NCBI GenBank assembly: GCA_963924555.1
Contig: OZ004587.1
Location: forward strand, 4,154,001 to 4,218,000
Direction of reading: 5' to 3'
Source of the DNA: Crambe crambe
Taxonomy: Eukaryota; Porifera; Demospongiae; Poecilosclerida; Crambeidae
DNA: 64,000 nucleotides
Under the pieces are notes generated by a model. It did no database searches. It was not told the DNA's origin and saw only the letters and a list, made by a program, of their open reading frames with translations. A program made the position numbers and the translations under genes. The number at the start of each line of letters is the position of its first letter. Within the stretch, counting starts at the first letter, position 1. This document shows, in pieces, positions 1-64,000 of this stretch.

Positions 1-268
1 CTGCACTTCATTTTTGTTCTTGTGTAAACTGTATGTGCCCCACATCCCCTAGTAGTTTATATGAGAAGGCAAAGAAAAATTAAGGAAGATAAGGGACTCT
101 TCTAGTGAAGGACAAAGCATGAGCATATCACTATTAGAATCAGAGCTTAAAATAATCAGCATTACTTTATTTTATACTGAAAACTTTGAAATATTAGCCA
201 AATAAATACAAAGAGTGTGCATTAATTGACATGAATAAGTGATGTTATGTGTGTAGTTACACCGACTA

Positions 269-1094
269 CCATAGGGCAGGTTAATTTCGTCAGGAAAAAA
301 TTCCGTCATATCAGGAATCGTTACAGAGGTTTGCACGGTTCTTGCACCTTGAAGTGCCACGCGCATGCTCATTATAATTCCATAGCAATGACTTCTTGTG
401 AACCTACTCATTGCAGTGCTTGCAGTGAGGACCTTCGTTGGCGAATTGTGTGGTAGACAGAAGCTCTTCACTATACTAGTAAACTTTGTCTAGCTACACG
501 ATCACAAGAAGTCGTCATTCTACTATGTTGCCATGGAATTTACACGCATGCGCGTGGCGCTTTCCATCAATAAAGGTGCAAGAATGAAAAAATTGAACGG
601 ATAAATCTAGCACATGCGCATTGAAGACGAAATTTTCCCCCCGCCATGTTTCTGTTGAAGCAAAGATGGACTATTTCGAGAGAGAGACTTGCGTTTGTGG
701 CTATCACAAATGCACCCTTGTTGCTGGCTAACCTCGTTAGACATCTTAATGTATGGACCTCTCTTTTTAACCTGACGCATCTCTTCAACTGCACTGTTAG
801 CTGCTACTATAGCCTTTGGTGATATCAAAGCAGACAATGGTCCATCAGGATTGGGGAGATCCCTACCAGGTATAACTTTGAAGTATTTGAGAAGAGCCAT
901 GAGCAGCATTTGGAGCAGTTCTCTTACAGCATTCTCTAGCTAGCTCTCGCATGAAGCGATTGACGATCTACCACGTGTGTGCTGTGCAAAAAATATGTGC
1001 AAAAATTTATGACAGTAAAAAATTATAATTTCAACTTTATACCAATGGTGAAATAGACGAACTTTTTTCCTCACGAAATTAACCCACCCTACGG
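269..1094. mobile_element. TA-duplicating DNA transposon, internally deleted, copy 1
   Basis: An 826-bp element with imperfect terminal inverted repeats: CCATAGGGCAGGTTAATTTC on the left, and the reverse complement of the right end begins CCGTAGGGTGGGTTAATTTC. It sits between two TA dinucleotides (267-268 and 1095-1096). The related sequence at 14,732 has a single TA and no element, so it is an empty site. A second inner inverted repeat pairs roughly 335-395 with 525-585. The minus strand carries a transposase N-terminus. TA duplication suits the pogo/mariner group. Confidence 0.82.
607..900 (-). pseudogene. Transposase N-terminal fragment inside the TA element, copy 1
   Basis: Reading leftwards from an ATG at 900, the frame starts MALLKYFKVIPGRDLPNPDG, continues with a serine/alanine-rich linker and ends its recognisable part at the basic stretch KKRGPYIKMSNE. 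I recognise this layout from DDE-type transposase-like proteins of sponges and cnidarians, where a helix-turn-helix follows the KRGxY motif. Here the helix-turn-helix and catalytic parts are gone and the frame runs on into unrelated sequence. The same fragment is kept in copies 2 and 3. Family naming is from memory and tentative. Confidence 0.5.
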
Positions 1095-1545
1095 TATGAG
1101 ATGCTATAGTTGAAAACTACATACTGAATAGCTCTGAAATGGACGTTCTAGAAAGTAGGAAGTGCTAGTCAGTATGAAACTGTAGTTTTCAACTATGGCA
1201 TCTCATAAGTCGGTGCCTTATTATTCATGAGCAACCAAAGTGACTTCATAGTTACTGTACTCATTATTAGTTGTGATTTTCTAAATTCTAGTTGCTGCAT
1301 GATCTCTAAGTAGTCATACATGTAGCTGTAATTAGCCAGTGATTGTTTACTACACATACAATGGTACATCACATGCTGTAATTACAGTCAACATGTAAAC
1401 AATGACATTATCATGTGTGGTGTGGGCACAATCCATAAACTTCCAACTTAGTAGCTCTATGAGAATATTAGTACTAGAGTGAGAGTTTTCTTCCTTCACA
1501 TCACAGGACTATATCGGGAGAGACTTGAAGGACCCACGACTAGAC

Positions 1546-2772
1546 ATGATAGTCTCAGCAGAAACAACAACCGAATACAGCTCAGAATTACACGAGGCAG
1601 CCAAAGCTGGAAATCTATACTTGGTGAAGCAGCTCATAGCAAAAGGCCACAACCCTATGGTTAAGGATAGAAACAATAAAACTGTACTACATTGTGCAGC
1701 TGACTATGGTAAACTAGATGTTATCAAGTTCTTAATCGAAGAAGTGTCGTGTAACCCAGCTCCCTCTGGCTGGCATGGAATAACTCCTCTACACTCTGCA
1801 GCCGAAGCAGGGCATCTCTCAATCGTCGAATACCTGATAGAAAAACACCAAGTAGATCCCCTCAGCCAGGATGAGGATGGCCTCTCCCCTCTACATAGAG
1901 CCTGTATGGGTGGTGATTTAAATGTAGTGAAATTCATGATGAAGACAATGCTTGAGTACATGAAAATAGAAGAAATATTTACCGATTCCTCAAAACATAA
2001 AACTACCCCCATTCATGAAGCAACCAGGCATCTAAACATTGTGAAATATATGATCAGTGAGTGTAAGTATGACCCCAACACTCCTGATGTATATGGCCGA
2101 GGACTAATTTTTGATGCTGCCCAGAAGGGTCACCTGTCCATTGTCAAGTTCTTGACATTGGAGTGTGGTTGTGACCCTGAGAGTACAGACATGGAACAGT
2201 GGACCCCACTACATGTTGCTGCAGGTGAAGGACACTTGCCAGTAATCGAGTTCCTTTCCCAAGAAATGAAGAGTAATCCCAACTACAGGGACGAGCGCAA
2301 CAACACTCCCCTTCATGAAGCAGCCCTTGCTGGTCATTGTGAAGTGGTGGAGTATTTCATCAACACCTTGCATTGCAGCCCAAACACTCCTGGTCAATAT
2401 GGATGTATGCCACTACATATGGCTTCCCTAAAGGGTCACCTCAACTTAGTCAAGAACCACGTTGAAAAGTATGCCTGTGACCTTAATAGCTTGGATGACA
2501 ATAAAGACACGCCTCTTCACTGGGCAGCTAGGAAAGGACACTTGTCCATCGTCCATTATCTAACCCAGAACAAAGAATGTAATAACATGTGCCAAGATAT
2601 CAATGGAGAAACTCCACTCCATTGGGCTGCCGTATTCGGTCAACTCTCAGTAGTCAAGCATTTCGTTGAACATCTCCATTGTCCTCCACACATCAGAATC
2701 AAGTTTAACAAGACACCACTCCAGTTGGCCCTAGAGAAGGGTCACAGTGAGGTGGTTGATTATTTACAATAA
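1546..2772 (+). CDS. ANK1: ankyrin-repeat protein, about 12 repeats
   Basis: Encodes about 408 residues made almost wholly of ankyrin repeats. Twelve units can be counted by their TPLHxAA-type turns (ELHEAA, VLHCAA, PLHSAA, PLHRAC, PIHEAT, LIFDAA, PLHVAA, PLHEAA, PLHMAS, PLHWAA, PLHWAA, PLQLAL). Ankyrin stacks are protein-binding scaffolds; no catalytic domain, membrane segment or signal peptide is seen. The conserved first ATG is 1546, but the frame is open back to an acceptor at 1506 (DYIGRDLKDPRLD), so this is probably a 3' exon and the first exon is unidentified. An upstream in-frame TGA near 1480 rules out simple 5' extension. Repeat 5 lacks three residues present in ANK2 and ANK3. Paralogues: 15,300, 35,300 and the broken 39,269. 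Confidence 0.85.
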   Translation: MIVSAETTTEYSSELHEAAKAGNLYLVKQLIAKGHNPMVKDRNNKTVLHCAADYGKLDVIKFLIEEVSCNPAPSGWHGITPLHSAAEAGHLSIVEYLIEKHQVDPLSQDEDGLSPLHRACMGGDLNVVKFMMKTMLEYMKIEEIFTDSSKHKTTPIHEATRHLNIVKYMISECKYDPNTPDVYGRGLIFDAAQKGHLSIVKFLTLECGCDPESTDMEQWTPLHVAAGEGHLPVIEFLSQEMKSNPNYRDERNNTPLHEAALAGHCEVVEYFINTLHCSPNTPGQYGCMPLHMASLKGHLNLVKNHVEKYACDLNSLDDNKDTPLHWAARKGHLSIVHYLTQNKECNNMCQDINGETPLHWAAVFGQLSVVKHFVEHLHCPPHIRIKFNKTPLQLALEKGHSEVVDYLQ

Positions 2773-4180
2773 CCATGCAAAATTAGCTGATTATGCTTCA
2801 CCATTATCTGTTTTACTTCTATTTTTAATCTTAGTTTGTATTACTCACCTAAGCTTGTTTATGTTTATTACAATGATCTATTATTCCATACCATTCAATG
2901 TCTTCTTTTAGAAAAAAAATACTTTGTTCTTGGGATAATTATACTGAACATCTCATGCAGCTACTATGTGGCTTGTACACTTTACAAGCCTTTAACAGCT
3001 TTTCATGTTTTGCACCCATTACCTGTCTCAAGTAGTTACTATCAGTAAAGAAAAAATGTCACAGTCCTAAATTGTACAGATCAGTAATTACAAGTGTAGA
3101 GTTCATGGTTGTCCAAGTCCCAGTGCCAGGATACTTTCAACCACTCTGGAGTTAATTACTGTATTCACTCATATCAATAGCTAGCTACAATAATAAGATG
3201 AGACTAAAAGAGTCATATAAATCTCAGTTTTTAAGAGATAATAAAATGTTGACGTGATTAGTATATAACTACTTCTTCTTTGGCTTGCTGTGTAATGGGG
3301 TCATGTAATGATGATGTAATGGTGGGTGGAGCAACAAAGAATGCTTCACAAGGTAATTGCTTCATAATGAGTGATATGGGATATGTTATTATCATGAAAA
3401 AGTGTCTAGAGAGGTGTGCTAATCTGTGCAATCCAAAGGATAAAGAGTATCGAGAATACCCTGGTAGTGGAATAAAGGCAGACTTGGACTAGCTACCATA
3501 CCAAGCATCTCATATGTGGCTTATTATAGGGTACTTTGGTTTGAAATGAAGGTGCCGGTAACTGGTTACTGAAGTTACAAAGGTTACAAATGTCTTCCTA
3601 GCTATATATACAACTTAGTGTGTAGCTACCTGGATACTAAAGTCATATGGTTTCAAAGTAACTGGTTACAAAAGTTACAAAGGTTACAATGTCAATAAGA
3701 GCAGCAGCAAAAGCATAATTATTAGGAAGAGCTTGATGAATACAATAACTCCATAGTAACTCCATAGTAACTCCACAGTTGTGGAAAATATTCTGGCACT
3801 GGGACCAAGGCAGACTTGGACAATTATACTAATCAATGCAGGATGAAGAATATCAAGGAACCATCCATCTCATAACTCCACCCATTAAAATAAATTTAAA
3901 CCCTTCCCAGATTTTGTTAGTGTAATGTCAACCTCTGGCCTGCAATATATGCATGTTTTTGAGGCTGTTGTTAATATACACTGTAGCAGAGTCCCGGCTC
4001 AAGAATGCAGTAGTAAGGAGATGATATATGATCCTCATGTAAGATTATAGTTATGAAACCAATAATTCTGAGTGCATATTATTCTCACAATTAGTCTAAG
4101 AGTTGATCTATTAGTTATTCCATGTAGCATTTTTCCTGCCTACACTGTATTCTCGTGAATTTGAAGGGCTATTCCAACCA
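2773..4180. repeat. Downstream ANK repeat block, copy 1
   Basis: After the ANK1 stop comes sequence shared with 36.5-38.2 kb (nearly identical over 2,900-3,840) and more distantly with 16.6-18.1 kb. It includes a short recurring motif built on GTAACTGGTTAC followed by AGTTACAAAGGTTACAA (3,553-3,690). A segment at 3,890-4,180 matches 20,680-20,950 and 47,820-48,060. I see no gene here; short frames at 2,836 and 3,280 recur only because the DNA is duplicated. Confidence 0.75.
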
Positions 4181-4270
4181 CTTGATATCATTTTGCTGAC
4201 ATAGCTACTACTTGATATCATTTTGCTGACATAGCTACTACTTGACATCATTTTGCTGACATAGCTACTA
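4181..4270 (+). repeat. Tandem repeat, 30-bp unit, 3 copies
   Basis: Three head-to-tail copies of a 30-bp unit beginning CTTGATATCATTTTGCTGAC, with one base change in the third copy. Confidence 0.95.
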
Positions 4271-5388
4271 GCAACTGAGTGCATGTGTAGTCATTTGAAG
4301 TTTACCATCCTCAGTTAGTTTTATAAAACAATTAGTAGTGAGTTATAAGTCAATAAGTATTAGCTAGCTATTGTAGTCAGTCTGTTTGACTAACACTGGC
4401 TAACGAAGTTAGTATGATGTTAGAAAATGATGAACACAATGTTCAATACATGCATTGCTAGCTTATAGCTATAAATATGATCATTCAGTGAATATGTATC
4501 TGAATGTAACATTATTGTTTGTTGTCAAATTAATTGGTAGGTGGGGAGGACATTGACCATTGTCTAATCTTGTTGAAAAATAAGCCAGTAGCTGAATCCC
4601 AATAATCTGTACACAACTGGAAGAATAAGTTCACAAAGGACATCGCCAATGTAGAGAAGGGACATACCAGTGGGCTATACCTTCAAAATAAAAAGTCATA
4701 GCTAAATCATTTCCAGTCACAGTAGTGTTAGCAATGATTTCATTGATGGTATAGCTAGTCTATTCTTGTTTCTTCGTATAGATCACCTATTACTATAGTT
4801 GTGATTGCACATAGATTAGACCAGCTGTGAGTTAGCTACAACTCCAACTTTACTCTTCTGATTTAGGACTGCCCCCACATCCTTCTCTACTCAACTGCAT
4901 ATAAATCTGAAAAGAACAAAAAAAAAACAAAAAAAAAAACAACTGGATAACTGGAAGTGCATACATTCACACTCTAAACTGCAAAGAAGAAATGATGACT
5001 AAGCTCTCGGTCACAGAACAATTTGCTATTAGTATTCTTAAATAATTAACTATCTTCAATCATTGTGATTGGTGTACGTAGCTAAGGACTCACAAGATAG
5101 TTGAATATCAATAATCAATCTGGCCATTCACAAATCACACTTATTCTCCAATTCACATGATATAGAAACACGTTTGAAATACACATACATGTAATTATAT
5201 GTACTTAATTCTCGATATTAGTCTGATTAACAGATTTTTATGATACTGTGATAATCTGTACCTGAATTACATTAATGTCATGTGATGTCTGTTTAATTGT
5301 ACAAGCACTTTCCATTCTAGGCTGTAGAAATATCCTGGCTTAAAAAGTGGGTGAATAACAAGCTTTTAAAAAGTTCATTATTAATTTT
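4271..5388. other. Intergenic, no feature recognised
   Basis: AT-rich DNA between the ANK1 downstream block and the D1 promoter. It contains a short A-rich run near 4,918-4,940 and nothing I can assign to a gene or a repeat family. Confidence 0.5.
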
Positions 5389-5417
5389 TGACGTCACTAA
5401 TGAATTGCGCACGCGCG
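5389..5417 (+). promoter_or_regulatory. Candidate promoter motifs of D1 (CRE-like and NRF1-like)
   Basis: A TGACGTCA palindrome (5389-5396) lies 10 bp before a CG-rich TGCGCACGCGCG (5406-5417). D2 has the same pair at the same relative place. The sites resemble CREB/ATF and NRF1 sites; their use here is inferred. Confidence 0.45.
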
Positions 5418-5740
5418 TCTTGAGTTTATATAATATATCTAAACCACACCCATATTTTTGGTCTTTATCAAAAAGCTTATCTTCTTGTAAGTTACCGTTG
5501 AAAAACCGAGATTTGAATCGCTAGACAGTCGTACATCCTATTAGGCTCTAGCTAACATCATCCTATCATCGAACCTCTACAAGGAAGGCGGGGCTTGTAC
5601 CACCACTACTAAAAGTCACTGTACGTACTTCTCACCTAAAGAGGTACTTATAGGAGCAAGTGGTCCCTCCTGATGATCAGATAGTGTAGTTGCTTTATTT
5701 CTCCCTTGTCAATCTCCCTGTCTAGTTTCATTCTCCATCT

Positions 5741-8700
5741 ATGCTACAACCCATACCCTCGTATCATCAAGACTACCAAATGGACCCTGGCTCATTCCAG
5801 CCCCTCAACCTCTCCTTCTCATTGGTGCTTCTCTCTGCTCTACTGATGTTGAGTGGAGATGTGGAACTCAATCCTGGACCTGAGAGTGAGTCCATTGTTA
5901 ACTGGATGTGTGGATAGGTCACTTGATCGTAATAGCTAGCTGGAAATCAGTCATTATGCTAAGTTATCAGAATTATATAGGACAACCTACTTAACTACCT
6001 GACAAAAAGTAGATTTAATACAAGTGTATTGCTCTTATTATGTTCCTGCAGCTGTCTTAGTTGCAATGGATCTTAAGATGGTGAGGAATTTCATATGGGG
6101 AGCCCATACCAAGTGGTACCACATAGGTGTGGAGTTGGAAATGGATCCTTCCACACTACAAGCAATCAAGGAGAATTTCTCCAACAATCCTGCTAATTGC
6201 TTTAGTCAAGTACTGCTGGACTGGCTGGAGGGACAAGGCTTGGAATCTACATGGTCAAATCTAGCTGCAGCTTTAAAGGCACCACCTGTTGGAATGTCAG
6301 CTCTAGCTGAAGCAATTGAAGCAAAATATCTTGGAGATACACATCAACCTGGTAAGTAATGCTAACTAATTGGTCTTTGTTTATTCCATCCACTTTCCTA
6401 TTTAGTTTCAGATTTACGCTAATTTTCTCCTGCAAAATTTTACTCTTGTTCTTTCCTTCATTTAAATTTCATGGATTAAGGCAGTTCAAAATAAATTACT
6501 TGTTTAACGGATTTCCCTGCCCTATTTTTACAGAATTGAAATAAATTTAGTTTTGTATATTCTCAGTATACTGCTGTTTATCTTTGTACACTAGATCTCA
6601 GTATACTCCTCTTTCTTGTATACTAGAACACATGACCATATAAACAAGATGCATAGTATACTGAGGTAGTTTATATGTAATAGTTAGAACACGGTAGTCT
6701 GGTGATTATGGCCAATAAACAACCGAATCCGAGGGCGCAGCCCGAGGATAAGGTTGTTTATTTGGCCATAATCACCAGGACTACCGTGTTATAACTGTTA
6801 TATATCCCCAGGGCGCACGATTTCATTGGTCGGTCTGTAGCTAGAGCGTAGCTACCCCTTAGTTACGAAACAAAACGAAAACTCCTGCCATGGCTTGTCC
6901 CTGGCCCTGTCCTGGGATGTGCCGTTGTTCAGACTCGAACTCACAGTACAGAGCCTCGTGCTCTCAAGCAAGACTACGAACTACGAGGCTCCTCCCATGC
7001 CCACCACACCCGGTACCCAGCTATTAACGAGTTCTTCCACCCACGTTTTGGCGAAGCTAGCGGAAGGTATGACGCCAAAAAATACCAATGGGCCTTAGAA
7101 ATAATTTCTTCTTGTGTGAAAATTGCAAAAAAAAAAAAAAAAAAAAAAAAGCTATGAAGTTTCCTTGTGACCCAGCACCAGATGACTTCTTCATTTTCCA
7201 ACAATCAGCTATAAACTACCCAGAGACAGAAATAGATTAATGACAATGTTATAGACTGATCGTTAACTTCTTCTTCCAACAGTCAGCTATAAACTACCAA
7301 TATAATACAGAGACAGAAATAAACTCTTTAGTAATAGCTAATTAATGACAATGTTATCTGATCATTATCTCATGCATAGATTATCTTCATTATCTTATAT
7401 CATTATCATTATCATTATAGGTTATCTTCATTATCATCTTCTTCCAACAGTCAGCTTCAGAAAACCTGTTATTCATAGCCTGGGGAACAGTGCGTTATGA
7501 GTCATAACGCACTTTACCCTAAGGGAGGGAATTTATGACAGTAAGAGCACTTTTCTCTATGGGAGTAAATGTATTAGGTGGGATATATTTAAGTTTATTT
7601 CGTCCTGCCTGCCCATAAGAAAGGAGAAAAAATCTGTTAAACAAGTGATTTGTTTGGAACTGCCTAATAGTTAACAATTAACATAATAAAGCTGGTATAA
7701 TGGAAGTAATTAGGTCTTGTTTACTAAACATTGGATCATTGCAACTTCAGCAAGTGCTGTAATTCAGTTATCCCACTTCACTTAACTACTATAGGTGCAG
7801 AAATTTTGCTACCAGATAATACACCTACTTCATGTACAAGTTCAGAAGGTAAATAATTTTAATGTCTAAATAGCTGATCTGACTATTCAATTGATTTAAG
7901 TTAGGTAATACTTCTCGGACACATGCAGTCTTCATTGGTCTATATTCATAGAGTTTCTAGACACAAATCATAATCCATACTTTAACTAGCTAGCAGCAAA
8001 TTGGACTTGTAGTTTTTAAGTGATCTTCCAGAGCTATAGGGTCAGGGATTAACTACGGCAGTTGATGAAATTAATGTTGATAAATACTTGTTACGGTTCT
8101 CTTTTGTCTCTAGTGCTTGTAATTTCGCCCAGACTTTGTTAACTTTTGATTAGCTACTGCCATAAACTCTCTGTGTACTATATAAGTAGTCTGTAATAGT
8201 ATAGCAATGGTAGATAATAATGTGATACTTTCTTGATCTAGATTCATCAAAATCTCAATATCCTGAATCTGTTATTACATCTACAATTAGTTCATGCTCC
8301 AGCTCTGGTAAGTTAAGATAACAGTAAATATGTACCTGTGAAGATGACTTTAAATACTCTCAGAGCTAAGTGCTGTGGACCTCACTCCATGCTTTCCTTT
8401 TCTTGCTACTAAAGACTTATCAGAAGCTGAAAAAGATTTTAAAAGGCAGCAGCTCTACAGTGAGACTCAGGATATCAGACGAAAGTTTGCTGGTCTCGTT
8501 TTCAATCTGCAAAAAACTGTGGAGAAGTTTCACTCAGTTAAAGATGTCAAAAATGTCTTGATATACCATGATAGGAACTTTGAGAATCTGTTACAAGGTT
8601 GTGCAACCATAGCAGATACATTCGTTGAGGCCACTAAGTATTCGTCCTTTTTTGACCATGGAATAATCAAGCTTTTAACCAAAGAACTGGGAACGAATTC

Positions 8701-9397
8701 GAATAAGAAGAAACTTCGCCAATTTCAAGAAACGTTTCAGGAGTATTCTAGAAGAAGAATCTGCGAATGTCCCAGCAATGTATTTGGTGAAAAAGAAACG
8801 TCAGATACAGTGCTTGTACTCAAGAGTGAAATGAAAGTGGAGGACACTACTGTTGAAGAGCTTCGTATATATCAGCATCGGATGAATCGTATCTTGAAAA
8901 CATCCACCATGCGATTGCTACACGTCGATAAAGGTTGCATGGAGCTAACTTTCAGAGTACTTGGAGATGCTTTACATGTAGAAGGCATCACTAAAGAGAA
9001 ACAGCAAGCATTAAGAAATATGGGAATCATCAGCATTAGTTACGGAGAGCTTCATTTTGATCTGATCTCCCTTGTTAAGAACGAAGGAACTGACGCTCCA
9101 CTTGGAATCGAGGAAGGTGAGAAGCACTATCAAGTTATCAACTTGGTCACATCTAAGGTTATAGTTTCAAATTTCACAGATGTCCTTCCCTATCCAGACC
9201 CTCTCATTCCTTCCCTCTCTCTGGTGGGACCAATGACTGCTCTTGATATAAAAGGTGATGCTGATGACAACATTGATGCTGACTCAGCACTCGGCACTAT
9301 CAGTGACGTGACTGGAACAGATGTGGGTAGCTATCCTACAAATGATATGAGCATAGTCACTGCAGGTCTCAGGACTGAGGTCTCTGATGAGTTCCAG
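5741..9397 (+). CDS. D1: Death-domain protein with N-terminal 2A leader, six exons, 3' end open
   Basis: Six exons join in one frame with GT-AG introns: 5741-5885, 6052-6351, 7795-7848, 8242-8307, 8364-9116 and 9198-9397 (506 codons). Exon 1 gives a 48-residue leader: hydrophobic LNLSFSLVLLSALLMLS at residues 22-38, then the 2A motif GDVELNPGP at 39-47. Exon 2 (about residues 49-149) is a Death domain (conserved W, IGVELEM, FSQVLLDWL, TWSNLAAAL, LAEAIEAKYL), a homotypic adaptor fold of apoptosis and innate-immune signalling. Exons 3-4 encode a Ser/Thr-rich linker. Exon 5 encodes about 250 residues of a conserved domain I do not recognise (QEYSRRRICECPSNVFGE, LRLLHVDKGCMELTF-like). Exon 6 is acidic and Ser/Thr-rich. 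A donor follows residue 506; later exons were not found. Without splicing there, the frame stops at 9448. D2 has the identical exon pattern. Confidence 0.82.
5855..5881 (+). other. 2A ribosome-skipping motif in D1
   Basis: Codons 39-47 of the D1 leader read GDVELNPGP, matching the 2A consensus D-x-E-x-N-P-G-P. In characterised 2A peptides the ribosome fails to join the final Gly and Pro and continues, giving two chains from one frame. Here the break would fall between codons 46 and 47, four nucleotides before the end of exon 1, and would separate the hydrophobic leader from the Death-domain protein. Confidence 0.88.
6682..6795. repeat. Inverted repeat in D1 intron 2
   Basis: Two arms of about 43 bp pair (6682-6724 with 6752-6795) around a 27-bp GC-rich loop containing CCGAGGGCGCAGCCCGAGG. 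It lies within the long D1 intron 2 (1,443 bp, against 249 bp in D2), so it is likely part of an insertion absent from D2. The sequence to about 7,200 (Cys-rich frame from 6890, 24-bp A run at 7127-7150) may belong to the same insertion; the family is unknown. Confidence 0.7.
7489..7513. repeat. 25-bp perfect palindrome with one centre base
   Basis: AGTGCGTTATGA and its exact reverse complement flank a single G in D1 intron 2. Upstream (7,185-7,360) lies an imperfect tandem duplication of about 85 bp. No gene in this intron. Confidence 0.85.
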
Positions 9398-9455
9398 GTA
9401 AGGAGTAGAGGAGTTTATTCATGTAATATTCTTCCTCATACTTACTAAACTTTCA

Positions 9456-11690
9456 TAACTAACTTTCATATATAGTTTCGAGATAATCAGCAGTTAGTTT
9501 GATAATATTTTTTCCTCTCTACTAATGAAGACTATAACTGGGCAGTCTAAAAAATGTTCATAGCCCTGAGACCATTATTAATGTCAGCATAAAATACAAC
9601 TTTATTGGTAATCTACTACTTAAGCAAATTATCTTTTGGAGATCACTGTCATGACACCAGGTCAGTGTAGTCCTTCTAATAGTTCAAACAACTTACTGAT
9701 ATGAGCCAAAGGTCAAGGGTCAAGATGATTTCCACAATAATTCCCATGGAGCACAACTTTCAGGTAAACGTTTGAATACCATGAATGTTATGCTCTTATA
9801 CTATGAGCTATTACTGCATAACCTAGTTGCTGTAGTTTCTGTAATCCTTATAATTGTCAATATCAAGTCAGCTCAGAAAAAGAAGTTGTCTAGAATACAT
9901 AAGTTATGTAGCTGTTTTAAAATCAAGCAAAGCAAGCAAGCCTCTCTATAGTCACGTCAATACAAATTTTGAGAGGCATATAATGCACATGTTTTAATCT
10001 GGTATTTTATGCTGTAATTACGTATGTCAATAATAATCTTTATGTGCTTGTACATCAGTTCAAAAGTCAATTGATAATAGGCATGCATTTTACTCACTTT
10101 ATGACAATAAGCCTAAGGTAAGGAAGGGTGGCTTGATACGCAGCTATTGACTTGACTCAACAATGAATCTTGACAATCCAAGAGTCCAACGAAGAGGAGA
10201 GAGAGAGGTATAGTTCAAAGGTCAGCTGCTATGTAGAGAACAAGGCATCAGAGAGTCAGATTGCAGTGCTGCAAGCTGGTGAAGATAGAAACAACCAAGG
10301 CACTTGAGACTGTTGTAAGCTTAGGCAAGTGAAGAGAGCAACATGTAACATGTCATGGGGCGATCATCTACAGTGCTTCTTCCTTTTAATTTCCAAGAAA
10401 AAGCATGGAAATTGATTGTGTAAGGTTCACAGTTTACTAGACTACCTACCTGGAGCACTATACCACTACACTACCTCAGAAGTACAGGAAAGGGTTGCAT
10501 GCAGACTTCCCTAATGATGATGTGTCTCTGTTCAGCAGGTGATGTTGAAGGAGGTGCCCCTTAACTGGGGAGATTGATAGTATCAACAGAGTTAAATCAG
10601 AGTTTCCAATCTTCTGTCTATGAAATCTGTAGGACACATTGCTGCCAATTATGGTGATCAGAGCACGTGTTATTAGCTATATATTGGAATCATTCTTCGA
10701 CATGCTGCAGAAAATATAATCTGCAAGAATCATTGAGTAATTGGGTTGATTTCTTCTAGCTAAGCCTGTGCTACGCTCTTCTTCATTCAATGAGGCTCTC
10801 CCTGTGCAGGCCCTGGTACCTTGCTTGTTGTCGGCTTGCTGTAGTGTAGCTCCTAATTATTACTTAAGAAAATGAACCACATTCAAAACATGGACTGATA
10901 CTGCTATAATTATATCTCCATTTTGAACTATTGTATTCAATAGCCAAAGCGAGTCACACATTGAGTACCAAGACTCCAATTAGAGTACCTAATCTTATCC
11001 AGGTCTCTAATTTGAGTACCAATTCTTACTCAATTTTGAGTATGTACCTAATTCAGGACTCAAATTTGAGTACACGTTCTAATTCAGGACTCACTTTTTC
11101 TAATTAAGGACTCAAATTAGAATACCTAATCTTATCCAGTTATCAAATTTGAGTACCTAGTCTAATTTATGTCTCAAATTAGAGTATTCAAGACTTAAAA
11201 TTGAGTACCTAATCTTATTTACTTAGACTCAAAAATTAGAGTACCCAGTACTCCAATTCAAGTACCTATTTTAATTCAGGAATCAAATTATGTACTTAAT
11301 CTTGTACCTAATCTTACTTACTTGGACTCTTATATTTGAATACTCGATCAAAATTCAGGGCTTGCATCTTTTGATAATGGCTATCATACATACATACAGT
11401 ATATAAGGGATATGTGTATGTATGTTCTAACATACACTGCACTTCATTTTTGTCCTCGTGTAAACTGTATGTGCCCCACATCCCCTAGTAGTTTATATGT
11501 GAAGGACAAAGCATGAACATATCACTATTAGAATCAGAGCTCAAGATAATCACCATCACCTTGTTTTATACTGAAAACATGAAATAAATACAAAGAGTGC
11601 GCATTAATTGACCCCATAAACTATGAATAAGTTGTTATGTGTGTAGTTACACCGACTACCATAGGGCAGGTTAATTTCGATATTGTCATA
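9456..11690. repeat. Upstream repeat block, copy 2a (truncated)
   Basis: Begins just after the D1 3' part and matches 31.8-34.0 kb and 59.5-62.3 kb, with large differences. It contains the minisatellite at 10,935-11,345, then the flank of the TA element, and stops inside the left end of that element at about 11,690. No gene recognised. Confidence 0.75.
10935..11345. repeat. Palindromic minisatellite, array 1
   Basis: Degenerate repeats of about 28-34 bp whose core is the palindrome ACTCAAATTTGAGT or parts of it, spaced by CTAATCTTATT-like sequence. Related arrays lie at 13,566, 30,326, 33,250 and 61,455. Confidence 0.85.
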
Positions 11691-12237
11691 ATTAAGGAGA
11701 GCTTCTGCAGCAGTTCCATTCCACCGTTAGATTGTGAAGCGGTTTATGATTGAAGAGCTTCATTCATTTTTGTTATGATGACGTATTTAATAGTATAACA
11801 GTATCTTTTTGAGGGCCCTAACATATAGTGGAGCAAAACTGAAAGAAAGAATGGAACAGAGATTATGATTTTCAACGGGTGGTCGAAAATAGGTAATGGT
11901 GGTCGATTAATGATTTCATAGTTGACATAATAGATTCGCATAGCAAAATTTTTATCCATTATTGTGAGAAAAATAATTGATATGACGTTATAGAGGATGA
12001 AATTGTTTTTAGTTGTTTTCATTTAGCAGAATATAACTATCAACATGTGCTATAATAATACTTCACTTACTAAAATATCAAAGTGTTCCTCATGTTCAGC
12101 TCTAAGCACACCAGAGTTAATATTATCTTTCTATCTTTCACATTTCAATCATTTAGATCAGAGCTCCTTTTATCATTTTAAGTTGAGAGCATATCCAAAG
12201 ACACAGTGTCCATTAGTGTTTTAATTTTGTAGAGCCT
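11691..12237. other. Intergenic, hAT-relic flank
   Basis: No recognisable gene. The right part (12,070-12,235) resembles the DNA at 56,390-56,520 and 58,680-58,830, which flanks decayed hAT transposase copies. A 92-codon minus frame at 11,744-12,022 is hydrophobic and of low complexity and is not supported by anything else. Confidence 0.45.
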
Positions 12238-12872
12238 CGTTCCCAGGCCCATTAAAATAGGGCCTGATATACACCGATTGCACATGGACAAGATTAAGTT
12301 GTCATAATGACAGCCACGTTGTTATTATGTCAATACTATCCTGATTCCTTTCTGACACAGCAGGCTTGTCGAGAGCATCCCTCCACCTAGATGAACAGGG
12401 CTTTAGGATCACAAAAGAAGTGAGTCTGAAGCAAGTGATGCCGCTCTGAGATGTGATGACCACTGATTTCATGCCTCTCTTTCTAAGAGTTTCAACCTGG
12501 TCAACTGTCAGTGTGATGAATGGAGATGCTACCAGCACAGCGCTGGTCTTCTGACTGCCAGCCAGGAACCAGGAAGCAAGCCAGCCAGCCAGCCATGAAC
12601 ACTTGGTAACACAGACTCTTCCCGACGTCTGGTTCATGAGACTACCTGTGGGGAGACACACACGAAGACATCTCTCCCCTTGTAAATGGCAGGCGCTGCT
12701 CTTCTTTCAAAACAAGAATGAACCAAACTTCTCTGAAAACGATCAACCACACCCATTATTCTTACAATATTATGATATAGGCACTGGAATGCCAGGGCAT
12801 TTTAGCACATGCACGATCAGTGTATACCAGGCCCTATTTCCCCCCCCCCCCATAATAGGCCTGCGAACAATG
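12238..12872. mobile_element. TIR element carrying a RecQ-like helicase fragment
   Basis: Inverted ends of about 50 bp pair (GTTCCCAGGCCCATTA on the left with a right end whose complement begins GTTCGCAGGCCTATTA), and inside them GGGCCTGATATACACCGA on the left matches GGGCCTGGTATACACTGA on the right. A 12-13 bp C run interrupts the right arm. Exact ends and target duplication could not be fixed. The interior is mostly the helicase fragment on the minus strand. Confidence 0.6.
12302..12661 (-). pseudogene. RecQ-like DNA helicase fragment
   Basis: A 119-codon minus frame holds the order of motifs of an SF2 RecQ helicase: CLPTGS at the position of motif I (Walker A, but without the GKS that should follow), then AVLVASPFITLTVDQVETLR (motif Ia), then a segment resembling the ExxxSRWRDALDKPxxSER stretch that normally precedes the DEAH box. 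The DEAH box itself and all later motifs are absent, and the sequence between motif I and Ia is replaced by unrelated residues. Upstream of the frame, 12,662-12,715 has further similarity in another frame. It cannot be an active helicase. It is bracketed by inverted repeats, so it is probably transposon cargo. Confidence 0.6.
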
Positions 12873-13199
12873 CTAAGAGAAAACCAACATGATCATTACC
12901 TCCAATCACATGCATTTACTGAGAAGTGAGTGGTGGAGTTACAAACTAGACTCAGAGAGAAGCTAGTTTCTCACCTCCTGGCAAAATCCAGAGATGAGTA
13001 ACAATGTGCCGAAGGTAGAAACTGTTTGTGCACATTCTTCAAGCGCATGAGCTGGAAAATCTACCTTAGTTTTGGCATGACTCAGCTGTTGCATTCTCCA
13101 TGCATAAAGCTTTCATGGCAGACACACTTTGGTCAGAGTTTAGTTAAGGATGATAGTTTCGATTTGATTTAACTAAAATTACTATGTGGAATATTATTA

Positions 13200-13542
13200 C
13201 ATAGGCGTAGGAAGACGATTTAGAGCATGAGGGCACCAATCATATGTAATAAGAGGGTTTCATCTAGGAATTTCACCTTGGGGGGAAGCTCGCTGCACAT
13301 GGCCATCAAGCCAGGGGAGGGTGCGGTAGGGAGATGTGTCCCCTCCCGCAAAGCCAAAAAATGCTTATTACTCTAAAGTATCCCCCTTTGTAACAACCTG
13401 TGGTCACCAAGGGAGTAGCCTATAAAAAATATCTAACCTGCAGTCAGAATGAGTATAGTTGGTAACTCAGAGGGCATGGGGGCCAGGCCCCCACAAATAA
13501 AAGAGCATGGGGGCCATGGCCCCCATGCTTCCTACGCCTATG
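13200..13542. mobile_element. Short hAT-type element, TSD TATTA
   Basis: 343 bp with exact 15-bp ends CATAGGCGTAGGAAG in inverted orientation and a 5-bp direct repeat TATTA on both sides (13,195-13,199 and 13,543-13,547). No coding capacity. Its G- and C-rich subterminal parts can pair. Confidence 0.9.
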
Positions 13543-13565
13543 TATTATTTCGGCTAACTGCCGTG

Positions 13566-13840
13566 TTTCTCCAGAGTGAGTTACACATTGAGTACCTAAT
13601 CTAATTCTGGTAGTATCCATTCTAATTCAGAAATATCTAATCCTCCAGGTCTCTATATAATTTGAGTACCAATTCTTACTCAAATTCGAGTACCTACTAA
13701 TTCTGGTCTCAAATTTCAGTAGCTACTCTTATACCGGACTCTAATTGGAGTACCTATTCTAATTCAGGACTCCATATTTAATGTACCTAATCTTGTACCT
13801 AATCCAACTTACTTGGACTCAAATTAAATACGACATTCTA
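13566..13840. repeat. Palindromic minisatellite, array 2
   Basis: Same degenerate unit as at 10,935, built on CTCAAATT and AATTTGAGTACC half-sites with CTAATTCTGG-like spacers. Confidence 0.8.
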
Positions 13841-15259
13841 TTGCTTTTGTACTTGCTATTATTCGACATAGAACTGAAGAAAAAAATTAATTGATACCTT
13901 TCTCTGAAATAACAACTCAAAGAATTGGATTTTCTTCCAACTGTGAATTGGCACTCATAATAAGCATGCACCTTTTATACTGATCCCCTTGATGCATAAT
14001 TCGATGATTGGGTATGATTTTTTGGTGATTCAGAGCAAACCTTCAGACCCGTCAAATAAAATCCCCCAAGTAAAGTACTATAATATGGTATAACATTTAC
14101 ATATCTACTACCTGAGTATGTGTTCATCACCAAAACTCATTAGTTACCGTAACATTTCCTGATTTCCTGTAAAGCAAAAAACTCTTCCTATTCATGCTGT
14201 TCCCTCCCTGGTCGGTATAGTAATGAAAAAGGACATTATTTCTCCCCACTCAGTACTCCTTACAATAATTATGTCTGAAGATAACAATGCACATTTTATT
14301 GTTTACATGTTGACTGTCATTACTGCATGTGATGTACTGTATGTGTTAGTAAACAATAACTTATATATCATGATGGCACTATCTAGTTGAATTTCCATTA
14401 GTGTGGACCACAGAGCATTAATCACAACATTGCATGACTACTTGTAGACCATGCAGCAAGGACCATACAGGGATCTGTTAGACAGTCACAGCTAATAATT
14501 CATTTCTAGAGTTCAGTGACTAAAGAGGCAGACAATACTTCAAAAGGTAACTTTTATGGGACTAGTGAAGGACAAAGCACGAACATATCACTATTAGAAC
14601 CAGAGCTGGAAATAATCAACATCACCTGAAAACTTGAAATACTAGCCTAAATAATCCAAATAGTGTGCATTAATTGACCTTTTCCTACATAAACTATGAA
14701 GAAGTGATGTTGTGCTTGTAGTTACACTGACTATGAGACGCTATAGTTGAAAGCTGACTACTTCCTACTCTACAACTGAGGGCAAACCAGACGACTTAGC
14801 TGTCGATCGAGCAATTGAATGGCTCAAAAGTGCCATATATTGGCAAAATCTCTTGGACTCGCACTGCCCACTGGTTCATACGCAAGTACATATGGTCATG
14901 CAGTATATTGCTGCTGCTCAAGAAATTTGACAACTGAAAATAGTACTTTCCTCATTATTCATGAGCAAACATTATACCAAAGTGACTTCATAGTTACTGT
15001 ACTCATTATTAGTTGTGATTTTCTAAATTCTAGTTGCTGCATGATCTCTAAGTAGTCATACATGTAGCTGTAATTAGCCAGTGATTGTTTACTACACATA
15101 CAATGGTACATCACATGCTGTAATTACAGTCAACATGTAAACAATGACATTATCATATGTGTGGTGTGTGATATACAGGGCACAATCCATAAACTTCCAA
15201 CTTAGTAGCTCTATGAGAATATTAGTACTAGAGTGAGAGTTTTGTTCCTTCACATCACA
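13841..15259. repeat. Upstream repeat block, copy 2b (5' flank of ANK2)
   Basis: Left part (13,841-14,560) resembles 55,500-55,860 and 31,700-31,830. From about 14,560 it follows the ANK upstream block but lacks the TA element: at 14,732-14,733 a single TA marks the empty site. It ends in the ANK2 acceptor tract at 15,258-15,260. No gene recognised. Confidence 0.7.
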
Positions 15260-15299
15260 GGACTATATCGGGAGAGACTTGAAAGACCCACGACTCGAC

Positions 15300-16553
15300 A
15301 TGATAGTCTCAGCAGAAACAACAACCGAATACACCTCAGAATTACACGAGGCAGCCTCAGCTGGAAAGTTAGACTTGGTGAAGCAGCTCATAGCAAAAGG
15401 CCACAACCCTATAGTGAAGAATAGAAATAATGTTACTGCTCTCCATTGTGCAGCTCGATATGGTAAACTAGATGTTATCAAGTTCTTAATTGAAGAGGTT
15501 TCGTGTAACCCAGCTTCCTCAGGCTGGATTGGAGCAACTCCTCTACACCATGCGGCCGAAGCAGGACATCTCTCAATCGTCAAATACCTGATAGAAAAGC
15601 ACCAAGTAGATCCCCTCTGCCAGGATGAGGATGGCTGCTCCCCTCTACATAGAGCCTGTATGAGTGGTGATTTAAATGTAGTGAAATTCATGATGAAGAC
15701 AATGCTAGAGTACATGAAAATAGAAAAAATATTTGCCGATTCCTCAAAACATAAATCTACTCCCATTCATGAAGCAGCCTTCAAGGGACATCTAAACATT
15801 GTGAAATATATGATCAGTGAGTGCAAGTGTGATCCTAACATTCGTAGTGGTAATTATGGTAGAGGACCTCTCTTTGCTGCTGCCCAGAAGGGTCACTTGT
15901 CCATCGTCAAGTTCTTGACATTGGAGTGTGGTTGTGACCCTGAGAGTACAGACATGGAACAGTGTACCCCACTACATGCTGCTGCAAGGAACGGACACTT
16001 GCCAGTAATCCAGTTCCTTTCCCAAGAAATGAAGAGTAATCCCAACTACAGGGACAAGCACAACAACACTCCCCTTCATTCAGCAGCCCTTGCTGGTCAT
16101 TGTGAAGTGGTGGAGTATTTCATCGACACCTTGCATTGCAGTCCAAACACTCCTGGTCAGTATGGAAGAATGCCATTACATATGGCTTCCCAAGAGGGTC
16201 ACCTCAACCTTGTCAAGAACCTCGTTGAAAAGTACACCTGTGACCCTAATAGCTTGGATGACAATAAAGTCACACCTCTCCACTGGGCTGCTATATTTGG
16301 ACACTTGTCTATCATCCATTATCTAACCAAGAACAAAGAATGTAATAACATGTACCAAGATATCAATGGAAATACTCCACTCCATTTAGCTGCCAAGTTC
16401 TGTCAACTCTCAGTAGTCAAGCATTTCGTTGAACATCTCCATTGTCCTCCACACACAAAAAACAAGTTTAACAAGACACCACTCCAGCTGGCCCTAGAGA
16501 AGGGTTGCAGTGAGGTTGTTGATTACGTATTTACAATAACCATACAAAATTAA
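15300..16553 (+). CDS. ANK2: ankyrin-repeat protein, about 12 repeats
   Basis: Encodes about 417 residues with the same twelve ankyrin units as ANK1 and ANK3, including the intact unit PIHEAAFKGHLNIVKYM that ANK1 has shortened. The conserved ATG is at 15,300 and the frame is open back to the acceptor at 15,260, so an upstream exon is likely. The C-terminus differs from its siblings: a small insertion before the usual end changes DYLQ-stop to DYVFTITIQN-stop. Expected to be a soluble binding scaffold; no other domain seen. It stands alone, with the D1 gene and repeats on the left and a duplicated block on the right. Confidence 0.85.
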   Translation: MIVSAETTTEYTSELHEAASAGKLDLVKQLIAKGHNPIVKNRNNVTALHCAARYGKLDVIKFLIEEVSCNPASSGWIGATPLHHAAEAGHLSIVKYLIEKHQVDPLCQDEDGCSPLHRACMSGDLNVVKFMMKTMLEYMKIEKIFADSSKHKSTPIHEAAFKGHLNIVKYMISECKCDPNIRSGNYGRGPLFAAAQKGHLSIVKFLTLECGCDPESTDMEQCTPLHAAARNGHLPVIQFLSQEMKSNPNYRDKHNNTPLHSAALAGHCEVVEYFIDTLHCSPNTPGQYGRMPLHMASQEGHLNLVKNLVEKYTCDPNSLDDNKVTPLHWAAIFGHLSIIHYLTKNKECNNMYQDINGNTPLHLAAKFCQLSVVKHFVEHLHCPPHTKNKFNKTPLQLALEKGCSEVVDYVFTITIQN

Positions 16554-19160
16554 CTATTTATCCTTCACCATTATCTCTTCTTTTTTTTTAATTTGTATTA
16601 CTCACCTAAGCTTGTTTATGTTTATTACAATGATCTATTATTCCAATGAACCATTAATTGTGATTAGTAACTACTTCTTTGGCTTGCTGTGTAATGGGGT
16701 CATGTAATGATGATGTAATGGTGGGTGGAGCAACAAAGATGCTTCACTAGATAATTGCTTCATAATGAGTGATATGGGTGATGTTATTATCGTTATCTAG
16801 TTTCAAATTATTGTGTGAGATGTTGGACCATGAAAAAGTGTCTTCAAACACAGAGGTGTGCTAATCGATGTGATCGGAAGATAAAGAGTATCGAGAGTAC
16901 CCTTGTAGTGGAATAAAGGCAGACTTGGACTAGCTACCATACCAACCATCTCATGTGTGGCTTATTATAGGGTACTTTTGTTTGAAATGAAGCTACTGGT
17001 AACTGGTTACAGAAGTTATAAAAGTTACAAATGTCTTCCTAGCTACATATACCACTTAGTGTGTAGCCACCTGGATACTAAAGTCATATGGTTTCAAAGT
17101 AACTGGCTACAGAAGTTACAATGTCAACAAGTTCAGCAGCAAAAACATAATTATTAGGAAGAGTTTGAGGACTAACTATGAATACAATAACTCCATAGTA
17201 ACTCCACAGTAACTCCACAGTATTCTGGCACTGGGACCAAGGCAGACTTGGATAACCATACTAATCAATGCAATCCAAAGGATAAAGAATATCGATGAAC
17301 CATCCATCTCATATCTGTCCTATTATAGGTTTGAAATGAAGCTACTGGTAACTGATTACAGAAGTTACAAAGGTTACAAATGTCTTCCTACAAACATATA
17401 CCTACGTACCACTTAGTGTGTAGCCACCTGATACTAAAGTTATTTTGTTTCTATTTTTTATGGTAGCTAAAAGTCTTATGGAACAAAAATTCAAAACGGA
17501 TTTATTGGTATCATTTATTTAAAGCACTTTATCTATGGTAAATCAAATTATTTTTGTTCTTGGGGATAAACTGAACATCTCATGCATTTAACGATTTTCA
17601 TGTTTTGCACATAAAGCAAGCTTGGCATTGCATGTCACAGTCCTAAATTGTTCATATTAAGCAGATCATAAACTGTGACTGCATTTTGCAGCTAAATTGC
17701 GATTATTGTCCTAACCATAGTCCAACATCTCATTCAACAGTTTTAAAGTTAAGATAATAATAATAACATATATTGTAACTAGCTATTGACATGAATGACT
17801 CCAGAGTGGTGGAAAGTGTCCTGGCACTGGGACCAAGGCTGACTTGGACAACCATGCTAATCAGTGTAATCCAAAGGATGCAGAATATCGAGGAACCATC
17901 CATCTCATATGTATGTGTCTTATTATAGGGCACTTTGAGCTACTGGTAACTGGTTACAGAAGTTACAAAGGTTACAAATGTCTTCCTAGCAACATATACC
18001 ACTTAGTGTGTAGCCACCTGGATACTAAAGTCATATGGTTTCAAAGTAACTTGTTACAAAAGTTACAAAGGTTACAATGTCAACCAGAGCAGCAGCAAAA
18101 ACATAATTAGGAAGAGCTTGAGGGCTTACTACTCTCTTACCTGTGGTGTGATGTAGCTAGCTTGTACGTTTCACAAGTCTATGCAAATAAAAAAGAAAGT
18201 GGCACTTGTTCATGGTACACATTATCTTCTTATGCCTGCTGAGCCAGGCAAATGTTTGTTCACAGGCCATAGTGTTGAAGTTGTGGTTTTCAGCCCTTAA
18301 ATCATCCATACTATATTTTTGTCTGCAAGATTGATCTCTGTGGTTCCATACATGGAGACCATTGTATAAAAATCATCAATTACCTGTAATAAGCTAGCAA
18401 CTGCGCTATGTTTGAATGTTGTTGCCATAGCTACCTTGGTGATGTTGGACCAGATATACTTCAGGTCTCCAGGCAAAGGTAAAGGTAATTTAGCGACTAT
18501 AAGGTTATCGAGGTGACACATGTTGTCATAAGATATTTTCCGACACCCAATTCTTCCTAATGATTCACTAGCAATGTCAGAACCAAAAAGAAGACTTATG
18601 CTGGACTGGTAGCTTGTACACTTACAAGCCTTTGTGGCTTGTGACTTGTAGCTTGCATGTCCTTTATAGCTTGTAGCTGTAGCTTGTACACCTACAAACC
18701 TATAACAGCTTCTCATATTTAGCACAATAAGACCCCTTTTAACATAATTTTATGTTATAGTTATGCAAGCTTGGCATTGCATGTCACAGTCCTAAATTGT
18801 GCAGTTCATAAACAAGTACAATTTAAATAATGTCAATAGCTATGACCCGTTGGGGCACATGCCTCTGCATTTTGCAGCTAAATTATAATTATTGTGGACA
18901 CCTTTCCATGGTCTAACATCTCATTCAACAGTTTTAAAGTCAATGATAATAACTTCTTATCTCTCATTTTATGAAGCTCTTGGAGCATCTTTGTTGCCCC
19001 AAAATGCCTCAATGCTTTGTTGTGCTTTGTGCTACGCACAAGCACACCGGACCACTCAAGATTCTGTGGATACACCCCTGTCAAAATGTCCAAAAGGAAG
19101 AGGATATCATTTGAGCTGCAATCAAATTTGCAGTATTAAATTCTTGATGACAGAGTAGGA
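16554..19160. repeat. Downstream ANK repeat block, copy 2
   Basis: Matches 36.6-39.16 kb in pieces. The GTAACTGGTTAC-type motif occurs three times (16,981-17,125; 17,338-17,370; 17,938-18,085). The part from 18,290 to 19,160 parallels 38,560-39,150, including a truncated piece of the short element seen whole at 45,076 (ending near 19,086). No gene is supported; the 142-codon minus frame at 18,297-18,725 is not kept in the parallel copy. Confidence 0.65.
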
Positions 19161-19430
19161 GGGAGGGAAAGGGGAGGGGCTTAAAGGAGGAGGATAAGGG
19201 GATGGCAGTTGGCTTTAGTCAATATTTTGCAATAGTTGTATAAATCAGCTGAGAGAGAATAGCTCACTACATGGAAAAATCAGTAAACCAGTATGTCTAA
19301 TAATGAAATCGAATAAAAGAAATGATATCGAGTGCTACTGCAATGGGTAACAAGAACTGGAAGTGACTGGATAATCCAGTATTTCTCATATTTTATGATG
19401 GAACTCTGATGAAAATTAATAATTTCTTTG

Positions 19431-19437
19431 TATATAC

Positions 19438-19469
<32 letters not shown>
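19431..19469. repeat. (TA)n microsatellite
   Basis: About 39 bp of alternating T and A with one CG interruption; almost absent in the parallel copy near 46,525. Confidence 0.95.
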
Positions 19470-19471
<2 letters not shown>

Positions 19472-21270
19472 CAGATATATCTTTCACTGTAATCATACAG
19501 AACAAGTCTTTTGGCTGCCCTCCTTTCCATTAATGCACTCGCGATTAAAGCTTGAGAAAGTCCATGTGAGAACTGAGGAGGCTGATGTGCTGATGAGTTG
19601 ATAATTTCAATCATCCTCTAATGACTCCTGTATTGAAATTATAGCATCACAAAGGGTAAAATTATAGAATGGTGTTTATTACACTGTATGTGGCAAATGT
19701 TCTCCTGAATAAAGTAAGACACCAGCATAGATAAAGACAAAGGGACAAAGGAAAGCCCAAGATGATGAGTCGATGTTTGCTGAATTATATAGTTCTATCA
19801 ATCCATCAATTAATCATCATAGCACTATAAAGCATATTCTATATGTAAAAAATGAGGCACAAAAGAAGCACACAAAGTCATAAGAAGCAAAGAGACTGTT
19901 GTTGGCAACAAAGGCTCATGATGCAGTAGAGATCTGTCCAAGTGTGGGCAGGTATTGAAGAACACTGCATTCATCCAGCAAAAGACCCCACTCGTCAGTA
20001 ATGCACACTGAATCAAAAGGCAGGACAAGGCAAGACAAACTTTTATGGGCATTCACTGTCACATATGAAAGGAAAACAAGTTTGATGGATAGCTACTCTG
20101 ATAAAGTCCAAAGGTAAGTGATGTGAGGTTGCCATGTGATTGGTAAACAAAATATTCTGTAACAGTAGAAGAAAAATACGGTCACCAAACACAGGATCTT
20201 GAAGGTGTCATGCAGTACCCCCTCCCCCTCCCCTCCCAACTCCAAATGAAAGAGAAATTACCTGTCCATCAAAAATTAACTCTCCTGAGGACCACTGATG
20301 TTACAGGAGAAAGGAAGAGGAGTGTGATGAGCATCATCCAATCCATGATTAAGCAAACGATTGGATCTATTTGTGTAACACTTATGCTGATCCGAATGAA
20401 TGCATTTTAGTCAGAATATGAAAAAGAATACAACAATGCAACACAAGTAAGATTCACCAGTGTGGTAGAAATGCTAGCCATAGCTAATGTGATAACAGTC
20501 ACCAATCCCTTACATACAATACTGATGAGAGATTGGTTGGTGTGAAGTGTGGAACAGTGCTCTCAGAAGACCCTTATATTATATTATGTAGCTATATAAT
20601 TCAAGTCTAATCTGACTATTACTAAGTTAAACACTGTTATCCACATTGTTAGACTAAAAAAATTCAATGAGCCCCCACCCATTAAAATAAATTTAAAATC
20701 CTTCCCTAATTTTGTCTGTGTCTATAGGGCCTTCCTTTCAATGTCTATCTCTGGCCTGCAATGTATAAAAGCTATCCTGAATTATATAATATAATTATTG
20801 GCATGTTTTTGAGGCTGTTGTTATACACTGTAGCTATTCCTTCTTTCAGCAATTGCAAGTTGCATTTATTCCTCACTGCATTCCTATGAATTTAAAGGGT
20901 TATTAAAATAATGAATCAGATATGCTTGTTTTGCTGACAGTTTGAGCTTTGAACTAGCTAAATTAGTACCCCATTAATAATGGTAACCTTAAGGTATAGC
21001 TTAGCCCACTCTTAACACACTTACACAATACCATGCTAGGCTTATGGGGTATAATTTATGGGATATCCCTAAATGAAATTTTTTTGCATTTTTTATTCAT
21101 ACTTGACCTTATGCAGCGCAGGTAGCTACATACTGATTATTTAGATCCCAACACTGACTGGGAATATTAAATGGATCCCAAGCAGGACAAATAGCATACT
21201 GACAATCCGTGTAGAAGGCGCTCAAACTAACCAGAGAGGAGTGTTGCTAAATGATAATATTTCCTACCTA

Positions 21271-21530
21271 TCAGAGAGTGCGGTAGCACTCTCTATGTAG
21301 GGATGACTCGGACGGCCGCGCGCGCCGCCTATAGACTAATGCTAAAGTGAAATTCTAGTTCTCCCACTTAGACCTAACAAAAGCTACTGTGAATGATTAT
21401 CCAGCCTACTAGAGCCTACTACAATGTGCAGACCAAGTTTCAGGACCAGGGAGCTTACCGTTTCAGAAATACGGCAAGCAGGTAAATCGTTATATTCTTC
21501 TTCTTCTCTATTATTATTATTATTATTATT
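21271..21530 (+). repeat. Possible LINE/SINE 3' end with (TTC)n(TTA)n tail
   Basis: Absent from the parallel copy at 48,342. It opens with a perfect 8-bp hairpin (GAGAGTGC, GGTA loop, GCACTCTC), is followed by a CG-rich stretch, an ACCAAGTTTCAGGACC tract reminiscent of LINE/SINE 3' regions, and ends in a TTC then TTA microsatellite that abuts the foldback element. Family unknown. Confidence 0.35.
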
Positions 21531-21840
21531 ATTATAAGGGAAAAAGCATTTCGTGAAAAAAAAAAAGATGTAGGGATGACCACTGCTCAAAAAAGTAAGG
21601 AAACAAGAAGGATGGAAATGGGATCAATCTTTGTTCTGTATATCCAGCCAACAATCCCTACATATACGTCAGGTAACTTCAGATTATAGTGTAGTAATGT
21701 GTGTATATGTAGGGATTGTTGGCTGGATATACAGAACAAAGATTGATCCCATTTCCATCCTTCTTGTTTCCTTACTTTTTTGAGCAGTGGTCATCCCTAC
21801 ATCTTTTTTTCATTTAACGAAATGCTTTTTCCCTTATAAT
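21531..21840. mobile_element. Foldback element with 136-bp inverted arms
   Basis: Left arm 21,531-21,666 and right arm 21,704-21,840 are nearly exact reverse complements around a 37-bp loop; ends read ATTATAAGGGAAAAAGC. Only small indels separate the arms. Decayed relatives lie at 30,876-31,012 and 54,186-54,415. No coding capacity. Absent from the parallel segment at 48,342. Confidence 0.88.
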
Positions 21841-21898
21841 ACATACATTTATTCCCATAGAGCAGGTGTGTGATAAAAGATGTATCACACTCCCTCAG

Positions 21899-22185
21899 CA
21901 GGGGTGGCTGAGGAACCAAAAAATTGGGTGGGGCGGGGGGGGGGGCTCAAAATTGCACATCAATAACTACTCCAAATGAGCTGTAATAATATTCATGAAG
22001 GCTTTGATTCTACCTATACATATTGTGGCTAAACAACAATGCAGCCACATAGTGACTAAACAGTAGACTTTACTGCTGCAGTTAGTCAATTATATAATGG
22101 GTCAAAAAAGTGGGGGGGGGGGGGCCTGCTAAAAAGTGGGGGGCGGGGCTCTAGCCCCTCTCGCCCCCACCCTCAGCCGCCACTG
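21899..22185. mobile_element. Short hAT-type element, TSD CTCAG
   Basis: 287 bp, ends CAGGGGTGGCTGAGG and CAGTGGCGGCTGAGG in inverted orientation, flanked by CTCAG at 21,894-21,898 and 22,186-22,190. The parallel segment has one CTCAG (48,394-48,398) and no element, a clean empty site. G runs inside; no coding capacity. Confidence 0.95.
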
Positions 22186-22720
22186 CTCAGGCTAGAAGTG
22201 AGATATGAATTGTATTAATACATCAGCACTTTGAACTGCAGGCAAATCATATCAGCACTTTGGATTGCAGGTTTTTTCATAACAGCCATCGATAGATACT
22301 GTACATGAAGGAGTGCAACTATGCTATGAATGAAGTGTAGCTGACTTGGAGTGCCAGGGCTGAGGCACTCAAATCACAGCAAATGTGGAGGATGCCAAAG
22401 AGTTACAAGTTCAGAACCAAATTATTTGGCAAGTAAGTATAGATACCCTACCATCCAGGCACTAGCTATCTGTATCCCCCACTGGACATTACCCCCAGAA
22501 TTATCCTCTATGCAAGTGATGTGTAGTCTATTTGGAATTTTAAACCTTGCTATCACTATCATTATTGTGGAACATAAGTTTTTGCTACATAAATTGGTGC
22601 TGCTTGCTTGTCACAGGAGGAAGTACATACGTACATTGATGCAGTGCTGCCATATCGATCAATACATAAACAATTAATACAATCAGTGCAGTAGCTACGC
22701 ACTCAAACTAACAAGAGAGG

Positions 22721-22956
22721 AGAAGTAGTTTCTAATATCTGCTAAAAAGAATGCAGTTAGCTAGTACAATGCTCAACAAGCATAGTTTTAGTTGTATAGA
22801 GGGTATTGTGGTATAAGTAGCAAATGCTATTAATGGTGCTATTATGTTATTAAAATTGAGTATTATTTATAGCTATTTACTACTTTGCTATTATCCATGT
22901 GTGTATGGTGTTGGGCTCAGAATCAGATTATAAAACTGCAGGCTGTCATGGTACCA
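22721..22956. other. Intergenic, no feature recognised
   Basis: AT-rich DNA with no gene or repeat that I can assign. Confidence 0.4.
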
Positions 22957-23263
22957 CAGTGGAGTAGGAATAGGAAATTTATTGGGGGCAGGAACAATCA
23001 TAGTAATAATTATAATAGCTAAAAATGTCACTCCTTCTGTCATTACATTGAGCATATGCACTCAGCTAGCAGCAGTTTACTGACATCACGCTGCAATGAC
23101 AGCATTCATGCTTGCTTGATCCTTGGTACTAGCTATATTATTTTTACTTTCAATAATACTCAAGTTAGCTGTTCATATTATTATTGGAGGGGGGGGGCAG
23201 TGCCCCTCCATGTATAGTATTGGGGAGCAGTAGCCCCCCTGCCCCACTATTCCTACTCCACTG
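22957..23263. mobile_element. Short hAT-type element, TSD TACCA
   Basis: 307 bp with 17-bp inverted ends CAGTGGAGTAGGAATAG and 5-bp direct repeats TACCA (22,952-22,956 and 23,264-23,268). Subterminal G and C runs; no coding capacity. Confidence 0.93.
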
Positions 23264-23324
23264 TACCAAGATTGACAAATTACAGAAGAGATCTCAATGG
23301 CGAGTAAGAATATGAGTAACTAAA

Positions 23325-23505
23325 AGTAGCATATGACCTAAGCATGAACTTAAATAGTGGCATGACCAAAGCATGAACTTAAATAGTAGCATGACCAAAG
23401 CATGAACTTAAATAGTGGCATGACCTAAGCATGAACTTAAAATACGTAGTAGCATGACCAAAGCATGAACTTAAATAGTAGCATGACCAAAACATGAACT
23501 TGACT
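23325..23505 (+). repeat. Tandem repeat, about 28-bp unit, 6 copies
   Basis: Imperfect head-to-tail copies of a unit containing CATGACCAAAGCATGAACTT, ending where the LTR-element fossil begins. Confidence 0.9.
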
Positions 23506-24900
23506 TTCTGCAACCATGCATATGATTTTGTGATCTGGCATAGAAAAGGAATTGACCATTGACTCGAATCAGGCTCAAGAGCCTATGAATGAATGAAGAT
23601 GAAAGCCATATGTACGTATACTGAAGTCAATACAAGAATCTGAAAGTAGTCTTAGTTATCTGTATAATTTGGATCCATCTCTATTCTTGCAACTCCAAAA
23701 AAGAAGCTAGAGATAACAGTCAGCACAGCTGCATGCTGAGTGAAGAAGAGGCAAGATTACTATAAAAGTTATCAAGAGAACAACTTAAGCTTGCTCAGAG
23801 AGCTGACCCAATTTGGCCTTGCAGGTCATTTTGCGAAACAAAACCGCTGAACGTATCCCAAAGAGATTTTTCTGGCCAGGAATTTGAAAGGAAGTGCAAT
23901 TTCTGCATGTGCCACAGTTGTCCAAAGTCCCAGAAGACTCCTGTGTTTGAGCTCCTCTGAAGCCCTTTCCCTTCTTTGATGTACCTTTCTCTTGAATTTG
24001 TGTTGATTAGTGGCCGGAGGCAGGGAAGATCTGTCACTAGTGAAAATCAGTTCAAAAAATGAAATTATTGATTACAGATTTCTATCACTTAGCTAACAGG
24101 AATCAATCTGAACAAACAAATGAGCAAACTGATGGCATGGTAGAACGTTTTAATGCCACATTAAAGAGGATTCTCTGTATAAGAATGTTGTCAAAGATGT
24201 CAAGGATTGGTACCAACTTCTACCATGCATGTTATTCGTTTATAGTGGACCAAAACAAGGAAGGATATTAAGTTTTGTTAACATCTATGTAAGTAACACG
24301 GTTACACACCTTTGACTGCATTACCAAGAAACTATACTTCAAACTATGTATAAGGCTGACATGGTGCATGGATAGATCCAAGAGAAAGAGAATCTTCCAT
24401 TAATGCTCTCATTATCCATGTAGTTCGCAAATAGCCAGAAGTGAGTGATGAATTGCCAACCTTGGAATACTGATAGTTGATGCCTCTGTTACTGGCATAG
24501 AAGTAGTCCTAAGCCAGTCAAGTGATGATGGAGTGGAGCGCATACCCTGTTGTTTATCACAGGCCACTTCTTCATTGAGAGACTTGCTGTGCTACAGTGT
24601 CTGGCTGTTGTGCTTGGAGAGAGTTTACTTGGAAGGAACCAAATTTACAGCTGATATACTGATCATCGTTCGCTAGAAAAATTTGCAAAGAATGGGAAGA
24701 ACAAAATTGGATGACTTTCTGCAACTATGCATATGAATTTGTGATCTGGCATAGAAAAGGAATTGACAGTGGTAGCTATAACTAATACTGATGGACTAGC
24801 TACAGAGGACTGGAAACCCTCTGATAAAAAGGAGGGGACGATGTCAAAGTCTCACTTCTGAGCTCTGTAAGCTGTTACATTATTCTATGTTAACATTTCA
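23500..24900 (+). mobile_element. Broken LTR-retrotransposon fossil, Ty3/gypsy-like pol pieces
   Basis: Weak but recognisable pol pieces occur in the order: integrase zinc-binding region (about 23,820-23,950), integrase core end (about 24,120-24,170), then RNase H-like region (about 24,590-24,780). That order is not the usual one, so the fossil is rearranged or composite. A segment of about 57 bp is repeated near its two ends (23,502 and 24,713). I see no LTRs, no gag and no intact frame. It looks old and has many breaks. Confidence 0.55.
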
Positions 24901-25406
24901 TGCTATAGCTATTATAATTATCATACATGTATCACAATTAATTATTATGATGTCATCATGGAATGCTCATGCACAGTAGTTTTTATTGTCACTTTGGTGT
25001 TTTGTGTTTGAAAAACTCTTGAGTAATGCTGTTAACTATCATTTCATTTTATGACAATTATTTTAATGACAAGGACCCTCATAAAATTAATAGTTTAAGA
25101 GTATAAAATTAATAGCGTGATGATGAGCACAATACTCAATATGTGCAGATTCCAGAAAGTATGAACTATTCTGACCCATAGCTTATTATGATCATGTAGT
25201 TAATTATCAATGTAATAGTTATGGATTGTTCAGAAGCTCTATTACTGACACTGAATGTATGATGAACAAATTGATAGCTACTGCTCATTGGAAAAATCCT
25301 AGTGTGGAAGATGAGAGTGCAGATTTAGCTATAGCTAGCTCTTAATGGTCAGGAATATATACACACGGTTAGGATTTCAATTATATTCATGACACTTATG
25401 TAATTA
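24901..25406. other. Intergenic, D2 upstream
   Basis: AT-rich DNA with no recognisable gene, leading into the D2 promoter region. Confidence 0.4.
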
Positions 25407-25434
25407 TGACGTCACAAATGCATTTGCGCATGCG
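25407..25434 (+). promoter_or_regulatory. Candidate promoter motifs of D2 (CRE-like and NRF1-like)
   Basis: TGACGTCA (25,407-25,414) followed by the palindromic NRF1-type site TGCGCATGCG (25,425-25,434), the same arrangement as in front of D1. A conserved tract with ATCGCTAGACAGTCGTA follows in both genes. Function inferred from position and conservation. Confidence 0.45.
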
Positions 25435-25679
25435 TCATGTGTTTGTTTATCCAACCACACCCATTATTGGGCTATATTTTCTTTTTAAAAAAGCTTGTCT
25501 TCTAGTGAGTTATCACTGAAAAGAAGAGATTTAAATCGCTAGACAGTCGTAGCAAACCTATTAGGCTCTAGCTATTGCTAATATCACCCTATCATCGAAC
25601 CTCTACAAGGAGGGCGGGGCTTGTACCACCGCTACTAGTGCTATTGTACACCATCTAAAGAGGTACTTATAGCAGCAAG

Positions 25680-26432
25680 CATGGGCGTAAGAAGCAGGGG
25701 GGCTGGGGGGGGGGGCTTCAGCCCCCCCACTCAAAATGCACATAGGCATTAGTATATGCAAAACAGATGCTGCATGTCAACTAAGTATTAATAACACCTA
25801 CTAGCTAAGTATTAACATCACAGAATGGTTAATTAAGTATTAGTAACACCTAACTCAGCAGTTAGCTTGGCTCTACTATGGCACAGAGGAGAATTCATCG
25901 CTCCAATTCAGTTCTCAGGTAACTATCGATGTAAGATTGCATATGTACATTATAACAAAAATTATTGTATTTGCAAGTGATGATGCTGGTCCATCTTCAG
26001 AGACCTCAATCACAAGCACTGATGCCACTGCATAGGCGGTGGAACAGATAAGACCAGTCAGGCCCAGGCCTGACCAATATTTTGGGAAAAACAAGATTAA
26101 TTATTAAGTGCCTATCAATCAATAATAAAATATTTTGGGATTAATTATTATGTGGCTATCAATCAATAACTTAAATACATATGATGCTCAAGTATAGCAA
26201 ACTGTAGAACTTCGGTATTCTGGGGAATTTGTTTCAATTTTGGGCTTGACCAATCGAATCTTGCTTCCAACACCTCTGCACTGTTGAGCCAGTTGATGGT
26301 ACATTGGTATCCAAAAATGGGTGTGGTTAAGGAAAGTGGGCGTGGTCAGCTAAAAATTTTTCCGCGCGCAAGTGCGCCGATCAGCACACATACATCAGCC
26401 CCCCTACCAGAAAACATCTTCTTATGTCCCTG
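25680..26432. mobile_element. hAT-type element in the D2 5' flank, TSD GCAAG
   Basis: 753 bp, ends CATGGGCGTAAGAAG and CAGGGACATAAGAAG inverted, flanked by GCAAG (25,675-25,679 and 26,433-26,437). D1 has a single GCAAG at 5,656-5,660 and no insertion. Its ends resemble the element at 13,200. It hosts a nested element at 26,031-26,278. Confidence 0.92.
26031..26278. mobile_element. Nested hAT-type element, TSD CACTG
   Basis: 248 bp inside the previous element, flanked by CACTG (26,026-26,030 and 26,279-26,283). Ends CATAGGCGGTGGAACAG and CAGAGGTGTTGGAAGCA are imperfect inverted repeats. Its subterminal GGCCTGACCAAT also occurs near the start of the transposase-bearing element at 63,264, suggesting kinship. 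Confidence 0.88.
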
Positions 26433-26534
26433 GCAAGTGGTCCGTATTGATGATCAGATAGTGTAGTTGCTTTATTTCTCCCTTGTCAATCTCCCTGACT
26501 TGTAAATCTCCCTGTCTAGTTTCATTCTCCATCT

Positions 26535-29500
26535 ATGCTAAAACCCATACCCTCGTATCACCAAGACTACCGAATGGACCCTGGCTCGTCCCAGCCCCTC
26601 AACCTCTCCTTCTCATTGGTGCTTCTCTCTGCTCTACTGATGTTGAGTGGAGATGTGGAACTCAATCCTGGACCTGAGAGTGAGTCTATTGTTAACTGGA
26701 TGTGTGGGTAGGGTAAAGCGGGGTAATTCCGGTCGCGGTGCAATTCCGGTCACGCGGAGAAAGAATGTCAGTATCTACAGAGTTTTTGCACCAAATCAAT
26801 TTTTTTTCCTGCTACAGGTAGCTAGTTCACTTGACTACATTTGGGTAGAATGATTAGCATATACCTTGTTTCCTGTTGGCAGAGGAGCACTTGTTATTCT
26901 GTCATGTTTGACATGATCACCGTAGGCCTGTTAGTCAAAACTTCAGAATTTTATATATAGCTACTGAGATAAGGTAAGCAGGCAGCTCATGATTGTGAAA
27001 CTATTAACTACATTTATACTTGAGAGTAACTACACTTTAGTTTGCAGCTAAAGATCAGACACAGAGGAAATATCGCCACTAGTTTACAGCTTACAGGACC
27101 TAGTATCTAGACTATTCTCGAGCCAGACCCCTTACCGATTGTGTGTGAAAAAACATTTTGTAAGTATTAAGTTTTAACCTTTATCTGGAACTGCCAGAGA
27201 AGTAACCCTCAAGGTTCTGGGCAAGGAGGAGAGGAATTGACCATGCTATTACAGTATCCAGACATTATTATTGAATTCATCATCTTTTTCAATCTAAATC
27301 ACTGCAAATGGTTGATAGAACTTAGTTACAACTGTCTCCAGGTCCATGTTGCATCTAAACAGGTGCAAATAATTATAATACAACTTCATAAATCTTTTAT
27401 GCAGCTTTAACTGCAAAATAGATGAGCCGACTGGAATTACCCCATGAATTTGATTTCATCAATTTATTAGCTGCACACTTTAAATTATTTTTAATTCTAC
27501 ATTATTTCAACCTGCACTCTATCTTTTTGGAGCATAAACTGTACTAATGTGGTGCTGTCTGGGAAAAAAATTTCGAAGCTCATCCTTGCTTAACCTCTGC
27601 GTTTCGAGGGACTGAACATAGCAGTCATAAAGAGTGACCGGAATTACCCCGTTTTACCCTAGGTCACTTGATCGTAATAGCTAGCTTCAAGCTGGAAATT
27701 AGTCATTATGCTAAGTTATCAGAAATATATAAGATAACCTACTTAACTACCTGACAAAAAAGTAGATTTAATACAAGTGTATTGCTCTCATTATGTTCCT
27801 GCAGCTGTCTTAGTTGCAAGGGATCTTAAGATGGTGAGGAATTTCATATGGGGAGCCCATACCAAGTGGTACCACATAGGTGTGGAGTTGGAAATGGATC
27901 CTTCCACACTACAAGCAATCAAGGAGAATTTCTCCAACAATCCTGCTAATTGCTTTAGTCAAGTACTGCTGGACTGGCTGGAGGGACAAGGCTTGGAATC
28001 TACGTGGTCAAATCTAGCCGCAGCTTTAAAGGCACCACCTGTTGGTATGTCAGCTCTAGCTGAAGCAATTGAAGCAAAATACCTTGGAGATACACATCAA
28101 CCAGGTAAGTGTAGCTACTAATCTAGTCTTTGTGTATTCCTTCTTACTAAGTGGTATAATATTATGACTGACATCAATCAGAGTAACACACTAATCGAAA
28201 CCTCTATTGAGGCTTTTAGTCAGGCTAATATGAAATAGCTAAGAGCTATAATTGCATTAGGCTAGACTTCTGAGCTTGCCCTAATTAATTTAGCTATAGC
28301 AACTCAACAAGTGCTATATAATAATTTAATCTGATCACATTTCACTTGACTAGGTGTAGAAGTTGTGGTACCAGATAATACACCTACTTTATGTACAAAT
28401 TCAGAAGGTAACTAAACATTAATTTTGTATGGGATCTTGTTATACTAAGAAACATACTTTCTTTAACTAGACTCGTCGAGACCTCAATATCCTGAATCTG
28501 TTATTGCCTCTACAATTAGTTCGTGCTCCAGCTCTGGTAAGTTAATAATACCATGAAGATACTACTTATGTTATGTAATTTTTCAGAGCTAAGTGCTGTG
28601 GACCTCACTCCATGTTTTCCTTTTCTTGCTACTGATGACTTGTCAGAAGCTGAAAAAGACTTTCAGAGGCAGCAGCTCTACAGTGAGACTCAGGATATCA
28701 GACGAAAGTTTGCAAGTCTTGTTTTTGATTTGCAGAAGTCTACAGAGAAGTCATATAAACTTGAAGATGTCATTAATGTCTTAAAATTCCATGATAAGAG
28801 TTTCGAAAAGATATTAAAAGACTGTGCATCGATAGCAGAAGTATTTGGAAAGGCTTCTAGCTATTGGTCCTTTTATGACCATGGAATCGTCAAGCTTCTG
28901 ACTCAAAAACTCGGCACAGGTTCAAGTAAGAGAAAATTTCAACGATTTGAAGAAAAATTTCAGGAGTATTCTCGGAGAAGAATCTGCGAATGTCCCAGCA
29001 ATGTATTTGGTGAAAAAGAAAAGTCAGAAACAGTACTTGTGCTTAAGAGCGAAATGAAAGCGGAAGACACGACTGTTGAAGAGCTTCGCATATATCAGCA
29101 TCGGATGAATCGTATTTTGAAAACATCCACCATGCGATTGCTACATGTGGATAAGGGTTGCATGGAGCTCACCTTCAGAGTACTAGATATAGAAGGCATC
29201 ACTGAAGAGAAACAGCAAGCATTAAAAAATATAGGAATCATCAGCATTAGCTATGGAGATCTTCATTTCGATCTGACCTCCCTTGACAAGAACATTCCAC
29301 TTGAAAATAAGGAAGGTGAGAAGAGCTATTAACTTATTAACTTTCGAGTAGGTCAAATTTTATTGATGTTAGATGTTATCTTTCCCTGTCCAGAGCCTCT
29401 CAATACTGGCCTCTCTCTTGTGGGATCAATGGCTGGCCTTGATATTAAAAGTGGTGCTGATGATATCGATGCTGATTCAGCACTTGGTACTATCAGTGAC

Positions 29501-29590
29501 GTGACTGGAACAGATGTGGGTAGCTATCCTACAGATGATATGAGCATAGTCACTGCAGGTCTCAGGACTGAGGTCTCTGATGAGTTCCAG
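26535..29590 (+). CDS. D2: Death-domain protein with N-terminal 2A leader, six exons, 3' end open
   Basis: Paralogue of D1 with the same phases: exons 26535-26679, 27805-28104, 28354-28407, 28471-28536, 28587-29315 and 29394-29590 (497 codons). The leader differs from D1 at residues 3, 13 and 19 only; the hydrophobic segment and the 2A motif are identical, even in the DNA. The Death domain (exon 2) differs at about one residue in 100. Exon 5 shares the unclassified domain of D1 but has one strongly diverged 86-residue stretch and lacks a few residues after TFRVL. Intron 5 (78 bp) contains an in-frame stop, unlike that of D1. Intron 1 holds a 949-bp transposon. A donor follows the last codon; without splicing there, the frame ends five codons later. 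No further exon was found among the repeats that follow. Confidence 0.82.
26649..26675 (+). other. 2A ribosome-skipping motif in D2
   Basis: Codons 39-47 read GDVELNPGP, as in D1, directly after a 17-residue hydrophobic segment and one codon before the exon end. Confidence 0.88.
26711..27659. mobile_element. TA-duplicating element in D2 intron 1
   Basis: 949 bp with about 24-bp inverted ends starting GGGTAAAGCGGGGTAATTCC and GGGTAAAACGGGGTAATTCC, between two TA dinucleotides (26,709-26,710 and 27,660-27,661). D1 has a single TA at 5,915-5,916 and no insertion. A subterminal AATTCCGGTCGCGGTGCAATTCCGGTC shows a repeated motif. No coding capacity recognised. Confidence 0.9.
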
Positions 29591-30325
29591 GTAAGAAGTG
29601 AATAAGTGTATGTAAGATTCTTCCTCATACATACAGTGAAATACATTATAAATTTTCTGTAACTACAGCTAGCATTTATTTTTGATGAGCTCAACTTTCA
29701 TATATTATTGGCCACTGAAGGATTTTCTAGAAATAAATATTAATGGTAGAAGGCAGAAACAAGTCTTTATAGGTCCTGGCTCTGATTCTTCACTTTTAGT
29801 AACTGGGCATGAGGCTGAGTATTGTTTTTATGTGTAGGCGCAATGTACGTACAGGCAGTTATAAAGTAACTACAATCAACCTCAAGATCAAGCAGTTAAA
29901 TGCTGGTTCGAATACATGCATAAATCGCTTAGTAATACTCTCAGATTATTTCTGAGAAAAAACTGAGTTCCAGAGCCTTTACATGTTTGTTCACTGTCGA
30001 ATGTTGCAAATTACCCTAGTTATTTACGATACTTCAATGTGCTGCCGTGCCTATTTTTTCCCCCTCCTCCTGAAAAAATAATATGCCTGGGAATGATGCT
30101 AAAAGAAAACCCTGAATAAGCAACATGATCATTACCTCCAACACATACATTTACTAAAAAGTGAGTGGGTGGGGTTACGGACTAGATTCAGAGAGAAGGT
30201 ATAGTTTCGAGCCCAGAGATGAGTAACAAGGTGCTGAAGGTAGAAACTGTTTGTTTACATTTTTTAAGTGCATAAGCTGGAAAACCTACCTTAGTCTTGG
30301 CATGAATCAGCTGTTGCATTCTCTA
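29591..30325. other. Intergenic downstream of D2
   Basis: No gene recognised. From about 30,010 the sequence parallels 12,860-13,100 and 59,455-59,510 in pieces. A tRNA-like B box near 29,905 stands alone and is not a tRNA gene. Confidence 0.45.
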
Positions 30326-30800
30326 TGCACGATTCTAATTCTGGTCTCAAATTTCAGTAGCTAATCTTATCCAGGAGTCTAAGTTGAGTACCATTTTGTA
30401 TTCAAATTTGAGTTTCTAATCTAATTCAGCACTCAAATCTGAGTACACGGTAATTCAGGACTCAAATTTGAGTACACATAGGATTCAAATTTGAGTACCC
30501 CTAACTGACCAATCAGGTAACTGGCATGTGACTAGCTATAGTCTAATCTAATTCAAGACTCGAATCTAATTCAGTACTCTAATTTGAGTACACATACTAA
30601 TTCAGGACGTCAGGATTCGAATTTGAGTACCCTAAATTTAATACTTTCTCTAATAAAGGACTCAAATTAGAGTACCTAATCTTATCCAGTAATCATTATT
30701 TGAGTACCTGTTCTAATTTGAGTACCTAATCTTATTCAGGACTCTAATTTTCTATTTCAGGACTCTTGTACCTAACCCAACTTATTTGGACTCGAATTTG
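30326..30800. repeat. Palindromic minisatellite, array 3
   Basis: Degenerate units with ACTCAAATTTGAGT cores and CTAATTCAGG-like spacers, as at 10,935. Confidence 0.82.
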
Positions 30801-30875
30801 AAGTATTACTTGATTTAAATTCAGGGCTCTGTTTGACTGCTTTTGTACTCCAAAAATAATTGTATCTTTCAATAA

Positions 30876-31012
30876 GGGAAAAACATTTCCGTGACTTGAA
30901 AAAAATGTAGGGATGACCATTGCTCAAAAAAGTAAAGAAACAAGGGTAGGGATGAAGGATGGAAGGATTGAAATGGAATCAATCTTTGTTCTATATATCC
31001 AGCCAACAATCC
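30876..31012. mobile_element. Single-arm relic of the 21,531 foldback family
   Basis: Starts AATAAGGGAAAAACATTTCC and follows the left arm of the 21,531 element, with GTAGGGATGACC and CAATCTTTGTTCT tracts, then stops where the loop would begin. The second arm is missing. Confidence 0.75.
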
Positions 31013-31284
31013 ATATGCACACCAATAGTGCGTACTTCATACTCAACATTCAATTCCCTACTTGACAGGAAATGTTATGGTAACTAATTATCATGGTTAC
31101 CAAACCAATTCTAAATCTTAAGTAAGTTCTGTACCAGTTAGTATCGTACTCAAACAGCTATATCACTATCACCTTCATAATTAAAAAAACAAGCGAGTTA
31201 TTTTCGAGGGGTAATATTTTTGTTTTCATGGTTGAAAATTAGCACAAAAATTTTACCCACAAATAATTATACCTGCACACCTAT

Positions 31285-31308
31285 GTGAAAAAAAACACAC
31301 ACACACAC

Positions 31309-31343
<35 letters not shown>
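31285..31343. repeat. (CA)n followed by a long C run
   Basis: A short CA microsatellite runs into more than 30 consecutive C, prone to assembly error. Just before it (31,201-31,275) is a degenerate relative of the 57,034 element ends. Confidence 0.9.
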
Positions 31344-31790
31344 ATAGCTAGCTATGTTCTAGAAGATCATTGCAGTAGCAAAAAATCTGATACTTTAAAT
31401 GCAAAAAAAACTTGTCTTCTGGACCCCCAAGGCCCCCTTTCAAGGATTGTACCATCTTTGCTGGTGAAGAAACTGTGGAAGAGGCAGAAATAATTATGAT
31501 CCATGTACTGGCTTCTACCGCAAATGAGTTAGTCATAGTCACAACTTCTACTTCTAGTACAGGCACCTGCCACTCTTGTAGGTCATTTACACTTAGTGCA
31601 AGGCTGGCTGCACAGGCTACAGCTAGCTGCATGTGCCAACCAAACATCCATGAAAATTTAACCATTCCTCCCCGAACATGAACACGACATTTTTACCCAG
31701 AGTATTAATTACAACATTGCTTGACCATGCAGCAAGGACCATACAGGGATCTGTTAGACAGTCACAGCTAATAATTTTATAGAGTACAGT
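31344..31790. other. Intergenic, no gene supported
   Basis: Overlapping frames on both strands (31,348-31,681) show no domain and no homologous copy in the window. From 31,700 it matches 14,400-14,500 and 55,740-55,860. Confidence 0.4.
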
Positions 31791-32689
31791 AACTAAAGAG
31801 GCGGACAATACTTCAAAGATAACCTTCATATATAGTTTCAAGATAATCAGCAGTTAGTTTGATAATATTTTTTCCCCTCTACTAATGAAGACTATAACTG
31901 GGTAGTCTAAAGTCACATCAATATCAACTTTGAGAGACATAATGCACATGGTATTTTCTGTGTAATCACTTATGTGAATAATTATCTTTATGTGCTTGTA
32001 CATCAGTTCAAAAGTCAATTGATAATACGTATGGATTTTACTCACTTTATGACAATAAGCCTAAGGTAAGGAAGGGTGGCTTGATACGCTCAAGTTTTCA
32101 GCTATTGACTCGACTCAACAATGAATCTTGACACTCCAAGAGTCCAACAAAGAGGAGAGAAAGAGAGAAAGAGGTATAGTTCAAAGGTCAATTGCTATGT
32201 AGAGAACAAGGCATCAGAGCGTAAGACTGCAGCGCTGCAAGATGGTGAACAACCAAGGCACCAGTGACCGTTATAAAGTTAGGCAAGTGAAGAAAGCAAC
32301 ATGTAAGGAGCTACACTACAGCAAGCCAACAGCAAACAAGGTATCAGGGACTGCCTCATTGAATGAAGAAGAGTATAGCATAGGCTTAGCTAGAAGAAAT
32401 TAGCCTAAATATGATTGTCGCAGATTATATTATCTGCAGCATGTTGAAGAATGATTTGTAGCTAATAACACGTGCTCTGATCACTATATTTGGCAGCAAT
32501 GTGTCTTACAGATTTCATAGACAGAAGGTTGAAACTCTGTTAATGCTCCCCAGTTAAGGGGCACCGCACTTCCTTCAACATCACCTGCCTGAACAGAGAC
32601 ACATCATCATTAGGAAGGTCTGCATGCAACCCTTTCCTGGACTTCATCCACATATTAATCATAAAAGTACAGTATACCTGAGTTACGGG

Positions 32690-33185
32690 CATGACCACGT
32701 TTTAATATCAAAGTGTTCCTCATGTCCAGCTCTTTAAGATGCACCAGAGTTATGATTATATATATTTTAAACTTAAGTTGCTCTTCATTGGATATATCAG
32801 TGGTTTCATCCACCATGATTGTTAGAAAGGAGAGTCATGGATGATACTAAGAAGCTTCCTCGGAACACTACTTTTTTTATTGGTTTTCATATGAAATGAA
32901 TTTCTTCCAGCTTTGATCTAACCACTTAACAAAAGGTGGGGGTCTTCAACCCTAAGACTAAGTAATATTGCTTCATTGTGGCCACATAAAGCAAGACCCT
33001 GTCTTGGTAAATACCACACACTGATATTAGATTATCTATGTATGGCTTCTTGTTTTGAACATCTGAAAACATTTGCAAACTATTTTATCCTTTTCCAATT
33101 TGAAAATCTGTGAAATCACCCACACAAATCTGGACATTTTTCATAAAACATTAAAGACTTCTCAATTGTGCACTTAACATATCCA
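32690..33185 (-). pseudogene. hAT transposase relic (DUF4371 type), copy 1
   Basis: On the minus strand, 32,781-32,823 reads IMVDETTDISNEEQL, the signature around the first catalytic Asp of DUF4371/ZMYM-type hAT transposases. More N-terminal matter lies to the right (GIYQDRVLLYVATMKQY-like, about 32,950-33,030). Frameshifts and stops separate the pieces. Same relic at 56.4, 58.7 and 60.8 kb. Confidence 0.6.
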
Positions 33186-33249
33186 AAACATGGACTGCTA
33201 CCCTATAATTATATCTCCATTTTGAACTGTTGTATTCAATAGCCAGAGC

Positions 33250-33690
33250 GAGTCACACATTGAGTACCTAATCTAATTCTGGTCTCAAATTTGAGTACCC
33301 ATTCTAATTCAAGACTCCAATTAGAGTACCTAATCTTACCCAGATCTCTAATTTGAGTACCAATTCTTACTCAAATTTGAGTGTGTACCTAATTCAGGAC
33401 TCAAATTTGAGTACACGTTCTAATTCAGGACTCACTTTTTAAGGACTCAAATTAGAATACCTAATCTTATCCAGTTATCAAATTTGAGTACCTAGTCTAA
33501 TTTATGTCTCAAATTAGAGTATTCAAGACTTAAATTTGAGTACCTAATCTTATTTTACTTAGACTCAAAAATTAGAGTACCCAGTACTCCAATTCAAGTA
33601 CCTATTTCAATTCAGGACTCAAATTATGTACTTAATCTTGTACCTAATCTTACTTACTTGGACTCTTATTGAATACTTGATCAAAATTCA
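33250..33690. repeat. Palindromic minisatellite, array 4
   Basis: Nearly the same array as at 61,455-61,890, confirming that copies 3 and 4 of the upstream block are recent duplicates. Confidence 0.88.
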
Positions 33691-33995
33691 GGGCTTGTAT
33701 CTTTCAATAATGGCTCATACATACAGTATATAAGGGATATGTGTATGTACGTTCTAACATACACTGCACTTCATTTTGTCCTTGTCTTGCTCCACATCCC
33801 CTAGTAGTTTATATGAGAAGCCACAGACAAGGGACTCTTCTAGTGAAGAACATATCACTATTAGAATCAGAGCTCAAGATAATCAGCATCACCTTGTTTT
33901 ATACTGAAAACTTTGAAATACTAGCCAAATAAATACAAAGAGTGTGCATTAATTGACATGAATAAGTGATGTTATGTGTGTAGTTACACCGACTA

Positions 33996-34828
33996 CCATA
34001 GGGCAGGTTAATTTCGTCAGGAAAAAATTCCGTCATATCAGGAATCGTTACAGAGGTTTGCACGGTTCTTGCACCTTGAAGTGCCACGCACATGCTCATT
34101 ATAATTCCATAGCAATGACTTCTTGTGAGCCTTGCAGTGAGGACCTTCGTTGGCGAATTGTGTGGCAGACAGAAGCTCTTCACTATACTAGTCAACTTTG
34201 TCTAGCTACACTATCACAAGAAGTCGTCATTCTACTATATTGCCATGGAATTTACACGCATGTGTGTGGCGCTTTCCATCAATAAAGGTGCAAGAACCGT
34301 GCAGACTCTGTATACTAATGAAAAAATTGAACAGATAAATCTAGCACATGCGCATTGAAGACGAAATTTTTCCCCCGCCCAGTGTCTGTTGAAGCAAAGA
34401 TGGACTATTTCGAGAGAGAGACTTGCGTTTGTGGATATCACAAACGCACCCTTGTTGCTGGCTAACCTCGTTAGACATCTTAATGTATGGACCTCTCTTT
34501 TTAACCTGACGCATCTCTTCAATTGCACTGTTAGCTGCTTCTATAGCCTTTGGTGATATCAAAGCGGACAATGGTCCATCAGGATTGGGGAGATCCCTAC
34601 CAGGTATAACTTTGAAGTATTTGAGAAGAGCCATGAGCAGCATTTGGAGCAATTCTCTTACAGCATTCTCTAGCTAGCTCTCGCATGAAGTGATTGACGA
34701 TCTACCACGTGTGTGCTATGCAAAAAATATGTGCAAAAATTTATGACAGTAAAAAATTATAATTTCAACTTTATACCAATGGTGAAATAGACGAACTTTT
34801 TTCCTGACGAAATTAACCCGCCCTACGG
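33996..34828. mobile_element. TA-duplicating DNA transposon, internally deleted, copy 2
   Basis: 833 bp, the same element at the same position in the block as 269-1094, flanked by TA on both sides. Minor indels distinguish it from the other copies, so it was inserted before the block was duplicated. Confidence 0.85.
34341..34634 (-). pseudogene. Transposase N-terminal fragment inside the TA element, copy 2
   Basis: From an ATG at 34,634 it keeps the MALLKYFKVIPGRDLPNPDG start and the KKRGPYIKMSNE basic stretch found in copy 1, then runs into unrelated sequence. No catalytic domain. Confidence 0.5.
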
Positions 34829-35299
34829 TATGAGATGCTATAGTTGAAAACTACATACTGAATAGCTCTGAAATGGACGTTCTAGAAAGTAGGAAGTGCT
34901 AATCAGTATGAAACTGTAGTTTTCAACTTTGGCATCTCATAAGTCGGTGTAACTACTTGCCTTATTATTCATGAGCAACCAAAGTGACTTCATAGTTACT
35001 GTACTCATTATTAGTTGTGATTTTCTAAATTCTAGTTGCTGCATGATCTCTAAGTAGTCATACATGTAGCTGTAATTAGCCAGTGATTGTTTACTACACA
35101 TACAATGGTACATTACATGCTGTAATTACAGTCAACATGTAAACAACGACATTATCATGTGTGGTGTGTGACATACAGGGCACAATCCATAAACTTCCAA
35201 CTTAGTAGCTCTATGAGAATATTAGTACTAGAGTGTGAGTTTTCTTCCTTCACATCACAGGACTATATCGGGAGAGACTTGAAGGACCCACGACTCGAC

Positions 35300-36535
35300 A
35301 TGATAGTCTCAGCAGAAACAACAACCGAATACAGCTCGCAATTGCACGAGGCAGCCACAGCTGGAAAGTTAGACTTGGTGAAGCAGCTCATAGCAAAAGG
35401 CCACAACCCTATGGTGAAGGATAGATATGATTATACTGCTCTCCATCGTGCAGCTCTCTATGGTAAACTAGATATTATCAAGTTCTTAATCGAAGAAGTG
35501 TCGTGTAACCCAGCTCCCTCTGGCTGGCATGGAACAACTCCTCTACACCTTGCAGCTAACATGGGACATCTCTCAATCGTGGAATACCTGATAGAAAAGC
35601 ACCAAGTAGATCCCCTCAGCCAGGATGAGGAAGGTTGCTCCCCTCTACATAGAGCCTGTGTGGGTGGTGATTTGAATGTAGTGAAATTCATGATGAAGAC
35701 AATGCTCGAGTACATGAAAATAGAAGAAATATTTACCGATTCCTCAAAACATGAAACTACTCCCATTCATGAAGCTGCCTTGAGAGGGCATCTTAACATT
35801 GTGAAATATATGATCAGTGAGTGCAAGTGTGATCCCAACATTCGTGATGGTAATTATGGTAGAGGACCTCTCTTTCTTGCTGCACAGGAGGGTCACTTGT
35901 CCATTGTCAAGTTCTTGACATTGGAGTGTGGTTGTGACCCTGAGAGTACAGACATGGAACAGTCGACCCCACTAGATATTGCTGCAAAGAATGGACACTT
36001 GCCAGTAATCAAGTTCCTTTCTCAAGAAATGAAGAGTAATCCCAACTACAGGGACGAGTGCAACAACACTCCCCTTCATTCAGCAGCCCTTGCTGGTCAT
36101 TGTGAAGTGGTGGAGTATTTCATCAACACCTTGCATTGCAGCCCAAACACTCCTGGTCAGTATGGAAGAATGCCATTACATATGGCTTCCCAAGAGGGTC
36201 ACCTCAACCTTGTCAAGAACCTCGTTGAAAAGTACGCCTGTGAACTTAATAGCCTGGACTACAATAAAGTCACACCTCTCCACATGGCAGCTATGTTTGG
36301 ACACTTGTCCATCGTCCATTATCTCACCCAGAACAAAGAATGTAATAACATGTACCAAGATATCAATGGAAATACTCCACTCCATTGGGCTGCCGAGTTC
36401 AGTCAACTCTCAGTAGTCAAACATTTCGTTGAACATCTCCATTGTCCCCCACACACCAAAAACAAGTTTAACAAGACACCACTCCAGTTGGCCCTAGAGA
36501 AGGGTCACAGTGAGGTGGTTGATTATTTACAATAA
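35300..36535 (+). CDS. ANK3: ankyrin-repeat protein, about 12 repeats
   Basis: Encodes about 411 residues, the most regular of the four long copies: twelve ankyrin units from QLHEAATAGKLDLVKQL to PLQLALEKGHSEVVDYLQ. As in the siblings, the frame is open back to an acceptor tract (here before 35,266), so the shown ATG at 35,300 is the conserved internal one and an earlier exon is expected. In this copy alone the upstream in-frame stop is changed (TGA to TGT), which opens the frame to an ATG at 35,213; I do not take this as the true start because it would translate the conserved intron. A partial duplicate of its last two repeats follows at 36,791. Confidence 0.87.
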   Translation: MIVSAETTTEYSSQLHEAATAGKLDLVKQLIAKGHNPMVKDRYDYTALHRAALYGKLDIIKFLIEEVSCNPAPSGWHGTTPLHLAANMGHLSIVEYLIEKHQVDPLSQDEEGCSPLHRACVGGDLNVVKFMMKTMLEYMKIEEIFTDSSKHETTPIHEAALRGHLNIVKYMISECKCDPNIRDGNYGRGPLFLAAQEGHLSIVKFLTLECGCDPESTDMEQSTPLDIAAKNGHLPVIKFLSQEMKSNPNYRDECNNTPLHSAALAGHCEVVEYFINTLHCSPNTPGQYGRMPLHMASQEGHLNLVKNLVEKYACELNSLDYNKVTPLHMAAMFGHLSIVHYLTQNKECNNMYQDINGNTPLHWAAEFSQLSVVKHFVEHLHCPPHTKNKFNKTPLQLALEKGHSEVVDYLQ

Positions 36536-36790
36536 CCATACAAAATTAGCTGATTATTCTTCACCATTATCTGTTTTACTTCTATTTTTAATCTTAGTTT
36601 GTATTACTCACCTAAGCTTGTTTATGTTTATTACAATGATCTATTATTGCAATGAACCATTAATTGTGATTAGTAACTACTTGTTTGGCTTGCTGTGTAA
36701 TGGGGTGATATAATGATGTAATGGTGGGTGGAGCAAGAAAAATGCTTGATTAGATAATGAGTGGTGTATCTAGAGTTTGAGCTAGGAGGG

Positions 36791-37018
36791 GCCATCGTCC
36801 ATTATCTAACCCAGAACAAAGAATGTAATAACATGTACCAAAATATCAATGGAGATACTCCACTCCATGCTGCTGCCATGTTTGGTCAACTCTCAATAGT
36901 CAAACATTTCGTTGAACGTCTCCATTGTTCCCCACACACCAAGAACAAGTTTAACAAGACACCACTCCAGCTGGCCCTAGAGAAGGGTCACAGTGAGGTG
37001 GTTGATTATTTACAATAA
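36791..37018 (+). pseudogene. ANK4: duplicated 3' fragment of an ANK gene
   Basis: Seventy-five codons match the last two and a half repeats of ANK3 (IVHYLTQNKECNNMYQ to EVVDYLQ) and end at the same stop codon, with the same 3' flank. There is no start, promoter or acceptor of its own that I can see. It may serve as an alternative terminal exon, but a dead duplicate is simpler. Confidence 0.75.
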
Positions 37019-39160
37019 CCATACAAAATTAACTAATCATGCTTCACCATTATCTCTTTTTTTAATTTTAGTTTGTATTACTCACCTAAGCTTGTTTATA
37101 TTTATTACAATGATCTATTATTCTATACCTTCTTTTAGAAAAAAATAATTTTTTTCGGAAAAAAAAATTATGAAGGAGCGTTCAAAACGGATTTGTATTG
37201 GTATCATTTTAAAGCACATAATCTGGCGTTTTAGTATGGTACATCAAACTTTGTTCTTAGGATAATTATACTGAACATCTCATGCAGCTACTATGTGGCT
37301 TGTACACTTTACAAGCCTTTAACAGCTTTTCATGTTTTGCACCCATTACCTGTCTCAAGTAGCTACTATCAGTAAAGAAAAAATATCACAGTCCTAAATT
37401 GTGCAGATCAGTAATTACAAGTGTAGAGTTCATGGTTGTCCAAGTCCCAGTGCCAGGATACTTTCAACCACTCTGGAGTTAATTACTGTATTCACTCATA
37501 TCAATAGCTAGCTACAATAATAAGATGAGACAAAAAGAGTCATATAAATCTCAGTTTTTAAGAGATAATAAAATGTTCACGTGATTAGTATATAACTACT
37601 TCTTCTTTGGCTTGCTGTGTAATGGGGTCGTGTAATGATGATGTAATGGTGGGTGGAGCAACAAAGAATGCTTCACAAGGTAATTGCTTCATAATGAGTG
37701 ATATGGGATATGTTATTATCGTGAAAAAGTGTCTAGAGAGGTGTGCTAATCTATGCAATCCAAAGGATAAAGAGTATCGAGAATACCCTGGTAGTGGAAT
37801 AAAGGCAGACTTGGACTAGCTACCATACCAAGCATCTCATATGTGGCTTATTATAGGGTACTTTGGTTTGAAATGAAGGTACCGGTGACTGGTTACTGAA
37901 GTTACAAAGGTTACAAATGTCTTCCTAGCTATATATACAACTTAGTGTGTAGCTACCTGGATACTAAAGTCATATGGTTTCAAAGTAACTGGTTACAAAA
38001 GTTACAAAGGTTACAATGTCAATAAGAGCAGCAGCAAAAGCATAATTATTACGAAGAGCTTGATGAATACAATAACTCCATAGTAACTCCATAGTAACTC
38101 CACAGTTGTGGATAATATTCTGGCACTGGGACCAAGGCAGACTTGGACAACTATACTAATCAATGCAGGATGAAGAATATCAAGGAACCATCCATCTCAT
38201 AACTATGTGTCTTTATTATAGGGTACTTTGGTTTGAAATGAAGCTACTGGTAACTGGTTACAGAAGTCACAAAGGTTACAAATGTCTTCCTAGCAACATA
38301 TACCACTTAGCGTGTAGCCACCTGGATACTAAAGTCATATGGTTTCAAAGTAACTGGTTACAAAAGTTACAAAGGTATAGGAATAGCTTGAGGACTAACT
38401 ACTCTCTTTCCTGTGGTGTAGCAGTAAGTAATGTAGCTATTTCTACGTTTCACAAGTTTATGCAAATAAAAAAGAAAGTGGCACTTGTTCATGGCACACA
38501 TTATCTTCTTATGCCTGCTGAGCCAGGCAAATGTTTGTTCAGAGGCCATGGTGGTTTTCAGCCCTTAAATTACATTATTTTGGCCTGCAAGATTGTTCTC
38601 TGTGGTTCCGCATGTGGAGACCATCAATTATTGTATAAAAATCATCAAGTTACCTGTAATAAGCTATCAACTGTGCTATATTTGAATGTTATTGCCATAA
38701 CTTGGTGATGTTGGACAAGATATACTTCAGGTCTCCAGGCAAAGGTAAAGGTGATTTAGTGACTATAAGGTTATCGAGGTGACACATGTTGTCATAAGAT
38801 GAAATTATTTTCCGACACCCAATTCTTCCTAATAATTCAAAGGCAGCCACTAACAATGTCAGAACCAAAAAAGAAGACTTGTGCTGGACTGGTAGCTTGT
38901 ACACTTACAAGCCTTTGTGGCTTGTGGCTTGTAGCTTGCATGTCGTTTGTAGCTTGTAGCTGTAGCTTGTACACCTACAAACCTTTCATGTTTTGCACAA
39001 TAAGACCCCTTTTCTCTCATATGTTATAGTTACGTATGCAAGCTTGGCATTGCATGTCACAGTCCTAAATTGTGCAGATAATGCCATCCAAATTTTTTTA
39101 CGCACAAGCACACCGGACCACTCAAGATTCTGTGGATACACCCCTGTCAAAATATCCATA
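37019..39160. repeat. Downstream ANK repeat block, copy 3
   Basis: Near-identical to 2,900-3,840 over 37,240-38,190, then parallel to 17,880-19,090. GTAACTGGTTAC-type motifs at 37,880-38,022 and 38,244-38,375. It ends in a truncated piece of the 45,076 element type (ending near 39,150) fused directly to the ANK5 upstream flank. No gene supported, including the 181-codon frame at 38,163. Confidence 0.7.
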
Positions 39161-39268
39161 AACTTCCAACTTAGTAGCTTATTGAGAATATTAGTACTAG
39201 AGTGAGAGTTTTCTTCCTTCACATCACAGGACTATATCGGGAGAAACTTGAAGGACCCACGACTGGAC

Positions 39269-40488
39269 ATGATAGTCTCAGCAGAAACAACAACCGAATA
39301 CAGCTCACAATTGCACGAGGCAGCCACAGCTGGAAAGTTAGACTTGGTCAAGCAGCTCATAGCAAAAGGCCACAACCCTATGGTGAAGGATAGATATAAT
39401 TATACTGCTCTCCATCGTGCAGCTCTCTATGGTAAACTAGATGTTAGCTATCAAGTTCTTAATCGAAGAAGTGTCATGCAACCCAGCTCCCTCTGGCTGG
39501 CATAGAACAACTCCTCTACACTCTGCAGCCGAAGCAGGACATATCTCAATCGTCGAATACCTGATAGAGAAGCACCAAGTAGATCCCCTCAGCCAGGATG
39601 AGGAAGGCCTCTCCCCTCTACATAGAGCCTGTATGAGTGGTGATTTAAGTGTGGTGAAATTCATGATGAAGACAATGCTCGAGTACATGAAAATAGAAGA
39701 AATACTTAGCGATTCTTCAAAACATAAAACAACTCCCATTCACGAAGCAGCATACAATGGACATCTAAACATTGTGAAATATATGATCAGTGAGTGCAAG
39801 TGTGATCCGAACATTCATGGTGGTAATTATGGTAGAGGACCTATTTTTGCTGCTGCCCAGGAGGGTTACTTGTCCATTGTCAAGTTCTTGACATTGGAGT
39901 GTGGTTGTGACCCTGAGAGTACAGACATGGAACAGTCGACCCCACTACAGAGTGCGGATACTTGCCAGTAATCAAGTTCCTTTCACAAGAAATGAAGAGT
40001 AATCCCAACTACAGGGACAAGCACAACAACACTCCCCTTCATGATGCAGTCCTTGCTGGTCATTGTGAAGTGGTGGAGTATTTCATTGACACCTTGCATT
40101 GCAGCCCTAACACTCCTGGTCAACGTGGAGGAATGCCACTACATATGGCTTCCAAAAGGGGTCACCTTAACCTTGTCAAGAACCTCATTGAAAAGTATGC
40201 CTGTGACCCTAATAGCTTGGATGACAATAAAGTCACACCTCTCCACTTTGCAGCTATGAATGGACACTTGTCTATTGTCCATTATCTAATCCAGAACAAA
40301 GAATGTAATAACATGTGCCAGGAGAAACTCCACTCCATTGGGCTGCCAAGTTCGGTCAACTCTCAGTAGTCAAACATTTCATTAAACATCTCCATTGTCC
40401 CCCACACCCCAAAAATAAGTTTAACGTAACACCATTCCAGCTGGCCCTAGAGAAGGGTCGCAGTGAGGTGGTTGATTATTTGCAATAA
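39269..40488 (+). pseudogene. ANK5: frameshifted ankyrin-repeat gene
   Basis: Aligns along its whole length with ANK2 and ANK3 but needs three frames. A 4-bp insertion near 39,447 (GATGTTAGCTATCAAG where the siblings have GATGTTATCAAG), a deletion near 39,950 in the seventh repeat, and a 10-bp deletion near 40,320 in the eleventh each shift the frame. Each open piece still codes for normal ankyrin units, so decay is recent. The start and the acceptor region are conserved. A short truncated product of about 80 residues could still be made from the first frame. Confidence 0.88.
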
Positions 40489-41630
40489 CCATACAAAATT
40501 AACTACTTATGCTTCACCATTATCTATTTTATTTCTATCTTTTGTATTACTCACCTAAGCTTGTTCATGTTTTTTTTAATTTTTTTTAATGATTCGTATG
40601 CCATAACATCCAATGTCTTCTCTTAGAAAAAACAAATTTTTTTTGAAAAAAAAATTATGTAGCTACTTCCAAAAAGGGGTCTTGTGGAGCATTCAAACAG
40701 ATTTGTATTGGTATTATTTTAAAGTAATTAATCTGGTGGTACAAACTTTGTTTGTAGCTACTACGTGGCTTATACACTTCACAAGACTTTAAAAGCTTTT
40801 CATGTTTTGCACAATAAGATTCCTTTTCTCAAGTATGCATTAAAGAAAAGCTTGGAATTGTAAATTATTGTTTATTCATATCAGCTAAGCAGATCATAAA
40901 CTGTGACTTCAAGTGCTGTAACAATATGACCCATTAGGGTTCACACCTCTGTGTTTTGCAGCTAAATTACGATTATTGTAGACACCTCTCCATGGTCCAA
41001 CATCTCACTCAACAGTTTTAAAGTCAAAAAAATAATTATCACTCATTATGAAGCCATTATTTAGTGGTGTATCTTTGTTATCCCACCTACATTATCATTA
41101 CAAGACTCCATGACACAGCAAGAAGTAGTTATGTACTAATCACGATTAATGGTGAACAATTAAACTCTTTATTATCTCTTTAACTGAGTTTTTTTCTTGA
41201 TTATTTCATTTTTTTTGACACATCTCATTAAGCTATTGACGTGAATGTACACAGTGACTTCAGAGTGGTGGAAAGTATCCTGGCACTGGGACCAATTAAG
41301 GCTGACTTGGACAACCATGCTAATCATTGCTATCCAAAGGATATAGCTAAAAGAGTGTCGAGGAAGTAGCTATCCTGGTAGTGGAAGACAGACAACCATG
41401 CCAACCAGCTAAACCCCTAGCAACCAGCAATAACAGCAATAGGGGCTCCATAGCCTGTTTTAAACTGTGAAAGTTATATTACTGTATATATGTAGCAAAC
41501 CCTTCAATTCTCACTCTTTTTTACTCTGTCACTCTTTTTGCATTTGTCATTCCTTTGAAAGTTGATTGTAGAGTAAGGTTGGAAATGTACATCCATATGA
41601 AGCTTTATTAACTAATATAAAAACTTTTTA
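40489..41630. other. Downstream flank of ANK5
   Basis: Diverged version of the ANK 3' block, with a forward copy (41,262-41,310) of a tract found inverted at 3,110-3,150 and 37,435-37,480. No gene recognised. Confidence 0.5.
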
Positions 41631-41792
41631 CGGTAGATAAGGGCATTATGAAACAGTGAGGTATTATGGAACACTTTCTTGGAATCCATTCCCCACATGG
41701 TTAGCCCTGTAGCCCTGTAACCCTAGCCCTAGCCCCTGAATAATGAAAGTGTTCCATGATACCCCACTGTTTCATAATACTCTTATCTACCC
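41631..41792. mobile_element. MITE hairpin with TA duplication
   Basis: 162 bp with inverted arms of about 47 bp (GGTAGATAAGGGCATTATG and GGTAGATAAGAGTATTATG as read from each end) between TA dinucleotides at 41,629-41,630 and 41,793-41,794. A TAGCCCTGTAGCCCTG-like simple repeat forms the centre. Confidence 0.85.
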
Positions 41793-42889
41793 TACCTACG
41801 TACATTTTGAGAACATGCTAATCAACTTTCTCTGTATAGACTCAGTACCGTATAGCTATGCTTTACTGTCAAGTGAATACATTAACGACTCTCTGCAATA
41901 ACAACAGATTAGTTTCTGAAAAGATTAGTTACAACTGCCATAGCTAGCTATAGGTAATGGATGTAAATGTATAGGGATTGTTTTCATATGAGGCTGCAGT
42001 ACATTATATAGCCCAGAGCTATCCTTACTTAACCTTTTTATTTAGAAGAAATTTTTTACGCTTATGGCTATATACTTGTATATATATATATCGCGAATCT
42101 CAATTTACATCACTAGTGTGTGGCTCACTCGCTTCGCTCGTTCACCTAATTATTTACACCTGTCAATAATTATTATAGTAATCATAATAATGAAGGGAAA
42201 TCAGCAGTTCAGTTTAGCTACAGTAGCAATGGCATTTATATGCACATTCTTTTTAAAGAGTCACAATATCTGTCAACAGTTTTCCTTGACCTTTTGCTTT
42301 TCCTCCTTGAGCCTGAAAAATAATAATTAAGCACACTGAGAGTTTGATGCCACATGGATCAGTGCATGGGCACACCATGCATGAAACAATGTAATTATCT
42401 TATCTGATCCTACTTGTGTCAAAAGAAAAAGTCTCACCGAAAGGACTTGTAGACAGTGAGGACAGGTCTTCATCATCAGAAGGAAGGTTAGTCTTGCTAT
42501 TATTTTTGTACAAAAAATGATGCAAGCTGAGCTCAATAATAATGCATGTCCATTGGACTAACTGAGACGGAGGGGATTTATGTGGCCTTTATTAGGATTT
42601 AAGAATATTATTGTGGGGCATAGTACCCTGTCACATGGTTCACGTTTGTCCAAAAAAACCGATTGTACTCCAATATTTTTGTCACAGGTAATAGTAGTAA
42701 GATAATGGATAGTTGAAGGTCGAAGGGATTCTTCTGGTCTAATGGCCAATACTTAATTATGTTCGATTATAAAATATATCAGTGCGGAGGAATGTCCAGA
42801 TCTGCAAATAGTAACTATAATGCATGTACTAATGCATATAATTTATACTAGCTGCACCCAATGGTCATCACAAGACAAAATCTAAACTG
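41793..42889. other. Intergenic, no gene supported
   Basis: AT-rich; short minus frames at 42,327-42,749 could be old exons of the P-loop gene that ends to the right, because some end at donor-like GTGAG or GTAAG sites, but no domain is recognisable. Confidence 0.35.
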
Positions 42890-45020
42890 CTTACTTCAAT
42901 AGATTTCCATTAAATTGGCACTGGTGTATAATTACTGCATGAATGTGCTGCTGTACCTGATGAATGTCAAGATTCTCACAGCAGTGCACAATTTCTGATC
43001 CCAATTCATCTAGTGATTTTACAGAAGTTAGCTTCCCAGCTGCAGCACTATTCTTCAGATTACATACACACATCACCACTTTCACCAGCCTGAAGATTTA
43101 TAATGACTGAGCTCATCTTGTTTTTGAAATGTTCATAGAGCTCTTCTTCTACGTATGTTTAGACCTGCAGCCTTAATCACCTATTTTGTGGGGTTAAAAA
43201 ATCAGTTATTTAGCTACTTTCAATGAAGCACACACTTTGTGTATAATTCTGCTATTGCTCAATACACACCTTATACAGAGATAAAAATTTAATAATGGCA
43301 CATACCTCCATGGTAAACCAAAAAAGTATAGCATATGAAGGGAGAACTCGTGGTATAACTGGCAAGTCCAGCAGACCTCTAAGCTTGGGTAGAATCACTG
43401 AGTCCATTTCTTTGCTGCCCCTTTCAACAAATTCTTTACCAATGGCAATAAGAGATCCTACTGAACTTGTTGACCTCTTTAAAAGCTAACTCTGAATAGT
43501 TGGTCATGGAGATATCCAGACTTGGAGGAGATAATTCAATAAGAAGACATCTAGACAAGTACCTGTGGATATGTAGGTTACCACTGAAGGAGGTAATGTG
43601 CATTACTTACTGGACGAGCTTTGTGTCATCAACAGTGGTGGATCTAGGAGGGCACCATAAATCTCAACCATGCATTTGCTACATTGGCTAAGCATCAAGT
43701 GGGCACAGTTTCTATAAAAAGGGTGTGGTTAGGCAAAAGTGGACGTGGTTCCGGACACAAGTGCGTGGATACTATGAACCTGCATCTATGATCCCTCCTT
43801 CTAAAAATCCTGAATCCACCACCGATCAATGTAGGGAAAATGGCTATTCCAGTCATACAACTACATCTAGAAATACAACACAAAGGATGAAGATTGGTCT
43901 GTTCAAACCTCAACTTCAAATCATGACAATTAATTTTATATTTCTTTGCTTTGCTATCATCATTCAGTATATTATTTGTCAATATCAAAAGGGCAAGATG
44001 GATAGCTGAACCTATCTTGGAAGTTTAGATATTAGTAGTAACTTATAGCTATAGCCTATTTGCAAAAATTAATTGTAAGAGCCGATACTAGCCATCACCT
44101 ATAGAACACATAATTATGAGCAAGAAAGTTCTAGAACATATTGCCACCTAAACACAAAGAAAATCTACACCTGAGCAGTAAATACACACATCAAGACACT
44201 CTTAGCCTTGGTCCCAGTCAGGCTATTATCACCTAATACCTCTCATATTCACACTTACTTTTCCTTCTCCACCGTAGTGAAATTTGAAGTTATAACTGCC
44301 ATTGAATGTGGGGATCTTGTGCCATGTTTGATTGTAGCTTCTATAGCTCCATTAAGAGAGAAATACACAAATCACTTATTGCACTCTTTGATTTTGGGTC
44401 ATCAACTGCGAGTGGAAGGTAACTAGAGCTGCACATTTCTGAATATTTTTCAGAAGATGCCTTGGAGACAAATCTGGATGGATAGGCACCAGTAGGAGAC
44501 TGACCAATATGGCTTGCACTTGTTTTTCCAGTCCCAGATTTGGTACCGTATGCAAGGGTGACTGGGCAGAACAAAAATTGTTTAAGTATAGTTTCATAAT
44601 GCAGAGCCATAGCAAAGCTTCCCGCCGTCATCATACATGGAATGAAGTTATGTAGCATGTTGACTAGTGACCATGTATACATTTCATGAAGGGAATTTGT
44701 AGAGAGAGGTAAATGGATATCACAGGCTGTATCTTTGGGGGCTATACCTGGGCCTTCATACAAATGTCCAAGCCATGTATATTGTGAATCTTCTGGATCG
44801 ATAAGTTCACCACAGTCACTGAAATAGAGAGATAATCCAAGCACCCAAGAGCTATCTTGCTGGGGTCCAACTTTGTGAACAGCTTTCTTGTGTGGCAACT
44901 TCCTAAGTTACGCAGCTTATGCTGAATAAAATCTGCTAACTGATAGTCGTTGAATGAGCATGTCAATCCACCTTCTTGAGATGATTGATTTAGTTGTTGC
45001 ATAAATCTATCTTTACACAT
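42890..45020 (-). pseudogene. Broken P-loop ATPase gene, DUF927-like (tentative)
   Basis: Minus-strand pieces run from 45,020 leftwards. First piece: about 50 residues with FNDYQLADFIQHKLRNL. Second (about 44,886-44,341): a region with YTWLGHLYEGPGIAPKDTACDI, a Walker A (GTKSGTGKTSAS, about 44,525-44,560) and a Walker B (PLAVDDPKSKSAISDL, about 44,375-44,420). In the next frame follows GAIEATIKHGTRSPHSMAVI, ending at a GTAAGT donor near 44,250. A last piece at 43,490-43,295 has SSVGSLIAIGKEFVERGSKE. The Walker spacing and the DDPxSK motif recall DUF927-like proteins I know from invertebrates. At least two frame breaks plus a transposon at 43,633 argue that it is dead. Intron structure is uncertain. 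Confidence 0.5.
43633..43824. mobile_element. Short hAT-type element, TSD ATCAA
   Basis: 192 bp with ends CAGTGGTGGATCTAGGAGGG and CGGTGGTGGATTCAGGATTT (imperfect inverted repeats) and 5-bp direct repeats ATCAA (43,628-43,632 and 43,825-43,829). It sits inside the broken P-loop gene. Same family as 50,039. Confidence 0.92.
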
Positions 45021-45075
45021 GCTAGCATCAGAAGTGAAGAAACACTTTTGGGTCCTGTCATGAAATAAAGCATTA

Positions 45076-45245
45076 CAGGGGTGTATCCACCGCTCCGGTT
45101 GGTCCGGTTTTCACCAGACCACTTTTATTGGAAAATTCACACTAGCATATCTTTACTGATTTTTTTAAAAAAGTGGGCATGGCCATCTGAAAATTTCCAC
45201 ACACGAGAACACTGGATCACTCCAAATTCTGTGGATACACCCCTG
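45076..45245. mobile_element. Short hAT-type element, TSD CATTA
   Basis: 170 bp with inverted ends CAGGGGTGTATCCACCG and CAGGGGTGTATCCACAG and direct repeats CATTA (45,071-45,075 and 45,246-45,250). Truncated relatives end near 19,086, 39,150 and 46,183. Confidence 0.93.
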
Positions 45246-48200
45246 CATTATGAAACAATTATCTTGTGGAGGATCTTCGTTACCCCACCCACCATTATAT
45301 TATCATTACATGATCCCATTACACAGGAAGCCAAAGAAGAAGTAGTTACTAATCACATGTTGTCATTATTTTCTTCACCCAATTATCCAAAGGTAGCCAC
45401 TAGCAATGTCAGAATCAATTGTGCTGGACCTTCAATCTGGTAGCTTATACAAGCCTTTGTGGCTTAGCTATAGCTTGTAGCTTGCATGTAGTTTGCTTGT
45501 AGCTTGCATGTAGTTTGCTTGTAGCTTGCATGTAGTTTGCTTGTAGCTTGCATGTAGTTTGCTTGTAGCTTGCATGTAGTTTGCTTGTAGCTTTTAGCTG
45601 TAGTATGTACACCTACAAACCTTTAACGTCTTTTCAAGTTTTGCATAATAAGACCCCTTTTCTAACATGTTATAGTATTGAGGGTGGTGGCACATAGTAA
45701 CCAAGGCATGTGCTAGTACAAGCACTAATTAACTGCAAATACTACCGGATCATAAACAAGTGCTAGCTATAGCAATAATGTCAATATAACCCGTTGTGGT
45801 GCACACCTCCGCATTTTGCAGCTAAAGTATTGTAGACACTTTTCCATGTCCAATATCTCATTCAACAGTCTTAAAGTCAATGATAATAATATTATATCAC
45901 TCATCATGAAGCAATTATCTCTTGGAGCATCTTCATTGCACCAAATGCCTCAATGATTCATTACCTCCAAATGTGACATTCAGTACTCTTAGATGAATTA
46001 AATCCTATATATGTACGTAGTACCATGAATCACAACAATCCATTTTTGCAAGATTCACACTAGCATAACTTAATCAAAACTGCTACTGAATTATTACAAT
46101 AAAAGTGGGTACAATAAAGTGGGCGTGACCATACAAAATTTTTACGTACGTACAAGCACCAATATTCTGTTTATACCCCCCTGTAAAAATATCCAAAATG
46201 AAGAGGATATCATTCGAGCTACAATCAATCAGATTTGCAGTATTAAATTCTTGATGACAGGGAAAGGGGAGGGGCTTTAAGGAGGAGGATAAGGGGATGG
46301 CAGGGGCTTTAGTCAATATTTTGCATAATCAGCTGAGAGAGAATAGCTCACTACGTGGAAAAATCAGTAAAGTAGTCTAATAATGGAATCAAATAAAAGA
46401 AATGATATCGGAGTGCTACTGCAATTGGTAACAAGAACTGGAAATGACTGGATAATGCAGTATTTCTCTTTGACAATCAAGTATTTCTTGATTGAGCTCT
46501 GTTAAAGATTAATAATTTCTGTCCATATAGCTATATATATTTCAGATATATCTTTCAATGTAATCATATAGAACCAGGAAAATAATAGACACCATTCTAA
46601 TTTTACCCTTTGTGATGCTATAGTTTCAATACAGGGGTCATTTTAGGACCATTGAAATTATCAACTCACCAGCCTCCTCAATTCCCACATGAACTTCTCA
46701 AGCTTTAATCATGAGTGCATTAATGGAAAGGAGGGCACCCAAAAGAGTGGCAAATGTTCTCCTGAATAAAGTAAGATACCAGCAAAGATAAGGACAAAGG
46801 GACAAAGGAAAGCCCAAGATGATGAGTCAATGTTTGCTGAATTTATTACGTAGTTCTATCAATCAATCAATCAATCATCATAGCACTATAAAGCATACAA
46901 AGCATATTCTATATATAAATATGAAGCATGAAACAAACACATAAGAAGCAAAATTAAGAGACTCTTGTTGGAAACCGAGGGTCTTATTGGCAACAGAGGC
47001 TCATGATGCAGTAGAAATCTGTCCAAGTATGGGCAGGTATTGAAGCATACACCACATGCATCCATCCAGCAAAAGACCCCACTAGCTACGTATCTCCTGA
47101 CTGTCAGCTATGCACACTGAAGAGGTAAGGCAAGGCAAGGCAAACATTTATTGACCACAGATGGGCTTATAAACAAGAATGATGTTGCTAGCTATAATAA
47201 CTCAATGTTAACACTGTCACATATGAAAAGGAAATTTGATTTTCTCAAGTTGTTGGATACGTCCAAAGGCAAGTGATGTGATCGAGGTTGCTTGTAAACA
47301 AAATGTTCTGTATCAGTAGAAAAACAATGTGGGCAAATATGCAGGATCTTGAAGGTGTTCTGATCTATCTTTGTGCCCTTGGTGCCATACTTTAGAGCAC
47401 TGTTCCACACTTCACACCAACCAATCTCTCATCAGTTATGTACGTAAGGGAGGGTGATTGTTATCACATTAACTATAATAGCTAGCATTTCTACCAATTG
47501 CACTAGTGAGTCTTACTTGTGTTGTATTGCTGTATTCTTTTTCATACTCTGACTAAAATGCATTCATTTGGATCAGCATAAGTGTTACACAAATAAATCC
47601 TTAATGGATAGGATGATGTTCATCACACTCCTCTTCCTTTCTCCTGCAACATCAGTGGTCCTCGGGAGAGTTAATCTTTTGGTGGACAGGTAATTTCTCT
47701 TTCATTTGGAGTTGGGAGGGGAGGAGGGTACTGCATGAAACCCCTATATTATAATTTAAGCTTAATTTGATCATGGCTGTGTATTACTAAGTTAAACACT
47801 GTTATCCACATTGTTAGAAATGAGCCCCCACACACTAAAATAAATTAAAAACCCTTCCTACGTAAATTTTGTCTGTGTCTATGAGGCCTTCCTTTCAATA
47901 TCAACCTCTGACCTCCAATGTATAAAAGCTAGATATATTGGCATGTTTTTGAGACTGTTGTTATACACTGTAGCTATTCCTTCTTTCAGCAATTGCAAGT
48001 TGCATTTATTCCTCACTGCATTCCCATGAATTTAAAGGGATAGCTTGATATATGCTCGTTTTGCTGACAGTTTGAACTTTGAACTAACCTTAAGGTATAG
48101 CTTAGCCCACTCTTAACAAACTTAACAATACCATGCTAAGGCCTACATGATATATAGAAGAAATTTTTCCCCTTTTTATTCATACTTCAACTTGACGTTA

Positions 48201-48700
48201 TACAGTGCAGATATATACTGATTATTTAGATCTAAACACTGACTAGGATCCCATGCTATCAAGACAAATAGCATTCTGATAATCCGTGTAGAAGGCGCTC
48301 ATACTAACCAGAGAGGAGTGTTGCTAAATGATAATATTTCCTACCTAATGCGTACATTCATTCCCATAGAGCTGGTGTGTGATAACACACTCCCTCAGGC
48401 TAGAAGTGAGATGAATCGTACTGATATACGTATCAGCACTTTGGATTGCAGGCAAATCATATCAGCACTTTGGACTGCAGGTTTTTTTTATAACAGCCAT
48501 AGATAGATACTGTATACATGAAGGAGTGCAACTATATGCTATGAATGAAGCACAGCTGACTTGGAGTTCCAGGGCTGAGGCACTCAAATCACAGCAAATG
48601 TGGAGGATGCCAAAGAGTTGCAAGTTCACAACCAAATTATTCGGCAAGTAAGTGACTACCCTTCAAACACTGGCTACCATCCAGGCACTATAGTTGCTGT
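45246..48700. repeat. Segmental duplicate of 18.5-22.7 kb
   Basis: From 45,400 it parallels 18,600-19,160, from 46,240 it parallels 19,150-22,450. Two internal pieces (46,579-46,746 and 47,394-47,738) are inverted relative to the other copy. It lacks the insertions at 21,271-21,840 and 21,899-22,185. No gene is supported. Confidence 0.8.
45481..45590 (+). repeat. Tandem repeat, 22-bp unit, 5 copies
   Basis: Five exact copies of a 22-bp unit starting CTTGCATGTAGTTTGCTTG. The paralogous places (18,610-18,690; 38,890-38,960) have only one or two diverged units, so the array expanded locally. Confidence 0.95.
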
Positions 48701-50038
48701 TTATTTTAATCTGCTCACCAGTATGTTGCTGGCTATGTTCTAAATATAAAGTTAGATAGCTCAATCAATGATTCATAATGGCACTCAGGCAGCTACAGCC
48801 CAGGCCATTGGGTTTCTAGATCCCTATTGTAAAGATTATCATGCAGCTGTAAAAAGATCATAGCTACATGTCTCATTTTCCTGAATATTGACCAAAGAGT
48901 TAGAATTTATTGCTTAGAAAGACAGTCTATAGGCAAAAAGAGCAAGGTATACAGTGAGCGGAACCTTGGCATCCATTCTCCATTCAAAACTGCACTTGAA
49001 TGTGCAGACTCCATGGAAACAGTGGCACATTCCGTATAATTATTTCACTTTCATATTTTCATATAATCCTACCTAGTACTGGAATTAAAAATATCTACAT
49101 AGCCCATTCTATGCACAGATCAGAAGACACTCAGTGACTACTTTTAAGGATGCCTACTCTTCAGATCTTTAAAAAATCTTTTTAGGGAAGAAATTATCTT
49201 GTGTACTCAACCAAAGACAATGCAGACCAATATTAGCTATCAAAGTCTGAAATGGTCAATATACAAAAAATCTGCCATATTATCAATTAGCTATCATAAC
49301 TGTAATAGGTCACAAAGTCACTGAAGAGAAAAAGGAGTTGCAATAAGGACTACATTTGGACTCTCTTCTCACGTCAGCATTGGGCCATAATTCATCCCTA
49401 TACTGATGACTGGTACACAAAGTTAGGGTAGAAATCTGTCATTTGGACAACTGCCATTATGATAGGGCAATCCAATTCCATTAGAACAAAAATCAATGTA
49501 GAGTAAAAGAAATCGACTAAAGGAAATCTTTATAATAGTAGCTAGCTACGATGCAGTGGAGATTGATAGCTCAGCTATAAAAGGCTTCTCTAGAATCAGA
49601 TTTGTAACTTTTGAAGTGGGAGACTATAAGGCCAAAAGCAATCTCAATAGGTGCTGTGAATGAACTCTTGCACCTGACACATAGAGTAAGGTATACATAC
49701 AATTCAGAATGGCAGAAAATAGCTAATAGTAATTTACTATGCTATACACAAAGTCTTCTATATGATCCACAACAGATGACTCAGACTGTGCTACCCATAA
49801 TTGATCTTTTGCAGACATTTTAATCTCTTTTGCCATCAATATCCAAGCAAAGTGGCAATCCAAACCCCACCCTATTGAAAATCTGAGATCAAAGACCTAT
49901 CCTAATACTAGAAGTACATATATGCGTGTTACATAACAACTAGTAAGAGAGGTTGATACCCATTGAGTTGAATATTCTTGTATAGGGTTAGCCAACTCTC
50001 AATACATATGTGGTTATGTACGTGGTAGTGATTAAGCA
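48701..50038. other. Intergenic, no feature recognised
   Basis: About 1.3 kb of AT-rich DNA with no conserved frame, repeat or known motif. Confidence 0.45.
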
Positions 50039-50215
50039 CAGTGGTGGATCCAGGATTTTCAAAAAGGGGGGGCACACAGCTGGTTAGCCAAAGCCGGGTA
50101 AACTTGCAAACTGTCATGCATCACTGTAATTCTTATAAGTGGCCACACCAAAAAGGGGGGGGGGGGGGGGGGGGGGGGCATGTGCCTGAAATGCCCACTC
50201 CTAGATCCACCACTG
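50039..50215. mobile_element. Short hAT-type element, TSD AAGCA
   Basis: 177 bp with inverted ends CAGTGGTGGATCCAGGA and CAGTGGTGGATCTAGGA and direct repeats AAGCA (50,034-50,038 and 50,216-50,220). A run of more than 20 G lies inside. Same family as 43,633. Confidence 0.92.
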
Positions 50216-50419
50216 AAGCATACCACTGGAAAGCAAAATCTCTCTTTGTGATCTGCATAAAGTTTGTTTCCATGATCACACTTACGTAGCTACCTTCTCC
50301 TCATGCAGGTCAGCTTCTTTATCAATCAAAGGACAGCGTGCAAGTCATATACAGCTTTTACTCCATTTATATTATTGTGGTCAGATTGATATTCATGATA
50401 ATGAAATTCATTGATTATC

Positions 50420-50429
50420 TGCGCATGCG
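50420..50429 (+). promoter_or_regulatory. NRF1-type palindrome upstream of the kinase gene
   Basis: TGCGCATGCG, identical to the site in front of D2. In the second copy of the duplicated region the same place has decayed to TGCACACATGTG (50,995-51,006). Confidence 0.35.
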
Positions 50430-51148
50430 TGGTTCTTTGTCGTACCCACCCTTTTTTTTTTTTTTTTTTTTTTGGTCATAGCTGGGTCGTTAGCGTGACA
50501 CTGAGTGTTGAACTTCATTGTGTTAGCTAGTAGATTGTACATGGACTGGTACTAATAGGTAGATTCTATTCTACTTGATAACTACAATCGTTCTAAGTCG
50601 AAACAGCTTTTATAGACTATTGGACTGTCGGGCGTGGCCCATCCACTGGCTCACCTCCAAACCATCCTAAAAGGTACCTGAAATAACAGAATCAACATAA
50701 TAGTTTCTCTACTCCTTTTTCCAAGTACTCAGCTTATGCTCCCCCAGATGACTTAGTAAATGGGAGAGAATTAGAATAATATTGTGCCTAGCCCTTTATG
50801 ACTCTCTTTCAATCAGTAATTCTTTATATTAGGACAGTGTCTTTCAATCAGTAAGTCTTGCCCCAAAATGCTTGATGCAAATGCACAAGCTATAACATAT
50901 TGAAACACATCCTCTGTATTTAATAATAGGATTTTTAATTAGTTATTGTTATCAGACTGATATTCATGATATTAAATGAGATTCATTGATTATCTGCACA
51001 CATGTGTGGCTCTTTGATTTCAAACCTCACTCATTTTCTTGTAAGAGAGCTGGTTCTTTCTAGTTACATTTTTGTATGAGTTCTTTGTATGAGTGTTCAA
51101 GTTCAGTGTATGTTCATACATATTATGTAGTGCTAGCTAGTCTTGTGT

Positions 51149-51437
51149 GCCGACCCTTTACCAACCGTGAGGGAAGGAAAGGGTCTGGTGACTTGCCTGT
51201 ACATGACTCATTTTAGCAGAATGCAATTAATGGGACGCGCGGTATTGTCAACATACACAATACGAGATTGCAACAGTAGTAGCATGCCAAGTGCCAATCA
51301 TAACATGTGGTTTTCCACAAACCGCGCTTACTCCATAAGGAACACACACTAAGTATTATTCCCCAGGAATCCTGAGGAAACAGGACGAGTCATGTACAGG
51401 CAAGTCACCAGACCCTCACGGTTGGTAAAGGGTCGGC
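51149..51437. mobile_element. TIR element in the kinase 5' region
   Basis: 289 bp with nearly exact inverted arms of about 50 bp starting GCCGACCCTTTACCAACCGT; the left arm has a 7-bp insertion. It is absent from the paralogous copy near 50,545. No clear target duplication was found. Family unknown. Confidence 0.82.
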
Positions 51438-51655
51438 ATGTGAGACTAAGTGCTAGCAAGAGTAAGTTCTATTCTACCTTGCTTGCTATAGCACCCTCTG
51501 TATTATTAGGGGCCACTGGCTCACATCTATACCATCTCAAAAGATATCCGAGTAATCAAAATAGTCTTTCTACAATCCTTTAGCTACTAACTGCTCTGAT
51601 AATCTAGCTTTAATTATGATCAAATTCAACAGGTTATTCTCCCTAGAAGACTTCA

Positions 51656-54107
51656 ATGGCAAAGCAGTTACGTTATGGTTCTGTTGAGATCTACATCGAC
51701 GATATTCTTGGTGTTGGCTCCTATGGCAAGGTTTGCAAGGGCAAGTGCGGTCAGCTGCCTTGTGCTGTAAAGCTTCTCCATGACACCATGTTCCAACATG
51801 GTGATCCAGGGATTCACAGCTTTGTAAAGAGGTTTGAACAAGAATGTCAGTTTCTCAGCTCCATAAAACATCCAAACATTGTTCAATACCTCGGTACTAT
51901 CGCAAATCCTGAATCAGGAAGACCTGTTCTCCTGATGGAGCTAATGGACGAAAGTCTGACCAAATATCTTGAGCGATTTACTGGCCCCCTCCCTTACTAC
52001 ACCCAGGTGGACATCTGCCATGACATAGCACTCGCCCTGGCCTACCTCCACTTCAATGCAATTATCCACAGAGATCTCTCTGGAAACAATGTCCTGCTGA
52101 TTGGTGCAGGCAGTAGAGCCAAAGTTACTGACTTTGGGATGTCCAAGCTCGTGGACATGAACCCTCGCATGACCCCTCTCACCCAGTGTCCAGGAACGTC
52201 AGCCTACATGCCTCCAGAAGCACTAATAACATCACCTGGCTATTCCAGCAAACTGGATTGCTTCTCTCTTGGTGTTCTTGGTATTCAGATAGTCACCAGG
52301 AAGTTTCCTAACCCTGGTGATGCATACACATATATCAAAGATCCCAAGTATCCAACCGGACGTGCATTAATACCAGTCCCAGAAATCGACCGGCGCAAAG
52401 AAGATATCGATTTGATATCAACTGATCACTCCCTCCTTCCTATCATGTTGCAATCTATCAAGGACTTGGATGAAGACCGACCGTCAGCAGATGAACTGTG
52501 TGAGCAACTGTCTTCACTGAAGAGGGAAGCAAGGTACATGCACAGTAAAGATCAAAGCAATGATCAATCTTCACTAGTGCAGAGGCTCCAGTTAGAAGTG
52601 GAAACCAAAGAGCAAGAAATTCAATCGAAAGAAATTACTATCGAAACAAAAACCAAAGAATTTGAAACCACTCTTCAGCAGAAAACAGAAGAACACAAGA
52701 GAGAGCTCCAGCAGAAAGCAGAAGAACATAAGAGAGAGCTCCAGCAGAAAACAGAAGAGCTCCAGCAGAAAGCAGAAGAACACAAGAGAGAGCTTGAGGA
52801 AAAAGAACAAATCATTCAAGGATTACGTGATTTGAAAAGTGGAACTGATGTACAGCACAAAGAAGATGAAATGGACCAGTCTAATAATGTGAGTATATGA
52901 ATCGTTTATCTTAAGAATCATTGAAAAGTGAATGTGCACTTCATTGCAGGTAAGGTGATTATAATTATTAATGATTTAGCATGGGCACAATAATATCACA
53001 TTCAGAAAATGACATCCACAAAGCAATTTTTATTTGCTAATGTAATTGTATCATACAAAATTGTATGGAACTTCTTGTATACCCAAATATTTAGCTTTGT
53101 AGCTAACTACTACTTATAAAGTCAGATTTCAATTGTAGCTAGCTACATGTACAGTCATTTTCTTCTTGTTCAGAAAGTAGCTACTTCTTTCTTCCTTCAC
53201 TGTAAGCAAGTTGTCAATAGTGCGCTGTGTGCTGTACTAGTGAGTGAGTACATATGTTACTGAAGTATTGGAAGTCATACTTATTGAGATTCCCCAACTA
53301 GCTAGTTGGGTGAGTGAAATGAGCGCACACATTAAATAAAGTACTGCCATATCACATGATACATTATTGGGTGATTGGCTATTAGACTCATATCTGAATT
53401 GTATTTATATTGCCATCATTCAATGCACATCAGTTCTTCTATAGGAATGAGTAGATAGATCTATTACTCAAGTAAGTTTATCCAACCAGTAAGCTAGAGA
53501 TGCTAGTAGTCATAGTGAATTAACTATTCTCAAAAAGAATCTTCTTACGTGAACAGAACCTCAAAATTCAAGTACATATCTTCTTCAGAAGATCATTTTA
53601 TACAGCATTGCTGCCTGCTCACTTTAAATTGCCCATTATGGAAAGGCATTGTGATGCTTATTGATCTAGTGCCTGATATTGAGGTTTAAGAAATTGATTT
53701 ATAACTTAAGTGAGGTAATTTTTGATATGAATGCAGAAAAACAGAGGAATTGTGAGTCCATACAAAAAGCGTGAGGACTACAACAATGATGGTGACTATG
53801 GGAAGTATGTGAAGTCAATTTTGAAGCCAGGGATGAAAGTACGAGCACTTTATGACTATGAGTCCATCAGCAAGAGAGATATTGGGATATTCAAGCGATC
53901 AAGTCTCTTGCCGCCACCTGCTCAGTTTGAATGGGCTGGATTGAAAGGGAAGACCCATTGGATTCAGTGGCATATGGTAGAGATTCTACCTCCGTCCCAA
54001 GACACTGGTATGTTTCTTATTATTTCATTAGTATTATTGAGCTATCATTTACTTCTATAACACATACAGAAACCACTGTTGAATCAAAGACACTCAGTAA
54101 AGCACCT
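51656..54107 (+). CDS. TKL-type protein kinase with coiled coil and MIB/SH3-like domain, 3' end open
   Basis: Exons 51656-52888, 53737-54007 and 54070-54107 join in one frame (514 codons). Residues 15-290 are a complete kinase: glycine loop GVGSYGKV (19-26), Lys39, Glu63, HRDLSGNN (138-145, catalytic Asp140), DFG (159-161) and the P-P-E of the activation-segment end (186-188). The sequence style is tyrosine-kinase-like (RIPK/LRRK-type), so Ser/Thr phosphorylation is expected. Residues about 295-395 form a Glu/Lys/Gln-rich coiled coil with repeated EEHKRELQQK, likely for oligomerisation. Exon 2 (PGMKVRALYDYESI to HWIQWHMVEILPP) resembles a MIB/HERC2 or SH3-like barrel; this is tentative. The start ATG is 51,656; an acceptor-like CAG at 51,630-51,632 may mark an upstream non-coding exon. 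A donor follows residue 514; no later exon was found. Confidence 0.85.
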
Positions 54108-54185
54108 GTAAGTAATCATTGCTTCTTAAATTGTGGGTAATAAAAAGCCTTTGCATTTGAATTTGAGAATATTTTCCTCTAAATA

Positions 54186-54415
54186 CAGGGATGAAAAGGG
54201 TCAATCTTTGTCAGTCAACGATATACACTACTGCACTATATCTGAAGCTACCCATAGCTTACATCTAAGTGTGATGCATATGTGCATATGTAGGGATATA
54301 CAGAACAAAGATTGACCCCTTCATCTCTACCCTTGTTTGCTTCTTCTTTTTTCTTTTTTTTGAGCATCCCTACATATTTTCATTTCACAGAAATGTTTTT
54401 CCCTCACTTGTACTA
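54186..54415. mobile_element. Decayed relative of the 21,531 foldback family
   Basis: Short inner arms pair (GGGATGAAAAGGGTCAATC with GATTGACCCCTTCATCTC), and the right side ends in GAGCATCCCTACAT and GTTTTTCCC tracts like 21,780-21,835. The left outer arm is lost. It lies just beyond the last kinase exon seen. Confidence 0.65.
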
Positions 54416-54950
54416 ATTGTATGTACGTACTTAGAAATAATTATAATATGTAAAACACATTTACTAATAAGGGGGATCTTAGAACTGAGACATGACCTAA
54501 CTTCGAAACCCGTCAAATAAAATCCCCAACTAAAGTGCTATATGGTATAACATTTACATATCTACTAGGGCAATGTACAACATTTGAGTAGCAGCAAGCG
54601 AGCAAGTATTCCTATAGGCTGTCTTATAGCTATTCATTTGTGTTTTCAACTCCTTAGAAGATTTTGATATGAGTTTTATATGTAAGTGGCAAGCAGCTGC
54701 ATACATGAAAAACTGTAATGCTTACCTCAAAGCAACTAGTGCTTACAAGCCGCTTAGATAAGCCTCCCGAGCCTGCTGCTGTAGAAATGTTGAGCTGATA
54801 GTTCATTTGTGCTTTGCTGTTGAGTTATGTAAGTGGCAGGCAGCTGCCATGCATAGAAAGCTAAGTACTTACCACAAAGCACTTAGATATGTCTAGTGCC
54901 TACAATCCACTTAGATAAGCCTATCCTACTATCCTCCATGCTATAAACAT
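54416..54950. other. Intergenic, imperfect local duplication
   Basis: A segment of about 130 bp (TATGTAAGTGGCAAGCAGCTGC) recurs with changes (54,680-54,770 and 54,825-54,920). No gene. Confidence 0.5.
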
Positions 54951-55277
54951 GCAGCTTCATTATGAAAACCAAGTACTGCAGCATCGAAGCAGTATGGCCC
55001 AAAAATCTAGCTGGAATATGTATTATAACTGCATGCAAGAGAGTGAACTTAGTGAAGTGACCCTTACCCATCATCAAGTACAAGATACTATTCCTACTTC
55101 ACTCCCATGATCAAGGGCCAAGGGAGTGAAGTAGGAATAGTATCTCGTACTTGATGATGGGTAAGAGTCACTTCACTAAGTTCACTCTCTTGCATGCAGT
55201 TATAATACATATTCCAGCTAAATTTTTGGGCCATACTGCTTCGATGCTGCAGTACTTGGTTTTCATAATGAAGCTGC
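54951..55277. repeat. Near-perfect 156-bp inverted repeat, 15-nt loop
   Basis: Left arm 54,951-55,106 and right arm 55,122-55,277 have equal length and differ at only three places, all transitions. All three would be G-U pairs in a minus-strand transcript and A-C mismatches in a plus-strand one. No target duplication or known family. Confidence 0.93.
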
Positions 55278-56384
55278 AGTTATAATAGTATCCCTACTTC
55301 ACATTTTCATTTCGAAGAAATTTTTTGCATTCACTTGTAAACAAAGCGATGTAGAAATGAATCAAGCAATTACAATTGGAGCATGCCCACAGGGCGCTAC
55401 TATTGCACGACAGGTATGTATGTATGTATGCCTGAGGCATTTTGGAGTGTAGACATAGATATATATTTACAATTTCAAATGAGTCATGACCTGAGAGTCA
55501 GCTCACTCGCTGCAACTACCTTCATCACTACAGATTTCCTGTAAAACAGAAAACTCTTCCTGTGCCCTCCCTGGTTAGTATAGTGATGAAAAAGGGCATT
55601 ATTTCTCCCCACTTAGTACTCCTTACAATAATTGTTTGAAGATAATAACGCACATTCATTGTTTACATATTCACTGTAATTACAGCTTGTGATGTACCAT
55701 ATGTGTGAGTAAACAATAACTAATTAATAATGAATTAGTGTGGACCACAAGGCACTAATTACAACATTGCATGACTACTTGTAGACCATGCAGCAAGGAC
55801 CATACAGGGATCTGTTAGACAGTCACAGCTAATAATTTAAAAAGTAAAAACTAAATAAACTAAGCTGGGGATGAGGCTGGGTGTTGTTTATGTGTGCACA
55901 GCTATTGAGTCAAGACCAAACAGATAAGGCAAAGAAGTTTGCTAGAATACATGTATAAATCAGTGAGCAAGTTCATGAGCTGAGCAAAAACTGAGTTCTG
56001 GAGCTATTACATGTCACTGTCAAATGTTGCACATTGCGCTAGTCATTTTGAATGTCGGATCACTAAAATAATGTTACTCATTAATAGAAATGGATTGACA
56101 GCCAATTCAAAGTGTTCACGCTTAAAGTTAATAAAATTTACCTTTCTACTGTCTTTTTATAGTACTGCCCATCACCCGATTTGTAAATGGCATGGGGGTG
56201 GGTTGCATAACTTGAAATCAATTCAGGTAATAGACAAAATTAATTGGCAACCTGAACAATAAGATCGATACAAAATATGAAAGTAGGGAAGGCTTAAAGG
56301 GGTAATACTAATTAATAATACATTTTAGTGATGTTTCCATTTAGCTGAATATCAACATGTTACTATTACTCACTTATTAGCTAA
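55278..56384. other. Intergenic, pieces of the ANK upstream block
   Basis: 55,500-55,860 parallels 14,140-14,510. The rest has no recognisable gene. Confidence 0.45.
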
Positions 56385-56990
56385 TATCGAAGTGTTCCTC
56401 ATGTCCAGCTCTGAGCACACCAGAGTTATGATTATTAAAAACAATCTTTCTCTCTTCATATTTTAATCAGAGTTCATGTCCAAAGCAATGTGTATAAACA
56501 CTCCCTTCAATTCTGCTACACCACCTTTAGCTCTAGTCATTGTGCTGCAGCCATCATTGCATTGGCCTTATAATTTGGTATTTCAAAAGCAAAAGAATAT
56601 CTTTAATAGTTGCTGCAATGCAGTGGAAAGAATGTTGTACATCCCAAGGAACTCTTCACCGGATTGAAAATCTTATCTACCTACCTTATCACGATACATC
56701 AGTGATTTCATCAACCATGATTGTTAGAAACTTAAGGAGAGTCATGGATGTCACTAAGAAGCTTCCTCAGAGCATTATTTCTAAAACTTCTTTTTGTTCT
56801 CATGTGAAGTGAATTTCCTCCAGCTTTGTTCTAACCACTTAACATTAAAGAGATGGGTGATCTTCAGCCAAGCAATTGCATGAGTCTGCTTGATTATGGC
56901 CTCGTAAAGCAAGACCCTGTCTTGCTAAATACCACACACTGATATCAGAATATCTCTGCTATAGCTTCTGTTGTGAGCAGAACTTCACAA
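56385..56990 (-). pseudogene. hAT transposase relic (DUF4371 type), copy 2
   Basis: On the minus strand, 56,690-56,730 keeps TIMVDEITDVS; flanking pieces parallel the other relics, with frame breaks throughout. The best-preserved homologue in the window starts at 63,491. Confidence 0.55.
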
Positions 56991-57033
56991 CTTCTAATAA
57001 ACGATTTTATCCTCATTTACCATAATAATTATA

Positions 57034-57527
57034 GCGGTTATATTTCAAGGGGCGAAAGTTTCGCGCTTAGACCTTTTTGTCTTATTTTGCGTGGAAATCA
57101 TTTGCGGTTTAGAAAAAAAATAAAACCTGGCCAGCGGCCATGTGCGCGCATGCACACACACAGAGCTATGAACTAGCTTGCTAAAGCTTCAATGGCATCC
57201 AAATCTAGGCCATCTTTCATTTGAGACTACGTTCTGATTAAGTTTAAAATGATATCTAGAGTGCCGTAGTTACCAAAGCATTATATTGTGCAGTGATCTT
57301 TCTGCCGTGCCACCTCGAAGCCATCAGACCATCTGATCATGTGGCTCTATTTTTCTTCAGCGAGGTGAGTCTATCCATTGTAGAGTCACAGACACGTGAA
57401 CTAGACGCAACTCTAGTGATTAGTCTGAGAGACTGGATTTTCCGAAGTGATTCGCGTGGTTAAATATTCGTGGATGAAAGAGAAATCACGAAATCCACGA
57501 AACTTTTGCCCCTCGAAATATACCTGC
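57034..57527. mobile_element. TIR element with TATA duplication
   Basis: 494 bp with inverted ends of about 32 bp (GCGGTTATATTTCAAGGGGC and GCAGGTATATTTCGAGGGGC) between TATA at 57,030-57,033 and 57,528-57,531. No coding capacity. A degenerate relative lies at 31,201-31,275. Confidence 0.85.
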
Positions 57528-58674
57528 TATATGGTATTTATTTTTTGCCTTCTAAATTAATAGAATCTATGAAAATCATCCACCATTTAAATAGATTGAG
57601 ATAAATCAGAAGAATTTATAAAACATTAATTCACTTTTTTATCAATAAAGGTGAGATCAATTTAAGGCCATAACTTGATGGCAACACTTAAACAGAATGC
57701 TCTAATTTGATGTTAAGTATTCGTCAGTGCTTCATGAAAATAATTTGAGAGGAGTAACAAGTCTTACTCAAATTTGTGACCTTCTCTGGGAGAACCAGCA
57801 GTCAGCCCAAAATAATAATTATCTACAGCCTTTGGCTCTCTACTGCATGTATTTCAAAGGTCTAGCTCCTATGATGCCTGAGGAACAGCACCTAGGAAGC
57901 TCCAGGTAGCAACCATTAACTTTTTTATAAAAGGCTGAATAAGCAACGTGAACTAGTTTCTCACTTCCTGGCACTACAGAGCACTAGATAAAGCCAGAAG
58001 GTGACGAAAATAGAATAGATAGCTTGATTTTCGAGCGCATTAGCAGTAAAGCCTACCTTAATCTTGGCATGACTTGAACTGTTGCATTCTCTATTCTTGA
58101 AGCTTTCATGGCCGACTAGCTAGCTTTAGCACTTTATAAAACTTAGTTTAAGGATCATAGTTTCGATTTGTACTGAAGAAATTTTTTGATAAGAATGATT
58201 TTGCTCACTAAAACTATTGTAGGGCTTGCCAATTATTTTTTCTGACTGCAATGCTTTCCTGAAGCAAGTTATACGTTGACTACATAATCTATTTCAGTCT
58301 CAAATTAATCAGATTCAGGACTGAACTGTGATTTGTACAGAAAATGATTTGGCTCACTAAAACTATTTTGAGCTCTGATGATTAGTAAAGCATATAGCTA
58401 AGAGTTATGATTCTGCTTACATATTTTTCTCAGCTAACATGATAAAAATTCAGCTTATGAAACAAACTACCAGCATTTCGACCAGAATACTCAAGCGTTC
58501 CATCAGGGTGATACAAAAAATGCACATAGAAAAGTTCTTATATAGCTACACTTGTTGTTGAAATAGTGTTTATGACTTCTGGTAATGACATGCTATTGAC
58601 ATGGTAACATAATATCCCAAGGCATATGCATGTGCGCTGTCTAGATAACAAGCGTAGCTCTGGTTTGTTTCAAG
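57528..58674. other. Intergenic, no gene supported
   Basis: Contains a stretch at 57,780-57,910 whose TTTGGCTCTCTACTGCA part recurs at 59,350, and 57,940-58,130 parallels 12,940-13,160. No domain recognised. Confidence 0.4.
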
Positions 58675-59300
58675 AGTTATGATTATTAAAAACAATCTTT
58701 CACATTTCAATCATTTAGATAAAAGCTCCTTTTAATGTATCATTTGTGCTCAATTTGAGGGCATGTCTAAAGCAATGTGTAAAGACTGCCTCCATTTCTA
58801 CCTATTGAATTTTAGTTGCTACACCACCTTTAACTCTAGCCATTGTGCTGCAGCCATCACAGCATTGGCCTTGTATTTTGTAATTGGCTATTTCAAAATG
58901 CATCATTATACTACAATGCTATCAGCAGTAGTGGAAAGAAAGTTGAACTCTTCACTAGATTCAAAATTACATATGTACCCATCTTATCACAAAAGTACAT
59001 CAGTGGTTTCATCCACCATGATTGTGAGTCATGGATGTCACCAAGAGGCTTCCTCAGAATTCTACATGACTTTTTGGAAATGAATATCCTTCAGCTTTGT
59101 TCTAATCACTTACAAGAGGTGGGTGGTCTTCAGCCCTAAGACCAAGCAATATTGCTTCGATGTGGCCTCGTAAACCAAGACCCTGTCACACTGATATTGA
59201 AATATCTCTGCATGGCTTAATTCTTCAATGTTTTGTGAGCAGAACTGCAACATCTGATTTTTATCCTCATCCAATTTATTACTTTTTTTGCCTTTTTCTA
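58675..59300 (-). pseudogene. hAT transposase relic (DUF4371 type), copy 3
   Basis: On the minus strand, 58,990-59,025 keeps IMVDETTDV; the DNA parallels 56,400-56,960. Multiple breaks. Confidence 0.55.
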
Positions 59301-60779
59301 TTCATTATCCACAGCCTTTTTACCTTTTTATTGATTCATTATCCACATCCTTTTGGCTCTCTACTGCACATATTTCAAAGCTACGAAGCATGAGGAGCAG
59401 CTCCTAGTGTTTAAATGTTATAGAGAAAAGGCTGAATAACTTATTTACGTACTGTACTTCAATGTGCTGCCACTCCCCCCCCAAAAATAGGCATGGGAAC
59501 AATGCTTTATTTCTAGAGTACAATAACTAAAGAGGCGGACAATACTTCAAAAGATAACTTTCATATATAGTTTCGAGATAATCTGCAGTTAGTTTGATAA
59601 TATTTTTTCCCTCTCTATATCTGGGCAGTCCAAATGTTGTTCATAGCCCTGAGACCATTATTAAGGTCAGCATAAAATACAACTTGATTGGAAATCTGAC
59701 TTAGGCAAACTAACTTTCGGAGATCACTGTCATGATGCCAGGTCAGTGTAGTCCTTGAAACAGTTCAAACAGCTTATTGAGATGAGCCAAAGGTCAAGGG
59801 TCAAGATGATTTCCACAATAATTTCCATGAGCACAACTTTCAGGTAAACGTTTGAATACCATGAATGTTATGCTCTTATACTATGTTATGACAATAATAA
59901 TACCTATTACTGCATAACCTAGTTGCTGTAGTTTTCTGTAGTCCTTATAATTCTCAATATCAAGCCAGCTCAGAAAAAGTTGTCTAGAATACATCAAGCA
60001 AAGCAAGCAAGCCTCTCTATAGTCACGTCAATACAAATTTTTTAGAGGCATAATACACATGGTTTAATCTGGTATTTTGTGCTTGTACATCAGTTCAAAA
60101 GTCAATTGATAATACGCATGCATTTTACTCACTTTATGACAATAAGCCTAAGGTAAGGAAGGGTGGCTTGATATGCTCAAGTTTTCAGCTATTGACTCGA
60201 CTCAACAATGAATCTTGACAATCCAAGAGTCCAACGAAGAGGAGAGAGAGAGAGAGAAAGAGGTATAGTTCAAAGGTCAATTGCTATGTAGAGAACAAGG
60301 CATCAGAGCGTAAAAGTGCAGCGCTGCAAGATGGTGAACAACCAAGGCACCAGAGACTGTTGTGAACTTAGGCAAGTGAAGAGAGCAACATGTAAGGAGC
60401 TGTACTACAGCAAGCCGACAGCAAACGAGGTATCATGGACTGCCTCATTGAATGCCTCATTGAATGAAGAAGAGCATAGCATAGGCTTAGCTAGAAGAAA
60501 TCAGCCTAAATATGATTATATTATCTGCAGCATGTTGAAGAATGATTTGTAGCTAATAACATGTGCTCTGATCACTATAATTGGCACCAATGTGTCTTAC
60601 AGATTTCATAGACAGAAGGTTGAAACTCTGTTAATGCTCCCCAGTTAAGGGGCACCGCACCTCCTTCAACATCACCTGCTGAACAGAGACACATCATCAT
60701 TAGGAAGGTCTGCATGCAACCCTTTCCTGGACTTCATCCACATATTAATCATTAGTATACCTGAGTTACGGGCATGACT

Positions 60780-61390
60780 ACGTTTTAATATCAAAGTGTT
60801 CCTCATGTCCAGCTCTTTAAGATGCACCAGAGTTATGATTATATATAATTATTTTAAAAAACCATCTTTCAATCTTTCAGATCAGAACTCAATTTAACGG
60901 TATCATTTGCACTAGAAAGAAGGTTGTATATCCCAAGGAACTCTTCACTAGTTCGATCTACCTACCTTACCACTTAAGTTGCTCTTCATTGGATACGTCA
61001 GTGGTTTCATCCACCATGATTATATATTAGAAAGGAGAGTCATGGATGATACTAAGAAGCTTCCTCAGAACACTACTATTTTTATCGGTTTTCATGTGAA
61101 ATGAATTTCTTCCAGCTTTGTTCTAACCACTTAACAAGAGGTTGGGGTCTTCAACCCTAAGACCAAGCAATATTGCTTCATTGTGGCCACATAAAGCAAG
61201 ACCCTGTCTTGGTAAATACCACACACTGATATTAGATTATCTATGTATGGCTTCTTGTTTTGAACATCTGAAAACATGTTGCAAACTATTTTATCCTTTT
61301 CCAATTTGAAAATCTGGGAAATCACCCACACAAATCTGGACATTTTTCATAAAATATTAAAGACTTCTCAATTGTGCACTTAACATATTC
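60780..61390 (-). pseudogene. hAT transposase relic (DUF4371 type), copy 4
   Basis: Minus-strand IMVDETTDVSNEEQL-like signature at 60,980-61,022. To the right, a 70-codon frame (61,131-61,343) reads FSDVQNKKPYIDNL and GIYQDRVLLYVATMKQY in one piece. Broken between the two. Confidence 0.6.
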
Positions 61391-61454
61391 AAAACATGGA
61401 CTGCTACCCTATAATTATATCTCCATTTTGAACTGTTGTATTCAATAGCCAGAG

Positions 61455-61890
61455 TGAGTCACACATTGAGTACCTAATCTAATTCTGGTCTCAAATTTGA
61501 GTAACCATTCTAATTCAAGACTCCAATTAGAGTACCTAATCTTACCCAGATCTCTAATTTGAGTACCAATTCTTACTCAAATTTGAGTGTGTACCTAATT
61601 CAGGACTCAAATTTGAGTACACGTTCTAATTGAGGACTCACTTTTTAAGGACTCAAATTGGAATACCTAATCTTATCCAGTTATCAAATTTGAGTACCTA
61701 GTCTAATTTATGTCTCAAATTAGAGTATTCAAGACTTAAATTTGAGTACCTAATCTTATTTTACTTAGACTCAAAAATTAGAGTACCCAGTACTCCAATT
61801 CAAGTACCTATTTCAATTCAGGACTCAATTACATATGTACTTAATCTTGTACCTAATCTTACTTACTTGGACTCTTATTTGAATACTTGA
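61455..61890. repeat. Palindromic minisatellite, array 5
   Basis: Nearly identical to array 4 at 33,250, with single-base changes. Confidence 0.88.
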
Positions 61891-62255
61891 TCAAAATTCA
61901 GGGCTTGCATCTTTTGATAATGGCTATCATACATACATACGGTATATAAGGGATATGTGTATGTATGTTCTAACATACACTGCACTTCATTTTTGTCCTT
62001 GTGTAAACTGTATGTGCCCCACATCCCCTAGTATTTTATATGAGAAGGCAAAGAAAAATTAAGGCTTACTTACAGATAAGGGACTCTTCTAGTGGAGGAC
62101 AAAGCATGAGCATATCACTATTAGAATCAGAGCTTAAAATAATCAGCATTACTTTATTTTATACTGAAAACTTTGAAATACTAGCCAAATAAATACAAAG
62201 AGTGTGCATTAATTGACATGAATAAGTGATGTTATGTGTGTAGTTACACCGACTA

Positions 62256-63074
62256 CCATAGGGCAGGTTAATTTCGTCAGGAAAAAATTCCGTCATATCA
62301 GGAATCGTTACAGAGGTTTGCACGGTTCTTGCACCTTGAAGCGCCACGCGCATGCTCATTATAATTCCATAGCAATGACTTCTTGTGAACCTACTGATTG
62401 CAGTGCTCCTTCGTTGGCGAATTGTGTGGCAGACAGAAGCTCTTCACTATACTAGTCAACTTTGTCTAGCTACACTATCACAAGAAGTCGTCATTCTACT
62501 ATATTGCCATGGAATTTACACGCATGCGCGTGGCGCTTTCCATCAATAAAGGTGCGCAGACTCTGAAAAAATTGAACAGATAAATCTAGCATATGTGCAT
62601 TGAAGACGAAATTTTTCCCCCGCCCGGTTTCTGTTGAAGCAAAGATGGACATTTCGAGAGAGAGACTTACGTTTGTGGCTATCACAAACGCACCCTTGTT
62701 GCTGGCTAACCTCGTTAGACATCTTAATGTATGGACCTCTCTTTTTAACCTGACACATCTCTTCAACTGCACTGTTAGCTGCTACTATAGCCTTTGGTGA
62801 TATCAAAGCAGACAATGGTCCATCAGGATTGGGGAGATCCCTACCAGGTATAACTTTGAAGTATTTGAGAAGAGCCATGAGCAGCATTTGGAGCAGTTCT
62901 CTTACAGCATTCTCTAGCTAGCTCTCGCATGAAGCGATTGACGATCTACCACGTGTGTGCTGTGCAAAAAATACGTGCAAAAATTTATATGACAGTAAAA
63001 AAATTATAATTTCAACTTTATACCAATGGTGAAATAGACGAATTTTTTCCTCACGAAATTAACCCGCCCTACGG
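62256..63074. mobile_element. TA-duplicating DNA transposon, internally deleted, copy 3
   Basis: 819 bp, same ends and same TA flanks as copies 1 and 2. Confidence 0.85.
62543..62878 (-). pseudogene. Transposase N-terminal fragment inside the TA element, copy 3
   Basis: From an ATG at 62,878; same MALLKYFKVIPGRDLPNPDG start and KKRGPYIKMSNE stretch as copies 1 and 2. No catalytic domain. Confidence 0.5.
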
Positions 63075-63263
63075 TATGAGATGCTATAGTTGAAAACTAC
63101 ATACTGAATAGCTCTGAAATGGACGTTCTAGAAAGTAGGAAGTGCTAGTCAGTATGAAACTGTAGTTTTCAACTATGGCATCTCATAAGTCGGTGTAACT
63201 ATATGCCTCATTATTCATGAACAAATATACCAAAGTGAATTCATAGTTACTGTACTCATTATA

Positions 63264-64000
63264 CAGGCCCGGAGGAACCAGTCCGGTTGCTCAGGTTTTG
63301 GCCTGACCAATTTTACGCAGATAACCTTAGTTTATGATAACCTTACCTATGGAGCTACTAGTAGACTAAGGCTACATCGCCACAATCATTAAGACACGCC
63401 CACACTCTATCGCATATTAGTATGACACACCCACACTCTATTGCACATGCTCAAATGATTCAGCTGCATGCACCATTTTATAGAAGAGTCATGGCTTCGG
63501 TCTTACCTGATCTTCCTGCTTCTCCCACACATCCTCCTCATCATTTTATTTTCCCAAAGAGAGACTTTGGACAGAAGAAAGTTGTGAAGAGATCTTGTCA
63601 GGCATCATGGTTTTCTAAGTGGCCTTGGTTGCACTATCAGCAGTCAAGTGATGCTGTGTTTTGTCACGTGTGTGTCAATGCTTTAAGATCTAAAAGAATG
63701 GATATGAGAAGAGGAGATCCTTCATTCAGCTATAAAGGCTTCTCTAACTGGAAGGACGGAACCATTGCTTTTAAGAAACATGAATCTTCAGTAAGTCATA
63801 AAGAAGCAATGCAAGTAATGGTAACAATTCCATCATCTTGCCCTGATGTTGGTGAAATGCTTTCAAAGCAGCATGCTAAAGAAAAATGGGATAATAGGCA
63901 ATGTTTTCTAAAAATATTGTCTAATGTACGCTTTCTTTCTAGGCAAGGACTTGCCTTTCGAAGTGATGGTTCAGAGATAAATTCTAATTTCATGCAACTT
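63264..64000 (+). mobile_element. hAT transposon with TTF zinc-finger transposase, 5' part
   Basis: The ANK upstream block is cut after TTATA (63,259-63,263, the likely 5-bp target duplication) by CAGGCCCGGAGGAACCAG, a hAT-like end that resembles the nested element at 26,031. A pair of short direct repeats (ACACxCCCACACTCTAT, near 63,394 and 63,425) precedes the transposase. The other end is outside the window. Confidence 0.75.
63491..64000 (+). CDS. hAT transposase, TTF zinc finger and start of DUF4371 (partial)
   Basis: Open for 170 codons to the window edge with no stop. Residues about 33-105 are a TTF-type zinc finger: KRSCQASWF, WPWLHY, AVFCHVC (Cys58, Cys61) and GFSNWKDGTIAFKKHESS with His97 and His103. 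From residue 137, RQCFLKILSNVRFLSRQGLA begins the DUF4371 region of ZMYM/P52rIPK-like hAT transposases. The role would be binding of the transposon ends and cut-and-paste transposition. The ATG at 63,491 fits the usual short N-terminus. It is intact as far as visible and is therefore a candidate autonomous source for the four transposase relics and possibly for the short 5-bp-duplicating elements. Confidence 0.82.
   Translation, partial: MASVLPDLPASPTHPPHHFIFPKRDFGQKKVVKRSCQASWFSKWPWLHYQQSSDAVFCHVCVNALRSKRMDMRRGDPSFSYKGFSNWKDGTIAFKKHESSVSHKEAMQVMVTIPSSCPDVGEMLSKQHAKEKWDNRQCFLKILSNVRFLSRQGLAFRSDGSEINSNFMQL

Follow-up and report, generated by a model that had tools for sequence, protein, structure and literature searches.

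The window analysed here, a stretch of 64,000 nucleotides from the sponge Crambe crambe, contains two copies of a candidate gene in which a short leader exon ending in a 2A core is followed by a Death-domain exon, two small linker exons and a long fifth exon (Table 1). The second copy, a paralogue located 20.8 kb downstream, was overlooked in the original prediction. When joined, exons 1-5 of copy 1 form 533 codons without a single stop and exons 2-5 are all in phase. The exons of copy 2 present GT/AG borders and an open frame, and its exons 2-4, together with the acceptor of exon 5, correspond to those of copy 1. The exon borders of both copies were derived from the sequence and from the comparison of one copy with the other, and the ends chosen for exon 5 differ: that of copy 2 is placed at a GT donor lying further upstream, that of copy 1 at 9397.

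Table 1. Coordinates of the predicted features of the two gene copies, numbered from the first base of the window.
Feature	Position	Strand	Remarks
Leader exon, copy 1	5741..5885	+	hydrophobic segment followed by 2A core GDVELNPGP (5855-5881); GTGAGT donor at 5886
Second ATG (M14), in frame	5780..5782	+	preferred start; leader from M14 is MDPGSFQPLNLSFSLVLLSALLMLSGDVELNPGP
Death-domain exon, copy 1	6052..6351	+	Pfam PF00531, E 1.2e-4, at cutoff; splice borders
Candidate linker exon 3, copy 1	7795..7848	+	phase 1-1
Candidate linker exon 4, copy 1	8242..8307	+	phase 1-1
Long exon 5, copy 1	8364..9397	+	domain without assignment; database searches in the text
Candidate exon 6, copy 1 (FKSQLIIGMHFTHFMTISL)	10059..10117	+	counterpart at 32007-32065
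Leader exon, copy 2	26535..26679	+	140/145 bases identical; last 89 bases identical
Death-domain exon, copy 2	27805..28104	+	294/300 bases identical; M54 to R
Candidate linker exon 3, copy 2	28354..28407	+	counterpart of copy 1 exon 3
Candidate linker exon 4, copy 2	28471..28536	+	counterpart of copy 1 exon 4
Exon 5, copy 2	28587..29315	+	end placed at first GT donor; candidate 3' end

Other elements were identified in the window. Intron 1 of copy 2 is interrupted by some 950 inserted bases (26708-27664) that have inverted ends and resemble a DNA transposon. Ankyrin-repeat gene copies are located at 15157-16577 and 35157-36577, with several blocks exactly 20000 bases apart and 82-95% identity, and further copies lie near 1.4 and 39.1 kb. 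The ORF at 51647-52900 encodes a protein kinase whose tail is charged and repetitive, and that at 53731-54060 has a match to the Cul7 domain.

The leader exon of copy 1 is translated as MLQPIPSYHQDYQMDPGSFQPLNLSFSLVLLSALLMLSGDVELNPGPE, and the C-terminal end of this 48-residue leader is LLMLSGDVELNPGPE. The exon closes with the donor AGA/GTGAGT (5885/5886), and the acceptor CTGCAG/CTG (6051/6052) restores the frame in phase 1. Translation and joining thus confirmed, in two copies, the exon that had been proposed: 48 codons, GDVELNPGP and a GT donor in phase with the Death exon. Two in-frame ATGs are present, both below the consensus start by the usual rule of start context, M14 being the better: positions -3 and +4 are T and C for M1, and C and G for M14 (MDPGSF...), which lies 39 nt 3' of M1. 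The copies differ at three sites in the 39 nt from M1 to M14, at two in the remaining leader exon and at none in its last 89 nt. Start context and this pattern of change make M14 the preferred start, and the sequence, with few changes between the copies behind the reading, suggests that translation begins there.

The lack of changes in those last 89 nt has a probability of about 0.026 at the intron rate. In the Death exon one nonsynonymous and five synonymous changes separate the copies, and exon 5 is 77% identical over the aligned part. Gene conversion was considered because exon 5 is far more diverged at synonymous sites (dS 0.47) than the Death exon (dS 0.079), and it may have homogenised the 5' part of the copies. 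The identity of the leaders was rejected as proof of strong selection, conversion being possible at these dS values and the copies being two.

The tetrapeptide NPGP was identified at two places in the six frames of the 64 kb, both belonging to the same leader, and base composition predicts 0.00028 DxExNPGP matches over all six frames of the window. The core of the leader agrees with the 2A/StopGo definition (D/G/C/N)(V/I)ExNPGP of PMC12846837. By eye, LLMLSG-D fits the L-rich StopGo motifs 2 and 6, which end in (A/S/C)G before D; of the upstream motifs, 1, 3, 4 and 6 have been tested and all four support activity (PMC12846837). The last 14 residues are identical in 13 positions to parechovirus E 2A2, a picornavirus 2A that is internal to its polyprotein and, unlike the leader, is devoid of an extended hydrophobic segment. 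In vitro this 2A is similar to FMDV 2A, with [GFP2A] as the major product and a low downstream product (PMC11512398). GDVELNPGP itself appears in Table 1 of PMC8623073 with ~99% for ERBV-1 and ~89% for 'Porv-C' (printed Porcine reoviridae A), percentages interpreted here as cleavage efficiencies. The 2A motif of the original prediction therefore holds, both in its core and in an upstream context of the tested-active type, and judging from the sequence it is likely that the leader 2A causes ribosome skipping. Given the low downstream product of parechovirus E 2A2, by analogy many ribosomes might stop after the leader rather than resume. A chance resemblance to an inactive 2A is conceivable for so short a motif, and parechovirus E 2A1 has a full core and is inactive (PMC11512398); the expectation given above, the right upstream class and the N-terminal position make such a coincidence highly improbable.

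The hydrophobic segment was compared on three measures with the urchin leader, four retroelement leaders (L004-L007, described below) and 54 picornaviral 2As (rows of Table 1 of PMC11512398), and the Crambe leader was above all 54 viral sequences on each of them. The run of residues before the core without D, E, K, R, N, Q, H or P is 15 in the leader, a maximum of 8 in the viral 2As, 7 (L004), 10, 14 and 12 in the retroelements and 1 in the urchin leader, the last because of an Arg close to the core. The best 11-residue hydropathy is 2.65 in the leader, 3.19 in SpNLR2A6 of the urchin and 1.71-2.73 in the retroelements, with a viral maximum of 1.57, this being the one measure on which the urchin and the four retroelement leaders all exceed the 54 viral 2As. 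Mean hydropathy over 16 residues is 1.91 in the leader, 1.74 in the urchin and 2.24 in L005, with a viral maximum of 1.36; L004 (0.97), L006 (1.13) and L007 (1.30) fall within the viral range, one of the 54 viral sequences being as high. As the viral 2As have no such stretch, a long hydrophobic stretch is not required for picornaviral skipping and goes with leader-type 2As.

The leader had been described as signal-like, and of this description the N-terminal hydrophobic segment stands: among 19-residue segments that begin beyond residue 48 hydropathy peaks at 1.24, against 1.73 in the leader. Copy 1 has no Lys or Arg ahead of the hydrophobic part, and in copy 2 K3 and R13 both precede M14. Inspection by eye reveals no good signal-peptidase site under the -3/-1 rule, and we know of no secretory role for the hydrophobic 2A leaders of retrotransposons. 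Two points weaken the signal-like reading: L-rich segments upstream of the core also form part of the element that causes skipping (PMC12846837), and retrotransposons too have hydrophobic upstream segments.

The Death domain of the original prediction is borderline in both copies. In the search of exon 2 with Pfam Death (PF00531), copy 1 scores 22.6 bits, exactly at the cutoff of 22.6, and copy 2 scores 22.3, just below. A PDB sequence search with exon 2 returned two matches, a glycoside hydrolase (E 0.32) and THO complex subunit 1 (1wxp, E 0.36), the latter of which we take to be a Death domain. The predicted structure comprises five helices at low confidence (pLDDT 63.7), and the fold search of this weak model against the PDB gave no match at E <=0.001 and 28 with E up to 10, the best at 1.6. 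The product of exon 2 is a probable Death domain, and the gene a probable one for a protein of cell-death or immune signalling. Exon 5 is a domain conserved between the copies for which no relative was found in the databases searched: there were no Pfam matches at E 0.1 (both copies), no NCBIfam matches at E 1 (copy 1) and three matches to PDB sequences, none significant (E 0.32-0.59). Its AlphaFold model has a pLDDT of 35, and none of the 60 matches in genome contigs and 63 in viral contigs of a pattern search was confirmed as a relative. Pfam scans covering the frames of exons 2 and 5, in each of the two copies, gave no NACHT or LRR match at E 0.1.

Relatives of the leader were sought in genome contigs with a DNA pattern corresponding approximately to [LF]x[LF][STCRW]GD[VIM]ExNPGP. 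It was identified in five contigs from four MAGs and one symbiont assembly, all of them resembling eukaryotic contamination, and four of these are non-LTR elements (L004-L007), the fifth (L003) being a polyprotein of LTR type. The 2A shares the frame with the reverse transcriptase in L005 and L006; in L004 and L007 it occupies a frame of its own, immediately ahead of the one that encodes endonuclease and reverse transcriptase. In the four non-LTR frames it lies at residue 84 to 102, counted stop-to-stop and not from the true start. The LTR-type polyprotein of L003, a contig filed as a Planctomycetota MAG, is encoded on the minus strand (frame 2-7387) and carries two GDVEPNPGP in one frame. The L-rich 2A pattern had no match in the viral contigs; two matches of the plain 2A core there were rejected as chance-like, one being beside a Thr-Gly-Pro repeat and the other within a 986-residue frame.

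2A segments of APE-type non-LTR retrotransposons are said to have been described by Odon in 2013. As in the Crambe leader, in the elements L004-L007 an L-rich stretch stands right before [SC]GDVExNPGP, upstream of the protein domains of the element; the difference is in what follows, retroelement ORFs with reverse transcriptase there and a splice donor plus the Death exon here. The leader of L004 is MDPGSLLLLSGDVETNPGP and has MDPGS and the L-rich 2A in common with the Crambe leader, reading MDPGS-LLLLSGDVETNPGP where the latter reads MDPGS...LLMLSGDVELNPGP. In the six frames of the window MDPGS is found twice, in the two leaders. The match of the four residues that follow Met has a p of about 4e-6, a post hoc figure out of some 10 comparisons, on one element from a MAG contig. 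The two features common to L004 and the leader make it possible, if doubtful, that the Death gene captured its first exon, via the phase-1 donor, from a non-LTR retrotransposon, at whose 5' end the signal-like 2A segment would open the first ORF of the element. Independent captures, if true, could explain why innate-immune genes of animals as distant as the sea urchin have N-terminal 2A leaders.

The predominance of non-LTR elements among the contigs with the pattern is also in keeping with another origin, in which the leader exon would be the fossil 5' end of such an element near the gene, outside the mRNA, and the Death protein would start elsewhere, for example at an ATG of exon 2. Exon 2 of copy 1 does have in-frame ATGs of its own. 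The first of these (M54) is lost in copy 2, where it is AGG (R), though the next (M58) is kept in both copies. The leader, its donor, the acceptor and the phase are all kept in both gene copies, and the tblastn of six element proteins against the window gave no matches at E 0.01, that is, no element body accompanies the leader. These observations argue against a fossil, which is regarded as quite improbable, and in the favoured explanation a Death-domain gene, present in two copies, probably does begin with 5741-5885 as its 5' coding exon.

According to this favoured explanation, ribosomes would scan leakily past the weak M1 and probably start at M14. The L-rich stretch and GDVELNPG would then fill the exit tunnel and the Gly-Pro bond would fail in most ribosomes, so that the short hydrophobic leader would be released and translation would resume, giving a cytosolic Death-domain protein starting with Pro (PETVLVA...). 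A few ribosomes would form the bond and make a leader-bearing protein, which SRP might recognise and direct to the ER. We lean to this reading, in which the 2A leader would mostly yield free Death-domain protein and a minor fused, possibly ER-targeted form; transcription of the leader-Death gene is deduced from the same DNA letters, as are the skipping and the targeting of the fused form. The word 'switch', once applied to the leader, was rejected, as nothing bears on regulation.

The hydrophobic stretch could instead just stall the ribosome, with no meaningful secretory form; the leader would then be a free peptide, or would set the amount of Death protein by a partial stop of the ribosomes. 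It is not obvious what a Death domain would do in the ER lumen, and hydrophobic stretches are also present in the four retrotransposon leaders. Pointing the same way, L-rich upstream motifs typify one StopGo class and a hydrophobic cluster is seen in the tunnel in the FMDV 2A structure (PMC12846837), and parechovirus E 2A2 gives scant downstream product (PMC11512398). However, none of the 54 picornaviral 2As has a hydrophobic run as long as that of the leader, and the similarly laid-out urchin leader takes a reporter to the Golgi once skipping is blocked (PMC4981915); a role in skipping only is held to be unlikely. For SpNLR2A6 of Strongylocentrotus purpuratus skipping is about 80%, a qualitative estimate, and the skipping-dead form goes primarily to the Golgi (PMC4981915, Roulston 2016). 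By analogy with this precedent dual targeting, with the fused form directed to the ER, is plausible, and is put forward tentatively.

The sea urchin precedent for N-terminal 2A-like signal leaders, invoked in the original prediction, is genuine (PMC4981915). The SpNLR2A proteins also have an N-terminal hydrophobic leader ending in SGDVExNPGP before an innate-immune protein with a Death-type domain (PMC4981915), and 12 of the last 14 residues of SpNLR2A6 equal those of the leader here. The gene models of both copies place the 2A at the N-terminus of the protein, as in SpNLR2A-type leaders. The differences are three: the Crambe leader forms an exon of its own that ends in a phase-1 donor, the word 'exon' having no mention in PMC4981915; the stretch upstream of its hydrophobic part is longer; and the protein has a Death match only, with no NACHT or LRR in the exons scanned (2 and 5).

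Natural ribosome skipping in cellular genes is rare according to PMC12846837, which reports that cellular proteomes were searched by Rao 2025, and N-terminal 2A leaders on sea urchin NLRs have already been published (PMC4981915). Among the literature matches listed, none concerned an N-terminal leader of the 2A type from a sponge or from a Death-domain protein devoid of NACHT, which is weak evidence of absence. The leader described here is an addition to the SpNLR2A-type leaders, on a protein without NACHT in the exons scanned. A 2A leader at the N-terminus of a further kind of animal Death-type gene, and a duplicated one, would mean that the sea urchin leaders are no curiosity. It would then become testable whether innate-immune genes split their protein between the cytosol and the secretory route by skipping, and whether retrotransposons provide such leaders.
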